IMG/VR virus record: IMGVR_UViG_3300041406_000077 | Location: 1-38,327 of that record | DNA: 38,327 nucleotides | Source: a virus | Direction: 5' to 3' (one strand) | Part shown: positions 1 through 38,327 of the stretch, piece by piece | How the letters are laid out: each line of letters begins with the position of its first letter | Position numbering within the stretch: the stretch's first letter is position 1 | Position numbers and translations under genes: made by a program | Notes under the pieces: generated by a model | The model's input: only the letters and a program-made list of their open reading frames with translations | What the model was told of the DNA's origin: nothing | The model's database searches: none

Positions 1-241
1 TCCGCGCGTCCAGGACCTTACGCCCGGACGGCGTCAGCCCCAACTGATCGCACGCTTTCAGATAGACGGACTGGGTGACGTTATCGAACCTGTTGTCTAT
101 GACCGGCCAGTCCGGGTCATCCAGGCGTTCGGCCATCATCATCAGCACCGCCACCGCGCCCTCATCCATCGCCGTGATGATGCCCTCACGCTTAGCCGCC
201 TGCACCGACTCGTTCGTGACCTGCCAGATTTCGCCCTGCAT
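1..241 (-). CDS. terS: Terminase small subunit, left copy, truncated by the window edge
   Basis: This is the first 80 codons of a protein nearly identical to the complete small terminase at 37676-37999; the 3' end lies beyond base 1. The start is ATG at 241, two bases after the stop of the membrane peptide gene, and an in-frame TAG lies four codons upstream, so no longer form is possible here. Compared with the right copy, the start is ATG instead of GTG and residue 7 is Gln instead of His; the other coding differences I could check are synonymous. The small subunit recognises packaging-site DNA and loads the large terminase. Confidence 0.85.
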   Translation of the reverse strand, partial: MQGEIWQVTNESVQAAKREGIITAMDEGAVAVLMMMAERLDDPDWPVIDNRFDNVTQSVYLKACDQLGLTPSGRKVLDAR

Positions 242-243
242 GA

Positions 244-318
244 CTAGCGCCTAATACCAAACAGGCCCACTACCAGGATGAGCAGCAGCAGAATAACGAT
301 GAGCCAAAGCGGGTCCAT
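244..318 (-). CDS. 24-residue single-span membrane peptide, left copy
   Basis: A tiny gene begins MDPLWLIVILLLLI and ends GLFGIRR, so it is one hydrophobic helix with a basic tail. ATG at 318 has an AAAGGAC ribosome site 6-8 bases upstream, and its TAG stop is two bases before the terS start. The right copy (38002-38076) encodes the identical peptide although the DNA differs at two synonymous positions, which argues that it is translated. Its composition recalls the very short bacterial hydrophobic protein families (DUF3309/Lmo0937-like). The function is unknown; coupling to terS is a possibility. Confidence 0.7.
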   Translation of the reverse strand: MDPLWLIVILLLLILVVGLFGIRR

Positions 319-478
319 GACCGTGTCCTTTCCGTGGTGTCCCTATACTGGGGTGTGGCAGTGGCCGGTGAGGTTCGCTTTTCGGGAGTAGAGCGAACCC
401 ATGACCCGGACGCCAGCCGCCAATTCCTATAGGCGGCTAAGCCCCCGCAGGTTGGGACTTGCGGGGGCACTTCCGTTT
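319..478. other. Non-coding three-hairpin segment, candidate cos/packaging region (left copy)
   Basis: Three inverted repeats stand in a row: GGTTCGCT/AGCGAACC near 372-399, AGCCGCC/GGCGGCT near 415-438 and GCCCCCGC/GCGGGGGC at 441-468, the last followed on the plus strand by ACTTCCGTTTTC. The segment lies between an HNH gene and terS, where cos sites sit in many HNH-associated cos phages. The last hairpin could also terminate transcription in either direction. The cleavage site itself cannot be read from sequence alone. Confidence 0.5.
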
Positions 479-1069
479 TCAGAACAGCGCCGGCTGTGCG
501 CCTGCCAGTGAGTCGGCCTTGATGTTGTTACAGATGAGATGCGCCAACTGCACGTTTCCGGGAACATGCGCCCCACCCAGCGACACCGGGACGATATGGT
601 CCAGGCTGGCGCTCATAGGATCCGGATACCTGGCCGACCTGCTTACACGCTTCCCGCAAATGCCGCAGCGCCAGCCGTCCCGCTCAAAGATTTCCCGCTT
701 ATTGATCGGGACGTAGTCCACACCATGACGGCGGGCGCGTTCCCTGTAGTGTCCGCGGCCACCGCCCTGATATGCGGGGTGGCCCTCAGCCCTGCGCTGT
801 GCGCGATAGTGCCGCACGCATTTATTCAGTGCGATGGTTGGGGCGTCGCAGCCATCCACCACGCACACCAGCGGTTGCGTCTTTGGCTGTCCAGACGGGC
901 GGCCCTTGGGGACATACAATTCACGCCTGCGCGCCAGCTTGCGGTCATTCGCGCCACTTTGAATCTGCCGCCGATACTTGGCGGCTTCCCTGCATGTCGC
1001 GGTGCAGTAGACATGATTAGGCCGGATCGACTCAAACTCTCCGGTACACCAGGCGCATGCGACCAGCAC
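479..1069 (-). CDS. HNH endonuclease beside the packaging region
   Basis: 196 residues. The N-terminal half has two Cys clusters (CAWC..., YCTATC at about residues 5-27, and CVVDGCDAP...C at about 69-88) that look like zinc ribbons. The C-terminal half is an HNH nuclease: REIFERDGWRCGICGK, then the catalytic SLDHIVPVSLGG and an Asn-rich end, LICNNIKAD. Such HNH proteins next to cos assist terminase cleavage in HK97-like phages. The start is GTG at 1069, seven bases after GGGAGG. The gene is absent from the otherwise matching right copy (38236-38327), so it behaves as an optional cassette. Confidence 0.88.
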   Translation of the reverse strand: MLVACAWCTGEFESIRPNHVYCTATCREAAKYRRQIQSGANDRKLARRRELYVPKGRPSGQPKTQPLVCVVDGCDAPTIALNKCVRHYRAQRRAEGHPAYQGGGRGHYRERARRHGVDYVPINKREIFERDGWRCGICGKRVSRSARYPDPMSASLDHIVPVSLGGAHVPGNVQLAHLICNNIKADSLAGAQPALF

Positions 1070-1100
1070 AGGCCAGCCTCCCGTCGTCTACCGTATTCCC

Positions 1101-1118
1101 GTCTACACATTATTAGAC
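1101..1118. promoter_or_regulatory. Operator-like palindrome upstream of the HNH gene
   Basis: GTCTA-N8-TAGAC, a one-base-longer variant of the recurring 17-bp motif, with another half-site GTCTA at 1086. On the minus strand it contains a TAATAAT -10-like box that would drive the HNH gene. The matching place in the right copy holds the standard 17-bp form at 38272-38288. Confidence 0.65.
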
Positions 1119-1135
1119 GTGACCCGGCTTAAAGC

Positions 1136-1231
1136 TCAGGGGAGAGATGGCACACTGCGGGCGAAAGCGTCCGCCCCTTGTTCAGCCAGGGATTCCGACG
1201 CCCCTACCCCTGGATGCTGTCGCTGGTGCAT
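1136..1231 (-). CDS. Possible 31-residue peptide
   Basis: An open frame begins at ATG 1231, sharing its A with the stop of the upstream HNH gene (TGATG), a coupling form used throughout this genome. The peptide contains ASESLAEQGADAFARS and has no recognised domain. Conservation cannot be judged because the right edge copy ends inside this region. It may be noise. Confidence 0.25.
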   Translation of the reverse strand: MHQRQHPGVGASESLAEQGADAFARSVPSLP

Positions 1232-1515
1232 CACCATTGTCTGGATAGGAGCCCTAGCCCCGGGGGTGGTGGCTTGTTGCCTCGTTGTTTGTTGCATTTG
1301 CTGTGTGCGGGTGCGAGGTTGGCGGGGTCCTCGCGTAGTTCGGGGTGGGTGGACCAGGCTTTGATGTGGTCCACGCTAAATGCCATGTCGTCGTCGGGGG
1401 TCAGTGTGTAGTCGATGGGCTGGCCGCATAGCCAGCAGGGTAGGCGTTTGGCTTTTAGTTCGCGGGCTAGGCGTTGGCCTCGTCTGCTGTGCCTGGCTTT
1501 GGCTGCTCCGTCCAT
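1231..1515 (-). CDS. Small HNH endonuclease
   Basis: 94 residues. The nuclease shows CWLCGQPIDY at about residue 30, then AFSVDHIKAWSTHPELRED with the catalytic DH, and NLAPAHSKCNKQRGNK with the closing Asn/His and Cys. This is the compact CxxC...DH...H..CN layout of small phage HNH proteins. The start ATG at 1515 has GGAGGAAC immediately upstream; longer open reading in this frame is low-complexity and not credible. It overlaps the 3' end of the HTH gene by 49 bases, so the two are probably co-expressed. Homing or packaging-linked cutting are both possible. Confidence 0.8.
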   Translation of the reverse strand: MDGAAKARHSRRGQRLARELKAKRLPCWLCGQPIDYTLTPDDDMAFSVDHIKAWSTHPELREDPANLAPAHSKCNKQRGNKPPPPGLGLLSRQW

Positions 1516-1754
1516 GTTCCTCCGCCTCGCGTTGGGGTCAGGACCATGGCCATGTCCAGGTGGTGCAGCATGCGGAACAGCATGGGTAGGGTGGGGGTGG
1601 CTTTGCCTGTCATGAGGAAGCTTAGGTGTTTGGTGCTGATGCCCAGGTGTCTGGCCATGAGGACGTGCGCTGTGCCTTTGGCTTGCATTTGTTGGCGGAT
1701 TAGTGGCATGACGTCGTCTGTGCTGTTGGCCAGTCTCACGTCGATGATGTCCAC
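1467..1754 (-). CDS. XRE-like helix-turn-helix protein
   Basis: 95 residues. The region around residues 16-60 (QQMQAKGTAHVLMARHLGIS, then KHLSFLMTGKATPTLPMLFR) has the length and pattern of an XRE-type HTH: an Ala-Arg-xx-Gly-Ile-Ser turn followed by a recognition helix. The start is GTG at 1754 with AAAGG about 12 bases upstream. It is the first gene of a short unit driven from the operator/promoter at about 1975, so it could be under repressor control and regulate late or HNH genes in turn. The function is inferred from the fold only. Confidence 0.7.
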   Translation of the reverse strand: MDIIDVRLANSTDDVMPLIRQQMQAKGTAHVLMARHLGISTKHLSFLMTGKATPTLPMLFRMLHHLDMAMVLTPTRGGGTWTEQPKPGTADEANA

Positions 1755-2035
1755 TAGGGTGGGCCTTTCGTGCGGGGTTCCTGCCTGCCGGCCCGGTCGT
1801 TGGTCTCAGCGGTTCCGGGCCGGCGTCGGCAGGCTGGCGTTTCCCTTGGACGTGCCCGATGGGGACGGGTGACGGGTCCGGTAAAGCCAACATGGCAGAC
1901 GTGGCGCCCTGACCTGGGGGGTGGATAGGCTGCCACGTCTGCCACCTGCACCTAAGTGTTTACCAGCTCCGGGCGTCTAGTCAACATGGACACACGCTGT
2001 TGTAAAAGTTTTGACTGTTTGTTTGTCATATCCCG
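1755..2035. other. Non-coding region with two long inverted repeats
   Basis: No credible gene lies here. One inverted repeat at 1783-1834 pairs GCCTGCCGGCCCGG with CCGGGCC and GGCAGGC around a six-base bulge. A second at 1893-1944 has perfect 13-base arms TGGCAGACGTGGC and GCCACGTCTGCCA with a 26-base loop. Neither has a clear T-run on the minus strand, so they may be protein-binding sites, transcript ends or RNA structures at the end of the early operon. The operator at 1975-1991 lies at its right side. Confidence 0.6.
1975..1991 (-). promoter_or_regulatory. Operator overlapping a leftward promoter
   Basis: GTCTAGTCAACATGGAC, matching GTCTA-N7-TAGAC with one mismatch. On the minus strand TTGACT at this site, 16 bases, then TAAACA would make a sigma70-type promoter for the HTH/HNH unit, with the operator covering the -35 box. 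Confidence 0.55.
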
Positions 2036-2206
2036 TCAGGCGGCGGCGCGGGCCTCCGGGGTATGACATGAGCATTCGCAGGTGCCTATGGCGTTCCCGC
2101 GGCGGGCTGGGTTCCAGGCGATGCCGGTGCAGTGGCGGTGGGATCCGCAGCGGCATTGGGCGCTGACGCGCAGCTGGGGCGTGTCACTGACTGTCTGCCG
2201 GGTCAT
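2036..2206 (-). CDS. 56-residue Cys/His-rich protein
   Basis: Starts MTRQTVSDTPQLRVSAQC and carries QCRCGSHRHC and CECSCH clusters, so it probably binds zinc. ATG at 2206 overlaps the upstream stop by ATGA, the usual coupling in this operon. It is the last gene of the early leftward operon. No family is recognised. Confidence 0.65.
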   Translation of the reverse strand: MTRQTVSDTPQLRVSAQCRCGSHRHCTGIAWNPARRGNAIGTCECSCHTPEARAAA

Positions 2207-2406
2207 GGTTTCCGGTGCGGGTTGGGGTATTGCACGGATGTACGGTAGACGTCCGCGAGGTCATAGAGTGAGCGCCGGCGGGCGTCCTGCCCCTGCTTGT
2301 GGATCAGGCCGCGGTGCGCCCAGTTCCTGATGGTGGATTCGGGGCGGTCCACGGCGACGGCCGCGGACACGGTATCCACCAGGACACGCTTTGGTTGCTC
2401 GCTCAT
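2203..2406 (-). CDS. MerR/excisionase-type helix-turn-helix protein
   Basis: 67 residues. VDTVSAAVAVDRPESTIRNW followed by AHRGLIHKQG and SLYDLADVYR is the layout of an HTH_17/MerR-like winged domain, as found in excisionases and small phage regulators. With no integrase in sight, a regulatory role is more likely than excision. ATG at 2406 overlaps the stop of the preceding gene by four bases. Confidence 0.75.
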   Translation of the reverse strand: MSEQPKRVLVDTVSAAVAVDRPESTIRNWAHRGLIHKQGQDARRRSLYDLADVYRTSVQYPNPHRKP

Positions 2407-2912
2407 GTCGGCACCGCCTGGATCGCGAACACGTCCCCGAACATATCGACGCCTCGCGCCCGCATGGAATAGATGGCGGCTTGCGTTTGCTCATCGTATT
2501 CCCGCGCTGATGCCATGGTTTCTGCGGCGTTCCGGTAGGCCATTTGGGTGGAGGTCTGGAAATCCTCCTCAGTCCAGTAGCGCAGCAGTTTGGTTTCCCC
2601 GTCCGGGGTGCCGATGGGGTATGCCTGATCCAGCATCGGGTCGATGTAATCCGCGGATTCAGCGAAAGCGTCTTGGAGGTATTCGAGATTCTTTCTCAGG
2701 CTCCCGCGCCGCTTGCGCCGCAGCTTCTCGGCGCGTTCCGTGATGAACCTCGCAGCCTCAGCCTTAATGTCCCGCTCAACATTCGGCAGCTGCGCTTCCA
2801 CTTCATCCTGCAAGGCTTCCCGCAGTTCGTTGGGCTTATGGCCTCCTGGCCTCTTGTGTTCCTCGTCCCAGCGGCGGTCGAATTCCGCCTCTAGCGCTTC
2901 CCTGGTCATCAT
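2403..2912 (-). CDS. Hypothetical charged helical protein
   Basis: 169 residues, strongly charged, with a likely coiled-coil stretch over about residues 25-85 (DEVEAQLPNVERDIKAEAAR, EKLRRKRRG). No family is recognised. The start MM at 2912/2909 overlaps the stop of the ParB-like gene by ATGA, and its own stop overlaps the HTH gene, so all three are translationally coupled. A DNA-linked function is a guess from its neighbours only. Confidence 0.7.
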   Translation of the reverse strand: MMTREALEAEFDRRWDEEHKRPGGHKPNELREALQDEVEAQLPNVERDIKAEAARFITERAEKLRRKRRGSLRKNLEYLQDAFAESADYIDPMLDQAYPIGTPDGETKLLRYWTEEDFQTSTQMAYRNAAETMASAREYDEQTQAAIYSMRARGVDMFGDVFAIQAVPT

Positions 2913-3844
2913 GGCCGGTCGAACTCCTTAAGGATTCTGGTAATCATGGCTATGGCGTCGCGGCAGCGCTGCGGGGTTATCCGCATGCCTTCCACGACGT
3001 AATCCCGGTGGTGCGGCCAGAATGCCCTCATGAATGAGTCGCCCGGCGCTAGGCCGGCTATCAGGTGGACGGCCTCAGCCATGTGGACGTTTGCGCTGCG
3101 GATGCCTTGTTCTATTTGGCGCTGGGCCTCGCGTTCCTTGCGGGTGTCCTCCAGGTGCGCGGCCCAGGCCGCCGCCGGTGTCATGGTGCCGTCCTGGATC
3201 AGCGCCACATAACGGGACCCGGCCATGGTCAGATCCGCGACGATTCCGGCGTTCCGCTCCGCCTCCGCCTTGGCCTCATCCTTTTCCCGGCGGCGCTGCT
3301 CGCGTTCCAGAATCTTGTCCCGCTCCGCTGAATCCTTGACTGTCTTGGCCTCCTGATAGGCGGCGTCCAGTGCCAGATCCCCGTTCACCACGGCGTCCGC
3401 CAGATCCGGCCTGAAATCTAGGACCGTTCCGGCTAGCGCGAGGACAAAACGCCAATTCGATGCGCTATTTTGGGTTTCCAAAATATCGACACTGCCCCGT
3501 TTCCAGCGCCCGCCCTCGCGCCGCCCGTCCGCCAGCAGGACCAGCGCTGTGGCCATCGCGCGCGCCCCGGTGGACATGTTGCGGCGGGTGATGTTGGCGT
3601 CGATGACGTATTCCGCCAGGTCCGTGCCGTCATAGATGACATAGTGGGGTTCGACGCCCGCGAGGTCGCACGCGGCCGCGCGGTTCCTGCCGTCGAGGAT
3701 CAGCCCGTCAGGTGTGATGACCACGGGATTCCGCAGTCCGTTGGCGCGGATGGATTCGGCCAGTTCCTCCAGCTCCGGATCCGGAAGCATGGGGAACTTG
3801 TCCGCATAGGGGTGGGTTCCGGTGATGGCTTCCGTCGCCATCAT
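2909..3844 (-). CDS. ParB/Srx-type nuclease-like DNA-binding protein
   Basis: 311 residues. The N-terminal ParB domain is clear: HPYADKFPMLPDPELEELAE, SIRANGLRNPVVIT, and LDGRNRAAACDLAGV, the last matching the GxxRxxA nucleotide-binding box. A helical DNA-binding region follows (ITRRNMSTGARAMATALVLL) and then a long charged helix at about residues 180-240. Proteins of this type are common in actinophage early operons and are distinct from the small partner beside ParA at 15510. The start ATG at 3844 shares its A with the upstream stop (TGATG); a longer form from 3871 would run through the upstream gene. It could act in partition, recombination or regulation. Confidence 0.8.
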   Translation of the reverse strand: MMATEAITGTHPYADKFPMLPDPELEELAESIRANGLRNPVVITPDGLILDGRNRAAACDLAGVEPHYVIYDGTDLAEYVIDANITRRNMSTGARAMATALVLLADGRREGGRWKRGSVDILETQNSASNWRFVLALAGTVLDFRPDLADAVVNGDLALDAAYQEAKTVKDSAERDKILEREQRRREKDEAKAEAERNAGIVADLTMAGSRYVALIQDGTMTPAAAWAAHLEDTRKEREAQRQIEQGIRSANVHMAEAVHLIAGLAPGDSFMRAFWPHHRDYVVEGMRITPQRCRDAIAMITRILKEFDRP

Positions 3845-3990
3845 CACAGCCACCAGGTCGCGGTGGCCCATCCGGCGATGAGTCCGGCGGTGAGGTATGC
3901 GGCGTGGACGAGTGCGCGCCGTCGGCGGATCCTGCGCTGGGCGGGTCGGATGGTTTCCCGGAAAAACCTGTAGTAGCTGTCTGTGGTCAT
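3844..3990 (-). CDS. 48-residue single-span membrane protein
   Basis: MTTDSYYRFFRETIRPAQRR is followed by an Arg-rich stretch and a hydrophobic C-terminal helix (AAYLTAGLIAGWATATWWL). The positive-inside rule places the basic N-terminus in the cytoplasm. ATG at 3990 overlaps the previous stop (ATGA) and its stop overlaps the ParB-like start. Function unknown. Confidence 0.65.
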   Translation of the reverse strand: MTTDSYYRFFRETIRPAQRRIRRRRALVHAAYLTAGLIAGWATATWWL

Positions 3991-4202
3991 TTCTTCCTCC
4001 GGTGTCTCGGCCCCCAGGGTGTGGCCCAGGGTTTTAGGATGGTGGTTGCGTCGCCGGACACGGGCCAGGGCCAGCCCTGTCCGGCGCGCTGTTCGGCTTT
4101 GGCGACTGTCTCCGTCATCAGCGCTGGGTTGTCCGCTTTCGCCGCGGCGCGCGCCTGCGCGTCTTCCGTGGCGTGTCCTTGGACATCAGGCGCCCGGCTC
4201 AT
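3987..4202 (-). CDS. Hypothetical protein, 71 residues
   Basis: Begins MSRAPDVQGHATEDAQARAA and ends in a basic RHRRKK tail; an Ala-rich helix is likely in the first half. It overlaps the upstream gene by 17 bases and the downstream one by four. No family is recognised and no membrane segment is present. Confidence 0.6.
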   Translation of the reverse strand: MSRAPDVQGHATEDAQARAAAKADNPALMTETVAKAEQRAGQGWPWPVSGDATTILKPWATPWGPRHRRKK

Positions 4203-4395
4203 CCGGGATGACTTCCACTGTCCGGACCAGGATGGACAGGGACAGCATGGGCAGCGCTTTCTTGTCGCCCAGCCCTTCAATATCCACGCCGTCCTGGCTG
4301 ATGAACCAGGGGAACTCTTCCCCGTCGATGAACAGTTTTTTGGCGCGCAGGTCCACGACGGCTTTGTCCGGCAGGCGGGGGATGCTTTGGCTCAT
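4186..4395 (-). CDS. Hypothetical protein, 69 residues
   Basis: The pattern VVDLRAKKLFIDGEEFPWFI then GVDIEGLGDKKALPMLSLSI suggests a small beta-rich fold like short conserved actinophage proteins of early operons. ATG at 4395 overlaps the previous stop by ATGA. The function is not known. Confidence 0.65.
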   Translation of the reverse strand: MSQSIPRLPDKAVVDLRAKKLFIDGEEFPWFISQDGVDIEGLGDKKALPMLSLSILVRTVEVIPDEPGA

Positions 4396-4631
4396 GGCTG
4401 GCCCTCCAGGATGTGGTGTCCGCAGTTGGGGCATTGGATGTCCACGTCCACTAGCGCGGATGTGGTCTGTCCGGTGCGGCGGCGCCAGTCGCGCATGTAG
4501 GAATTCCGGGCGAGCTTGCACGGGGTACAGGGTTCCTCGCCTGTTCTGATGTGGCGCTGGAGTCCGGCGTAGGTGCCGCAGGGTGCGACGTCGTCCACCA
4601 CTGTGGGCGCGCCGTTGTAGGCGTAGTTCAT
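4392..4631 (-). CDS. Small Cys-rich protein, zinc-binding type
   Basis: 79 residues. APCGTYAGLQRHIRTGEEPC followed by TPCKLARNSYMRDWRRRTG is a motif often seen in short actinobacterial and actinophage proteins, and CPNCGH near the C-terminus is a further zinc knuckle. ATG at 4631 overlaps the previous stop by ATGA. The basic helix after the first Cys pair suggests nucleic acid binding, but the role is unknown. Confidence 0.65.
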   Translation of the reverse strand: MNYAYNGAPTVVDDVAPCGTYAGLQRHIRTGEEPCTPCKLARNSYMRDWRRRTGQTTSALVDVDIQCPNCGHHILEGQP

Positions 4632-4882
4632 GGCGCGCCCTTGGCTGGTCCGGCCAGCGCGAAGTCCGCTTGCCATTGTTCGACGGCGAAGCCGAACGCT
4701 GCCAGGGCCGCGACGAACGGCTGGCAGTGCCTGGGGAAGTCCGTCACTGCGCGCTTGAAGTCGTACCAGGCCAGCCAGGCGCGGCCCTGCGGCGACTCCG
4801 ACAGGGCACGGCGCATGTAGAGCATGGCCAGGTTGGGCTGGCCCGTCCTTATGGCGTGTTCGGCGCGGCCGATGTAGTCCAC
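4628..4882 (-). CDS. Hypothetical protein, 84 residues
   Basis: Starts MDYIGRAEHAIRTGQPNLAM at GTG 4882, four bases after GGAGGG; a TTG twelve bases upstream is less well placed. The protein is helical and Trp/Phe-rich and resembles short conserved actinophage proteins with a tandem-helix pattern (AIRTGQPNLAMLYMRRALSE looks TPR-like). It is the first gene after the 4910 operator, so it probably opens a repressor-controlled transcript. Confidence 0.65.
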   Translation of the reverse strand: MDYIGRAEHAIRTGQPNLAMLYMRRALSESPQGRAWLAWYDFKRAVTDFPRHCQPFVAALAAFGFAVEQWQADFALAGPAKGAP

Positions 4883-4909
4883 TGTTCCCTCCAAAATTCG
4901 GCGTCTTGC

Positions 4910-4926
4910 GTCTATGGAATTTAGAC
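4910..4926. promoter_or_regulatory. Operator palindrome inside the early operon
   Basis: GTCTATGGAATTTAGAC, an exact GTCTA-N7-TAGAC match in the short gap between the SSB gene and the next gene downstream. It probably marks an internal promoter or a site where bound repressor blocks elongation. Confidence 0.7.
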
Positions 4927-4936
4927 GCTTCCGGTA

Positions 4937-5389
4937 TTAGTAAACAGGCCCGGCGGCCCAGTCGCTGCCACTTGCGGGCGTGTCCTGCGGCGCGCCCCAG
5001 CCGCCGGCGGTGCCGGTGTCCTGGCGCGGGGTGCGGGTGACCTGCGCGGACGCGTAGCGCAGCGACGGCCCGATGTCCTCCACTTCTACCTCCACGACGG
5101 TGCGTTTCTCGCCTTCCTGGGTTTCGTAGGACCTGGATTTCAGCCGCCCGGTGACGATGACCCGGGCACCTTTGGTCAGGGACTGCGCGGCGTTTTCGGC
5201 CTGTTCGCGCCACACCCCGCAGCGCAGGAACAGGGTTTCGCCGTCCACGGTCTGGCCGGTGTCTTTGTCGTAGCGGCGCGGCGTGGACGCGACGGTGAAA
5301 TTGGCGACGGCCTGCCCGGACGGGGTAAACCTCAGTTCGGGATCCGCTACCAGGTTGCCGATGACGGTAATGGTGGTTTCGTTTGGCAT
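4937..5389 (-). CDS. ssb: Single-stranded DNA-binding protein
   Basis: 150 residues. The OB-fold spans about residues 1-110: [20 protein letters not shown], then [38 protein letters not shown] and [19 protein letters not shown], all typical of bacterial and phage SSB. The C-terminus ends AGPVY and lacks the acidic DDDIPF tip through which cellular SSB recruits partners. The start ATG at 5389 shares its A with the upstream stop; a longer frame exists but has no SSB character. It would coat DNA for the RecT/exonuclease recombination system and replication. Confidence 0.92.
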
Positions 5390-5628
5390 CAGTTCAGCCT
5401 GACCCTTTCGTCCTCCGCGTCGGCCTCGGCCTGCCATTCCCTGGCGAGCTGCCGGGCGATGGCCGCAGCGCGTCGTTTGCCCAGCCCGTGCGCGAACGAC
5501 GTCACACGGAACCCGCCGGGTTTGTCCGGTTCAGTGGTTATGAGGATCAGCGCCAGGGGATAGTCCGGGTCGGCGTTTTTGAGTGCTTCCAGGATCCGGT
5601 CCACGGGCGGCTGGTCGGCGGCGCTCAT
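5389..5628 (-). CDS. Hypothetical protein, 79 residues
   Basis: Starts [20 protein letters not shown]. It contains [20 protein letters not shown] and a helical charged end. It is coupled to the upstream gene by ATGA and to ssb by TGATG, so its expression matches SSB. No family is recognised. Confidence 0.65.
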
Positions 5629-5846
5629 CCGGCCACGCCCTTGACCGCGAGGATGAGCAGGTGGGCGAGGATGACGCCGGCGAACGCGCCCCCGGCGGTC
5701 CAGGCCCCGGCCCGCCAGGGGTGGCGGGCGTTCCTTATGGCGCGTTCCACGCGGCGGAACGTCAGGCCGGGATGGTCCAGGGTGGCGGCCCAGCCCGGCC
5801 CGTATTTGCGTTGGAGCCGTTGCGCGGCGGCGGTGCGGGTACTCAT
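5625..5846 (-). CDS. Small C-terminally anchored membrane protein
   Basis: 73 residues. A basic N-terminal half (RTAAAQRLQRKYGPGWAATL) is followed by one hydrophobic segment near the end (AGGAFAGVILAHLLILAV). ATG at 5846 overlaps the previous stop by ATGA. The function is unknown. Confidence 0.65.
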   Translation of the reverse strand: MSTRTAAAQRLQRKYGPGWAATLDHPGLTFRRVERAIRNARHPWRAGAWTAGGAFAGVILAHLLILAVKGVAG

Positions 5847-6187
5847 GACGTGATCCTTTCCATATAGTCCGTGTGCCTGATTTCGGTGAGCCAGCCGGGC
5901 ACGGACTTTATCGGGATGCCCAGTTGCCGGGCGAGGTCGGTTTCGATGGTGGCGGCGTGTCCGGTGCCGCGCAGGCGGGCGACGCCCTGGGCTTCCAGCA
6001 GCAGCCGGATCCCGGCGCGTGCCCAGTCCTGCCAGTCCGGTGCCGGGCTGGTCCCGGGTTCGGGCAGGTCGGACAGGCTCAGCACGCGGAAGCCTGCGGC
6101 GCGCAGCCTGCGGGCGGCGTCCAGAAACGTTGCCCGCGGGGTGGCGGCGCTGCCCTCGCGGGGTCCGGTGAGATACAGGGTTAGCAT
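5843..6187 (-). CDS. DUF4406-type, nucleoside deoxyribosyltransferase-like protein
   Basis: 114 residues. LYLTGPREGSAATPRATFLD, then AARRLRAAGFRVLSLSDLPE and a C-terminal GHAATIETDLARQLGIPI match the layout of DUF4406: YxxGP..., an AA-xLR-xxG helix, and ...E...A...G. These proteins share a fold with nucleoside 2-deoxyribosyltransferases and may act on nucleotides, though their reaction is not established. ATG at 6187 overlaps the upstream gene by seven bases; the longer frame upstream is not credible. Confidence 0.75.
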   Translation of the reverse strand: MLTLYLTGPREGSAATPRATFLDAARRLRAAGFRVLSLSDLPEPGTSPAPDWQDWARAGIRLLLEAQGVARLRGTGHAATIETDLARQLGIPIKSVPGWLTEIRHTDYMERITS

Positions 6188-6411
6188 GGGGTTTCGTCCG
6201 GTGACGGTGTGGCGGCCATTTGGATGAGGGCGACGCCCAGCGCTTCCGCGTCCTCGCGGGGCAGCGGTTCCTCGCCGGGGTCCACCTGGACAGATACGGC
6301 TTCCCCGTCCCAAAAGGCCCGCAGCGTTGCGGTCCGTCCGCCTGTCAGGGGCAGGATGTTTTCCGGTCCTACCGCGAATTCTTCCGCTTCATATTTCCGC
6401 CAGACTGTCAT
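6181..6411 (-). CDS. Hypothetical protein, 76 residues
   Basis: Starts MTVWRKYEAEEFAVGPENIL and includes LRAFWDGEAVSVQVDPGEEP, a probable small beta-sheet domain, then a helix (EDAEALGVALIQMAA). GGGGAG lies about 10 bases upstream of ATG 6411. It opens the segment downstream of the operator at 6444 and so is probably the first gene of an internal transcript. No family is recognised. Confidence 0.65.
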   Translation of the reverse strand: MTVWRKYEAEEFAVGPENILPLTGGRTATLRAFWDGEAVSVQVDPGEEPLPREDAEALGVALIQMAATPSPDETPC

Positions 6412-6443
6412 GCGCGACTTCTCCCCAACTTAGTAATCTACGC

Positions 6444-6460
6444 GTCTACGTTTTGTAGAC
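6444..6460. promoter_or_regulatory. Perfect operator palindrome in the 6412-6539 gap
   Basis: GTCTACGTTTTGTAGAC is perfectly symmetrical with six-base arms. The 128-base gap also has half-sites ATCTA at 6436 and TCTAG near 6471, and on the minus strand a small hairpin CCTGCC-GAAAG-GGTAGG near 6500. The gap has no gene; it probably holds a regulated promoter for 6411 and below. Confidence 0.72.
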
Positions 6461-6539
6461 TGCTCCATAATCTAGTACAGCCCCGGGATGGTGTCCTACC
6501 CTTTCGGCAGGCTTTTGTTTTCTGGGTGTTTACCCTCAT

Positions 6540-7148
6540 TTAGTCCCCGTCCGTTACGGCGGTGACGGCGTCCACGGGGCGCTGCGCCCCGCAGCCCGGG
6601 TTCCCGCAGCGGATGACCATTTTGTCCGGGACCACCCATAGGGCGGGGATGCCGCAGTCGGGGCAGGGTTCGGCCAGCGCGAACGGCCGCGAGGTTTCGC
6701 CCAGCATCCAGCCGGTGCGGCGTTCCAGGTGCCAGGCCCCGCGGGCGACGTCGTCCCCCAGGACGGGGTCCTCCGCGTAGACACGGGCCAGGGCGTTGGC
6801 GATGAACGCCAGCGCGGCCCGGTTCCTGACGGCCCGGTCTGTGCCCTGCGCCCACACGCCCGCGCCTTGGCCCAGGCGCAGCGCGCCGCGGATCAGCGGC
6901 AGCAGCTCGGCCAGGTAGCGGTCGATGTCGCCCAGCGCGTCCAGGATGTCCAGGCGCAGCGGGGACGCCGGGCCTGGCCGTGGCCGGACGGTGGGGACCT
7001 CTGCGCGGGCGGTGCGTCCGGTGACCAGCAGGGCGCGCAGTGTCGCGTAGCGGTCCGCGAGGGCGTCCAGGCGGCCCTGGGTGCGGGTGATGTGCGCGGC
7101 GAGGATCCGGGCCTGTTCCTCCGTGTATTCCGCCGACCAGTCAGGCAT
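6540..7148 (-). CDS. Helical protein with C-terminal zinc ribbon
   Basis: 202 residues. The first 150 are largely helical (QARILAAHITRTQGRLDALA, ALGDIDRYLAELLPLIRGAL). The C-terminus has CPDCGIPALWVVPDKMVIRC and GNPGCGAQ, a Cys4 zinc ribbon. This arrangement is common in actinophage proteins next to methyltransferases or replication genes, but no function is assigned. ATG at 7148 overlaps the stop of a 12-codon frame that links it to the methyltransferase gene. Confidence 0.72.
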   Translation of the reverse strand: MPDWSAEYTEEQARILAAHITRTQGRLDALADRYATLRALLVTGRTARAEVPTVRPRPGPASPLRLDILDALGDIDRYLAELLPLIRGALRLGQGAGVWAQGTDRAVRNRAALAFIANALARVYAEDPVLGDDVARGAWHLERRTGWMLGETSRPFALAEPCPDCGIPALWVVPDKMVIRCGNPGCGAQRPVDAVTAVTDGD

Positions 7149-7179
7149 CGCGTCCGCCGTCCATGGGTTTGCGGCTCAT
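7141..7179 (-). CDS. 12-codon bridging mini-ORF
   Basis: MSRKPMDGGRDA begins at ATG 7179, overlapping the methyltransferase stop (ATGA), and ends at a TGA overlapping the next gene's ATG at 7148. Its position closes the gap so that ribosomes can pass from gene to gene without leaving the RNA. The peptide itself may have no role. Confidence 0.35.
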   Translation of the reverse strand: MSRKPMDGGRDA

Positions 7180-8243
7180 GCCGTGCCCTCCAGGTCCAGG
7201 GGCTGCTGGTGCAGCCGGGTTTCCAGGGACATCCGCAGGTAGTCCGCGGACAGGTCTATCCCGACATAGCGCCTTCCGGTGTTCTGCGCCGCCAGGCCGG
7301 TGGTCCCGGAACCGCTGAACGGGTCCAGGACCGTGCCGCCGGGTTTGCAGCCGGACACGATGGCGCGCCTGGCGAGTTCGCGCGGCATGACCGCGAAGTG
7401 CGCGCCGGGGAATGGCTGGGTGGTGATGGTCCAGACGTCACCCGGGTTTTTGCCGTCCGGATGAGTCTGTGAATGCGCTGGGTCTGCATCCTTGCCAGTT
7501 TGCGGATGGATATGCCCGTGTCCTTTCCCGCCGTAGACGTTGTTGCCGGTCCGCCTCGCGGATGATCCTGTCTGTAGCTCCGCGGCTTTGTTGACGCCGC
7601 CGAATACGCGCGTGCCGTCCGCGGCGTCAGGATAGGCCAGGGGTTCGCGGATGGGGTCCAGGTCAAACCAGTAGCGCGGTTTCTTGCTGAACAGAAACAG
7701 GTGTTCGTACCTGGTGGATAGCCTGTCTGTGACGGATTCGGGCATGGCGTTGGGTTTGTGCCAGATGATGGCGTTTCGCAGAATCCAGCCGTCATCCTGG
7801 AGCGCGAACGCCACGCGCCAGGGGATGCCCAGCAGGTTTTTAGCGGCTACGTCCGGTGCCAGCTTCCTGGCCGTATGCCTGTCATTGGATATGCGCCCCT
7901 TGGTGTCCGGCGACGTGTACCCGGCAAGCTTGGATTTATTGCTGTATCCGCCATTATTGGATGACCTGGCGCTGTAGCTGTCGCCCAGGTTCAGCCACAG
8001 TGTCCCGTCATCGGCCAGGACGCGGCGTGTCTCGCTGAACAGTGCCCGCATGGTTTCGACGTACTGCGCGGGCGTGTCCTCCAGCCCGTACTGGCTGGGG
8101 TTCCCGTAGTCGCGCAGCCCGTAGTAAGGCGGCGAGGTCACTACGCTGTTCACAGATCCGGAGTCCAGCGAGGTCATGACCTCCAGCGCGTCACCCTGCC
8201 ACAGTGTCAGCGTGTCATCGCGGTAGAACGGTGTCCGGGTCAT
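7176..8243 (-). CDS. DNA N4-cytosine/N6-adenine methyltransferase
   Basis: 355 residues. The catalytic TSPPYYGLRDYG is at residues 36-47 and the S-adenosylmethionine site DPFSGSGTTGLAA is near residue 310, giving the beta-class order (catalytic motif first). TSPPY favours N4-cytosine, but N6-adenine members exist. The central part (about 85-290) holds the target-recognition region, with IIWHKPNAMPESV typical of the class. The start ATG at 8243 overlaps the rusA stop by ATGA. No cognate restriction enzyme is adjacent, so it is an orphan enzyme, probably protecting phage DNA from host restriction. Confidence 0.9.
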   Translation of the reverse strand: MTRTPFYRDDTLTLWQGDALEVMTSLDSGSVNSVVTSPPYYGLRDYGNPSQYGLEDTPAQYVETMRALFSETRRVLADDGTLWLNLGDSYSARSSNNGGYSNKSKLAGYTSPDTKGRISNDRHTARKLAPDVAAKNLLGIPWRVAFALQDDGWILRNAIIWHKPNAMPESVTDRLSTRYEHLFLFSKKPRYWFDLDPIREPLAYPDAADGTRVFGGVNKAAELQTGSSARRTGNNVYGGKGHGHIHPQTGKDADPAHSQTHPDGKNPGDVWTITTQPFPGAHFAVMPRELARRAIVSGCKPGGTVLDPFSGSGTTGLAAQNTGRRYVGIDLSADYLRMSLETRLHQQPLDLEGTA

Positions 8244-8707
8244 CGCCTGCCTTCCTCCAGTTCGGTGACGGTCAGCGCCAGCCCGACAGGCCGGGCGTCG
8301 GCGTAGGCTTTCCAGGAGGACAGCCCGCAGCACAGCGCGTCATCGCGCCACACGCCGGCGACGGTGAGGGCGTCGAATACGGCGCGGATGAGCTTATCCA
8401 GGTCAGGTTTCACGCCCGGCCAGGGGGGCGCTGACGGGCGCAGGATCCCGGCGTTGCGTCCGGTGCCGTAGTGCCCGGCGGGCCTTGGCAGGTAGAAACC
8501 CAGGGACGCCCGGACCGGACGGACGAACGGCCCGGACCCGGCCATGGCCCGCTGCGCCTGCCCGGCCAGCGTCGCCCGCCAGTCGGCCAGGGACGGGTTA
8601 TCGTCCACCATGACCACCCGGCCCGTTTTCGCATGCCGGAACGCGCGTTTGGATCCCTGCGGGACGGGCAGGCCCAGGACGTCCACCTGGAACGGTTCCG
8701 CTGTCAT
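8240..8707 (-). CDS. rusA: RusA-type Holliday junction resolvase
   Basis: 155 residues. It opens with VDVLGLPVPQGSKRAFRHAK, the conserved N-terminal strand of RusA. The metal-binding core is GVKPDLDKLIRAVFDALTVA then GVWRDDAL, carrying the catalytic Asp residues and Lys. It cuts four-way junctions made during recombination and replication and fits the exonuclease/RecT/SSB set in the same operon. ATG at 8707 overlaps the stop of the small membrane gene (ATGA). Confidence 0.88.
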   Translation of the reverse strand: MTAEPFQVDVLGLPVPQGSKRAFRHAKTGRVVMVDDNPSLADWRATLAGQAQRAMAGSGPFVRPVRASLGFYLPRPAGHYGTGRNAGILRPSAPPWPGVKPDLDKLIRAVFDALTVAGVWRDDALCCGLSSWKAYADARPVGLALTVTELEEGRR

Positions 8708-8847
8708 CGCCGCCACCAGGTCAGCATCCGCAGCGCCGACAGGACCAGCAGCGCCAGCACGATTCCGGCGAGCAGGCCGGCGAACAGCCCGACCAGCGCC
8801 GCGGTCATGGTCTGCGCCAGTTCCAGGAACTGCTGTCCCTCGTTCAT
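8704..8847 (-). CDS. 47-residue single-span membrane protein
   Basis: MNEGQQFLELAQTMTAALVG leads into a long hydrophobic helix (LFAGLLAGIVLALLVLSAL) and a basic WWRR end. GGAGGGCACGGC precedes ATG 8847, which overlaps the previous stop (ATGA), and its TGA overlaps the rusA start. Function unknown. Confidence 0.7.
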   Translation of the reverse strand: MNEGQQFLELAQTMTAALVGLFAGLLAGIVLALLVLSALRMLTWWRR

Positions 8848-9989
8848 GCCGTGCCCTCCAGTCCGTCCAACAGGCTCATCTGGCCGGGCAGTTCCCCGTC
8901 CGGCGTCAGCAGCAGGGCGTCATCCTCGGCCCGGAACGGTTCGCCGTCCAGCATGTCCTGGAGCGCGGCGACGGCCTGCTGGGTCACCACGCCATTGCCG
9001 CAGGCTTTCAGCATGTCCTTACTGCTGATGCCTATGGCCGGGTCCGTGATCCAGCCGGCGGGCTGGCCCATCATCCACTCGGTAAAGCGCGGCGACAGGC
9101 GCAGCGCGCCCCTGGCGTTCGGTTCCGTCGGGGACGGCGCGGGTCCCATGATGGCCTCCCAGCGCCGGATCGCCGGCTCATACGCGCCCCACTGGATCCC
9201 GCTTTCGTCCGCGAGGGACACGGCGGTGGACGGCATGGTCCGGTCACCCTTGGAGCCGCGCTGATTCGGGCCGCCCTTCTCCCCGTCCGATGCCCGCGGC
9301 GTGGGCATCATGGCCATGGCGGTGACCAAGTCAGGGCCTCCGGATCCCGGCCTGGTGAATCGTGCATAGTCCGGCCCGGACGTGGCCAGTTTCGCCTCCG
9401 GTGTCGGTAGCAGTCGGCCGCCGTTCATTTCGGCCAGGTCCTTGGCCACGCCGGGCAATAGCTTTTCCCCGTTCCGGTCCCCACTGCGGGCCTCCGACCC
9501 GCCCATGGTCATGCCCACGGTCGGCGTCGGCAGCAGTGACACCGTCGTGCGGAGGTCCATGCCCCCGTCCCCGTGCTTGCCTGGTCCGTTCGTGTCCGAA
9601 GTCCGCACCGTCGGGAGCAGCGCCACATCGTCCATCGGTTGGGGCAGCTGGTCCGGGTCCACCAGGTCCACTATCTGCCCGGACAGGCGCAGTGAGTGAT
9701 TCCGGAGCTTACACATCGCCGGGGACTCCATACCCCCGTCCGCTTCCACGGCGCGGGGCGTTCGCAGTAGTGGCAGGTGTTCGCTCTCGCCGGCGGGCGA
9801 GGATGAACACGCGGAAGCGTCCGTGCGGCGCGCCCACGTCGGCAGCTCGTAGGCCACGCCATTGGCAGTCATACCCGATGTCGGCCAGGTCGCCCAGAAC
9901 ACGTCCAAATGCCCGCAGAGCAGGCTTTCCGTTCCCGGTGTCTCCCATACATCCCGGGCAGGGTTCCAGATCGCTAATGGCTGTGGCAC
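8844..9989 (-). CDS. C5-cytosine methyltransferase C-terminal half with LPTP-repeat middle
   Basis: 381 residues. The C-terminus (LSPRFTEWMMGQPAGWITDP, then KACGNGVVTQQAVAAL) is the motif IX/X end of Dcm-like enzymes. The middle has five spaced repeats of a (L/M)(L/M)xTP or PTV type: LLRTPRAVEAD, LLPTVRTSDTNG, LLPTPTVGM, LLPTPEAKL and MMPTPRASDG. The N-terminus (WNPARDVWETPGTESLLCGH, TWPTSGMTANGVAYELPTW) is also phage-like. The start GTG at 9989 has GAGGAG six bases upstream. It overlaps the N-terminal gene out of frame by 281 bases, so both frames of that DNA appear to encode protein. Confidence 0.72.
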   Translation of the reverse strand: MPQPLAIWNPARDVWETPGTESLLCGHLDVFWATWPTSGMTANGVAYELPTWARRTDASACSSSPAGESEHLPLLRTPRAVEADGGMESPAMCKLRNHSLRLSGQIVDLVDPDQLPQPMDDVALLPTVRTSDTNGPGKHGDGGMDLRTTVSLLPTPTVGMTMGGSEARSGDRNGEKLLPGVAKDLAEMNGGRLLPTPEAKLATSGPDYARFTRPGSGGPDLVTAMAMMPTPRASDGEKGGPNQRGSKGDRTMPSTAVSLADESGIQWGAYEPAIRRWEAIMGPAPSPTEPNARGALRLSPRFTEWMMGQPAGWITDPAIGISSKDMLKACGNGVVTQQAVAALQDMLDGEPFRAEDDALLLTPDGELPGQMSLLDGLEGTA

Positions 9990-10347
9990 TGTAGGCTCCT
10001 CTGACGTTTTCCCACACGACATAGCGCGGCCTGATAACCGCGATGGCTTCCCGCATTTGCGCCCACAGGTTGGACCGGGTGCCCTCCGTCATGCCCCTGC
10101 GGCGTCCGGCGGCGGACAGGTCCTGGCACGGGGATCCGCCGGAAATGATGTCCACGGGTTCCACGGACGGCCAATGAATTTTGGTGATGTCGCCCAGATT
10201 CGGCGCGCCGGGCCAGTGGTGGGCCATGATCGCTGACGGTGCCGGGTCGAATTCGGAGTACCAGCGCAATTCCGCGTCAAAGACCTGTTCCACGGCGCGG
10301 CCCAACCCGCCGTAACCGGCGAACAGTTCACCCAGAGTCAGGGTCAT
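9709..10347 (-). CDS. C5-cytosine methyltransferase N-terminal (catalytic) half
   Basis: 212 residues. Motif I is LTLGELFAGYGGLGRAVEQV at residues 3-22. The catalytic loop GGSPCQDLS has Cys74, motif VI ENV is at 113-115, and motif VIII is GAPHGRFRVFILARRR. After about residue 185 the sequence loses similarity and stops, lacking the target-recognition domain and motifs IX-X, which lie in the overlapping frame downstream. The enzyme may be a two-subunit methyltransferase, as known for a few split C5 enzymes, or the product of frameshifting. ATG at 10347 overlaps the recT stop by ATGA. Confidence 0.85.
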   Translation of the reverse strand: MTLTLGELFAGYGGLGRAVEQVFDAELRWYSEFDPAPSAIMAHHWPGAPNLGDITKIHWPSVEPVDIISGGSPCQDLSAAGRRRGMTEGTRSNLWAQMREAIAVIRPRYVVWENVRGAYSATAISDLEPCPGCMGDTGNGKPALRAFGRVLGDLADIGYDCQWRGLRAADVGAPHGRFRVFILARRRERTPATTANAPRRGSGRGYGVPGDV

Positions 10348-11138
10348 GGCGTCAGCTCGCCCGTGGCCGGATCCACGCCGCCGGGCGTGTACGTCTGGAC
10401 CTGTTCGTCCACCTGCCTGGCCAGTGCCAGCGCCGTGGACTGCGGCAGTTCGGTGACCAGGGCACGGAAACCCGTTTTGCGGATCATGGCGTCGCGGTCC
10501 GTGGCCCAGGGTCCCCTGTCCCCTGCCGCGCCACGCGCCTTACGGTCCATTACCGCGGAAATGGGCAGGAACCTGTCCTGAACACCGGAGCCGACTTCCG
10601 CCCAGGCCAGCACGCCGATGACCTCGCGCCTGTCCTCATAGTCCAGTGGTTCCCATTGGGTGAACTTGCCGCCGCGGGTGGAATCGTAGCCGCGCCGGAA
10701 CGTGTCGCCCTCGCGGATCAGTTCCGCGCCGACGGCCCCGACCCGCCCGGAGCGGCGGGCCAGTTCCAGGAGGCCCTTGTATCCGATGATGGGCACTACC
10801 TGTTTTTCCTGCTGGCCGGTGGACCTGTTTTTGACGCTGCGCGGGGTGAGGTAGAACTCTCCCAGCAGTCCGCCGACTTCCAGGCCCAGCCGGGCGGCGG
10901 TCATGAAAGCGCCCAGGAGACTGTCCGGCGTACACATTTGCAGTTCCGGGGTCTGGCGTAGCTCCGTGATGGCGTCGCGGACGAACTTTTCCACGGCGAA
11001 GTCTTTGGGCAGGGTGCGGGCGAACTGTCCGGCCATGGATTCGACCAGGTCCACCGCCGTGGCGCGGCCCTGCTGCGCCTGCGCGTCCCCGATGGCCCGC
11101 GCGAGGTCCTGCCCGGGGTCCTGCTGCTGTTCGGTCAT
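10344..11138 (-). CDS. recT: RecT-type single-strand annealing protein
   Basis: 264 residues. LLGAFMTAARLGLEVGGLLG, EFYLTPRSV and VVPIIGYKGLLELARRSGRV form the core signature of the RecT/Redbeta family. The C-terminal KTGFRALVTELPQSTALALA matches the last conserved helix. It anneals complementary single strands exposed by the exonuclease. Its ATG directly follows the exonuclease stop (TGA ATG), so the two are made together. Confidence 0.95.
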   Translation of the reverse strand: MTEQQQDPGQDLARAIGDAQAQQGRATAVDLVESMAGQFARTLPKDFAVEKFVRDAITELRQTPELQMCTPDSLLGAFMTAARLGLEVGGLLGEFYLTPRSVKNRSTGQQEKQVVPIIGYKGLLELARRSGRVGAVGAELIREGDTFRRGYDSTRGGKFTQWEPLDYEDRREVIGVLAWAEVGSGVQDRFLPISAVMDRKARGAAGDRGPWATDRDAMIRKTGFRALVTELPQSTALALARQVDEQVQTYTPGGVDPATGELTP

Positions 11139-12158
11139 TCAGTCCTCCAGGGTAGTGATTCGCAGGGCACCGCGGCCCGTAACGGGTTCCTTGTACTTCT
11201 CCAGCAGTTCGGGGTGGTCGGCGGCCAGTTTGCGCTGGTTCAGCCGGCGGACGGTCTGCGGCTTCCAGGTGGCCAGGATGTCCCCGGATGCGGACACGAT
11301 GGCCGTCCTGCCTTTGAGGGCGGTTTCGATGGCGAATTTGGCGCGCGCCTCGGCGGTTTCCCAGATTTTGATGTTGGCGCGGGCTTCCGCGACGGCGGCG
11401 AGCTGTGCGTCCAGGTGCGGGGTGGCGGTGACGGGTTCCAGCGCTTCATCGGCGGGGAACAGGGCCGCGAGCTTGTCCGCGTCCTGGAACACGGGTTCGG
11501 GACGGACGCCCTCGATGATGTGGTGCATCCACCAGGCCCCGGCGTAGCCGATAATCTGCCCGATGACCTCCGGACTCCTGTCGATGCGGACGGGTTCCAT
11601 GAGCCTGCCCGGGCCGCCGTCGCCGCCGACGAAACACGTCACCCAGGCCATGTCGTGTCCGGTTACGGCCAGTTGCTGCTGGACCTGGACCTGGACCATG
11701 GCGGGCGGGTTCCCGTCCGTCCAGTGCCGCCTGTAGGACCTGACGGATGTGGTTTTGACTTCCAGCAGCGCCGACACCTGCGCGCCGGCGCGTCCTCGCG
11801 GGGCCAGCCCGAAATCCGGGGTGGCGAGCAGGTAGTGGAATTCCGGGTGCCGCAGCAGTCCGGGCGTGGACACCAGCTTGCCCAGGTGCGGGTATTTGCT
11901 GACGGTCCAGCGCGCCACGGTGGACTCCAGGCGCTGCCCGGCTTCCGTGGCGTCGCTGCCTTCCTCCGCGGGTTCCCCTTTGGCTGTCTTGTCCAGCCAG
12001 ACGTCCAGGCCGGTCCGGTACGGGTTCAGGCCCAGGACGGCGGCGGTGTCGGATGCGCCCAGTCCGGACCTGCGCGCCGCCAGCCAGCGGACCCTGTCGC
12101 GCCGGTAATCCTTGGCGGCGAGGATCAGGGATCCGCCGAACCCGCCAGGCGCGTCCAT
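11139..12158 (-). CDS. YqaJ/RecE-type recombination exonuclease
   Basis: 339 residues. RSGLGASDTAAVLGLNPYRT opens the YqaJ nuclease domain, with GQRLESTVA (Glu), LATPDFGL (Asp) and LLEVKTT (ExK) giving the metal site of lambda-exonuclease-like enzymes over about residues 25-190. The C-terminal third is a helical extension ending LEKYKEPVTGRGALRITTLE. It resects double-strand ends and hands single strands to RecT. ATG at 12158 shares its A with the stop of the Cro-like gene. Confidence 0.92.
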   Translation of the reverse strand: MDAPGGFGGSLILAAKDYRRDRVRWLAARRSGLGASDTAAVLGLNPYRTGLDVWLDKTAKGEPAEEGSDATEAGQRLESTVARWTVSKYPHLGKLVSTPGLLRHPEFHYLLATPDFGLAPRGRAGAQVSALLEVKTTSVRSYRRHWTDGNPPAMVQVQVQQQLAVTGHDMAWVTCFVGGDGGPGRLMEPVRIDRSPEVIGQIIGYAGAWWMHHIIEGVRPEPVFQDADKLAALFPADEALEPVTATPHLDAQLAAVAEARANIKIWETAEARAKFAIETALKGRTAIVSASGDILATWKPQTVRRLNQRKLAADHPELLEKYKEPVTGRGALRITTLED

Positions 12159-12412
12159 CAGGCCGCCGTCCCGTCCGCAGAGAAGAGTTTCGACACGGGC
12201 ACGCCCAGGACCTTGGCGATGGCGTCAGCCTTGCGGCGTTCGATGCCGCCGCGCCCCGCCGCGACGTTGCGGATGTGCTGGTGGTTTATCCCGCCCGCCG
12301 CGCCGCCCAGCCACCTGGCGCTGATGCCGGCGGCGGTCATGGCTTTGTCCAGTTCCGTGGGTTCCGTGTCCGTCCTGCGTATGGCCCTGATGTAGACGTT
12401 TACGTCCGCCAC
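12158..12412 (-). CDS. Cro-like helix-turn-helix regulator
   Basis: 84 residues from GTG 12412, seven bases after GGGAGG; an in-frame TTG at 12418 lies too close to that site. LDKAMTAAGISARWLGGAAG, then INHQHIRNVAAGRGGIERRK and ADAIAKVLGVPVSKLF is an XRE-type HTH with the usual closing helix. It is the first gene of the leftward early operon and stands back to back with the repressor across a cluster of three operators, the classic place for a Cro protein. It should repress the repressor promoter or damp early transcription. Confidence 0.78.
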   Translation of the reverse strand: MADVNVYIRAIRRTDTEPTELDKAMTAAGISARWLGGAAGGINHQHIRNVAAGRGGIERRKADAIAKVLGVPVSKLFSADGTAA

Positions 12413-12434
12413 GTCCAAACCTCCCTGTTCCGGC

Positions 12435-12451
12435 GTCTAGTATCTTTAGAC
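12435..12451. promoter_or_regulatory. Operator at the leftward early promoter
   Basis: GTCTAGTATCTTTAGAC, an exact GTCTA-N7-TAGAC match. On the minus strand it contains AAAGATACT, whose GATACT is a good -10 box about 30 bases before the ribosome site of the Cro-like gene. Binding here would shut the early operon. Confidence 0.75.
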
Positions 12452-12508
12452 GCCCTGACACTAGCAGCAGGCCGGGACGTCGTCCAGCATCCGGGGTGTT
12501 CCCGGCGC

Positions 12509-12525
12509 GTCTAGTGCTGGTAGGC
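12509..12525. promoter_or_regulatory. Middle operator of the switch region
   Basis: GTCTAGTGCTGGTAGGC, one mismatch from the 17-bp consensus, centred 74 bases from the leftward site and 46 from the rightward one. It could let bound dimers cooperate or loop. Confidence 0.6.
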
Positions 12526-12554
12526 GTTCGGACAGTGTTAGCTAGACGCTGATT

Positions 12555-12571
12555 GTCTAGAACTTGTAGAC
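12555..12571. promoter_or_regulatory. Operator at the rightward repressor promoter
   Basis: GTCTAGAACTTGTAGAC, an exact match whose right arm forms TAGACT (12567-12572), a TANNNT -10 box for rightward transcription of the repressor. An extra half-site TAGAC lies at 12543. Binding here would give autoregulation or Cro-type repression. Confidence 0.7.
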
Positions 12572-12662
12572 TCCGAATGAGTGCTACACCGTGTGGCACC
12601 ACCATGGGGACGGGAACAACACACTTATGAGCGACGACACCACCACCACACCAAGGGACCAC

Positions 12663-13109
12663 ATGCCAACCCAGCATCTGATAACCCTGGCGGACCTCAT
12701 CCGCCAGCATCAGGACCGCACGGGCGAAAGCTACTCAGACATCGCCAGGCGCGCCGGATGTTCCAAAGCCAAAATCGGGCAGCTGGCCAACATCCACCAG
12801 AACCACATGCCCAGGGCCGACACCCTGGAGCGCATATCAACAGGGCTGGGACTGCCCTTGCGCGTCATCCAGCAGGCCGCCCTGGCGTCCGCCGGGATCA
12901 TGCCCCAGGAATATGACGCCGCGCAGCGCGTGGACTTCCTCGCCGGCGTCCTGCGGGACTTCTCGGAGGATGACCTGGAGACCTGCGCGGCCATCATCAT
13001 GGCGCTCAAGGAACGCCGGGACAAAGAAACCCGGCCCGTGAAGCCCATATTCAAACCGGCACCGGCCCCGCCCGGCCCGCCGCCGTACCGGCAAAAGAAC
13101 AGGACATAG
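12663..13109 (+). CDS. Candidate immunity repressor, XRE family
   Basis: 148 residues. ITLADLIRQHQDRTGESYSD, then IARRAGCSKAKIGQLANIHQ and MPRADTLERISTGLGLPLRV form a full XRE HTH domain over about residues 5-65. The C-terminal half has an FLAGVLRDFSEDDLETCAAI helix pair suited to dimerisation, and a Pro-rich tail. There is no LexA-like peptidase signature. The start ATG at 12663 has AAGGGA just upstream; ATG 12627 is a possible longer start. It is the only sizeable regulator facing the early operon and is followed by its own terminator, so it is the best candidate for lysogeny control. Confidence 0.8.
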   Translation: MPTQHLITLADLIRQHQDRTGESYSDIARRAGCSKAKIGQLANIHQNHMPRADTLERISTGLGLPLRVIQQAALASAGIMPQEYDAAQRVDFLAGVLRDFSEDDLETCAAIIMALKERRDKETRPVKPIFKPAPAPPGPPPYRQKNRT

Positions 13110-13112
13110 GGG

Positions 13113-13147
13113 AAAGGCCCCCGGGATTAACACACCGGGGGCCTTTT
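13113..13147 (+). terminator. Rho-independent terminator of the repressor gene
   Basis: Arms AAAGGCCCCCGG and CCGGGGGCCTTTT surround a 10-base loop, with four T at the end, four bases after the repressor stop. Confidence 0.88.
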
Positions 13148-13195
13148 CACATTCAGCGACACGGCCAGCCAAAGTCGATTCGGGCGATTTATCTG

Positions 13196-13774
13196 CTGTA
13201 GTGTTCTGAATGTTGAAGCCCCGGAATTACCAGTTCCGGAGCCTCAGAGTGAATGTTCAAGTAGTGTTTGAACCTCACCGCTGGGTACAACTTTATCAAT
13301 CCAGCGTCAAGGACAAAGCCGGTCGAACGTTCATGTTCCCGGTTATTTTTTTTGACCAGCCGGGAATGCCAGGTTTTAACGCCTGCACGGCTGGACCCGT
13401 CACCGGCCATGCAGGGGCACATGCTGGGTTGGCGGGCGCGTCCGGGAAAGGCGGCGCGGGTCCCGCCTCGCAGGGTCCAATACAGGAGATGCGAGGTTAT
13501 GAGCCGTCAAAGGGCGCCCTTTGTCGAGCCATGGAACAGGGGATTTCACCAGGATACGCAAGGCCTGGAATCGAAGGGCGACCAGTCCCAACTGTGCAAC
13601 AGCCGTTGCGCCAGCGTCCATGGCAGCCGTCCGCGCCCCGCCTAACCCGCGGGGCCTGACTTTAGAGGCGAAAGCCTCACCTATACCTCATCCATACCGT
13701 ACCTATACGGACCGGTGACAAGTCAGCCTGATAAGCCATCCCCCACCACGGGGGACGCTTATCAGGCTGAACCC
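13196..13774 (+). ncRNA. Putative large ornate structured RNA
   Basis: This 580-base stretch has no convincing gene but is packed with perfect or near-perfect hairpins: CCGGAA/TTCCGG 13221-13239, GTTCAA/TTGAAC 13255-13273, CGCTGG/CCAGCG 13279-13306, TTCCCGG/CCGGGAA 13336-13366, a 12-bp stem at 13382-13415 (CCTGCA c GGCTGG, loop, CCGGCC a TGCAGG), GGCGGGCGCG/CGCG+CCCGCC 13431-13467, TCGCA/TGCGA 13468-13494, CAAAGG-GCGC-CCTTTG 13508-13523, CCAGG/CCTGG 13549-13568, GTGCAAC/GTTGCGC 13594-13611, GCCCCGC/GCGGGGC 13635-13655, GAGGC-GAAA-GCCTC 13665-13678, CCGTA-CCTA-TACGG 13697-13710 and a 14+6-bp stem at 13723-13770. The GNRA loop (GAAA) exists only on the plus strand. TAGTGT at 13199 could be its -10 box. 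Base composition at 13190-13370 is poorer in GC than the surrounding genes. Size, style and phage setting recall GOLLD and ROOL RNAs; homology is not established. Confidence 0.6.
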
Positions 13775-13809
13775 TGCCCTTTCCGCCCACCCTTCCGTCC
13801 CGGTGTCGG

Positions 13810-13833
13810 AAAAGAACAAGGGCCTGACGGCCC
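13810..13833 (-). terminator. Rho-independent terminator, leftward
   Basis: On the minus strand GGGCC-GTCA-GGCCC is followed by TTGTTCTTTT. It ends transcription of the gene at 13844-14200 and shields the structured region to its left. Confidence 0.78.
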
Positions 13834-13843
13834 CCGGCCCGCC

Positions 13844-14200
13844 TTAGCGCCTGGGCTTCCCGCCTTTGTGGATGAGCTGCCGCGCTTTGGTTGCCCCTGC
13901 CAGCGAGGTCAGGCGCATGACCATGAACTGATGGCCGGTGCGGGCCTGTCCCAGTGTGGTGTAGCGGAGCATTTCGTCCGCGAGTGGCCCGCCGAACACC
14001 ATTGTTTCGTAGATGAGCGGGCGGGTGTCATCGCCCCATGGTGGCGGGTAGGCGTGGTTTAGGCCCAGCCAGACGGTGGACACGCGCCCTTGCTGGCCCA
14101 GGTCGGTGTAGGCCACGCGGCGGTCCAGCCGGAATAGTTCCATCCAGCGCTGATGGCTGACGGGTTGGGCGTCCCAGTCGTAATACAGGTCAAAGTCCAT
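13844..14200 (-). CDS. Conserved actinophage hypothetical protein ('YYDWD' family)
   Basis: 118 residues. MDFDLYYDWDAQPVSHQRWM, VSTVWLGLNHAYPPPWG and PLIYETMVFGGPLADEMLRY are the hallmarks of a widespread actinobacteriophage protein of unknown function, usually among early genes. An upstream GTG at 14209 is possible, but ATG 14200 fits the family start. It sits alone between two leftward terminators, so it probably has its own promoter or is read at low level. Confidence 0.75.
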   Translation of the reverse strand: MDFDLYYDWDAQPVSHQRWMELFRLDRRVAYTDLGQQGRVSTVWLGLNHAYPPPWGDDTRPLIYETMVFGGPLADEMLRYTTLGQARTGHQFMVMRLTSLAGATKARQLIHKGGKPRR

Positions 14201-14218
14201 GGGGTTCACTGTACGGGC

Positions 14219-14259
14219 GGAAGCCCCCGAAACCCGTTGGGATGGGTTCGGGGGCTTCC
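14219..14259 (-). terminator. Strong hairpin between two leftward genes
   Basis: Arms GGAAGCCCCCGAAACCC and GGGTTCGGGGGCTTCC pair over 16 bases with one bulged A and an 8-base loop. It follows the gene at 14336-14683 on the minus strand; no T-run is present, so termination may be partial. The space 14260-14335 shows no gene. Confidence 0.65.
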
Positions 14260-14335
14260 CTGCTTGCTCATTTGTGGAAGTCCGCCTCCGCGAGGGCTTC
14301 CAGGACGGCGTTGGGCGTTGGACATGGCCATGGTC

Positions 14336-14683
14336 TTAGCCCCTCATTTCCAGGATGAGCGTTTCTTTGACTGCCTCCACGCGTTCCGGTGCGACGTCGC
14401 GGCGACGGTTTACCATGCTGCCGTTCCTGTAAAGGGTTACGCGGAAGGTTCCGCCGAATTCGGCCTCTACCGTAAACCTGTCGCTGCTGACATCGGCGGA
14501 TTCTTCCGTGATGAGGTCGGCCATGGCTTCCACTTGGCGCGGGGTGAACGGGGCACTGTAGCCCAGGTCACGGGCCAGGGCGGTGAACCGGGCGGATGCT
14601 TCCGGGAGGGCGAGGCCGGACGCGCCGGCTACGGTCTTGATGGCGTCGGGGCGGCTGACGGTGGGTTCCAGGTGGTCGAACAT
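14336..14683 (-). CDS. Hypothetical protein, 115 residues
   Basis: Starts MFDHLEPTVSRPDAIKTVAG with AGGAACC about 8 bases upstream of ATG 14683; an earlier start at 14722 is less likely. The N-terminal half is helical (FTPRQVEAMADLITEESADV); the C-terminal half alternates strands (FTVEAEFGGTFRVTLYRNGS) and ends in a basic helix. No family is recognised. It is divergent from parA and shares the intergenic region with the putative origin, so it may act in copy control, but this is only positional inference. Confidence 0.65.
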   Translation of the reverse strand: MFDHLEPTVSRPDAIKTVAGASGLALPEASARFTALARDLGYSAPFTPRQVEAMADLITEESADVSSDRFTVEAEFGGTFRVTLYRNGSMVNRRRDVAPERVEAVKETLILEMRG

Positions 14684-14761
14684 TTCGGGTTCCTGTCTGT
14701 GGCTGGTGTTCCTTGCTGACACGACTAACTATACACGGCTAAGCGTGTAAGGCAAGTGTTT

Positions 14762-14836
14762 ACTGCACTACTTATCCACTTATTCACAGAACGCTGTGGA
14801 CACTGCGCTACTGCGTTCCTTTCCCGCGTGGCTACT
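14762..14836. other. Candidate replication origin/centromere: DnaA boxes and repeats
   Basis: TTATCCACT (14772-14780) and TTATTCACA (14780-14788) fit the DnaA box TTWTNCACA, the second exactly; a weaker reverse box TGTGGACAC lies at 14795-14803. Interspersed are repeats of the type ACTGCRCTACT: at 14762, at 14802-14815 (ACTGCGCTACTGCG) and at 14831-14838 (GCTACTGC). The region directly precedes a class Ib-like parA, where such systems keep their centromere. It could be oriV, parS or both. Confidence 0.55.
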
Positions 14837-14845
14837 GCATTCCGT

Positions 14846-14862
14846 GTCTACTTGTTGTAGAC
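14846..14862. promoter_or_regulatory. Perfect operator overlapping the parA promoter
   Basis: GTCTACTTGTTGTAGAC has six-base perfect arms. Its right arm forms TAGACT (14858-14863), a -10 box placed so that transcription would start at about the A of the parA ATG (14872), with no ribosome-binding site: probably a leaderless message. Confidence 0.72.
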
Positions 14863-14871
14863 TCTGCGGTT

Positions 14872-15513
14872 ATGGAAACCATCGCCATAGCCAGCCTGAA
14901 AGGCGGAACTGGCAAAACAACATCCGCCGCTTACCTGGCGCACGCGTACCAGCAATTAGGCCGGCGCGTGGTCATCGTGGACGCCGACCCGCAAGGCTCC
15001 ATCCTGGACTGGGCCGAAACCGCCGACTGGTCCATCCCCACCGTGGGCCTTCCGTCCGCGCAGCTCCACAAACGCCTCGCCGGGATCCTTGACGGCCGCT
15101 ATGACGTGGTCATCATCGACACGCCGCCATGGACGCCAGGCGCGACAGACAAGGGCCGCGAACCGCTGACGTCCGGAATCGTCTTTAGCGCCCTGCGCGC
15201 GGCCGATACGGTGGTGATCCCGCTGGCCCCCACGATGATGGAACTGCGCCGGGTCACGGCGACCCTGAAAGCCATAGACGACGTCGCCCCGCTCCGCGAA
15301 CATGACCCGCGCGTCCGTGCCCTGCTGAACCGGACGAAAGCGAACGCGTCCAGCACCAAAGTGATCCGGTCGGCGCTGGAATCGCACGGGTGCGCCGTGC
15401 TGGGTGCTGAGATACCCAGCAGGGAACCCGTCGCGCAGTCCTTTGGCGACCGCCTGCCCTCGAACCTGTACGGCTACCTGTCCGCAGCAATGGAACTGGA
15501 GAAGAACAAATGA
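14872..15513 (+). CDS. parA: ParA-type partition ATPase
   Basis: 213 residues. The deviant Walker A is KGGTGKTT at residues 10-17, the A' motif is VVIVDADPQGS at 33-43 and Walker B is VVIIDTPP near 79-86. It lacks an N-terminal HTH, which with its short length matches class Ib plasmid ParA proteins that partner with a small ribbon-helix-helix protein. It moves plasmid copies apart before cell division. The stop overlaps the next gene by ATGA. In a phage without integrase this points to a plasmid-like prophage, as known for some mycobacteriophages carrying parABS in place of an integrase. Confidence 0.93.
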   Translation: METIAIASLKGGTGKTTSAAYLAHAYQQLGRRVVIVDADPQGSILDWAETADWSIPTVGLPSAQLHKRLAGILDGRYDVVIIDTPPWTPGATDKGREPLTSGIVFSALRAADTVVIPLAPTMMELRRVTATLKAIDDVAPLREHDPRVRALLNRTKANASSTKVIRSALESHGCAVLGAEIPSREPVAQSFGDRLPSNLYGYLSAAMELEKNK

Positions 15514-15821
15514 GCAAGGTAACAGACCTGACCGCCCGCGCCGCCCGCCTGGCAGGGAAGCCCGACGACGTCCAGGACGACGGCGAGGAACGCGCCGCGA
15601 CGGCCCCGCGGGCCAAGGACATCCGCATGACCGTGGACCTGTCGCCGGGCCTGTATAGGAAAGTGTGGGCGTACCCGGAGGACATGGACCTGCCCGCGCA
15701 GACGGGCAGGGCGCGGATCCCGATTGTGGAAGTGTTCCGGGCGCTGGTGGAGGAACTTGCAGTGAATCAGGAACTACGCAAAGCAGTGGCTAAACGGATA
15801 CGCTCCAACGTGTCCAAGTAG
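15510..15821 (+). CDS. parB: Small ParB-like centromere-binding partner
   Basis: 103 residues. A flexible charged N-terminus (residues 1-40) is followed by KDIRMTVDLSPGLYRKVWAY and IPIVEVFRALVEELAVNQEL, a strand plus two helices typical of ribbon-helix-helix proteins. The arrangement (flexible tail that stimulates ParA, RHH domain that binds centromere repeats) is that of class Ib partition partners. It is coupled to parA by ATGA. Identification rests on fold and neighbour. Confidence 0.75.
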   Translation: MSKVTDLTARAARLAGKPDDVQDDGEERAATAPRAKDIRMTVDLSPGLYRKVWAYPEDMDLPAQTGRARIPIVEVFRALVEELAVNQELRKAVAKRIRSNVSK

Positions 15822-15834
15822 GTGCATTTCATAT

Positions 15835-15867
15835 AAAGGGGATCCGCTCCGGTTTGGCGGGCCCTTT
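15835..15867 (+). terminator. Terminator after the partition genes
   Basis: AAAGGG and CCCTTT arms with inner CCGC/GCGG pairs lie 13 bases after the partner gene's stop. This separates parAB from the next operon, whose promoter lies in 15868-16014. Confidence 0.7.
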
Positions 15868-15917
15868 CGTCATGCTTTGGGCATGCCGTGACACTGTGAC
15901 CGGACTAACGCGCGGGT

Positions 15918-15943
15918 GTCTATAAATGCGTTACGTTGTAGAC
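15918..15943. promoter_or_regulatory. Widely spaced operator half-sites
   Basis: GTCTA at 15918 and TAGAC at 15939 face each other but 16 bases apart, instead of seven. They flank TATAAA and lie about 75 bases before the HTH gene at 16015, so they may control its promoter. The rest of 15868-16014 has no gene. Confidence 0.45.
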
Positions 15944-16014
15944 GGACAGCGCCCCGCGCCGTTCGCCATAAGTGAGACATTCAGATCGCTTTTAGTCAGG
16001 AAAGGCCCAATGGA

Positions 16015-16296
16015 ATGACTGATACGCCGCACAGCCCGCGCATATCCGACCAGGCGCAGCACGAACCGGAGGAACGTTTTTACGATTCGGTGGGCAGGCC
16101 CAGGAAGCTCGCCGCAGGTGCCATGGCCGCGATGCAAAGGGAATTCCGGAAAGGTATTGGCACCAAGGAACTGGCCGAACGATATGGGGTGTCCAGGTCA
16201 CTGGTGCTGACCATCGTTTATTTCACTCCGAAAGGCCAGCCCAAACAGCAGCCGAAACCTAAGTCCAACGTCATCCAGTTCTCTAGGGCGTCCTGA
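16015..16296 (+). CDS. Helix-turn-helix protein, 93 residues
   Basis: AMAAMQREFRKGIGTKELAE followed by RYGVSRSLVLTIVYFTPKG is a resolvase/homeodomain-like HTH (Hin-type) over about residues 35-75, with a basic Lys/Gln-rich tail. No catalytic domain is attached. AGGAAAGG lies upstream, but a two-codon frame ATG-GAA-TGA at 16010 overlaps the start ATG at 16015. It heads the rightward operon that ends at 17922 and may regulate it or the replicon. Confidence 0.7.
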   Translation: MTDTPHSPRISDQAQHEPEERFYDSVGRPRKLAAGAMAAMQREFRKGIGTKELAERYGVSRSLVLTIVYFTPKGQPKQQPKPKSNVIQFSRAS

Positions 16297-16808
16297 TGAC
16301 GGCGGTAAAACTCCAGGACGTCGCGGCCGCTAATGCCCTGCTTGTCTCGCTCGGCGGTGAGGACCAGTTACCGGCCATCGCGGCTAAGTCCTTTGACCGG
16401 GCGATGCAGTTGCAGGAACGCATAGACAGGGCTTTGCGCTATGCGGAGCAGACCCCGCCGAACAGCGTCCATGCCCGGCAGATGGCCCGCATCCTGGACG
16501 GCTCCATAACCGTGGATGACGAGCTGGCGGAAGTCCCGGAATTGGATCAGCCGATGCCCAGGCAGAAAGCAGTGGAATCCAGGCCCAGGCGTAAAACGTC
16601 CGGCAAAGGGTCGGAGGATAGGACCAATGCGGAGCGCCTGAAAATCCGGCAGTGGCTCGCTGACCATAAGGGCGTGGAACCGGTCCGCGGGCGGATCCCG
16701 CAGCGCTACCTGGACGAGTATGACCAGGCGATGGCGGATGAGCGCCGGCGGCGCCGCGAACAGCGTGCGGACGATATGGCCGGCGCGATGGAGGGGCAGC
16801 TGATATGA
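16296..16808 (+). CDS. Protein with Lsr2-like C-terminal DNA-binding domain
   Basis: 170 residues. Around residues 108-150, TNAERLKIRQWLADHKGVEP then VRGRIPQRYLDEYDQA matches the DNA-binding half of Lsr2, including the RGRIP loop that inserts into the minor groove of AT-rich DNA. The N-terminal half is helical and unlike the Lsr2 dimerisation domain. Lsr2 is the actinobacterial xenogeneic silencer; phage proteins with its domain can compete with it or guard phage promoters. ATG at 16296 shares its A with the previous stop. Confidence 0.72.
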   Translation: MTAVKLQDVAAANALLVSLGGEDQLPAIAAKSFDRAMQLQERIDRALRYAEQTPPNSVHARQMARILDGSITVDDELAEVPELDQPMPRQKAVESRPRRKTSGKGSEDRTNAERLKIRQWLADHKGVEPVRGRIPQRYLDEYDQAMADERRRRREQRADDMAGAMEGQLI

Positions 16809-17050
16809 GCGAGGACCGGGCGAAACTGATTATCGAAGTGACCGCCGGCGTGGTCCCTGGAAAGGTCATGTCGGAACATACGCGACGGTACGCCTTGTCA
16901 TCGGAGCAGTGGGCGCAGGCGGGCAAGGAAAACGGGAAACAGGCGAACCTCCTGGCTGAACTAAACGGCCGCGCTCAGGGCTACGCCGGATACTTGATGC
17001 TCCAGCCGGATTATTTGAACTGGGTTCGGACAGATTGGCTGTGGCTCTAA
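16805..17050 (+). CDS. Hypothetical protein, 81 residues
   Basis: Starts MSEDRAKLIIEVTAGVVPGK and ends MLQPDYLNWVRTDWLWL. It is coupled to the Lsr2-like gene by ATGA. A short conserved-looking aromatic C-terminus (GYLMLQPDYLNWVRTDW) recalls small actinophage proteins of unknown role. No domain is recognised. Confidence 0.65.
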   Translation: MSEDRAKLIIEVTAGVVPGKVMSEHTRRYALSSEQWAQAGKENGKQANLLAELNGRAQGYAGYLMLQPDYLNWVRTDWLWL

Positions 17051-17251
17051 ATGAGCATCCGCGAAAAGGAACAGATGAGACGGGTCAAGTGCCCACGCTG
17101 CCCGCTGTGCGGCTCCGCCCCGTTGTACGCCTGGACCGGACTCGTTCCGTGGTTCTGCCCGGCGGAAGACTGCGACGCCCTGGCCTGGGATCCGTTCGTC
17201 ACTTTGGAAGACAACCTCATGAATGCCGCTAAGGCGGCGCAGCTGCCATGA
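17051..17251 (+). CDS. Small zinc-ribbon protein
   Basis: 66 residues. VKCPRCPLCGSAPLYAW then PWFCPAEDCDALAWDP gives two CxxC-type pairs, a zinc ribbon. ATG 17051 directly follows the upstream stop; ATG 17075 with AAAAGGAACAG upstream is an alternative that keeps all Cys residues. The role is unknown. Confidence 0.65.
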   Translation: MSIREKEQMRRVKCPRCPLCGSAPLYAWTGLVPWFCPAEDCDALAWDPFVTLEDNLMNAAKAAQLP

Positions 17252-17262
17252 CGTTTCAGTCC

Positions 17263-17278
17263 GTCTACACGTCCAGAC
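17263..17278. promoter_or_regulatory. Degenerate operator-like site
   Basis: GTCTACACGTCCAGAC, 16 bases, differs from the 17-bp motif by one base in the spacer and one in the right arm. It lies in the 43-base gap before the HTH gene at 17295. Confidence 0.45.
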
Positions 17279-17294
17279 GTGTAACATGGGTGCT

Positions 17295-17498
17295 ATGTCA
17301 AAGACCAAACGCCCGGCGCGTTACCTCAGCCGCCCGGAAGTCGCGGAACGTATCGGCGTTAAACCGGACACGCTGAACAGGTACAGGCTGCCCGAACCTG
17401 ACGCGCAGATCGGGGCGCGCCAGGTAGGGTGGCTTCCGGCCACGATAGACGCCTGGAACGCGTCCAGGCCCTCACGGATAAAGGCGGCGAACGAATGA
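17295..17498 (+). CDS. AlpA/excisionase-like helix-turn-helix protein
   Basis: 67 residues. RYLSRPEVAERIGVKPDTLN then GWLPATIDAWNASRPSRIK matches the HTH_17/AlpA layout, ending in the conserved W...TIDAWN. As no integrase is present, it is more likely a transcription regulator than an excisionase. ATG 17286 is an alternative start. It overlaps the next gene by ATGA. Confidence 0.72.
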   Translation: MSKTKRPARYLSRPEVAERIGVKPDTLNRYRLPEPDAQIGARQVGWLPATIDAWNASRPSRIKAANE

Positions 17499-17650
17499 CC
17501 ACGGACGATGCTGTGGCGGCTGTGGTGGCCGCATGGCTGGACCCCGGCGTCCAGCCCGGCTATCACCGTTTCATGCAGGACCGCCTGCATACTGAATGGC
17601 CGGTACTCGCCAAAGCACTGGAAGCACTGGCAGCAAAGGCGGACAAATGA
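17495..17650 (+). CDS. Hypothetical protein, 51 residues
   Basis: MTTDDAVAAVVAAWLDPGVQ, then a helical stretch YHRFMQDRLHTEWPVLAKAL. It is coupled on both sides by ATGA overlaps, which supports translation. No family is recognised. Confidence 0.6.
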   Translation: MTTDDAVAAVVAAWLDPGVQPGYHRFMQDRLHTEWPVLAKALEALAAKADK

Positions 17651-17922
17651 CCACGGACAGGATCCGGGATGCCCTCGCGGAACTAGCCGCCGACGGGTTG
17701 CTACTGACCCACTGGACCATTTACGCGCACCCTGCGGAGTATCCGGACGGGTACGTCCTGCGGAAATGGTACATAGGGACGGGTTTGGGTGTCGGGCCGA
17801 TACCAGCGCGTGCGTGGTGCCTGCCGGACCTGGAAGCCGCCCAGGACCTCCTGCCGCCCGGCCTGCACTGCGTTCCGCGGTCCCCGAATGATGACCCGTC
17901 CATAGTGGAGACATGGCTTTAA
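17647..17922 (+). CDS. Hypothetical protein, 91 residues
   Basis: Starts MTTDRIRDALAELAADGLLL. It contains LRKWYIGTGLGVGPIPARAW and ends PSIVETWL, a small alpha/beta pattern. It is the last gene before the shared terminator at 18007. Function unknown. The gap 17923-18006 shows nothing else. Confidence 0.65.
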   Translation: MTTDRIRDALAELAADGLLLTHWTIYAHPAEYPDGYVLRKWYIGTGLGVGPIPARAWCLPDLEAAQDLLPPGLHCVPRSPNDDPSIVETWL

Positions 17923-18006
17923 GATGGACTAACGGCGTCCGGCGACTGGCTGGCCTTGCTGACATCCATGGTTCCTGCTGACAGCCCGGACGCCGTCCAA
18001 ACGACA

Positions 18007-18042
18007 AAAGGACCCCGCCGCGATGATGCGGCGGGGTCCTTT
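18007..18042. terminator. Bidirectional terminator between converging operons
   Basis: Perfect 15-base arms AAAGGACCCCGCCGC and GCGGCGGGGTCCTTT with a GATGAT loop. It works in both directions, ending the rightward maintenance operon and the leftward late operon. Confidence 0.92.
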
Positions 18043-18053
18043 GTGTGTTGGTG

Positions 18054-18146
18054 TTATTCCATGTCGCGGGTCAGCCACATGATGACGCCTCCGACCACCA
18101 CTATGGCGGCGCAGACGATAAGGACGGTTTGCACGGTCACGTCCAC
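18054..18146 (-). CDS. 30-residue membrane peptide at the end of the late operon
   Basis: MDVTVQTVLIVCAAIVVVGG then VIMWLTRDME, one hydrophobic span with a charged end. GTG 18146 directly follows the TAG of the upstream gene; GTG 18140 is an alternative. Its place after holin-type genes suggests a lysis role, but nothing more can be said. Confidence 0.6.
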   Translation of the reverse strand: MDVTVQTVLIVCAAIVVVGGVIMWLTRDME

Positions 18147-18455
18147 CTAGACGCCTTCCGTGAGGCGGCGGAATGCGCGGTCCACGTCGCGGGCGGCGCG
18201 GGCTTTCAGGTATCCGGCCAGGTTGTGCTTGACCATGACGGCGTCCAGGAACAGGGTTCCGGTCTGGAAGATGAACAGCCACCAGGTTATCCGGTCCACG
18301 CCGCCGATAAGCTGACCGCCAATGCTGATGCAGGACGCCAGCAGCGCGCAGCCCCACGCCCACAGCATCATGCGCGCGTGGGACAGCGTCGGCGGGTTCC
18401 GGGCGGACCAGACCAGGATGCGGCAGATTTCAGCCGCCTGGGTGCGTAGTTTCAT
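18147..18455 (-). CDS. Two-span membrane protein of the lysis region
   Basis: 102 residues. Two hydrophobic helices (LWAWGCALLASCISIGGQLI, ITWWLFIFQTGTLFLDAVMV) are followed by a basic, helical cytoplasmic tail (KHNLAGYLKARAARDVDRAF). It resembles the DUF-type membrane proteins often found beside actinophage holins. It may act as a holin partner or superinfection-exclusion protein; neither is proven. Confidence 0.68.
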   Translation of the reverse strand: MKLRTQAAEICRILVWSARNPPTLSHARMMLWAWGCALLASCISIGGQLIGGVDRITWWLFIFQTGTLFLDAVMVKHNLAGYLKARAARDVDRAFRRLTEGV

Positions 18456-18465
18456 GGTGTCTATC

Positions 18466-18768
18466 CTATGAGGGCGGCGGCGTGACCCGTTCGATGGCAG
18501 GGGACACGCCCGTGGGCTTCCACAGCGCACTGTAGCTGGACGCGCCCGTCAAGAAAATGAGCAGCGCCAGCCTGACGTAGTCGCCGGGCGTGAACAGCCC
18601 GGCCACCCACGCCGTCACCGCGGCCACGGCCAGATAAAAGCCAAAGGCCACCAGCGACTGCGTCCGGACGGACCATCTGGACTGCTGAATGATGGAAATG
18701 ACCGGCGGCGAAAAGAAACCCACACACAGCGCCCACAGTGCTGCGTTATCCAGGACCTGGTAATCCAT
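18466..18768 (-). CDS. Holin-like membrane protein
   Basis: 100 residues with three hydrophobic segments: about residues 8-27 (NAALWALCVGFFSPPVISII), 37-58 (LVAFGFYLAVAAVTAWVAGL) and 66-82 (RLALLIFLTGASSYSAL). Placement just after the amidase gene and size fit an actinophage holin, which opens the membrane so that the amidase can reach the wall. Start ATG 18768; longer reading upstream runs into the amidase gene. Confidence 0.72.
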   Translation of the reverse strand: MDYQVLDNAALWALCVGFFSPPVISIIQQSRWSVRTQSLVAFGFYLAVAAVTAWVAGLFTPGDYVRLALLIFLTGASSYSALWKPTGVSPAIERVTPPPS

Positions 18769-18779
18769 GACGGCCTCCG

Positions 18780-19499
18780 TCAGTCTGCCGGCCTGGCCAC
18801 GGATGCGAGGTCCAGGCCCAGGACGTCGATGGACGGCTGGATGGTCTGAATGGCGCCGTCCGCGTAAATCTTCATCCAGCCATTCGCTGCCATCCACTGG
18901 TAGGACTTCAGCAGCTCATCGCCGCCGATGTGCCGGCGCGTGATCCCGTCCCCGATCCAGACGTCAGGGTCATCCTTTTCCTTGCCGATAATCAGCATGT
19001 TGTCCTCCTGTAGCGGGGTAGCGACTGGCGCGGGTGCTGGGGACTCCCGCGCCAGCCGGTCCAAACGGGCAAGGTCCCACACGCCCGGGCATTGGGTGGC
19101 CGTGAAATAGTTGTGCGGCCGCAGCGGCAGGTTCCCAAAGGCGGCGCGCAATTCCCTAATCAGTTCACTGGCCGTCTGATAGTCGCCGTCGCTGGCGCGC
19201 GGGTTCAGTTCCAGCGACAGGTAATAGTTATTGCCCTCGCCGTAGGCGCCGTCACCCTGCCCCCAGGACAGCTGTGTGTCCGGGTCAAGCAGGCAGGCTA
19301 CGCGCCCGGCCTCCGCCACGTAATGGACGCTGGCCGTCCTGGACGCGCCGCCGTACACCAGATAATTGATGGTGGACTCAAAGGTGGGACGCTGCGCCGG
19401 ATCGCCCCAGTGATGAACACAAACGCCCCGGTAACGGTGCCCAGGTGGACGCGGATGGTAGAACGTGGCGCTGTGTTCGGTAATGAATTGGTAGCTCAT
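18780..19499 (-). CDS. Endolysin, N-acetylmuramoyl-L-alanine amidase
   Basis: 239 residues. An amidase_2/PGRP domain spans about residues 5-150: VCVHHWGDPA gives the first zinc His (29/30), and RPHNYFTATQCPGVWDLARL gives the second His and the Cys. A linker follows (ESPAPAPVATPLQEDN), then a C-terminal region of about 75 residues (DPDVWIGDGITRRHIGG...) that may bind the wall. It cuts the amide bond between muramic acid and L-alanine. There is no signal peptide, so it needs the holin. ATG 19499 overlaps the upstream stop by ATGA. Confidence 0.92.
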   Translation of the reverse strand: MSYQFITEHSATFYHPRPPGHRYRGVCVHHWGDPAQRPTFESTINYLVYGGASRTASVHYVAEAGRVACLLDPDTQLSWGQGDGAYGEGNNYYLSLELNPRASDGDYQTASELIRELRAAFGNLPLRPHNYFTATQCPGVWDLARLDRLARESPAPAPVATPLQEDNMLIIGKEKDDPDVWIGDGITRRHIGGDELLKSYQWMAANGWMKIYADGAIQTIQPSIDVLGLDLASVARPAD

Positions 19500-19792
19500 G
19501 ATGCCCTCCTGGACGCCCTCACCGGCCACGGCGGGATCCGGTCCGGTGCCACGCCCGCCTGGATGAGCAGCAGCCGCAACGCGCCGGCGTACTCTTCCAA
19601 ACTGCGCCTAAAGTCCGCCTCCGCCTGCTCGCGGTGTTCCGCGTCGGCCAGGCGCTCCAGCACTGACTGATTCTTGCGTTTCTCACTGACCGCCCGGCCC
19701 GACCGCCACGCCAGCAGCCCGTCGATAATCTTGGGAATGATCGCGGCCAGCCCGCCGATGCCCAGAATCGCGGTCCACAGCTCCGGGGTCAT
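19496..19792 (-). CDS. Membrane-anchored coiled-coil protein of the lysis region
   Basis: 98 residues. An N-terminal hydrophobic segment (LWTAILGIGGLAAIIPKIID) is followed by a charged helix (KNQSVLERLADAEHREQAEA), the layout of small actinophage membrane proteins upstream of the lysin. It could be a second holin-type protein or a spanin-like partner. ATG at 19792 lies two bases after the upstream stop. Confidence 0.68.
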   Translation of the reverse strand: MTPELWTAILGIGGLAAIIPKIIDGLLAWRSGRAVSEKRKNQSVLERLADAEHREQAEADFRRSLEEYAGALRLLLIQAGVAPDRIPPWPVRASRRAS

Positions 19793-19794
19793 CG

Positions 19795-20232
19795 TCAGTC
19801 CCTCCGCAGTCCTCTTGCAGGGTCCAGGTACGCCCAGGAAATGCGCTGGTAGCGCTTGAAAACGTCGCACAGCGCCACGACGACCAGCGCCACCACCAGC
19901 CAGATCCCGCCGGATGACCGTGGCGACAGGGCAAAAAACACCGCCGCGGGCAGCAGCAGCGCCCAGCCCAGGCCGGTGATGAGCAGCGCGACGCGTTCCA
20001 GCCACCAGTGCCCGGCCAGGACTGCGATGGTGCCGATCACGCCGCCGATAACCAGGGTGGACCCGACGCCCACGGACAGCAGTGGACCGATGGACCCGGT
20101 CAGGAACGTGGGCGCGCCCCCGACAGCAGCGAGCAGCCCGGCACCGCCGGCCATGACGTAGCCCGCCAGCTGCGCGGCATTGATTGCCAGCGGTTCACCC
20201 AGCAGGCTCCGCAGCGGGTGGGTCCTGGTCAT
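19795..20232 (-). CDS. Multi-span membrane protein
   Basis: 145 residues with about four hydrophobic segments (AAQLAGYVMAGGAGLLAAVG, STLVIGGVIGTIAVLAGHWW, VALLITGLGWALLLPAAVFF, GIWLVVALVVVALCDVF). The start MTRTHPLRSLLGEP at 20232 is set by the upstream stop at 20234. Similar proteins occur between tail genes and the lysin in actinophages, with holin or anti-superinfection roles suggested. The function is unproven. Confidence 0.7.
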   Translation of the reverse strand: MTRTHPLRSLLGEPLAINAAQLAGYVMAGGAGLLAAVGGAPTFLTGSIGPLLSVGVGSTLVIGGVIGTIAVLAGHWWLERVALLITGLGWALLLPAAVFFALSPRSSGGIWLVVALVVVALCDVFKRYQRISWAYLDPARGLRRD

Positions 20233-20233
20233 G

Positions 20234-21925
20234 TCAGGCCACCCTTTCCAGCGAGGGGTTCCAAAATTCATATGTGCCGCCGCCGCGGACCTGGAACGTT
20301 GCCGCCAGCGTCTGATTACTGCCAGCGGGGATGGTGTAGGTAGGTGTCAACAGGACTCCGGAGCGCGTCTGACTGCCCATGTTTTCGTTTTGCGTGCCTG
20401 CCACGCCGTTGGGGTTCGCTGTGGCGTTCCATTCCAGGTCCATGGCCACGCCTACGCCGTTTACTTCCAGGACCGCGTAAATGGCCTGCGTGTTGGCGGC
20501 AGGCGCGCTGTCCAGGCCCGTGGCTGAGTAGCCGACAGCAAACCTGAATTTCTGGCCCGGCGCGAATTCTGCCAGAGATTGCTGCAAGGTGGTGCTGCGG
20601 TAGAAGCGGATGGACCCGTTGGGCATGACGATGCGTAGTTTTTGCCCTGGCCTGTCCGTGAATGCCACCCTGGAATATGTGGGGTCCGTGCCGGTGGCGC
20701 CCACCACGGACCAGCCCGTGGGCACTGCTGTGGCCGTTCCGGAGAATGACCCGCCGTTGTTTTTCAGGATGTTCCGCGCGTCACCGGCTGGCAGCAGGAC
20801 GGGAACCTGCGGGATGATCGCGTCCAGTTTTCGCGCTAATTCCGCGCCTGCCGCGACGGCTCCGGGCGTGGCCAGGTGGACGCCGTCCCAGGAATATCCT
20901 GCGACAAAGCCACCGGTCACGGGGTCCATGGTGGCCAGTTCGATGTCTACCACCACATAATTCCGGCGCAGTATCGCCTGCGCGCGCAGCCACTGGTTGA
21001 TTTCCGCGCGCAGCGCTTTCTGGTTAGACGTCGCGGCGTCCCGCGGCGGTGCCGTGACCTGGATGATGTATTTACCGCTGGCCGTGGCCAGGTCCCAGAT
21101 ACTGTTATAGGCGTCCTTGGTCTGCTGTATGGTGCGCCAGCCCGCATCTATCCCGGTGACGTCATTTGTGGGTCCCCCAATGACGGCATAACCTGCATCC
21201 ATATCCACCAGGTCAGCCTGGACGCGTGCCAGGTAGGCGCCCGTGTCCTCGCCTCCGACGCCGCGATTGGACCATTCCAGCCGGTGCCCCAGCATCGAAT
21301 TACCCTGTGCGACGTAGCCGCGTGACGCTGGCCAGGGACGCAGCGGCTGCCACGCTGCGTCGCCAAAGTTGTAGTACTCGATGGAATTACCGAGCAGGAC
21401 AGCCTTGTTTTTGCGCGGCTGGACAAAGGTGGCGGCCAGCGCAGCACCCAGCGGCGCCGTCCTGTCCACAGCCTGGACTGCGGCGTCATCCTCAGTCAGG
21501 ACCCCGGCGCGCTGGATGCCAGCGTCCACCTGCTCATCCGTGGGTGCCACAGCTGCGGCCGCGGCCGTGGCTGCTGCCTCATCCGCAGACGCTGCGGCGT
21601 CAGCGGCGGCGAGCTGAGCCGTTTCGGCTCCAGCCCTCGCCGCCACAGCCTCATCCCGGAGACCTTTGTAGCTGTTGAAATAGCCGGAAAAATCGCCGGA
21701 CTTCCACATAATTTGCGGCAGCTCGGCGGTGAACGCCTGAATAAAGCCCAGGTGGTTGGAATTCAGCGGATTCGGCAGGTCGAAGCCGTACAGGTCTTTG
21801 AGCGGCAGCAGCGTGGTTCCTGCCGTGTCAAGCGGGTCATAAATGCTGATCGCGGCGTTTAGCACCACGTTGTCCGGGTTCAGCGGATCCACCACCAGTT
21901 GCATGTCAAAGGGGTAGGTAGTCAT
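20234..21925 (-). CDS. Tail tip/receptor-binding protein with SGNH hydrolase domain
   Basis: 563 residues. Residues 1-95 look like a virion-attachment domain. Residues 95-130 are an Ala-rich helical stalk. Residues 172-370 form an SGNH (GDSL-like) esterase: VLLGNS with Ser181, RGVGGED at 221-227, GGPTND with Asn254, and WDGVHL with Asp347/His350. The C-terminal 190 residues are a beta-rich, carbohydrate-binding-like module (FSGTATAVPTGWSVVGATG...). It probably removes acyl groups from a surface glycan to reach the receptor. AGGAAAGGAACC precedes the ATG. Confidence 0.85.
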   Translation of the reverse strand: MTTYPFDMQLVVDPLNPDNVVLNAAISIYDPLDTAGTTLLPLKDLYGFDLPNPLNSNHLGFIQAFTAELPQIMWKSGDFSGYFNSYKGLRDEAVAARAGAETAQLAAADAAASADEAAATAAAAAVAPTDEQVDAGIQRAGVLTEDDAAVQAVDRTAPLGAALAATFVQPRKNKAVLLGNSIEYYNFGDAAWQPLRPWPASRGYVAQGNSMLGHRLEWSNRGVGGEDTGAYLARVQADLVDMDAGYAVIGGPTNDVTGIDAGWRTIQQTKDAYNSIWDLATASGKYIIQVTAPPRDAATSNQKALRAEINQWLRAQAILRRNYVVVDIELATMDPVTGGFVAGYSWDGVHLATPGAVAAGAELARKLDAIIPQVPVLLPAGDARNILKNNGGSFSGTATAVPTGWSVVGATGTDPTYSRVAFTDRPGQKLRIVMPNGSIRFYRSTTLQQSLAEFAPGQKFRFAVGYSATGLDSAPAANTQAIYAVLEVNGVGVAMDLEWNATANPNGVAGTQNENMGSQTRSGVLLTPTYTIPAGSNQTLAATFQVRGGGTYEFWNPSLERVA

Positions 21926-21946
21926 CGCCGGTTCCTTTCCTGGCCG

Positions 21947-22927
21947 TCACCAGCCAATAGCCACCCAGTCCACGCGATGGACCTGGTTTTGCACTGCCTG
22001 GTAATTACCGTTGCCGTTGGAGTACGCGACGGCGTAGACGAAGTCCGCTTTGTGGCCCGTGTGCCACGGCGAGCCGGCGGCGCTGAACACCATGGCGCGG
22101 CTGATGGCCCGGTCCACGCTGGAATCGCCGTCCATGAGTAGGCAGGTAAGCAGCCCGTTGGGAAACGGCCGCGGGAACGTGATACGGGCGTAGCCGGAAT
22201 TGTCCGTCGTGTTCACGGCGGTCCCGCCCTGGATCTTGAACGCCGTTTGTCCCGCCGCCGGGGTGAAGTCCAGCGCGCCGCCGAAACCGTACAGCTCCAC
22301 GGATCCGACTTCCGTCATCTTGGTCCAGACGGCCAGGTCACCGGACCCTATGGTGTACTGCCAGACCACGCCGCCGATGTTTACCTTGGTGCCCAGCCGG
22401 TCCAGGTAGTTGCGGGCGAGGGCGTCCAGGGCGAGGACGCCGCCGTCGCCCTGCCAGCAGCGCAGGTCAATAATCTGTGTTGGCTGGGTCTGCCCGGCGG
22501 TCCACAGCACCAAAGCAAGCGGCTGGTCATCCAGGGTTCCCGGGTCATGTTCGCGCCCGGCGGGGATGGCCTTGGTGGATCCGCCTTCCACTTTCGTGAT
22601 GGTGGTGGGGCCGCCCACTGCCGGGGTCCAGTCCCGGCGGATGCAGATCAGGTCATAGCGGGACGTCCCCGCCGCCGGCGCGTTGCAGGTGACGGACACC
22701 GTGGCGTCCGAAATGTCCAGGACGCCGTGGCCCCAGGCGGTGCCCGCGGCGACGTTCACGGTCAGCGGCGTGGACGGGTGCGCGGTGACCTTGAAATCCG
22801 TAATGCCGTCCACGCCGTAGGATGAACCGATTTGCGGGTGCGACAGCGCCCAGTCCGTTTCCGTGACCAGGGACGCGGGAACGCCCGCTGACGTGTCGTA
22901 AAACGTGCTGGTAATGGTCACGGTCAT
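21947..22927 (-). CDS. Minor tail protein with gp53-like C-terminus
   Basis: 326 residues. The N-terminal 190 residues resemble upper baseplate or fibre-anchor proteins (VNVAAGTAWGHGVLDISDAT, YDLICIRRDWTP, QIIDLRCWQGDGGV). The C-terminal 110, from YARITFPRPFPNGLLTCLLM to VHRVDWVAIGW, match the gp53-like tail-fibre domain with its DW-AIG ending. It overlaps the upstream gene by ATGA. It is probably a fibre at the tail tip beside the SGNH protein. Confidence 0.78.
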   Translation of the reverse strand: MTVTITSTFYDTSAGVPASLVTETDWALSHPQIGSSYGVDGITDFKVTAHPSTPLTVNVAAGTAWGHGVLDISDATVSVTCNAPAAGTSRYDLICIRRDWTPAVGGPTTITKVEGGSTKAIPAGREHDPGTLDDQPLALVLWTAGQTQPTQIIDLRCWQGDGGVLALDALARNYLDRLGTKVNIGGVVWQYTIGSGDLAVWTKMTEVGSVELYGFGGALDFTPAAGQTAFKIQGGTAVNTTDNSGYARITFPRPFPNGLLTCLLMDGDSSVDRAISRAMVFSAAGSPWHTGHKADFVYAVAYSNGNGNYQAVQNQVHRVDWVAIGW

Positions 22928-24045
22928 TTCCTCCTTAGATCCCGGACGCCGGCCGCCACGGACGCCAGGGCGCGGGCGAACTGCTTGTCTGTGTTGTCGC
23001 TGATGTCGCCTATCGCCGGGATGACTTCCAGGCCGCCGTCCCGTGTCCAGGACAGCGACGCGGAGCGCAGCGTGTCCGTGATGACCAGCCCGTCCCCGAC
23101 CACCAAAGAAACCTGGTCCCCGACGTGGACGCCGCCCGGCCCGCCATACCGGAAAACGGACGATTCGGAAAGTTTCACGGACAAGCCGGACTTGGCGGCG
23201 GTTTCGATGAACGTCTCGGCGGCGCGTTCCCCGAACACGTCCCCGTCTCCGGAGTCGCGGGCGTCCCGGAACACTTCCGCGCGTTCGCCCAGCTCCGCGG
23301 CCAGGGCGGGATCCGTGTACCCGGCGAACTGCCGGGCGGTGCCCTCACCCTGACCGCCCACAATCACGTCCGTGGCTTCCGCTTCCTGCGCCGTCCAGGA
23401 CCATTCCAGGACCACGCCGCCGGCTTCCGTCAGGTTCCTGGGGTGCAGCTGGGGTTCAAAGCAGTCCACCACCAGCCCGGCACCGGACTGGCGCACCGTG
23501 GCGCCGATGCCTGCGGAGTCCACCGCCGGGAACAGGCGGTCGGCCAAAGGGTGGAAACGGAACGCCGCAGTGATGTCGCCGCCGCGGCCCAGGTCGGCGG
23601 CCACGGTCACCGGTTCACCCAGGCGGGTGACGGCGTTGGCGGTCACAGCCGTTTTCAGGACCGTTTCCGCCGGCCCCGAAATGGTGTGATACTCCGACGT
23701 CTGCGCGCCCAATCCGGCACCAGGCACCGGCCAGCCCAGGACCCTGTGGAACAGCCGGAAGTCATCCACCACGGAAAACGTCACAGTCCCGTCCGTGCCC
23801 GGGCCTTTCCCGGCCCTGACCCTGACGGGACCGCTAATGCAGTGCTCATCCTGGTACGTGATGACCAGCCGGGCGCCGCGTTCCATCAGCAGCGGCAGTT
23901 TCGCGTTCCGTGCGCCCACGGTCACGTCAGCGCTGCTTAGTTCGTTGTAGTTGACCGTGACGTCCAGGGTTTCCGGGTCGCCCAGCCAGCCCTGGCGGAC
24001 AAAGTCCTTGTCATAGATGGTGATGCGGAACGGGTTGTCTGCCAT
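22924..24045 (-). CDS. Gp37-like minor tail (baseplate hub) protein
   Basis: 373 residues from ATG 24045, which shares its A with the upstream stop; the 105 extra residues readable upstream are an off-frame shadow of the Dit-like gene. FRITIYDKDFVRQGWLGDPE and GARLVITYQDEHCISGPVRV match the Siphovirus Gp37-like family, and FRLFHRVLGWPVP is typical. These are Tal-like hub components between the Dit ring and fibres. No peptidase motif is seen. Confidence 0.78.
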   Translation of the reverse strand: MADNPFRITIYDKDFVRQGWLGDPETLDVTVNYNELSSADVTVGARNAKLPLLMERGARLVITYQDEHCISGPVRVRAGKGPGTDGTVTFSVVDDFRLFHRVLGWPVPGAGLGAQTSEYHTISGPAETVLKTAVTANAVTRLGEPVTVAADLGRGGDITAAFRFHPLADRLFPAVDSAGIGATVRQSGAGLVVDCFEPQLHPRNLTEAGGVVLEWSWTAQEAEATDVIVGGQGEGTARQFAGYTDPALAAELGERAEVFRDARDSGDGDVFGERAAETFIETAAKSGLSVKLSESSVFRYGGPGGVHVGDQVSLVVGDGLVITDTLRSASLSWTRDGGLEVIPAIGDISDNTDKQFARALASVAAGVRDLRRK

Positions 24046-25007
24046 CACCACGCCCGCCAATACAAGGGCACCAGTTCGATCCGGACAGTGCCGTCCCCGG
24101 TGATGGACACGTTCAGTGGCGAAGTCCCGCCGGCTGGGATCGCGGCGAAATCCACCGCGCCGTCCAGATCCGCGGTCCGGTCCACGGGGTTGGTCAGGAT
24201 AGGCGGATCGCCTGCTGTGTAGTCGTATTCGATGGCGGTCTGCACCCTGGGGTCCGTGTCCACCACCAGCGCCTTGCCGTCCGCGACGGTAAAGGGCACT
24301 TCCACGACACTGTCCCCGACGCCCATATGCGCGGCAGTGGCAGGCCCGATGACCGTCCACACCGGCCAGGCGTCCTCATCCCCCGGGTTGTTGATGGACG
24401 CGCTGGCCGTGGTGTGGCCCGGCGCTATGTTGACCAGGTGCGGCCCGGTTTCCTCATAGAAGTCCTCGCCCGTGGCTGACTTCCAGCCAGCCGTGCGCGC
24501 CGGTCCGGCCCAAAACGGCTGATCCGCGACCAGCAGCAGCGAATACGCCGCCCATCGCGCCTGTGCCGGGTCCAGTGCAAACTGGTGATCCTCCGGGATC
24601 AGGCGCAGGCGCAGGCTCCGCCGGGACCCCGCGCCTGCCGGGCTGATGGTCAGTACGCCCTCACGGGCAGGGTGCAGCGACTTCCAGAATGCGCGGTCAC
24701 GGGCCACCCACTCCGCAGATGATCCGTCGCTGAACAGCAGCACCGGCAGCACCACCTGGCGCGGCTCCGCGCTGGCCCCGGTGAACACCTGCCCGGGCAC
24801 CGCCGGGGACTGCCTGGCCCACTGCCGGAACGGCGGCATATGCAGGCCCTCCACACCCTCTTTCAGCAGCACCACGCCGCCGTCAGGGTCCGCGAGGTTC
24901 CACACGGACCCGTCCCAGCCGGTCCAGCTAACCTCTGTCTGCACCACCAGCGCCGGCGGTGCCAGTGCGCCAGGGGCAGGCAGCGCGTAGATGATCCCCG
25001 ATGGCAT
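24045..25007 (-). CDS. Dit-like distal tail protein
   Basis: 320 residues. TEVSWTGWDGSVWNLADPDG, then GVVLLKEGVEGLHMPPFRQW and the pattern QVVLPVLLFSDGSSAEWVAR followed by a C-terminal galectin-like half (WPVWTVIGPATAAHMGVGDS) match the phage tail/Dit family of actinophages. It forms the ring joining tail tube and baseplate. It directly follows the tape measure gene, as usual. Confidence 0.82.
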   Translation of the reverse strand: MPSGIIYALPAPGALAPPALVVQTEVSWTGWDGSVWNLADPDGGVVLLKEGVEGLHMPPFRQWARQSPAVPGQVFTGASAEPRQVVLPVLLFSDGSSAEWVARDRAFWKSLHPAREGVLTISPAGAGSRRSLRLRLIPEDHQFALDPAQARWAAYSLLLVADQPFWAGPARTAGWKSATGEDFYEETGPHLVNIAPGHTTASASINNPGDEDAWPVWTVIGPATAAHMGVGDSVVEVPFTVADGKALVVDTDPRVQTAIEYDYTAGDPPILTNPVDRTADLDGAVDFAAIPAGGTSPLNVSITGDGTVRIELVPLYWRAW

Positions 25008-25010
25008 GGC

Positions 25011-27770
25011 CTAACCTCCTGCTGTGATGGCGGACAGGTTGGCCAGCGTCGCGGCGCGGCGCTTCCTGGATTCCATGGCGTCCACGATGTGCTCCGGGTC
25101 CCCGTAGACGTTCCCGTGGATGTGCAGCTGGGTCGCGGACCCGTTCCCGGCGGCGCGGAACGTAGCACTGGTACCGCCGGGAACGCCCGGCCCGCCGATT
25201 GTGACCAGGCCATCCAGGGCCGCCTGCATGCGCCGGGATTCCCGCGGTGCCTGTTTCAGGAAGCCCTCACCTATCATTTCCATCCACCACATGGCCACGG
25301 TGGACGGGGACCGGATGCCCAGGACTGTTTCAATCGGCCCGCGGATGGCTTCCGGCAGGACGTTCAGGATGGCCTTGGCGACGGACCCGGCCATGTTCTG
25401 CACGCCGGCGACCAGACCGTCTATCAGGTTTTTACCGGTATCCAGCAGCCAGGTCCCTGCGCCTTTCAGGAATTCCCCGATTTTGCCGGGCAGGTCCCGG
25501 AAGAATTGCAGGAAATTGTCCATGAAGCCGGATACGCCGCGGATGATGTTGTCCCAGGTGTCCCGGAAGAAGTTGCCGATATTGGCCAGGGTGCCCTCAA
25601 TGAATTCCTTGGCCATGCCGATATACATGAGGATGCCGGACCAGATTTTGCCCACTGCCCCGGTCACCCAGTTGACTATGTTGTTCCAGGTGTCGGAGAA
25701 GAAACGGCCAATATTGCCCAGGGTGTCGCTGATGAAGCCCCACACCAGGCCGAAAACGCTGGTGATGATGGACCAGACAATTTGAAGCGCTCCGGTCACC
25801 AGCGCCACTATCGTGTTCCAGATCCCGGAAAAGATATTTACTATCCCTTCCCACACCTGGGACCAGTTCCCGGAAATAATGCCGGTCACCACCTGGATGA
25901 TGCCCATGACAATCTGCATCACGGTCCCGATAATTTGGGCGATGACCCCGAACACGGTAGTCACCACGGGCATCAGGGCCTGAATTATCGGGATCAGCAG
26001 CCCTGCCAGCATTTGCACCAGCGGCAGGACGGCGCTGGTCACGGCCCCGAAAATTTCCACCACCATGGGCATCACCGTGGCGATAAGCTGCATCAGGATC
26101 GGAGCCAGCGAGGCCAGCAGCTGGGTAACCAGCTGCCCGACCACGCCCACAATCTGGGCGATGACCGGAGCCAATTGGGTGAACAGCCCGGCGAGCATGC
26201 CCACCATGTCCAGCACGGCGGGCATGACCGCCAGGAATACGCCCGCGAGGGTCCCGGACAGCAGCGTGGACAGTTGCAGGAAGGTGGGCATCAGTGAGGC
26301 AAGCGCCTGCGTCAGCGCCCCGCCCAGGGATGTGGCCAGGGTGCCGAACAGTCCCACGATTTGCGGCAGCATCGGCCCCAGCGCCGTAAATATCAGCGTC
26401 AGCGGTGAGAATGCCTGCCACAGTTGGAACAGTTGCGGCAGCAGTTGAGCGAACACCGGACCCAGTTGGCCGAAAATTTGCCCGACGGCACCGAACACCT
26501 GACTAAACACCGGAGCCATGGACAGCGCCATTTCGCGGACGCTAAACAGGAAATCCACAAACCCGGAATCCTCTTCCATCCCGAAAATAGGCCCCTTGAA
26601 ATCCCCGGTGGCGAGCAGCGACACCACGCCGCCGATCCCGGAACCGAACGCGGAAATCTTGGCGATGACCCCGTCCATGTTGTCCGCAAGGAAACCCATG
26701 CCCTTGCCCGCCAAATCGAACACGGCCGACCCGATGGGTTCCAGTGCCAGCAGCGCCTTGTTTTTGACCAGCTGCCAGTTCTCCGCGGCGTCCGCGGTTT
26801 CCTTGCCCAGCCCCAGGATGGTGTCCCCGCTCCCGGCGGCGGCGGCGGACAGGTCATCCAGGTTCACCTTGCCGGACTGGATCGCCCCCACGAACTGCGC
26901 GGCGCCCTTGGTGCCGAACACCTTGGATGCCAGATCCAGCGCGCCGGCGGTGTCCCCTGCTGACACGAAACCCTGGATTTCGCCCGTAACCCGCTTGAAT
27001 GCCGCCTGCGGTTCCTCGCCGTCCTTGGCCAGGGTCACCAGCGCCTTGGACATGGACCCCATGACCTGGGACGTGTTCAGACCGGCTTTGTCCAGGGTTC
27101 CGGCCAGCGCGGCGGTCTGCTCGAAACTGAAACCCAGATTCTGCAGCGGAGCCGCAGACGTCTGCACCTGCGCGGCCAGTTCGTTCATGCCCACGCCCGT
27201 GGCCTGCGACACACGGAAAAGGGTGTCCATGGCACCCTCTACCTTGGTGCCCTCAATCCCAAAGGCGTTAAACGCCGCCGTCGTGGCGTCCACGTCCACG
27301 GTTTGGCCCAGGATGTTGCCCGCCTGGATGTATTGCTGCGAGACGGTGGAAAGGGTGTCCCCGGACAGGCCCAGGCGCTGATTCAGCGCGGCCACGGTGT
27401 CCCCGGCGGCCTGGAAGCTGGTGGGCACGGACGTGGCGACCTGCTGGGCGACGTCCACCAGCCCGTCCAGGGCGGCACCGGACGTGCCGGTGCCCACGCG
27501 GATGCTGTCCGTCACGTCATCAAAAACGGCCCCGACCTTATACAGCCCCACCGCAGCGCCGCCCACGGCAGCGCCCACGGCGGCGGCCCCGACAGCAGCA
27601 GCCCCGGCGACCCCGGCGAAACCAGCCGCGAACGTCCCACCAGCGGCCTTGCCCGCCTTGTCCCCGGCGGCGTTTCCGGCAGGGACCAGCGATTCGGTGA
27701 TTTTGCCCTGCGCGTCGCGCATGGACGGGACCAGTGCGATGTAGGCGGTCGCTAGTTCGACGTTGGCCAC
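25011..27770 (-). CDS. Tape measure protein
   Basis: 919 residues, the longest gene. The N-terminus MANVELATAYIALVPSMRDA and the Gly/Ala-rich hydrophobic stretch (residues 45-75), then the phage minor tail domain (TAGVGMNELAAQVQTS-like core around 190-290), are typical. The middle (about 420-700) is hydrophobic and repetitive (LAPVIAQIVGVVGQLVTQLL), and a FFxDTWxNI motif repeats (RFFSDTWNNI, NFFRDTWDNI). By the usual 1.5 Å per residue the tail would be about 140 nm. The start is GTG 27770 after GGGAGGGACCA. Confidence 0.95.
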   Translation of the reverse strand: MANVELATAYIALVPSMRDAQGKITESLVPAGNAAGDKAGKAAGGTFAAGFAGVAGAAAVGAAAVGAAVGGAAVGLYKVGAVFDDVTDSIRVGTGTSGAALDGLVDVAQQVATSVPTSFQAAGDTVAALNQRLGLSGDTLSTVSQQYIQAGNILGQTVDVDATTAAFNAFGIEGTKVEGAMDTLFRVSQATGVGMNELAAQVQTSAAPLQNLGFSFEQTAALAGTLDKAGLNTSQVMGSMSKALVTLAKDGEEPQAAFKRVTGEIQGFVSAGDTAGALDLASKVFGTKGAAQFVGAIQSGKVNLDDLSAAAAGSGDTILGLGKETADAAENWQLVKNKALLALEPIGSAVFDLAGKGMGFLADNMDGVIAKISAFGSGIGGVVSLLATGDFKGPIFGMEEDSGFVDFLFSVREMALSMAPVFSQVFGAVGQIFGQLGPVFAQLLPQLFQLWQAFSPLTLIFTALGPMLPQIVGLFGTLATSLGGALTQALASLMPTFLQLSTLLSGTLAGVFLAVMPAVLDMVGMLAGLFTQLAPVIAQIVGVVGQLVTQLLASLAPILMQLIATVMPMVVEIFGAVTSAVLPLVQMLAGLLIPIIQALMPVVTTVFGVIAQIIGTVMQIVMGIIQVVTGIISGNWSQVWEGIVNIFSGIWNTIVALVTGALQIVWSIITSVFGLVWGFISDTLGNIGRFFSDTWNNIVNWVTGAVGKIWSGILMYIGMAKEFIEGTLANIGNFFRDTWDNIIRGVSGFMDNFLQFFRDLPGKIGEFLKGAGTWLLDTGKNLIDGLVAGVQNMAGSVAKAILNVLPEAIRGPIETVLGIRSPSTVAMWWMEMIGEGFLKQAPRESRRMQAALDGLVTIGGPGVPGGTSATFRAAGNGSATQLHIHGNVYGDPEHIVDAMESRKRRAATLANLSAITAGG

Positions 27771-27788
27771 TGGTCCCTCCCTGTTCGG

Positions 27789-28462
27789 TTAGTCGCTGGG
27801 CGGGCGTGTTTTCTGCCGGTCCAGGAACGCCTGCGCCCTGGCGTTAATCCGGGCCGCGGAGCGTTCCCTGTCCTCGCGGGACCTGGGCGGCTCCACCGGG
27901 TGCGGCGCGTTCACGCCACGCGCCCCGTCCTTGGTGCGCTGCCAGTTGGCGACCTGGAGGGCATGCAGCTGCGCGGCCGCGAAATGCTCCGCCTGCGTCC
28001 ACGCCATCGGCCCGCCGTGTTCACGCCACACCGCCGACCCGGGCGGCAGATGGACGGCGAGGTCGGCGGCGTCAAAGGGGCGGGCCAGCGCCTCGCGCAG
28101 ATCCTGGCCGTAGTGATGCCGGAAGTCGGCCCGCAGCGCCCCGCGATACCTGGCCAGCAGGAACGCGAGGCTTAAGAGTTTCCCGCTTCCGCCTTGGCCT
28201 CCGCCCAGGCGTCCAGGATGTCCTTGTATTTACGGACGGGCAGGGCCTTGATTTTGTCCCAGCCCTCCGGTCCCAGCAGCGCCTTTAGGAACGTGTGCAG
28301 ATGGCCGGCGGACAGTTGTTCCATGATTTCGCCGGTGACGGCGTCGCCGTCCGCGACCAGGTGCAGCCCGTCATAGTCGAATTCGACGATTTGGGCGTCC
28401 AGGTCCGCGGGCGCGGCCTTGGGCTGGTGGTCCTGGGGTTTCTTGGGTGCCGTGGTGGGCAT
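27789..28462 (-). CDS. Tail assembly chaperone, -1 frameshift fusion (G-T)
   Basis: Ribosomes that slip back one base at 28178-28184 extend the 95 shared residues by 129 more, giving about 224 residues. The T part reads LLSLAFLLARYRGALRADFR, then HHYGQDLREALARPFDAADL and MAWTQAEHFAAAQLHALQVA, ending in a charged tail (RSREDRERSAARINARAQAF). This is the standard G/GT pair preceding the tape measure gene; the long form binds tape measure and tube proteins during assembly. No separate start explains the downstream frame. Confidence 0.85.
28172..28462 (-). CDS. Tail assembly chaperone, short form (G)
   Basis: 96 residues. VEFDYDGLHLVADGDAVTGE, IMEQLSAGHLHTFLKALLGP and LDAWAEAKAEAGNS follow the usual pattern of siphovirus G proteins in actinophages. 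It lies between the major tail protein and the tape measure, ending at TAA two codons after the slippery heptamer. It acts with the fusion form as a cytoplasmic chaperone for tail assembly. Confidence 0.88.
   Translation of the reverse strand: MPTTAPKKPQDHQPKAAPADLDAQIVEFDYDGLHLVADGDAVTGEIMEQLSAGHLHTFLKALLGPEGWDKIKALPVRKYKDILDAWAEAKAEAGNS
28178..28184 (-). promoter_or_regulatory. Programmed -1 frameshift heptamer
   Basis: On the minus strand G-GGA-AAC is read in frame, a canonical X-XXY-YYZ slippery site (GGGAAAC), two codons before the zero-frame stop TAA. The -1 frame is open from here to 27789. Confidence 0.88.
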
Positions 28463-28573
28463 GGCAGGCGTTCCTTACTGTGCGGCGATGGGTGGCGGCG
28501 AGGGCGAAAGGGTGTGGAGGTCCGGGCGGATGCCATCGCCATGTCTCCGCCCGGACCAGTTGCTGGCCGGTTA

Positions 28574-29119
28574 TCAGGCGTAGCTGACCGCCGGGTTGTC
28601 CGTGATGATGGTGAACTCGCCGTAAATGGTCAGGGTGAATTCGTACACGGTCATTTCCGTGGATTTGTGCGCGATGGATCCCTGCCCGGTAACCTCGCCA
28701 CGTTCGATGACGTACCGCTTGTGGACGTCGCCGTCGTGGAAGTCAACCACCCAGGCACGCACGTCACTGGTCGCGCCGCCCGAAACGGTGATAGTGGACA
28801 CGCCCGTGGCTGTGGCCCCGACAGATCCGGGGTAGTACAGGCCCAGGGTGATGGCCGTCTCTTCCAGGCACTGAAATTTCATCGTGTTTTTGACGCCGGT
28901 CGGCTTGACCCGGACGATGGTGCCGCCCTGCCAGGCGCTGAATTCGTTGGTGGACGCCTCACGGGTTATTTCCGTGCCGTCCTCGCTGATCCATCCGACC
29001 TCATCAAAGGCGGCATTCAGCGCGCCCAGGGTGGTGGGCAAGGTGGTCCCTTCCGGCGCCACGGATATGGCTGATGCTTCATCACCGTAAATGCGGATGT
29101 TTGCTAGGTCCTTGGCCAT
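28574..29119 (-). CDS. Major tail (tube) protein
   Basis: 181 residues. MAKDLANIRIYGDEASAISV, TLGALNAAFDEVGWISEDGT and SAWQGGTIVRVKPTGVKNTM are typical of actinophage tube proteins. The C-terminal half (DVHKRYVIERGEVTGQGSIA, YEFTLTIYGEFTIITDNPAV) gives the beta-sandwich. Many copies stack into the tail tube. AGGAGA lies upstream of ATG 29119. Confidence 0.9.
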   Translation of the reverse strand: MAKDLANIRIYGDEASAISVAPEGTTLPTTLGALNAAFDEVGWISEDGTEITREASTNEFSAWQGGTIVRVKPTGVKNTMKFQCLEETAITLGLYYPGSVGATATGVSTITVSGGATSDVRAWVVDFHDGDVHKRYVIERGEVTGQGSIAHKSTEMTVYEFTLTIYGEFTIITDNPAVSYA

Positions 29120-29138
29120 GGCTTACTTTCTCCTGTTG

Positions 29139-29570
29139 CTAGGTTTGGATGATTTGTCCGCGCAGCGCGAGGGCCAGCGTCGCGGAATAGCGTGCCCGGC
29201 CCGTCACCGGGTCCGGATCCAGGTAAGGGGTGGATAGTTCCTGGACGCCGCGGCAGGACTCCATTAGGCGCGGCGCGGCCCGGACCAGCCCGACGCTGCG
29301 GCGGATGATGTCCGACGCCCTGATGTCGTCCTCCGGACCCGCGGCCCAGGCGGTCAGGGTCAGCTGCGCGGAATCCGCCGCCGGACCCAGCGGTGCGCCG
29401 CCGGTCAGCCGGACGGTCACGGCCTCCGCCGGCGGTTCATAGCCGGGCGAGGACGCCGACATGGCACCCAGGACCTGGACGTCCCCGAAACCGGGCTGTT
29501 GTTCCAGCAGGTTCCGCAGGTACACGATGAGGACGGTTTCGGCGTCGGCGGGTTCGCTGACCTCAGCCAC
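29139..29570 (-). CDS. Tail terminator/completion protein
   Basis: 143 residues. ADAETVLIVYLRNLLEQQPG, then VTVRLTGGAPLGPAADSAQL and LTLTAWAAGPEDDIRASDII match the tail terminator fold (helix then mixed sheet) seen just before the tube gene. It caps the tail and joins it to the head connector. It overlaps the upstream gene by eight bases. Confidence 0.78.
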   Translation of the reverse strand: MAEVSEPADAETVLIVYLRNLLEQQPGFGDVQVLGAMSASSPGYEPPAEAVTVRLTGGAPLGPAADSAQLTLTAWAAGPEDDIRASDIIRRSVGLVRAAPRLMESCRGVQELSTPYLDPDPVTGRARYSATLALALRGQIIQT

Positions 29571-29811
29571 GCCCGGCCCCCAGTGCCGTGGTCAGGACCT
29601 TGTCCGTGGCCTCCGCTTTCTTGGCCTCCTGGCTGTCGGCGGCGACGATGACCACCGGGCGGCTCCGGTACTTCCGGACCTGGACCTCCACGCCGTTGCC
29701 TGCGGCGGACGCGATGGCCTGGCCCCGTCTGGTCAGGTCCGCGACCACCTTGTCATCATGCAGCAGTGCCCGGAACGCCTCAGAGTGGAATTCGATTCGC
29801 TCTATGCCCAT
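29563..29811 (-). CDS. HK97 gp10-like head-tail connector
   Basis: 82 residues. FHSEAFRALLHDDKVVADLT, then RRGQAIASAAGNGVEVQVRK and a short C-terminal tail fit the short actinophage versions of the gp10/neck protein family. The order (stopper, gp10-like, terminator, tube) supports this. It is smaller than the usual 110-130 residues. Confidence 0.7.
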   Translation of the reverse strand: MGIERIEFHSEAFRALLHDDKVVADLTRRGQAIASAAGNGVEVQVRKYRSRPVVIVAADSQEAKKAEATDKVLTTALGAGRG

Positions 29812-29812
29812 G

Positions 29813-30172
29813 TCAGCCCTTCCAGTCGATGAGCAGTACCAGCAGGTGGTCCAGGTCCCCGGTGGGTGAGCGGTGCCATGCAGGCTCGCCGTCCACCGCG
29901 TACAGCCTGACCACGCCGTCCCGGCCCGCCCATTCGACGGCGTCCGTGGCCTGCACGTCCGTGTCCGGTGGCGCGTACCAGGACCAGCGCACCGCGACGG
30001 CCCCGACGCGCTGGGCGAGGACTTCCGCCGTCGCGCCGGGCTGCATCAGCGACCCGGGAATAGGCACCCGCCCGGCCCCGGCCCCGTAGTCCGCACGCCG
30101 GGTTCCCCTGGCGTCCGTTATCCACGTTGGCCGGACCCGGACGGGCACGTCATTGGCAAATGAGGGCAGCAC
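29813..30172 (-). CDS. Head-tail stopper-like protein
   Basis: 119 residues from GTG 30172. VRVRPTWITDARGTRRADYG, then AVRWSWYAPPDTDVQATDAV and DLDHLLVLLIDWKG form a small beta-barrel pattern, as in head closure proteins. It stands between the adaptor and gp10-like genes, which is the family's normal position. Confidence 0.7.
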   Translation of the reverse strand: MLPSFANDVPVRVRPTWITDARGTRRADYGAGAGRVPIPGSLMQPGATAEVLAQRVGAVAVRWSWYAPPDTDVQATDAVEWAGRDGVVRLYAVDGEPAWHRSPTGDLDHLLVLLIDWKG

Positions 30173-30184
30173 GTCGCCCGCCTT

Positions 30185-30775
30185 TCAGATCCGGAATGCG
30201 GACAGGACATCCAGGTCACGCTGGAGCAGCGACAGCCCGCCGGCGACGCCCGGGGCGGTGACCGCCCAGGACACGGACACGGACCCGGCCTGTTCACGGG
30301 TGGCACCCATCGGGGACGCCAGCGCGTTGGCCGTCACCTGCTTGACGATTTGCGCGACGTCCGCGACGTCCGCGAGGTCCCAGCCGTGCCGGACCCGGAC
30401 GGACACCGACCCCAGCCGAGAGGACCAGGCGGAACCGTCCGTGAATTCGACCATGCCCCGCTCAGAGAACGCGACGCTGTCCACGTCCACGGCGGTGCCG
30501 GCGTTGGACGCTGACAGAACATCCAGCAGCCTGCCCGTGGGCAGCAGCAACAGCCGGCCGCCCGGCCCGTCCCCGGTCAGGGTTTCCTCCAGGACCGGCG
30601 CGATGTGCCAGCGCGCCCAGCGGCGGATCCCGGCGGACGCGCCCAACAGCAGCGGCTCCACCCTGGGATCCGTGGCGGACACCTTGCCACGGGTCCAGTC
30701 GCTGAATTCCTCCGCAGTGACCAGGGGCGGCAGGCGGAACGCTTCCGGGTCCGGGTCGATAATTTCCGTTGTCAC
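30185..30775 (-). CDS. Head-tail adaptor (connector) protein
   Basis: 196 residues from GTG 30775, with GGAGGGGCGG upstream. LVTAEEFSDWTRGKVSATDP, LLLGASAGIRRWARWHIAPV and VRHGWDLADVADVAQIVKQV are the helices of gp6/gp15-like adaptors of actinophages; the central part is a beta insertion (LLLPTGRLLDVLSASNAGTA). It binds under the portal ring. Confidence 0.82.
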   Translation of the reverse strand: MTTEIIDPDPEAFRLPPLVTAEEFSDWTRGKVSATDPRVEPLLLGASAGIRRWARWHIAPVLEETLTGDGPGGRLLLLPTGRLLDVLSASNAGTAVDVDSVAFSERGMVEFTDGSAWSSRLGSVSVRVRHGWDLADVADVAQIVKQVTANALASPMGATREQAGSVSVSWAVTAPGVAGGLSLLQRDLDVLSAFRI

Positions 30776-30796
30776 GTCCCGCCCCTCCGCCTCTCG

Positions 30797-31174
30797 CTAC
30801 TTGGTGCCTACGTCATCCGGCCTGCGCGCTTTGTTGGCCACTGCCGTGACGTTTTTGGCCTTGGTTCCTTTGGGTGGTGCGGGTTCCTTGACCGGTTCCT
30901 GGTCGGGTTCCTTTGGCGGTTCCTCAGCAGGCGGCTGTGGTTCCTTTGGCGGTTCCTCAACAGGCGGCTTAGGTTCCTCCACCGGTTCCTTTGGTGTGTC
31001 TGTCACGGGTTCCTCCTGCTTGATGCCCAGGCGCTGGGCGTCGGCCTTGTTCAGCCGCAGTGTCGTCTTGATGCCGTTGACTTCGACGTCGTATGTCTCC
31101 AGGCCATCGGGGTCCTCAGTGAGGACGCGCCCCCGCCCCGGTCGGGGGACGCGTCCGTCCACTGGGTCACGCAC
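30797..31174 (-). CDS. Small Pro/Glu-repeat protein after the capsid gene
   Basis: 125 residues from GTG 31174, overlapping the capsid stop by eight bases. A short folded part (LETYDVEVNGIKTTLRLNKA, DAQRLG) resembles small domains found after actinophage capsid genes. It is followed by about 45 residues of EEPP-KEP type repeats and a basic AKNVTAVANKARRPDD end. It may be a head decoration or connector accessory protein. The repeats are imperfect copies of about 11 residues and could vary in number between relatives. Confidence 0.7.
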   Translation of the reverse strand: MRDPVDGRVPRPGRGRVLTEDPDGLETYDVEVNGIKTTLRLNKADAQRLGIKQEEPVTDTPKEPVEEPKPPVEEPPKEPQPPAEEPPKEPDQEPVKEPAPPKGTKAKNVTAVANKARRPDDVGTK

Positions 31175-32462
31175 GGACGTCCGTATCGACAAACGCCGTG
31201 GGACGTGTGACACCGAACGCCACGCGTTCCTCCGCGAGAATGGCCACCAGGTTGCGGATGAAGAAATCCGCGTGGCTGTCCGTGATGGACACCGTGGTCT
31301 GTTCGCGGTCCCACAGCACAGCCTTGGAGAAGTCACCCACCAGGCCGCGGCCGGCGGTGATCGCCTCAGACTCGATGATCGGCAGGCCCCACAGCGTCCT
31401 GGGTCCCAGCACGAACGGCCCGCCGCCCAGGAACTGGCCCGTGCCTGCGCCCTCGCGGGCCAGGTCGATGACCTCCACTTCCTCCGGGTGCAGCACCACG
31501 GCGTTTGGCGCGACACGTCCCACCACGCGGGCCTTGGTGATGGCCTTGCGTACCGTGGTGAAAATATCGGTGGTCCATGCCTGGGTCTGGATCCCGGACG
31601 TGGTCAGGATGCCGGGCAGGTTCTCGCCGGTGCCGTCACCCAGAAGAATCTGGTCCTCTTCCTCTTCCGCGATGTCGGCGCGCAGCTCATCGTTAATGAG
31701 CCCTTCCAACTGCCCGACATCGGCCAGGGCGCGCTTGGTCGCCGGGACCCACTCAGCAATCGTCTTGACCGTGGCCGTCCGGCGCGCGAACGCCCATGCG
31801 CCTTCCGGCTTGACGCCGCCGTCCACGTCCGTGACCTCCGTGCCGTCGATGACCGCGGAGCTGGTCGCTTCCGGGACCGGCGCGGCCGCGTTCGTGTGGC
31901 TGGTCTGCACGACGTACTCCACCGTGTCGGATGCGGTCCGGCGGACGCTGATGGCGTCGCGCAGGGTCAGCCGGCGGCGGCCCAGGGATTCCAGGATGCC
32001 GGTATCCTCCGACGTCACAAACACGCCCGCGCTGGTGGAATCGGCCCCGGTGAACAGACCCTTAACGCTGATGGGGTCCGTCTGGAAATGCGCTTTCTCC
32101 GGGACGCGTCCCTTGAACGGTGCCATGGCGGACTTGAATTCCGCGCTGGACACCACTTCCAGGCCCAGGTTCCGGACCCGGCGCAGCGTGGCGGCGCTGT
32201 CCTTTTGCGCGTCCACGTCCTTGCCTGCGGGTTCCCCGATTTCCTCGGCCAGCGCCCGGGCCTGCGCCAGCACTTCCTGGTCTGCCTTGGCGGCGCGCAG
32301 CGCGGCCAGGTGGTCCCGGGCCTCGGCCATCTTGGCATTGAATTCGGCCAGCGTGTCGCCTTCCAGGGCGACGCCGTCAGCCTCGGCCTTTTCCGCGATT
32401 TCGCGGGCAGCCTTGGCGGCGGCCGCGGCGGCGGCCTGCAGCCGCCTGATCTTCTCAGTCAT
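31167..32462 (-). CDS. Major capsid protein, HK97 fold
   Basis: 431 residues from ATG 32462 with GGAGA seven bases upstream; ATG 32480 lacks a ribosome site. Residues 1-110 are a charged, Ala-rich coiled coil, the scaffold (delta) domain removed by the protease. The shell part includes LGRRRLTLRDAISVRRTASD, the E-loop region PEATSSAVIDGTEVTDVDGG, the spine NDELRADIAEEEEDQILLGD, GTGENLPGILTTSGI and the A-domain LGPRTLWGLPIIESEAITAG. Gene order protease-capsid supports it. Confidence 0.95.
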   Translation of the reverse strand: MTEKIRRLQAAAAAAAKAAREIAEKAEADGVALEGDTLAEFNAKMAEARDHLAALRAAKADQEVLAQARALAEEIGEPAGKDVDAQKDSAATLRRVRNLGLEVVSSAEFKSAMAPFKGRVPEKAHFQTDPISVKGLFTGADSTSAGVFVTSEDTGILESLGRRRLTLRDAISVRRTASDTVEYVVQTSHTNAAAPVPEATSSAVIDGTEVTDVDGGVKPEGAWAFARRTATVKTIAEWVPATKRALADVGQLEGLINDELRADIAEEEEDQILLGDGTGENLPGILTTSGIQTQAWTTDIFTTVRKAITKARVVGRVAPNAVVLHPEEVEVIDLAREGAGTGQFLGGGPFVLGPRTLWGLPIIESEAITAGRGLVGDFSKAVLWDREQTTVSITDSHADFFIRNLVAILAEERVAFGVTRPTAFVDTDVRA

Positions 32463-32530
32463 TTGGGTTTCTCCTGTCATGGGATTTTTGCGTATCTACT
32501 GAATTACTTGGGCGCGTATGGGAGTGCCTA

Positions 32531-32609
32531 CGTCGTGCAGTACCGCCGTAAAGACGTATAGACGTCATGCAGTGCTGACGTGATGCAGTAGTGCAGTGAC
32601 TACTTAGAC
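32531..32609. repeat. Iteron-like repeats upstream of the capsid gene
   Basis: The motif CGT-S-R-TGCAGT-R occurs at 32531, 32563 and 32579 (spacings 32 and 16), with a fourth TGCAGT at 32592. Read on the other strand, 32598-32583 (CACTGCACTACTGCAT) matches 14801-14816 near parA in 14 of 16 bases. TAGAC half-sites lie at 32559 and 32605. The 140-base gap 32463-32603 between capsid and protease holds no gene. Confidence 0.6.
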
Positions 32610-33362
32610 ACTTGCCTCCAGTTCGGCGGCGTCCACCTGCGCCCTCCATGCCAGGATCCGTGCGGACGGGTCCGGTGCGGGTTCCTCGGCCTTGACGCTG
32701 CCCGCGCCCTCGGCCTTGACCTCGCCCGTCCCGCTGGCCTTCTCCTGATCCTTGATAACCTCCGCGGCCGCGAGGACGCCGTCTATCGCGTCCCGCGCCC
32801 CGCGCAGGCTGTCCACATGCTTACCGGACAGCACACGGCCCTCTTTCAGGCCGCCCGCCAGCCCGTCCGCCAGCGCCTTCACCGCCAGGATTTCCGTTTC
32901 CTGGTTCGCGCCGATCAGCACTATGGAGACTTCATAGAGCTTTAGTTCGTGCAGCTCATAGACGTCCTGGCCGTCCAGCTGCCCCAGGGATCCACGCACC
33001 ACGTCATAGGCGAAAGACATCTGGGACGCGCGCCGGCCTTTGAGCAGCCGGTGGACCTGGGCGGCTTTCGGGTTCTCCAGGTCCAGCAGCCCGCGAACAT
33101 ACAGGCCCTTGCCGTCCTCGCGCGCCTCCACGACATGGCCCAGGTTGTAGTCAGGGTCCGCCATGACGTGCGAATAGAGGACGGGCAGGAAGTTCCCGGA
33201 GCGCGCCCAGTCGGCCAGGGTGTTGGCGAACGCGCCGGGCATGACCACGTCCCCGTAACTGTCGGCGTTGCCGAACACGGACGCGTAGCCCTCAAATTCG
33301 CCCTCGGCCAGACCGTCGGCGGGTCCTGCCTTGAATCGGACCTGAATGTCCTTGGTTCTCAC
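32604..33362 (-). CDS. Prohead protease, HK97 (S78) family
   Basis: 252 residues from GTG 33362, six bases after GGGAGG. EFEGYASVFGNADSYGDVVM is the family's opening, LPVLYSHVMADP has the catalytic His, and ASQMSFAYDVV the catalytic Ser; LYEVSIVLIGANQETEIL is the conserved strand before the C-terminal helix. It digests the capsid scaffold domain and itself during maturation. The start lies inside the 3' end of the inserted HNH gene. Confidence 0.93.
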   Translation of the reverse strand: MRTKDIQVRFKAGPADGLAEGEFEGYASVFGNADSYGDVVMPGAFANTLADWARSGNFLPVLYSHVMADPDYNLGHVVEAREDGKGLYVRGLLDLENPKAAQVHRLLKGRRASQMSFAYDVVRGSLGQLDGQDVYELHELKLYEVSIVLIGANQETEILAVKALADGLAGGLKEGRVLSGKHVDSLRGARDAIDGVLAAAEVIKDQEKASGTGEVKAEGAGSVKAEEPAPDPSARILAWRAQVDAAELEASV

Positions 33363-33849
33363 TGTGACCTCCCTGGCCCCGTAGTAGATAGTCAATCGCC
33401 GCCTGAAGCGTTTGGATGTCGTCCCTGAAATGACCTAGGGCCAAGTTGCAGTGATGGCACAGCAAGCCCCGGACCGTCCCCGTGTCGTGGTCATGATCCA
33501 CAGAGAAAGTCCTCGCGGCGGGGTCTGTGGATCGGCAAATGGCGCATTGGCCATTCTGTTCTGCCAGCATCCGGTGATAGTCCGCTGGCACCATCCGATA
33601 GCGAACCCATAGTCCGACGGCCCATCGTTCCTCTGTCGTGCGCTTTGGGCGGTTTTGGCTCTGGCGTTTCACCGCTTCCGGATTCGCGGCCTTCCACGCC
33701 AGTGACTTGGCTTTCGCGCAGTCCCGACAGTATGAGTCCAGTCCGGAGCGCATCCGCGTATTCACGCGGAACGCCTCCGCTGGCTTGTCTTCTCCGCAGA
33801 TAAAGCACACTTTCGATACAGGCGTTTCCCGCACCACTTTCCAGGCCAT
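33292..33849 (-). CDS. Endonuclease VII-type HNH nuclease inserted in the head operon
   Basis: 185 residues. Cys pairs FICGE and YCRDCAKAKS stand at the N-terminus. The core is QCAICRSTDPAARTFSVDHD, then HDTGTVRGLLCHHCNLALGH and LQAAIDYLL, the Endonuclease_VII signature (DH, N, Cys4 zinc). It lies between portal and protease, where phages normally have none, and its last 24 codons overlap the protease start in another frame. It is probably a free-standing homing endonuclease. Confidence 0.88.
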   Translation of the reverse strand: MAWKVVRETPVSKVCFICGEDKPAEAFRVNTRMRSGLDSYCRDCAKAKSLAWKAANPEAVKRQSQNRPKRTTEERWAVGLWVRYRMVPADYHRMLAEQNGQCAICRSTDPAARTFSVDHDHDTGTVRGLLCHHCNLALGHFRDDIQTLQAAIDYLLRGQGGHSENQGHSGPIQGRTRRRSGRGRI

Positions 33850-33858
33850 GCGTGCAGA

Positions 33859-35799
33859 TTATTCCTCCTGCTCGGTCCGGTCGATGGTTACGGTGCATTC
33901 GCACCCGGCGACCTCATCAGCGCCGCCGGCGGTGTCACCGGGGAAGTCCATGCCGTTGGAAAACTGTTCGCTGATGGGCACGGTTTCGCCATCCATCGCG
34001 GCATGGCTGGCGCGCGGGTTCGATGACGTGACACGCCAGGTTTTGGTGGCCGTGTCCGGTGCGAGCTTCCGCCCGGCTTCCGTCCTGGAAAACGCCGCCA
34101 GCGCCGCGCCCGCCGCCGCACCCGCTGCCAGGGACCGCTGCGACTCCGCGGCGTCGAACACACTGGACGGTTCCGGCGCGTCCTCGCTGTCATCGTCCAG
34201 GACCGCCTCCAGTTGCTGGCGGGTGGCCTGGTTCACCCAGCCCGCCCGCTTCCCGGCGAACGCCTCCAGGAAAGCCAGGGTGGCGTCCACGTTGTAGGCG
34301 TCCGGGTCGAAGCCCAGCGCCTGCGCCTGCTCGCGGCCCATCTGCGCGGAAATGTCCACGGCGACCTCATACAGATCCTTGGTCAGTTCCTTGTCCCAGC
34401 GCTTGGCGTCCCACCAGGCCCCGCCCGCGCCGATGGCGGACAGAACCGCCTTGCGCTGGCGCCGGAAGAACGCCGCGAACACATCGGCCAGGGTGTCGCG
34501 GGCGTCCGCGTCCGGGTCGGCCTTGGTCCGCACGGCGGCCGCCTTGGTCCGGCGTGCCGGGCCTGCCAGCGTTCCGGTGTCCGGTGCGGAGTCCTGCGGG
34601 TTCGCCTGCCCGCCGGTAATGACGTTCAGCGGGACGATTAGTTCGTCTCCGCCTTCCACGGCTGGCATGTTCTGGGTGGCGCGTGCTTCATTGCGGGTCA
34701 TCCACGGCCCGCCCACGGCCTGCTGCAGCTGGTCGGCCTGTTCCTCGAAGCTGCCGCGCAGCTTCTCCGCGAGGTTGAATTCCAGGTAGCTGTTCGTGGA
34801 GTCCTCGAAATCGGCCAGCAGTTGCAGGTTCAATTCCTCCGCAATCATGGACAGCCACGGCCCCAGGGTGTCCTGGTACAGGTGTTTGTGCTGTTCCTTG
34901 ACGTTGGAAAACGTGGCGTGATCCAGGATGCCGACCATGGGCGGCGGGATGAAGTATGCGGCCGCGACTTCCTCGCGGGTCAGCTTCCGGGCCTCCACAT
35001 ATTGCAGCTGTTCAGCGGTCTGGCTGGCGGAAACGAATTTCATCCCATCCTCCAGGATGGGCGTTCCGCCTGCCTCCGGTCCGCCGCCCGCGTACTGGCT
35101 GCGCCAGGACTGGCGGAACCTGTCCCGCGCCCCGTCAGACCAGGCCGGTGCGGCTGCCGGGCGTTCCAGGTAACCGGACGCCCGCGCCCCGTTCCGCAGG
35201 GTCTGTTCCCGCATGCGCCCGGCCTCGTACTCTTCCGCGAGGATCCGGCGCAGCGATTCGATGGGTGACGTTCCGGCCAGGTCCCCGTCCGGGTCATAGC
35301 CACGGAAATGCACCACCTGGTCCGCCGGGTACGTTTTCTTGCCCCTGGACCCGGTGAACTCGAACGCCTCGGGCCACATCCACGATTCGCCCACGGGGCT
35401 GACCATGGACGGCGGCAGGCGCAGCAGGGACGGCCCATTCGCGGCCTGCATTTTCAGCCAGTAGGCCCGGTCATAAATGCCCAGGTCACGGACCAGCGCG
35501 TCCAGCAGCCGGTAACGGGTGGTCGCCGGATTCGGCTTATCTATGAGCTGGATCAGGCCCGTTCCGGTTAGCCGCTTCCTGTCCGTGTCGGATACCCGCC
35601 GGAACTGGTGCAGACCCAGCTGCGCGATGTTCCGGCCCAGGAAGTCCACGACGGTGCGGACAGCGGACTGCGCCCGCCAGATCGCCCCGTAGTCAGCCGT
35701 GTAATCATCGGCCAGGCGGATCCTGTCCGCGCGCATGGTTCCCGGACGGGACAGTCCCCTGATGGTCCCCTCAGACACAACGAAAGCCAACAGATCCAC
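33859..35799 (-). CDS. Portal protein fused to a MuF-like domain
   Basis: 646 residues. Residues 1-390 are an HK97-type portal: IWRAQSAVRTVVDFLGRNIA, the wing and stem (VVHFRGYDPDGDLAGTSPIE, LTREEVAAAYFIPPPMVGIL) and ATQNMPAVEGGDELIVPLNV. Residues 440-646 are a MuF-like region: AKRWDKELTKDLYEVAVDIS and the closing HAAMDGETVPISEQF...DFPGD...CECTV, matching the Mu gpF C-terminal signature. The usual separate MuF gene is absent, so portal and MuF are one chain. GTG 35799 follows GGAGGGCG. Confidence 0.9.
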   Translation of the reverse strand: MDLLAFVVSEGTIRGLSRPGTMRADRIRLADDYTADYGAIWRAQSAVRTVVDFLGRNIAQLGLHQFRRVSDTDRKRLTGTGLIQLIDKPNPATTRYRLLDALVRDLGIYDRAYWLKMQAANGPSLLRLPPSMVSPVGESWMWPEAFEFTGSRGKKTYPADQVVHFRGYDPDGDLAGTSPIESLRRILAEEYEAGRMREQTLRNGARASGYLERPAAAPAWSDGARDRFRQSWRSQYAGGGPEAGGTPILEDGMKFVSASQTAEQLQYVEARKLTREEVAAAYFIPPPMVGILDHATFSNVKEQHKHLYQDTLGPWLSMIAEELNLQLLADFEDSTNSYLEFNLAEKLRGSFEEQADQLQQAVGGPWMTRNEARATQNMPAVEGGDELIVPLNVITGGQANPQDSAPDTGTLAGPARRTKAAAVRTKADPDADARDTLADVFAAFFRRQRKAVLSAIGAGGAWWDAKRWDKELTKDLYEVAVDISAQMGREQAQALGFDPDAYNVDATLAFLEAFAGKRAGWVNQATRQQLEAVLDDDSEDAPEPSSVFDAAESQRSLAAGAAAGAALAAFSRTEAGRKLAPDTATKTWRVTSSNPRASHAAMDGETVPISEQFSNGMDFPGDTAGGADEVAGCECTVTIDRTEQEE

Positions 35800-35808
35800 C
35801 GCCCTCCG

Positions 35809-36087
35809 CTAAAGTGCCTGAATGAAATCGACGTCGGCGCGGGCTATGACAGCCTCGCCGTCCAGCCGCGCCGGTTCCGCGCCCGGCTCCATGACCGTGG
35901 CATTCCGCAGGAACAGCAGGTCGGCGCTGCGCCGGACCAGCAGCCCGTCCAGGGCGCGGCCCGACTTCAGGTTCACCACGACACGCCGCGAATGCAGGCC
36001 CCGCCAGGCCAGCCACGCCAGCGCGGACGGCAGGGCTAGGGAAATGCAGATGCCCGCCAGCAGCGCCGCTATCAGCCATTGCTCCAC
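35809..36087 (-). CDS. Membrane-anchored small protein between terminase and portal
   Basis: 92 residues from GTG 36087. A hydrophobic N-terminal helix (WLIAALLAGICISLALPSAL) is followed by a small beta-barrel-like part (VVVNLKSGRALDGLLVRRSA, DLLFLRNATVM). Similar short proteins occur at this position in many actinophages. Their function is unknown; they may tether head assembly to the membrane. Confidence 0.72.
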   Translation of the reverse strand: MEQWLIAALLAGICISLALPSALAWLAWRGLHSRRVVVNLKSGRALDGLLVRRSADLLFLRNATVMEPGAEPARLDGEAVIARADVDFIQAL

Positions 36088-36102
36088 GTCCGCGCCCTTT
36101 CC

Positions 36103-37743
36103 TCAAACCACCATTAGGGCGCCGTCCTCATAGGCTGACACCTGCTGAACCTCCACCGGGCGGGACACGTCCCACACCGCGCCCGATACCGCCATCAGCG
36201 GCGCGGCACCGTGCGGGGAATCCTTCCGGTTCCACACCCACGAATCGCCCAGCGGCTTGGTCACCGCCGTGGCCGCGACCAGGTCCAGGACGGGCTGGGG
36301 CAAATGCCAGATCCGCGCCGGCCTGTCCGCTTCCGTTTCGCCCGCCGCCGGGTCCGGCTTCCAGACGTGCGCGCGGATCCCGTCATAGAACCGCCCGCAG
36401 CCTGCGCCCAGGTCCGTGCCGCCCCACTCGATGACGTCCACGTTCTCCAGTTCCTTTAGCTGCGGCACCAGGCCCGACACCGGAGCGCCCCGCGCCTGAA
36501 CCACCACGCGCAGCCGCCGGGTCGGGGACGCCCTGGACGCGAACCATTCCAGCGCCCAGTCCTGCCCGTACCTGGCCGCGACGATTTCCGCGTGCAGCCC
36601 GCCGTCCGGACGCCTGCCCGCCACGCCGATAAAGGTCCGGGTCCGGTCATGCTCAGTATCCACACAAAAGGTCACCGGCTCATCCGCGGGAATGGACGAT
36701 CCCGGGTCCGTCCCGGCCTCCCAGGATCCCGGCGGGAACGGCCCCTCAGCCGCGCCGTCGTTCCACTGACACAGGACCTCAGTCCTAAACACCCATTCCG
36801 GGTCCGTGCGGCGCGCCGCCATGATGGCCCGCTCAGTGATCGCGTACCCCAGCGACGGGTTAGCCGCAGCCCAGCCGTCCCGGTCATCCATCGAACAACC
36901 CGGCGGCGCGGACCATTCAAAGATCGCCAGCGAATCGTCGTCGGTGACGTCCTCGCCATCCGGTGGCGCGTCCGCCAGGACCACGTCCATGCCGTCGCTG
37001 TTGATCCCGTCCGGGTCACCCAGCGACGCGTGCGCCATCATCCGCAGGTAGCGCAGCACCACACTGGACGCGTCGCCGGCGTTGGACAGTGCAAGGATGA
37101 GCGCCAGCGCCCGCGCCATCGTTGTCTTGGTGATCGCGCCCCAGGCGTCCCAGCTTTGATGCTCGCGCAGTTCATCCAACAGGATCAGGTCCCCGGCCAG
37201 GCCACGGCCGCCGCGCCTGGACGCCGCCTGCACCTTGTACCGTTCGCCGCCCTCCAGCTCCAGCGCTTTCTTCCCGTTCGTCCGGTTTACCCGCCGAATC
37301 TCAGCGGCGAGGTCCGGGCAGTCCTCAGCGATTTCCACCGCGCCCTGCCAGACCTCTTCCGCGATGTCCAAATTCTGCGCCGTGCCGATGACCAGGCGCG
37401 CCGCCCGGACGTACATAAAGAACAGCGCCATGACCTGCGCGATAGTGGACTTGCCATTCTGCCTGGCGACCAGCAGAACCACGGTCCGGAAACGGAATGA
37501 CCCGTCCGGCAACAGCTCCATGGCGTGGATCAGAAACCACTTTTGCCACGGGTACAGCTCCATGCCCAGGATGTCCTGGGCGAAGTCGATGCACGCGAAA
37601 CCCGCCGACGTCTTAGGCGTCAGCCGGCGCAGCGGCGGCGTAAAAATCCGCGGAACCTCATGGCCCAGCAGCGGCTTAGGCGCGCTTCCTGGCCGACGTC
37701 TTGGCGCCGCCCTGGACGGCCCGGAGCTGCGCGAGCTTGCCAC
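36103..37743 (-). CDS. terL: Terminase large subunit
   Basis: 546 residues. The ATPase has the adenine-binding PWQKW (65-69), Walker A ARQNGKST (93-100) and Walker B DLILLDEL (185-192), with the coupling region around NAGDASSVVLRYLR. The nuclease half has CVDTEHDRTRTFIGVAGRRP with the first catalytic Asp, and a conserved closing part (HVWKPDPAAGETEADRPARI). It pumps and cuts DNA at the portal. GTG 37743 has GGAAGGAGG upstream and overlaps terS by 68 bases in another frame; a later start near residue 30 cannot be excluded. Confidence 0.95.
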   Translation of the reverse strand: MASSRSSGPSRAAPRRRPGSAPKPLLGHEVPRIFTPPLRRLTPKTSAGFACIDFAQDILGMELYPWQKWFLIHAMELLPDGSFRFRTVVLLVARQNGKSTIAQVMALFFMYVRAARLVIGTAQNLDIAEEVWQGAVEIAEDCPDLAAEIRRVNRTNGKKALELEGGERYKVQAASRRGGRGLAGDLILLDELREHQSWDAWGAITKTTMARALALILALSNAGDASSVVLRYLRMMAHASLGDPDGINSDGMDVVLADAPPDGEDVTDDDSLAIFEWSAPPGCSMDDRDGWAAANPSLGYAITERAIMAARRTDPEWVFRTEVLCQWNDGAAEGPFPPGSWEAGTDPGSSIPADEPVTFCVDTEHDRTRTFIGVAGRRPDGGLHAEIVAARYGQDWALEWFASRASPTRRLRVVVQARGAPVSGLVPQLKELENVDVIEWGGTDLGAGCGRFYDGIRAHVWKPDPAAGETEADRPARIWHLPQPVLDLVAATAVTKPLGDSWVWNRKDSPHGAAPLMAVSGAVWDVSRPVEVQQVSAYEDGALMVV

Positions 37744-37999
37744 CCTTGTCCGCCTCCTTCCGCGCGTCCAGGACCTTACGCCCGGACGGCGTCAGCCCCA
37801 ACTGATCGCACGCTTTCAGATAGACGGACTGGGTGACGTTATCGAACCTGTTGTCTATGACCGGCCAGTCCGGGTCATCCAGGCGCTCCGCCATCATCAT
37901 CAGCACCGCCACCGCGCCCTCATCCATGGCCGTGATGATGCCCTCACGCTTGGCCGCCTGCACGGACTCATTCGTGACGTGCCAGATTTCGCCCTGCAC
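37676..37999 (-). CDS. terS: Terminase small subunit, complete right copy
   Basis: 107 residues from GTG 37999, matching the start position of the left copy. EGIITAMDEGAVAVLMMMAE, RLDDPDWPVIDNRFDNVTQS and YLKACDQLGLTPSGRKVLDA are the helices of actinophage small terminases; a basic Ala/Lys tail follows. The frame stays open upstream for 76 codons, but those codons overlap the membrane peptide gene and the hairpins and are not protein-like. It selects the packaging site for the large subunit. Confidence 0.85.
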   Translation of the reverse strand: MQGEIWHVTNESVQAAKREGIITAMDEGAVAVLMMMAERLDDPDWPVIDNRFDNVTQSVYLKACDQLGLTPSGRKVLDARKEADKGGKLAQLRAVQGGAKTSARKRA

Positions 38000-38001
38000 G
38001 G

Positions 38002-38076
38002 CTAGCGCCTGATACCAAACAGGCCCACCACCAGGATGAGCAGCAGCAGAATAACGATGAGCCAAAGCGGGTCCAT
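38002..38076 (-). CDS. 24-residue single-span membrane peptide, right copy
   Basis: Encodes exactly the same peptide as 244-318 (MDPLWLIVILLLLI... ending GIRR) with synonymous base changes. ATG 38076 has AAAGGAC upstream; TAG 38002 lies two bases before the terS GTG. It is probably co-translated with terS. Confidence 0.7.
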   Translation of the reverse strand: MDPLWLIVILLLLILVVGLFGIRR

Positions 38077-38235
38077 GACCGTGTCCTTTCCGTGGTGTCC
38101 CTATACTGGGTGTGGCAGTGGCCGGTGAGGTTCGCTTTTCGGGAGTAGGGCGAACCCATGACCCGGACGCCAGCCGCCGATTCCTATAGGCGGCTACGCC
38201 CCCGCAGGTTGGGACTTGCGGGGGCACTTCCGTTT
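38077..38235. other. Non-coding hairpin segment, candidate cos region (right copy)
   Basis: Has the same three hairpins as the left copy. GCCCCCGC/GCGGGGGC at 38198-38225 is unchanged. The GGTTCGCT stem has one altered base (AGCG to GGCG, still able to pair as G-U), and one base in the middle hairpin's loop differs. Confidence 0.5.
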
Positions 38236-38271
38236 ACAAGCGGGCTTGAAACAATCCAGTGTCTACATGGC

Positions 38272-38288
38272 GTCTACCTTTATTAGAC
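38272..38288. promoter_or_regulatory. Operator at the right edge
   Basis: GTCTACCTTTATTAGAC, an exact GTCTA-N7-TAGAC site with another half-site GTCTA at 38261. It is the counterpart of the 1101 site and would control the late operon or HNH promoter (TAATAAA on the minus strand). Confidence 0.7.
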
Positions 38289-38327
38289 GCGTGACCCGGC
38301 GTGTCCTTCCGGGGGGAGAGGGAACAC

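What the first reader, a model, noticed from the sequence alone, without database searches (positions are those of the whole stretch)
32531..32609. Iterons upstream of the capsid gene share a 16-mer with the parA region
CGT-S-R-TGCAGT repeats at 32531, 32563 and 32579 are spaced by 32 and 16 bases. The reverse strand at 32598-32583 matches 14801-14816 in 14 of 16 positions. Two distant non-coding places carrying the same repeat suggest a common binding protein: a second partition or centromere site, or a regulator tying capsid expression to replication state.
Basis: seen in the sequence. Interest (0 to 1): 0.5.

Follow-up and report, generated by a model that had tools for sequence, protein, structure and literature searches.

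The report
Partition-site array before capsid gene
A soil phage that probably lives as a plasmid carries, just before its capsid gene, a row of eleven 8-base repeats of the same kind that sits beside its plasmid-partition genes, so its largest apparent segregation site lies inside the virus-building operon.

Summary
The repeats are real and larger than described. On the MCP (major capsid protein) strand, the capsid gap is 11 contiguous 8-bp direct repeats (32511-32598; AC in 11 of 11). It is the strongest 8-bp-periodic site in the window; the parA gap ranks second (tied) or third. Octad models from the parA gap, and from parA-upstream arrays of Mycetocola, Cryobacterium and Clavibacter, rank the capsid gap first (outside the training site); the other sites above background are at the par locus. 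On RedRock, which has published 8-bp parS arrays, the scan finds only two arrays, flanking parAB. Over 83 loci the Mycetocola model scores at least 18.9 in the five array-bearing relatives and at most -3.6 in the other 78.

Best explanation: a parS-type array bound by ParA's small ribbon-helix-helix-like partner (15510-15821), probably the main centromere of a ParA-positive plasmid prophage without a recognised integrase. A kin phage, G025, carries an array at its terminase gap. Nearer kin have a hairpin plus U-run at the capsid gap instead (20 of 20 records, some near-identical), so a role in capsid transcription is plausible but untested. Binding and segregation are inferred. New variant of a known kind.

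The parts
32511..32598 (-). Capsid-gap array: 11 contiguous 8-bp direct repeats, consensus YACKNCNN (AC 11 of 11; G or T at position 4 11 of 11; Y at position 1 9 of 11), read in the direction of MCP transcription
32600..32607 (+). Inverted octad CTACTTAG at the protease-side edge; overlaps the protease stop codon
   Evidence: identical in the 6 records with the array
32496..32511 (+). Two inverted octads CTACTGAA TTACTTGG at the MCP-side edge (differ in L006)
   Evidence: the + strand scores 16.2 here
14761..14856 (+). parA-gap array in the same 8-bp register: 8 of 12 octads keep AC at positions 2-3, the first 4 contiguous (14761-14792)
15761..15824 (-). Weak (vestigial?) octad site at the parB 3' end, mostly inside the coding sequence; a clearer counterpart exists in G024
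14872..15513 (+). ParA-like partition ATPase
15510..15821 (+). Small ParA partner, ribbon-helix-helix-like by my reading; proposed octad-binding ParB
31167..32480 (-). Major capsid protein gene downstream of the array
32604..33395 (-). Capsid maturation protease gene upstream of the array
   Evidence: gene order as; tblastn
14728..14755 (-). Sigma-70-like promoter (TTGCCT-16-TATAGT) for gene 14336-14722, beside the parA-gap array
14732..14749 (.). Palindrome TACACG-N6-CGTGTA overlapping that promoter; a second copy at 17266-17283
16015..16296 (+). HTH protein found only in the ParA phages among 13 records; rival candidate binder, or binder of the palindrome

Best explanation
The capsid-gap repeats are a parS-type array for the phage's own ParA/RHH-ParB partition system. 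Dimers of the small RHH-like partner (15510-15821) are proposed to bind side by side, one per octad, at two main places: a shorter array upstream of parA (site plus autoregulation) and the longer 11-octad array between protease and MCP. Because it is the longest uninterrupted array, the capsid-gap site is probably the main centromere that engages ParA in the extrachromosomal prophage. Shown by sequence: the octads, their shared model, their match to parA-upstream arrays of other replicons, their maintenance in close relatives, and a genome with ParA and no recognised integrase. Inferred: binding by this protein, its RHH fold, segregation, and any effect of the bound array on capsid transcription.
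For: A model trained only on the parA gap scores the capsid gap 38.3 against 40.8 for its own training site; outside the par locus and capsid gap the best site is 6.5. The best score in 100 dinucleotide shuffles of the window was 20.8 against 35.8 for the capsid gap on the scale. The capsid-trained model gives the parA gap second (28.0) and the parB end third (13.6). Models from Mycetocola, Cryobacterium and Clavibacter parA-upstream arrays give the capsid gap, parA gap and parB end as their four best window sites, then a drop; the capsid gap is the top window site for 8 of 10 outside models tried. Over 83 loci the Mycetocola model separates the 5 array-bearing ones (18.9 or more) from the other 78 (-3.6 or less). 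On RedRock the own-par model finds two sites only, flanking parAB, as expected for its parS-L and parS-R, reported as eight direct 8-bp repeats each and recognised by ParB (PMC7157519, passages). The strongest 8-bp array lies within 500 b of parAB in 16 of 20 ParA loci with a small partner (3.3 expected); in 50 other ParA-like loci 11 (5.0 expected). AC columns vary in 1 of 22 against 25 of 66 for the rest among window, L002 and L003 (Fisher p 0.0025). ParA is in 6 of 26 records and tyrosine integrase in 18 of 26, never both; a serine recombinase domain was found in 0 of 10 records, the window included. The partner is found in 7 of 13 records, exactly those with ParA.
Against: No binding or stability data. 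The partner matches no Pfam family at the levels searched; its model shows no strand (a lone chain cannot pair one) and only weak matches to two RHH structures (Reg576 Z 3.8, NikR Z 3.4). Octad models are not private to their phage: the G003 model scores the window capsid gap 37.5, above the window's own 35.8, so a one-to-one protein-site match is not shown. RedRock and Pseudonocardia models do not pick the capsid gap first. ParA kin G001, G002, G003 and G025 keep no array at this gap, and G001 shows no strong array near parAB. The HTH protein 16015-16296 has the same distribution over 13 records as the partner. The control ParA loci are themselves somewhat enriched.
Confidence: 0.8

Rival explanations
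1. The array is mainly a transcriptional switch: RHH-ParB (or another regulator) bound across the protease-MCP gap acts as a roadblock that keeps capsid genes low in the prophage and is released in lytic growth, in the manner of cluster A stoperators.
For: It stands where 20 of 20 nearer kin records have a hairpin plus U-run just before MCP (19, L023); octads run with transcription; no promoter-like site in the gap, and most stoperators are not promoter-associated (PMC6550527, passages); RHH ParBs also control genes whose promoters overlap parS (PMC9499535, passages); L132 and L134 have octad arrays before a clamp-like gene.
Against: Only the par locus and the capsid gap carry the arrays in the window, unlike scattered stoperators; G025 keeps the hairpin and has its array at the terminase gap; what the kin hairpin does is unknown.
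Confidence: 0.3
2. The common binder is a different phage protein, above all the HTH protein 16015-16296, and the ParA linkage is incidental.
For: That HTH protein occurs in 7 of 13 records, exactly the ParA phages.
Against: Not detected by tblastn in the held Mycetocola, Cryobacterium, Clavibacter and Brachybacterium sequences, which have a partner match and an 8-bp array (all but Mycetocola are slices). The ParB/Srx-like protein 2909-3871 is in 1 of 13 records and the HTH 17223-17498 in 13 of 13, so neither tracks the arrays. Tandem direct octads suit RHH proteins and the palindrome TACACG-N6-CGTGTA suits an HTH protein (inference).
Confidence: 0.1
3. Replication iterons or an RNA element.
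For: Tandem short repeats resemble iterons; plasmids of some mycobacteriophages carried a putative origin just upstream of parA (PMC7157519, passages).
Against: RNA folding of the gap is ordinary (z -0.73) and Rfam has no match in the window at gathering thresholds; the genes beside the capsid gap are virion genes. Origin function was not tested.
Confidence: 0.05

Closest known systems
RedRock (cluster A mycobacteriophage) parABS, parS-L and parS-R
   Same: ParA (34.8% identical) plus small ParB; each parS reported as eight direct 8-bp repeats; extrachromosomal prophage without an integrase gene (PMC7157519, passages)
   Different: Its arrays flank parAB; no remote site in 49.0 of 53.3 kb scanned; different octad; its ParB gives no match to this partner
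pSM19035 delta/omega (RHH ParB) parS
   Same: RHH ParB on contiguous short non-palindromic repeats at six sites, direct or inverted; at least four contiguous repeats needed to activate ParA fully (PMC9499535, passages)
   Different: 7-bp WATCACW units over promoters; here 8-bp units, and the longest array lies in a late operon without a recognised promoter
Dispersed centromere-like sites of plasmid pMF1 and prophage N15
   Same: Partition sites away from the par operon; pMF1 sites carry repeats similar to an 8-bp motif (PMC3235114, passages)
   Different: N15 uses four inverted-repeat sites with a SopB protein (PMC7205306, passages); placement before a capsid gene was not seen in what I read
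Cluster A stoperators
   Same: Repressor sites mostly in one orientation relative to transcription; most are away from promoters and block elongation (PMC6550527, passages)
   Different: 13-bp sites, up to about 30 per genome; here tandem arrays at two loci
Mycetocola, Clavibacter and Cryobacterium ParA loci
   Same: ParA 51% (Mycetocola) and 49% (Clavibacter) identical, 48% (Cryobacterium); related partner; parA-upstream octads whose models recognise the window's sites
   Different: Not phages as far as seen; arrays beside parA

Membership tests
RHH-type ParABS centromere (parS) | Contiguous array of short (7-8 bp) non-palindromic repeats, at least four | tested here: met
   11 contiguous octads at 32511-32598
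RHH-type ParABS centromere (parS) | Same repeat beside the parAB genes of the same replicon | tested here: met
   parA-gap model finds the capsid gap and the reverse
RHH-type ParABS centromere (parS) | ParA-type Walker ATPase encoded | tested here: met
   ParA-like partition protein phrog_164 E 4.3e-36; Pfam AAA_31 and CbiA above their cut-offs
RHH-type ParABS centromere (parS) | ParB partner has the ribbon-helix-helix fold | tested here: inconclusive
   Model: no strand assigned, helices 46-58 and 72-85, block-mean pLDDT above 90 for residues 41-100; residues 36-43 as the ribbon is my reading; best fold matches Reg576 and NikR (RHH from memory) at Z 3.8 and 3.4 only; no Pfam or PDB sequence hit of weight
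RHH-type ParABS centromere (parS) | ParB binds the site | not testable with these tools
   needs gel shift or footprint
RHH-type ParABS centromere (parS) | Site stabilises a low-copy replicon with ParAB | not testable with these tools
   needs plasmid stability assay
Stoperator | Many single asymmetric sites scattered over the genome | tested here: inconclusive
   array hits only at the par locus and capsid gap, but that scan scores 8 octads together and would miss single isolated ones
Replication iterons | Bound by a replication initiator at an origin | not tested
   no origin or initiator search was made

The most novel reading that the evidence does not exclude
Centromere and late-gene silencer are one element: ParB bound to the capsid-gap array both tethers the plasmid prophage to ParA and, in place of the kin hairpin, blocks transcription into the capsid gene, so loss of partition complexes on lytic entry would itself open virion gene expression.
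Probability: 0.25. Interest if true: 0.75.

Novelty: new variant of a known kind. Interest (0 to 1): 0.55.

Why it matters
It offers a sequence-defined case in which a phage's apparent plasmid-segregation site lies inside its virion-assembly operon, with a kin phage doing something similar at another gap. That makes a direct link between partition and late-gene control testable with one deletion, and shows that actinobacterial plasmid and phage ParA systems share a recognisable 8-bp site family that can help to find centromeres by sequence.

Tried and rejected
Rejected: (1) chance. (2) RNA element. (3) The ParB/Srx-like protein 2909-3871 as shared binder: in 1 of 13 records. (4) HTH 17223-17498 as binder: in 13 of 13, integrase phages without arrays included. 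(5) Protein-site covariation across phages: I first read the partner's strand sequences and the octads as covarying, but the cross-table shows shared scores between phages, so it is not claimed. (6) The G003 remote hit at 7568 lies inside an open frame and is weak (12.8). (7) The 8-bp peak at 11039-11055 in the window spans the end of one frame and the start of another and does not look octad-like to me. (8) G027's own par model separates its remote hits poorly (19.6, 17.3, 17.2, 15.6), so only the array before the clamp-like gene is cited for it.

Led nowhere: tblastn of the partner in phages (no match); PDB sequence search of the partner alignment (three hits, E 0.36 or worse); a first strict hairpin finder found 5 of 75 gaps and was replaced by a folding test (19 of 75); MCP tblastn in plasmids found no close plasmid form (24 records, all under 60% identity). 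Literature searches for phage parS in late or capsid regions and for Arthrobacter phage parABS listed nothing whose title or abstract start describes this arrangement; I saw the listed rows only (10 of 26, 12 of 63, 15 of 151 and 6 of 848 papers), the library is open-access only, and the original RedRock parABS paper was not read.

Rows dropped: one search left out L082 and L083 (par DNA 100% identical to the window), L133 (same partner as L132) and RedRock; 61 weaker ParA hits (L137-L197) were not examined; the 50 controls were hand-picked, mostly for long flanks, from the 78 other genome loci. Several of the 20 partners (L135, L136, L127 and others) are called related only by position after parA and general look. 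In L129 and L130 the peak lies inside the partner gene. Loci without enough sequence upstream of MCP (such as L005, L008, L017, L033, L062, L074) were left out of the gap counts. Among the 20 hairpin records, L011 and L012, and L014 and L015, have identical hairpin segments. The 26 records were chosen by me and did not include G025. Only 40000 b each of G001 and G025 were scanned.

Full report
Setting. The window is an IMG/VR virus record of 38327 bases. Its late genes resemble those of Arthrobacter phages such as Kuleana and TaylorSipht. MCP is 31167-32480 and the protease 32604-33395, both on the minus strand. ParA is 14872-15513 (phrog_164 ParA-like partition protein, E 4.3e-36; Pfam), followed by a small partner 15510-15821. 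Window 1-478 matches 37759-38235 at 96.9%, so the ends are redundant and a closed map would be about 37.8 kb; the two arrays are then about 17.7 and 20 kb apart the two ways round.

Observation. The three CGTSRTGCAGT copies and the 14-of-16 match are as described. The unit is 8 bp. On the MCP strand, 32598 down to 32511 reads as 11 contiguous octads, all with AC at positions 2-3 and T or G at position 4. The parA gap follows the same register: 8 of the 12 octads in 14761-14856 keep AC, among them TACTGCAC, TACTTATC, CACTTATT, CACTGCGC, TACTGCGT and TACTGCAT. A hypothesis-free scan for self-match at lags 8, 16, 24 and 32 ranks the capsid gap first in the window (z 7.4) and the parA gap joint second (z 4.1, tied with a site at 11039); a 96-b version gives 7.5, with the parA gap third at 4.4 behind 11055 at 4.5. 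None of 5000 dinucleotide shuffles of either gap reached the observed value.

Same site family. A position model from 72 b of the parA gap, scanned over the window on both strands, gives in order: itself 40.8, capsid gap 38.3, MCP end of the capsid gap on the other strand 16.2, parB end 14.8, a parA-gap flank 9.0, then background from 6.5 down. Over 100 dinucleotide shuffles of the window the best score averaged 9.4 and reached 20.8 at most, against 35.8 for the capsid gap on the same scale. The capsid-trained model finds the parA gap second (28.0) and the parB end third (13.6). As a positive control, RedRock gives two strong sites only, at 27833 before parA and 28706 at the end of parB, the next at -3.3. 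[quoted passage not shown] I did not see their coordinates and identify the two sites by number, type and place.

External test. I trained models on the strongest array found in ten outside stretches and scanned the window. The capsid gap is the top site for 8 of 10: Mycetocola L090 (24.8; then the capsid gap again 14.3, parA gap 11.2, parB end 9.0, next -7.7), Cryobacterium L198, Clavibacter L091, Brachybacterium L092 (13.5 against 10.1 for an unrelated site), phages L132, L134, L124, and L127 (10.7 only). It is not the top site for Pseudonocardia L199 or RedRock. Over 83 loci (80 MCP loci plus L085, L086 and L109), the Mycetocola model scores 18.9-23.8 in L002, L003, L004, L006 and L109, in the capsid gap, and at most -3.6 in the other 78; the Clavibacter model gives 25.7-28.0 in those five and at most 12.6 in the rest. 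Some of the 83 are fragments that do not reach the capsid gap.

Generality. Among 20 ParA loci with a small partner gene right after parA, the strongest 8-bp array in the held stretch lies within 500 b of parAB in 16 (3.3 expected by length); among 50 hand-picked other ParA-like loci in 11 (5.0 expected). The four exceptions are L128 (G001), L136, and L132 and L134, whose strongest arrays lie about 5-7 kb from parA in front of a gene that I read as a sliding clamp (recalled, not searched).

Relatives. Six records keep an array at the capsid gap: window, L002, L003, L004, L006 and L109, in four distinct versions, since L002 and L004, and L003 and L109, agree there. Between window, L002 and L003 the AC columns vary in 1 of 22 and the other columns in 25 of 66 (Fisher p 0.0025); L006 keeps AC in 9 of 9 octads. 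L109 comes from the same metagenome (3300041999) as L083, which equals window 6601-25510 over 18910 b. ParA occurs in 6 of 26 records searched and tyrosine integrase in 18 of 26, never both; two have neither, and some records are fragments. A serine recombinase domain was found in 0 of 10 records, the window and the six other ParA records included. G025, with MCP 77% and ParA 55% identical, has an array around the gap after its terminase gene (about 2245-2382; 24.7 with its own model, next best 6.2; shuffles at most 10.1 against 21.8; map). G025 was not in the tyrosine-integrase search. G001, G002 and G003 have ParA but no capsid-gap array; G002 and G003 have large arrays downstream of parAB. 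In the window that downstream site is weak, in G024 clearer. The capsid-gap array may thus be a relocated or amplified copy of the usual parAB-side array; this is inference.

What stands there in kin. A folding test over 75 gaps finds a hairpin with U-run just before MCP in 19, and the stricter finder adds L023; these 20 are all the nearer kin examined (MCP 67-78%: L007, L009-L016, L018-L026, L028, G025), some of them near-identical to one another. The array-bearing clade (window, L002, L003, L004, L006) has none, nor do the 50 more distant kin in that test. So in one clade a repeat array stands where its nearest relatives have a terminator-like hairpin. The scan finds no sigma-70-like promoter in the capsid gap and one in the parA gap, for the divergent gene 14336-14722.

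Which protein binds. Four candidates were followed over 13 records: the ParB/Srx-like 2909-3871 (1 of 13), HTH 17223-17498 (13 of 13), HTH 16015-16296 (7 of 13, exactly the ParA phages) and the RHH-like partner (7 of 13, the same ones). The held Mycetocola, Cryobacterium, Clavibacter and Brachybacterium stretches match the partner and not HTH 16015-16296. The partner's model has helices at 46-58, 61-65, 72-85 and 87-101 with block-mean pLDDT above 90 for residues 41-100 and no assigned strand; its best, weak, fold matches include two proteins that I know as RHH regulators, Reg576 and NikR (Z 3.8 and 3.4). No sequence family was found. The palindrome TACACG-N6-CGTGTA beside the arrays would be a natural target for the HTH protein; that pairing is a guess.

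Limits. Octad models are not private to each phage: the G003 model scores the window capsid gap 37.5 and the G025 terminase gap 45.1, so site-protein covariation is not claimed. No binding, segregation or expression was measured. By the pSM19035 rule of at least four contiguous repeats (PMC9499535, passages) the capsid gap is the best centromere candidate in this genome, and the parA gap has at most four in a row.

Judgement. Parts of this exist separately in print: 8-bp parS arrays in mycobacteriophages (PMC7157519), multi-site RHH parS that overlap promoters (PMC9499535), dispersed centromere-like sites (PMC3235114), and elongation-blocking sites in prophages (PMC6550527), all seen as passages only. 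What I did not find in the listings of the searches named is a phage whose largest parS-type array sits inside the virion operon. New variant of a known kind; interest 0.55.

Noticed in passing
window 14732-14749 and 17266-17283: Palindrome TACACG-N6-CGTGTA occurs twice (0.00 expected in shuffles); exact or near copies also in G024, G001, G003, G025 and L124, mostly beside the par arrays, none in G002, L122 or the Kuleana and TaylorSipht stretches held. Possible operator of a ParA-phage repressor.
   Followed up: partly
gap before MCP in L007, L009-L016, L018-L026, L028, G025: Strong GC hairpin plus U-run directly upstream of the capsid gene in 20 of 20 nearer kin records; looks like an attenuator or processing site between protease and MCP.
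   Followed up: partly
L132 3325-3420 and L134 5122-5200: Octad arrays in front of a sliding-clamp-like gene, several kb from parA, in two other ParA phages; further remote octad hits in G027 and G028.
   Followed up: partly
window 1-478 and 37759-38235: Ends of the record are redundant at 96.9% identity, suggesting a circular or terminally redundant genome assembled with strain variation.
   Followed up: partly
window 2909-3871: ParB/Srx-like domain protein (label from my reading of the sequence) present in the window but in none of the 12 related records searched.
   Followed up: no
L129 6887-7000 and L130 948-1060: In these contigs the strongest 8-bp repeats fall inside the 5' part of the partner gene itself, so the array would also be coding.
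   Followed up: no

Follow-up and report, generated by a model that had tools for sequence, protein, structure and literature searches.

The terS/cos region at the two edges of one viral record

The window, a virus record of 38,327 bases with a linear classification, carries similar copies of the terS/cos region at both edges, and an HNH endonuclease gene accompanies only one of them. Do the two copies belong to one molecule or to different genomes, and what is the optional gene beside the packaging site? By alignment, positions 1–478 and 37759–38235 are ~97% identical, with 14 mismatches and one 1-nt gap, in agreement with the preliminary description. The left copy (1..478, minus strand; assigned below to strain A) comprises the leader, a small ORF and the 5' part of terS, which the contig end cuts; the right copy (37759..38235, minus strand; strain B) covers the same region. 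By sequence comparison, strain A terS (2..241, minus strand) starts with ATG and is truncated by the contig end. Strain B terS (37676..37999, minus strand; Terminase_6 PF23931, 7e-10) is complete and starts with GTG. Eight terS codons differ between the edge copies, mostly silently: six changes are synonymous, and the other two are Q7H and the start codon, ATG in strain A and GTG in strain B. The differences are unevenly distributed, with none in the first 127 nt and all 14 mismatches in the other 351 nt.

The HNH gene (HNH1; 479..1069, minus strand; 196 aa; PF01844, E 1.7e-9; phrog_8660, 1.5e-22) lies between cos and terS of strain A and is missing from the right copy. Its stop codon (479–481) is the exact homology boundary of the left copy, as had been proposed. 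The right copy was said to have other bases at this point; it does have ~25 unrelated nt, but a more diverged homology then resumes (38261–38327 versus 1079–1155, local alignment). Since homology lies on both sides of HNH1, the gene sits inside the shared region as a cassette with a homologous flank at either end. A hydrophobic small ORF of 24 residues (MDPLWLIVILLLLILVVGLFGIRR; 244..318, minus strand), read from the sequence directly upstream of terS, is kept in both window copies and in two sibling contigs (L007 and L010).

The closest isolate matches of the window are Arthrobacter phages of 38–39 kb, with ~75% DNA identity over terL-terS; a terL scan of genome contigs returned distant relatives only (≤61%). 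The minus-strand order is cos, terS, terL (36103..37695, minus strand; phrog_9, 1.6e-82) and the rest of the genome, with HNH2, a second HNH gene, and cos last. The window also encodes a ParA-like partition protein (14872–15510, plus strand; phrog_164, 4e-36) and a ParB-like protein (2912–3871, minus strand), and the genes scanned, a part of the gene set, included no integrase. Because of this combination, the prophage may exist as a plasmid outside the chromosome. A third nuclease gene, Endonuclease_7 (33295–33849, minus strand; PF02945, 2.5e-25), adjoins the portal gene in the structural region and is probably another mobile nuclease.

The left edge is an assembly-graph fork and the right edge a cos end

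Bases 1–127 are exactly those of 37759–37885, and base 128 is the first mismatch. From the mismatch rate (14 per 478 bases) we estimate the chance of an exact 127-nt run at the very end at roughly 0.0006. In a de Bruijn graph, two paths out of one vertex have exactly k bases in common. The standard JGI metagenome assembly runs metaSPAdes with k = 33,55,77,99,127 (PMC10434106). The left edge is an assembly-graph fork at k = 127: the identical prefix is exactly 127 nt long, the A and B branches part at this vertex (1..127, unstranded), and its continuous copy lies at 37759..37885 (unstranded). The start of sibling contig L007 (IMGVR_UViG_3300042122_000055) has the same property, its first 127 bases being window 2170–2044 with divergence immediately after, in a region where the two are otherwise 85% identical. 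Contig ends that have exactly k bases in common with another path and then diverge were therefore found both at window position 1 and at the L007 start. The 127-mer in common with L007, and not the record name, points to assembly 3300042122 as the likely source of the window. Some sibling contigs have exact stretches longer than 127 nt in common with the window (182 nt); if they belong to the same assembly, one edge would be needed in two paths, which counts against the strain-fork reading.

At the right edge, the strain B cos-proximal leader without a cassette (38236..38327, minus strand) ends at base 38327, the left end of cos and a physical DNA terminus. It aligns base for base with the record starts of Arthrobacter phage isolates (Renna12, Andrew, Galaxy, Chickaboom and others). 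The tip reads GTGTTCCCTCTCCCCCCGG in phage orientation and the Renna12 record begins GTGGTCCGTCTCCCCCCGG. The right ends of the isolates read TTGCCGGCA or close variants, and in closed loci the cos junction appears as GCCGGCA/GTG. At least nine other metagenomic contigs (L071, L073, L102, L105, L108, L119, L129, L139, L140) stop at the cos-end base, within 1 nt. Contig ends at cos are thus recurrent, which explains why strain B stops at 38327. The window accordingly has its terminus at a conserved cos sequence beside terS, as cos-packaged Arthrobacter phages do. We also considered the right end as a bubble arm rejoining the window, and rejected this: none of the right-tip k-mers of 14–127 nt recurs in the window, so the end is a dead end, accounted for by cos.

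On the left, cos is closed. The strain A junction (1155..1156, minus strand) reads GCCCGCA/GTGTGCC in phage orientation, as placed by alignment with six Arthrobacter phages whose records end in TTGCCGGCA and begin with GTGG...TCTCCCCCC. Next to it lies the strain A cos-proximal leader (1079..1155, minus strand), where homology to the right tip (38261–38327) restarts in local alignment. Given this homology beyond the HNH gene, the left edge consists of closed cos, HNH1 and terS, and the right edge of cos, no cassette and terS. The bases preceding cos depart from the usual TTGCCGGCA in the window (1156/1155), in L007 (position 1047) and in L010 (position 4621); they are GCCCGCA with HNH1 alleles and GGCCAGCA with the Dam allele. 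As the pre-cos bases track HNH1 versus Dam alleles, the type of cassette may go together with the type of cos.

The window very probably joins two co-existing strains

The preliminary description left three origins for the edge copies: a genome assembled from two co-existing strains, a true duplication, or a junction of related prophages or multimers. The first is the one borne out by the fork, the cos end and the siblings, and we hold it to be highly probable that the window was assembled from two co-existing, closely related phage strains. The edge copies are, with strong support, alleles from different strains and not two copies within one molecule, because of the k = 127 fork on the left, the cos end on the right and the different cassettes in single-copy siblings. 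L007 and L010, both from 3300042122, run unbroken through HNH2, cos, cassette, terS and terL, with one terS each. In a contig from a different sample, 3300041999 (L009/L065, 3300041999_000031), 217 nt are identical to the left copy and lead into a terL of its own, unlike the window's near terS. Over 5.3 kb this contig and the window show 40 differences, most within 37284–37970, followed by a 3,292-nt identical stretch.

The window would then represent a single cos-type genome, Arthrobacter-phage-like, that the assembler put together from a mixed population. Followed on the minus strand (phage orientation), the path would start from strain B at the natural left end of cos (38327), run via terS, terL and the remaining genome, cross the closed cos at 1156/1155 and enter the cos-HNH1-terS of strain A. 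It would stop where strain A terS meets the 127-mer in common with strain B. We infer that packaged linear DNA with its end at cos supplied most of the B reads, and that circular or concatemeric DNA supplied the A reads.

That both copies lie on one contig and both appear selected could also be expected of a single phage genome with two terS/cos regions, one of them with HNH. A second, internal cos would be cut at packaging, the siblings have a single terS, the left copy stops exactly at the 127-nt fork, and the A-type terS occurs elsewhere with its own terL; we reject such a true duplication, whose chance is minimal. Similar contig ends could likewise be a direct terminal repeat of one strain, altered by sequencing errors. 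We give this practically no credence: the differences are biased toward synonymous changes, a 591-bp HNH gene is in one copy only, and the relatives are cos-type without terminal repeats. Somewhat less remote, and still very unlikely, is a junction of two related prophages (a tandem double lysogen) or a mixed-infection concatemer of two phages, read through closed cos. The closed cos at 1156/1155 does mean that part of the sampled DNA existed in a circular, concatemeric or lysogenic form, and the ParA-like gene is in keeping with such a state; yet neither an attachment site nor host DNA separates the copies as far as was seen, and a junction predicts neither a k-mer-fork end nor a physical cos end. 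It gained no specific support.

The interval between cos and terS is a variable cassette slot

In the two strains themselves, the interval between cos and terS contains HNH1 (196 aa) in A and is empty in B. L007 has a Dam methyltransferase there (PF05869, 3.6e-14) and L010 a longer HNH1 (4699–5418). A more distant HNH gene (47%) occupies the slot of L073, from the same metagenome. In the cos-terS intervals of L067, L069, L077 and L086, we found no HNH1, Dam or Galaxy-type gene. Within one sample, the occupant of the slot can be an HNH gene, a longer variant of HNH or a Dam methyltransferase. Among isolates, Chickaboom has no gene in the slot, Galaxy and TaylorSipht have a 114-aa gene, and Renna12 and Ruchi have genes of 57 aa and 174 aa. 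Across related phages, the cos-terS slot is filled by an HNH nuclease, by a Dam methyltransferase or by another small gene, or is left vacant. Gene 1 of LittleTokyo (MN703409.1) is annotated as a terminase large subunit ATPase domain, yet it is a ~113-aa variable-slot gene, kin to gene 1 of Galaxy and Andrew.

The suggestion that the locus captures an HNH cassette being gained or lost next to the packaging site survives in outline. The two edges are not a simple before-and-after pair, as the right copy is Dam-haplotype-like at both flanks. We dropped the reading of the right copy as the HNH haplotype minus HNH, since its flanks (TCCGCTTGTAAACGG and GCGTCTAATAAAGGTAGACG) fit the Dam haplotype of L007 better. 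Cassettes would most likely be swapped by recombination in the conserved flanks, namely the cos leader and the block of hairpin, small ORF and terS, and cutting by HNH1 might aid the exchange.

The N-terminal part of HNH1 has one C-x2-C...C-x3-C module in the window (479–1069) or two in L010 (4699–5418), the second being an additional N-terminal cysteine module; the catalytic half is nearly constant. As judged from sequence, this variation is putative domain shuffling in the DNA-recognition part. One could imagine a standing exchange slot of competing DNA-acting cassettes at the packaging origin, in which HNH1, with its varying N-terminal cysteine modules (one in A, two in L010), would cut the cos-proximal DNA of rivals, Dam-type cassettes would protect, and strains would exclude each other at cos. 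We consider this improbable.

HNH2 (1231..1530, minus strand; PF01844, 9.5e-10) lies across cos from HNH1, at the right end of the genome, where it is also found in relatives. HNH1 has the location of a packaging HNH nuclease, sitting at 479–1069 between cos (1155) and terS (241), but not the conservation, as it is missing from strain B, L007, L067, L069, L077 and Chickaboom. HNH2 combines a place beside cos with conservation across the group. Because HNH2 is present in nearly all loci with enough sequence and HNH1 is variable, HNH2 appears to be the better packaging-nuclease candidate. Being optional among co-existing strains, HNH1 cannot be generally required. It has an HNH catalytic domain and shows presence or absence at a fixed site with homologous flanks, as a homing endonuclease does, and is likely an accessory gene, possibly of homing type.

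Relation to known systems

The window resembles Arthrobacter phages of the Galaxyvirus, Andrewvirus and Kuleanavirus type (Galaxy, Andrew, Renna12, TaylorSipht, Chickaboom) in genome size (38–39 kb), cos start (GTG..TCTCCCCCC), terS-terL order, right-end HNH2 and variable genes between cos and terS. It differs from them in that terS/terL DNA is only ~75% identical and that none of those inspected has HNH1 or Dam in the slot. In the Gordonia phages Easley, Clark, Beenie, GAL1 and Vine, gene 1 is an HNH endonuclease and gene 2 is terS, so that, as in strain A, the HNH gene lies between the left genome end and terS. Their gene 1 product shares homology with HNH1, at 52% across the C-terminal half or 30% across the full length, although the phages are distant from the window. 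Packaging HNH nucleases were reportedly described by Kala and by Quiles-Puchalt, both in 2014, for HK97 gp74 and staphylococcal cos packaging. As in the window, an HNH gene adjoins cos and the terminase genes in those systems; here HNH1 is optional among co-existing strains and HNH2 fits the packaging role better. Homing endonuclease genes occur at phage exchange boundaries near essential genes (PMC10448857), and HNH genes have been described in Skunavirus (PMC12724721). HNH1 resembles these in its position near essential genes, its presence/absence polymorphism and its domain shuffling. The window differs from them in that the slot also takes a non-nuclease gene (Dam), and homing or cleavage by HNH1 is putative.

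Implications

Imperfect repeats at the ends of a viral contig classed as linear can mean that it is a complete cos phage whose genome was closed across two strains. Such strain-mixed contigs can be recognised by two signatures: a match over exactly k bases at an end, and an end lying at cos. An HNH gene beside cos and terS is already known from Gordonia phages, so the result is a modest and ordinary one: the novelty lies in the particular sequences and in how varied the cassettes are within one sample, not in the kind of arrangement. The cassette polymorphism at this site is real, and its interest is modest. With several alleles of a packaging-site gene slot within one metagenome, exchange of the HNH cassette becomes testable in isolates.
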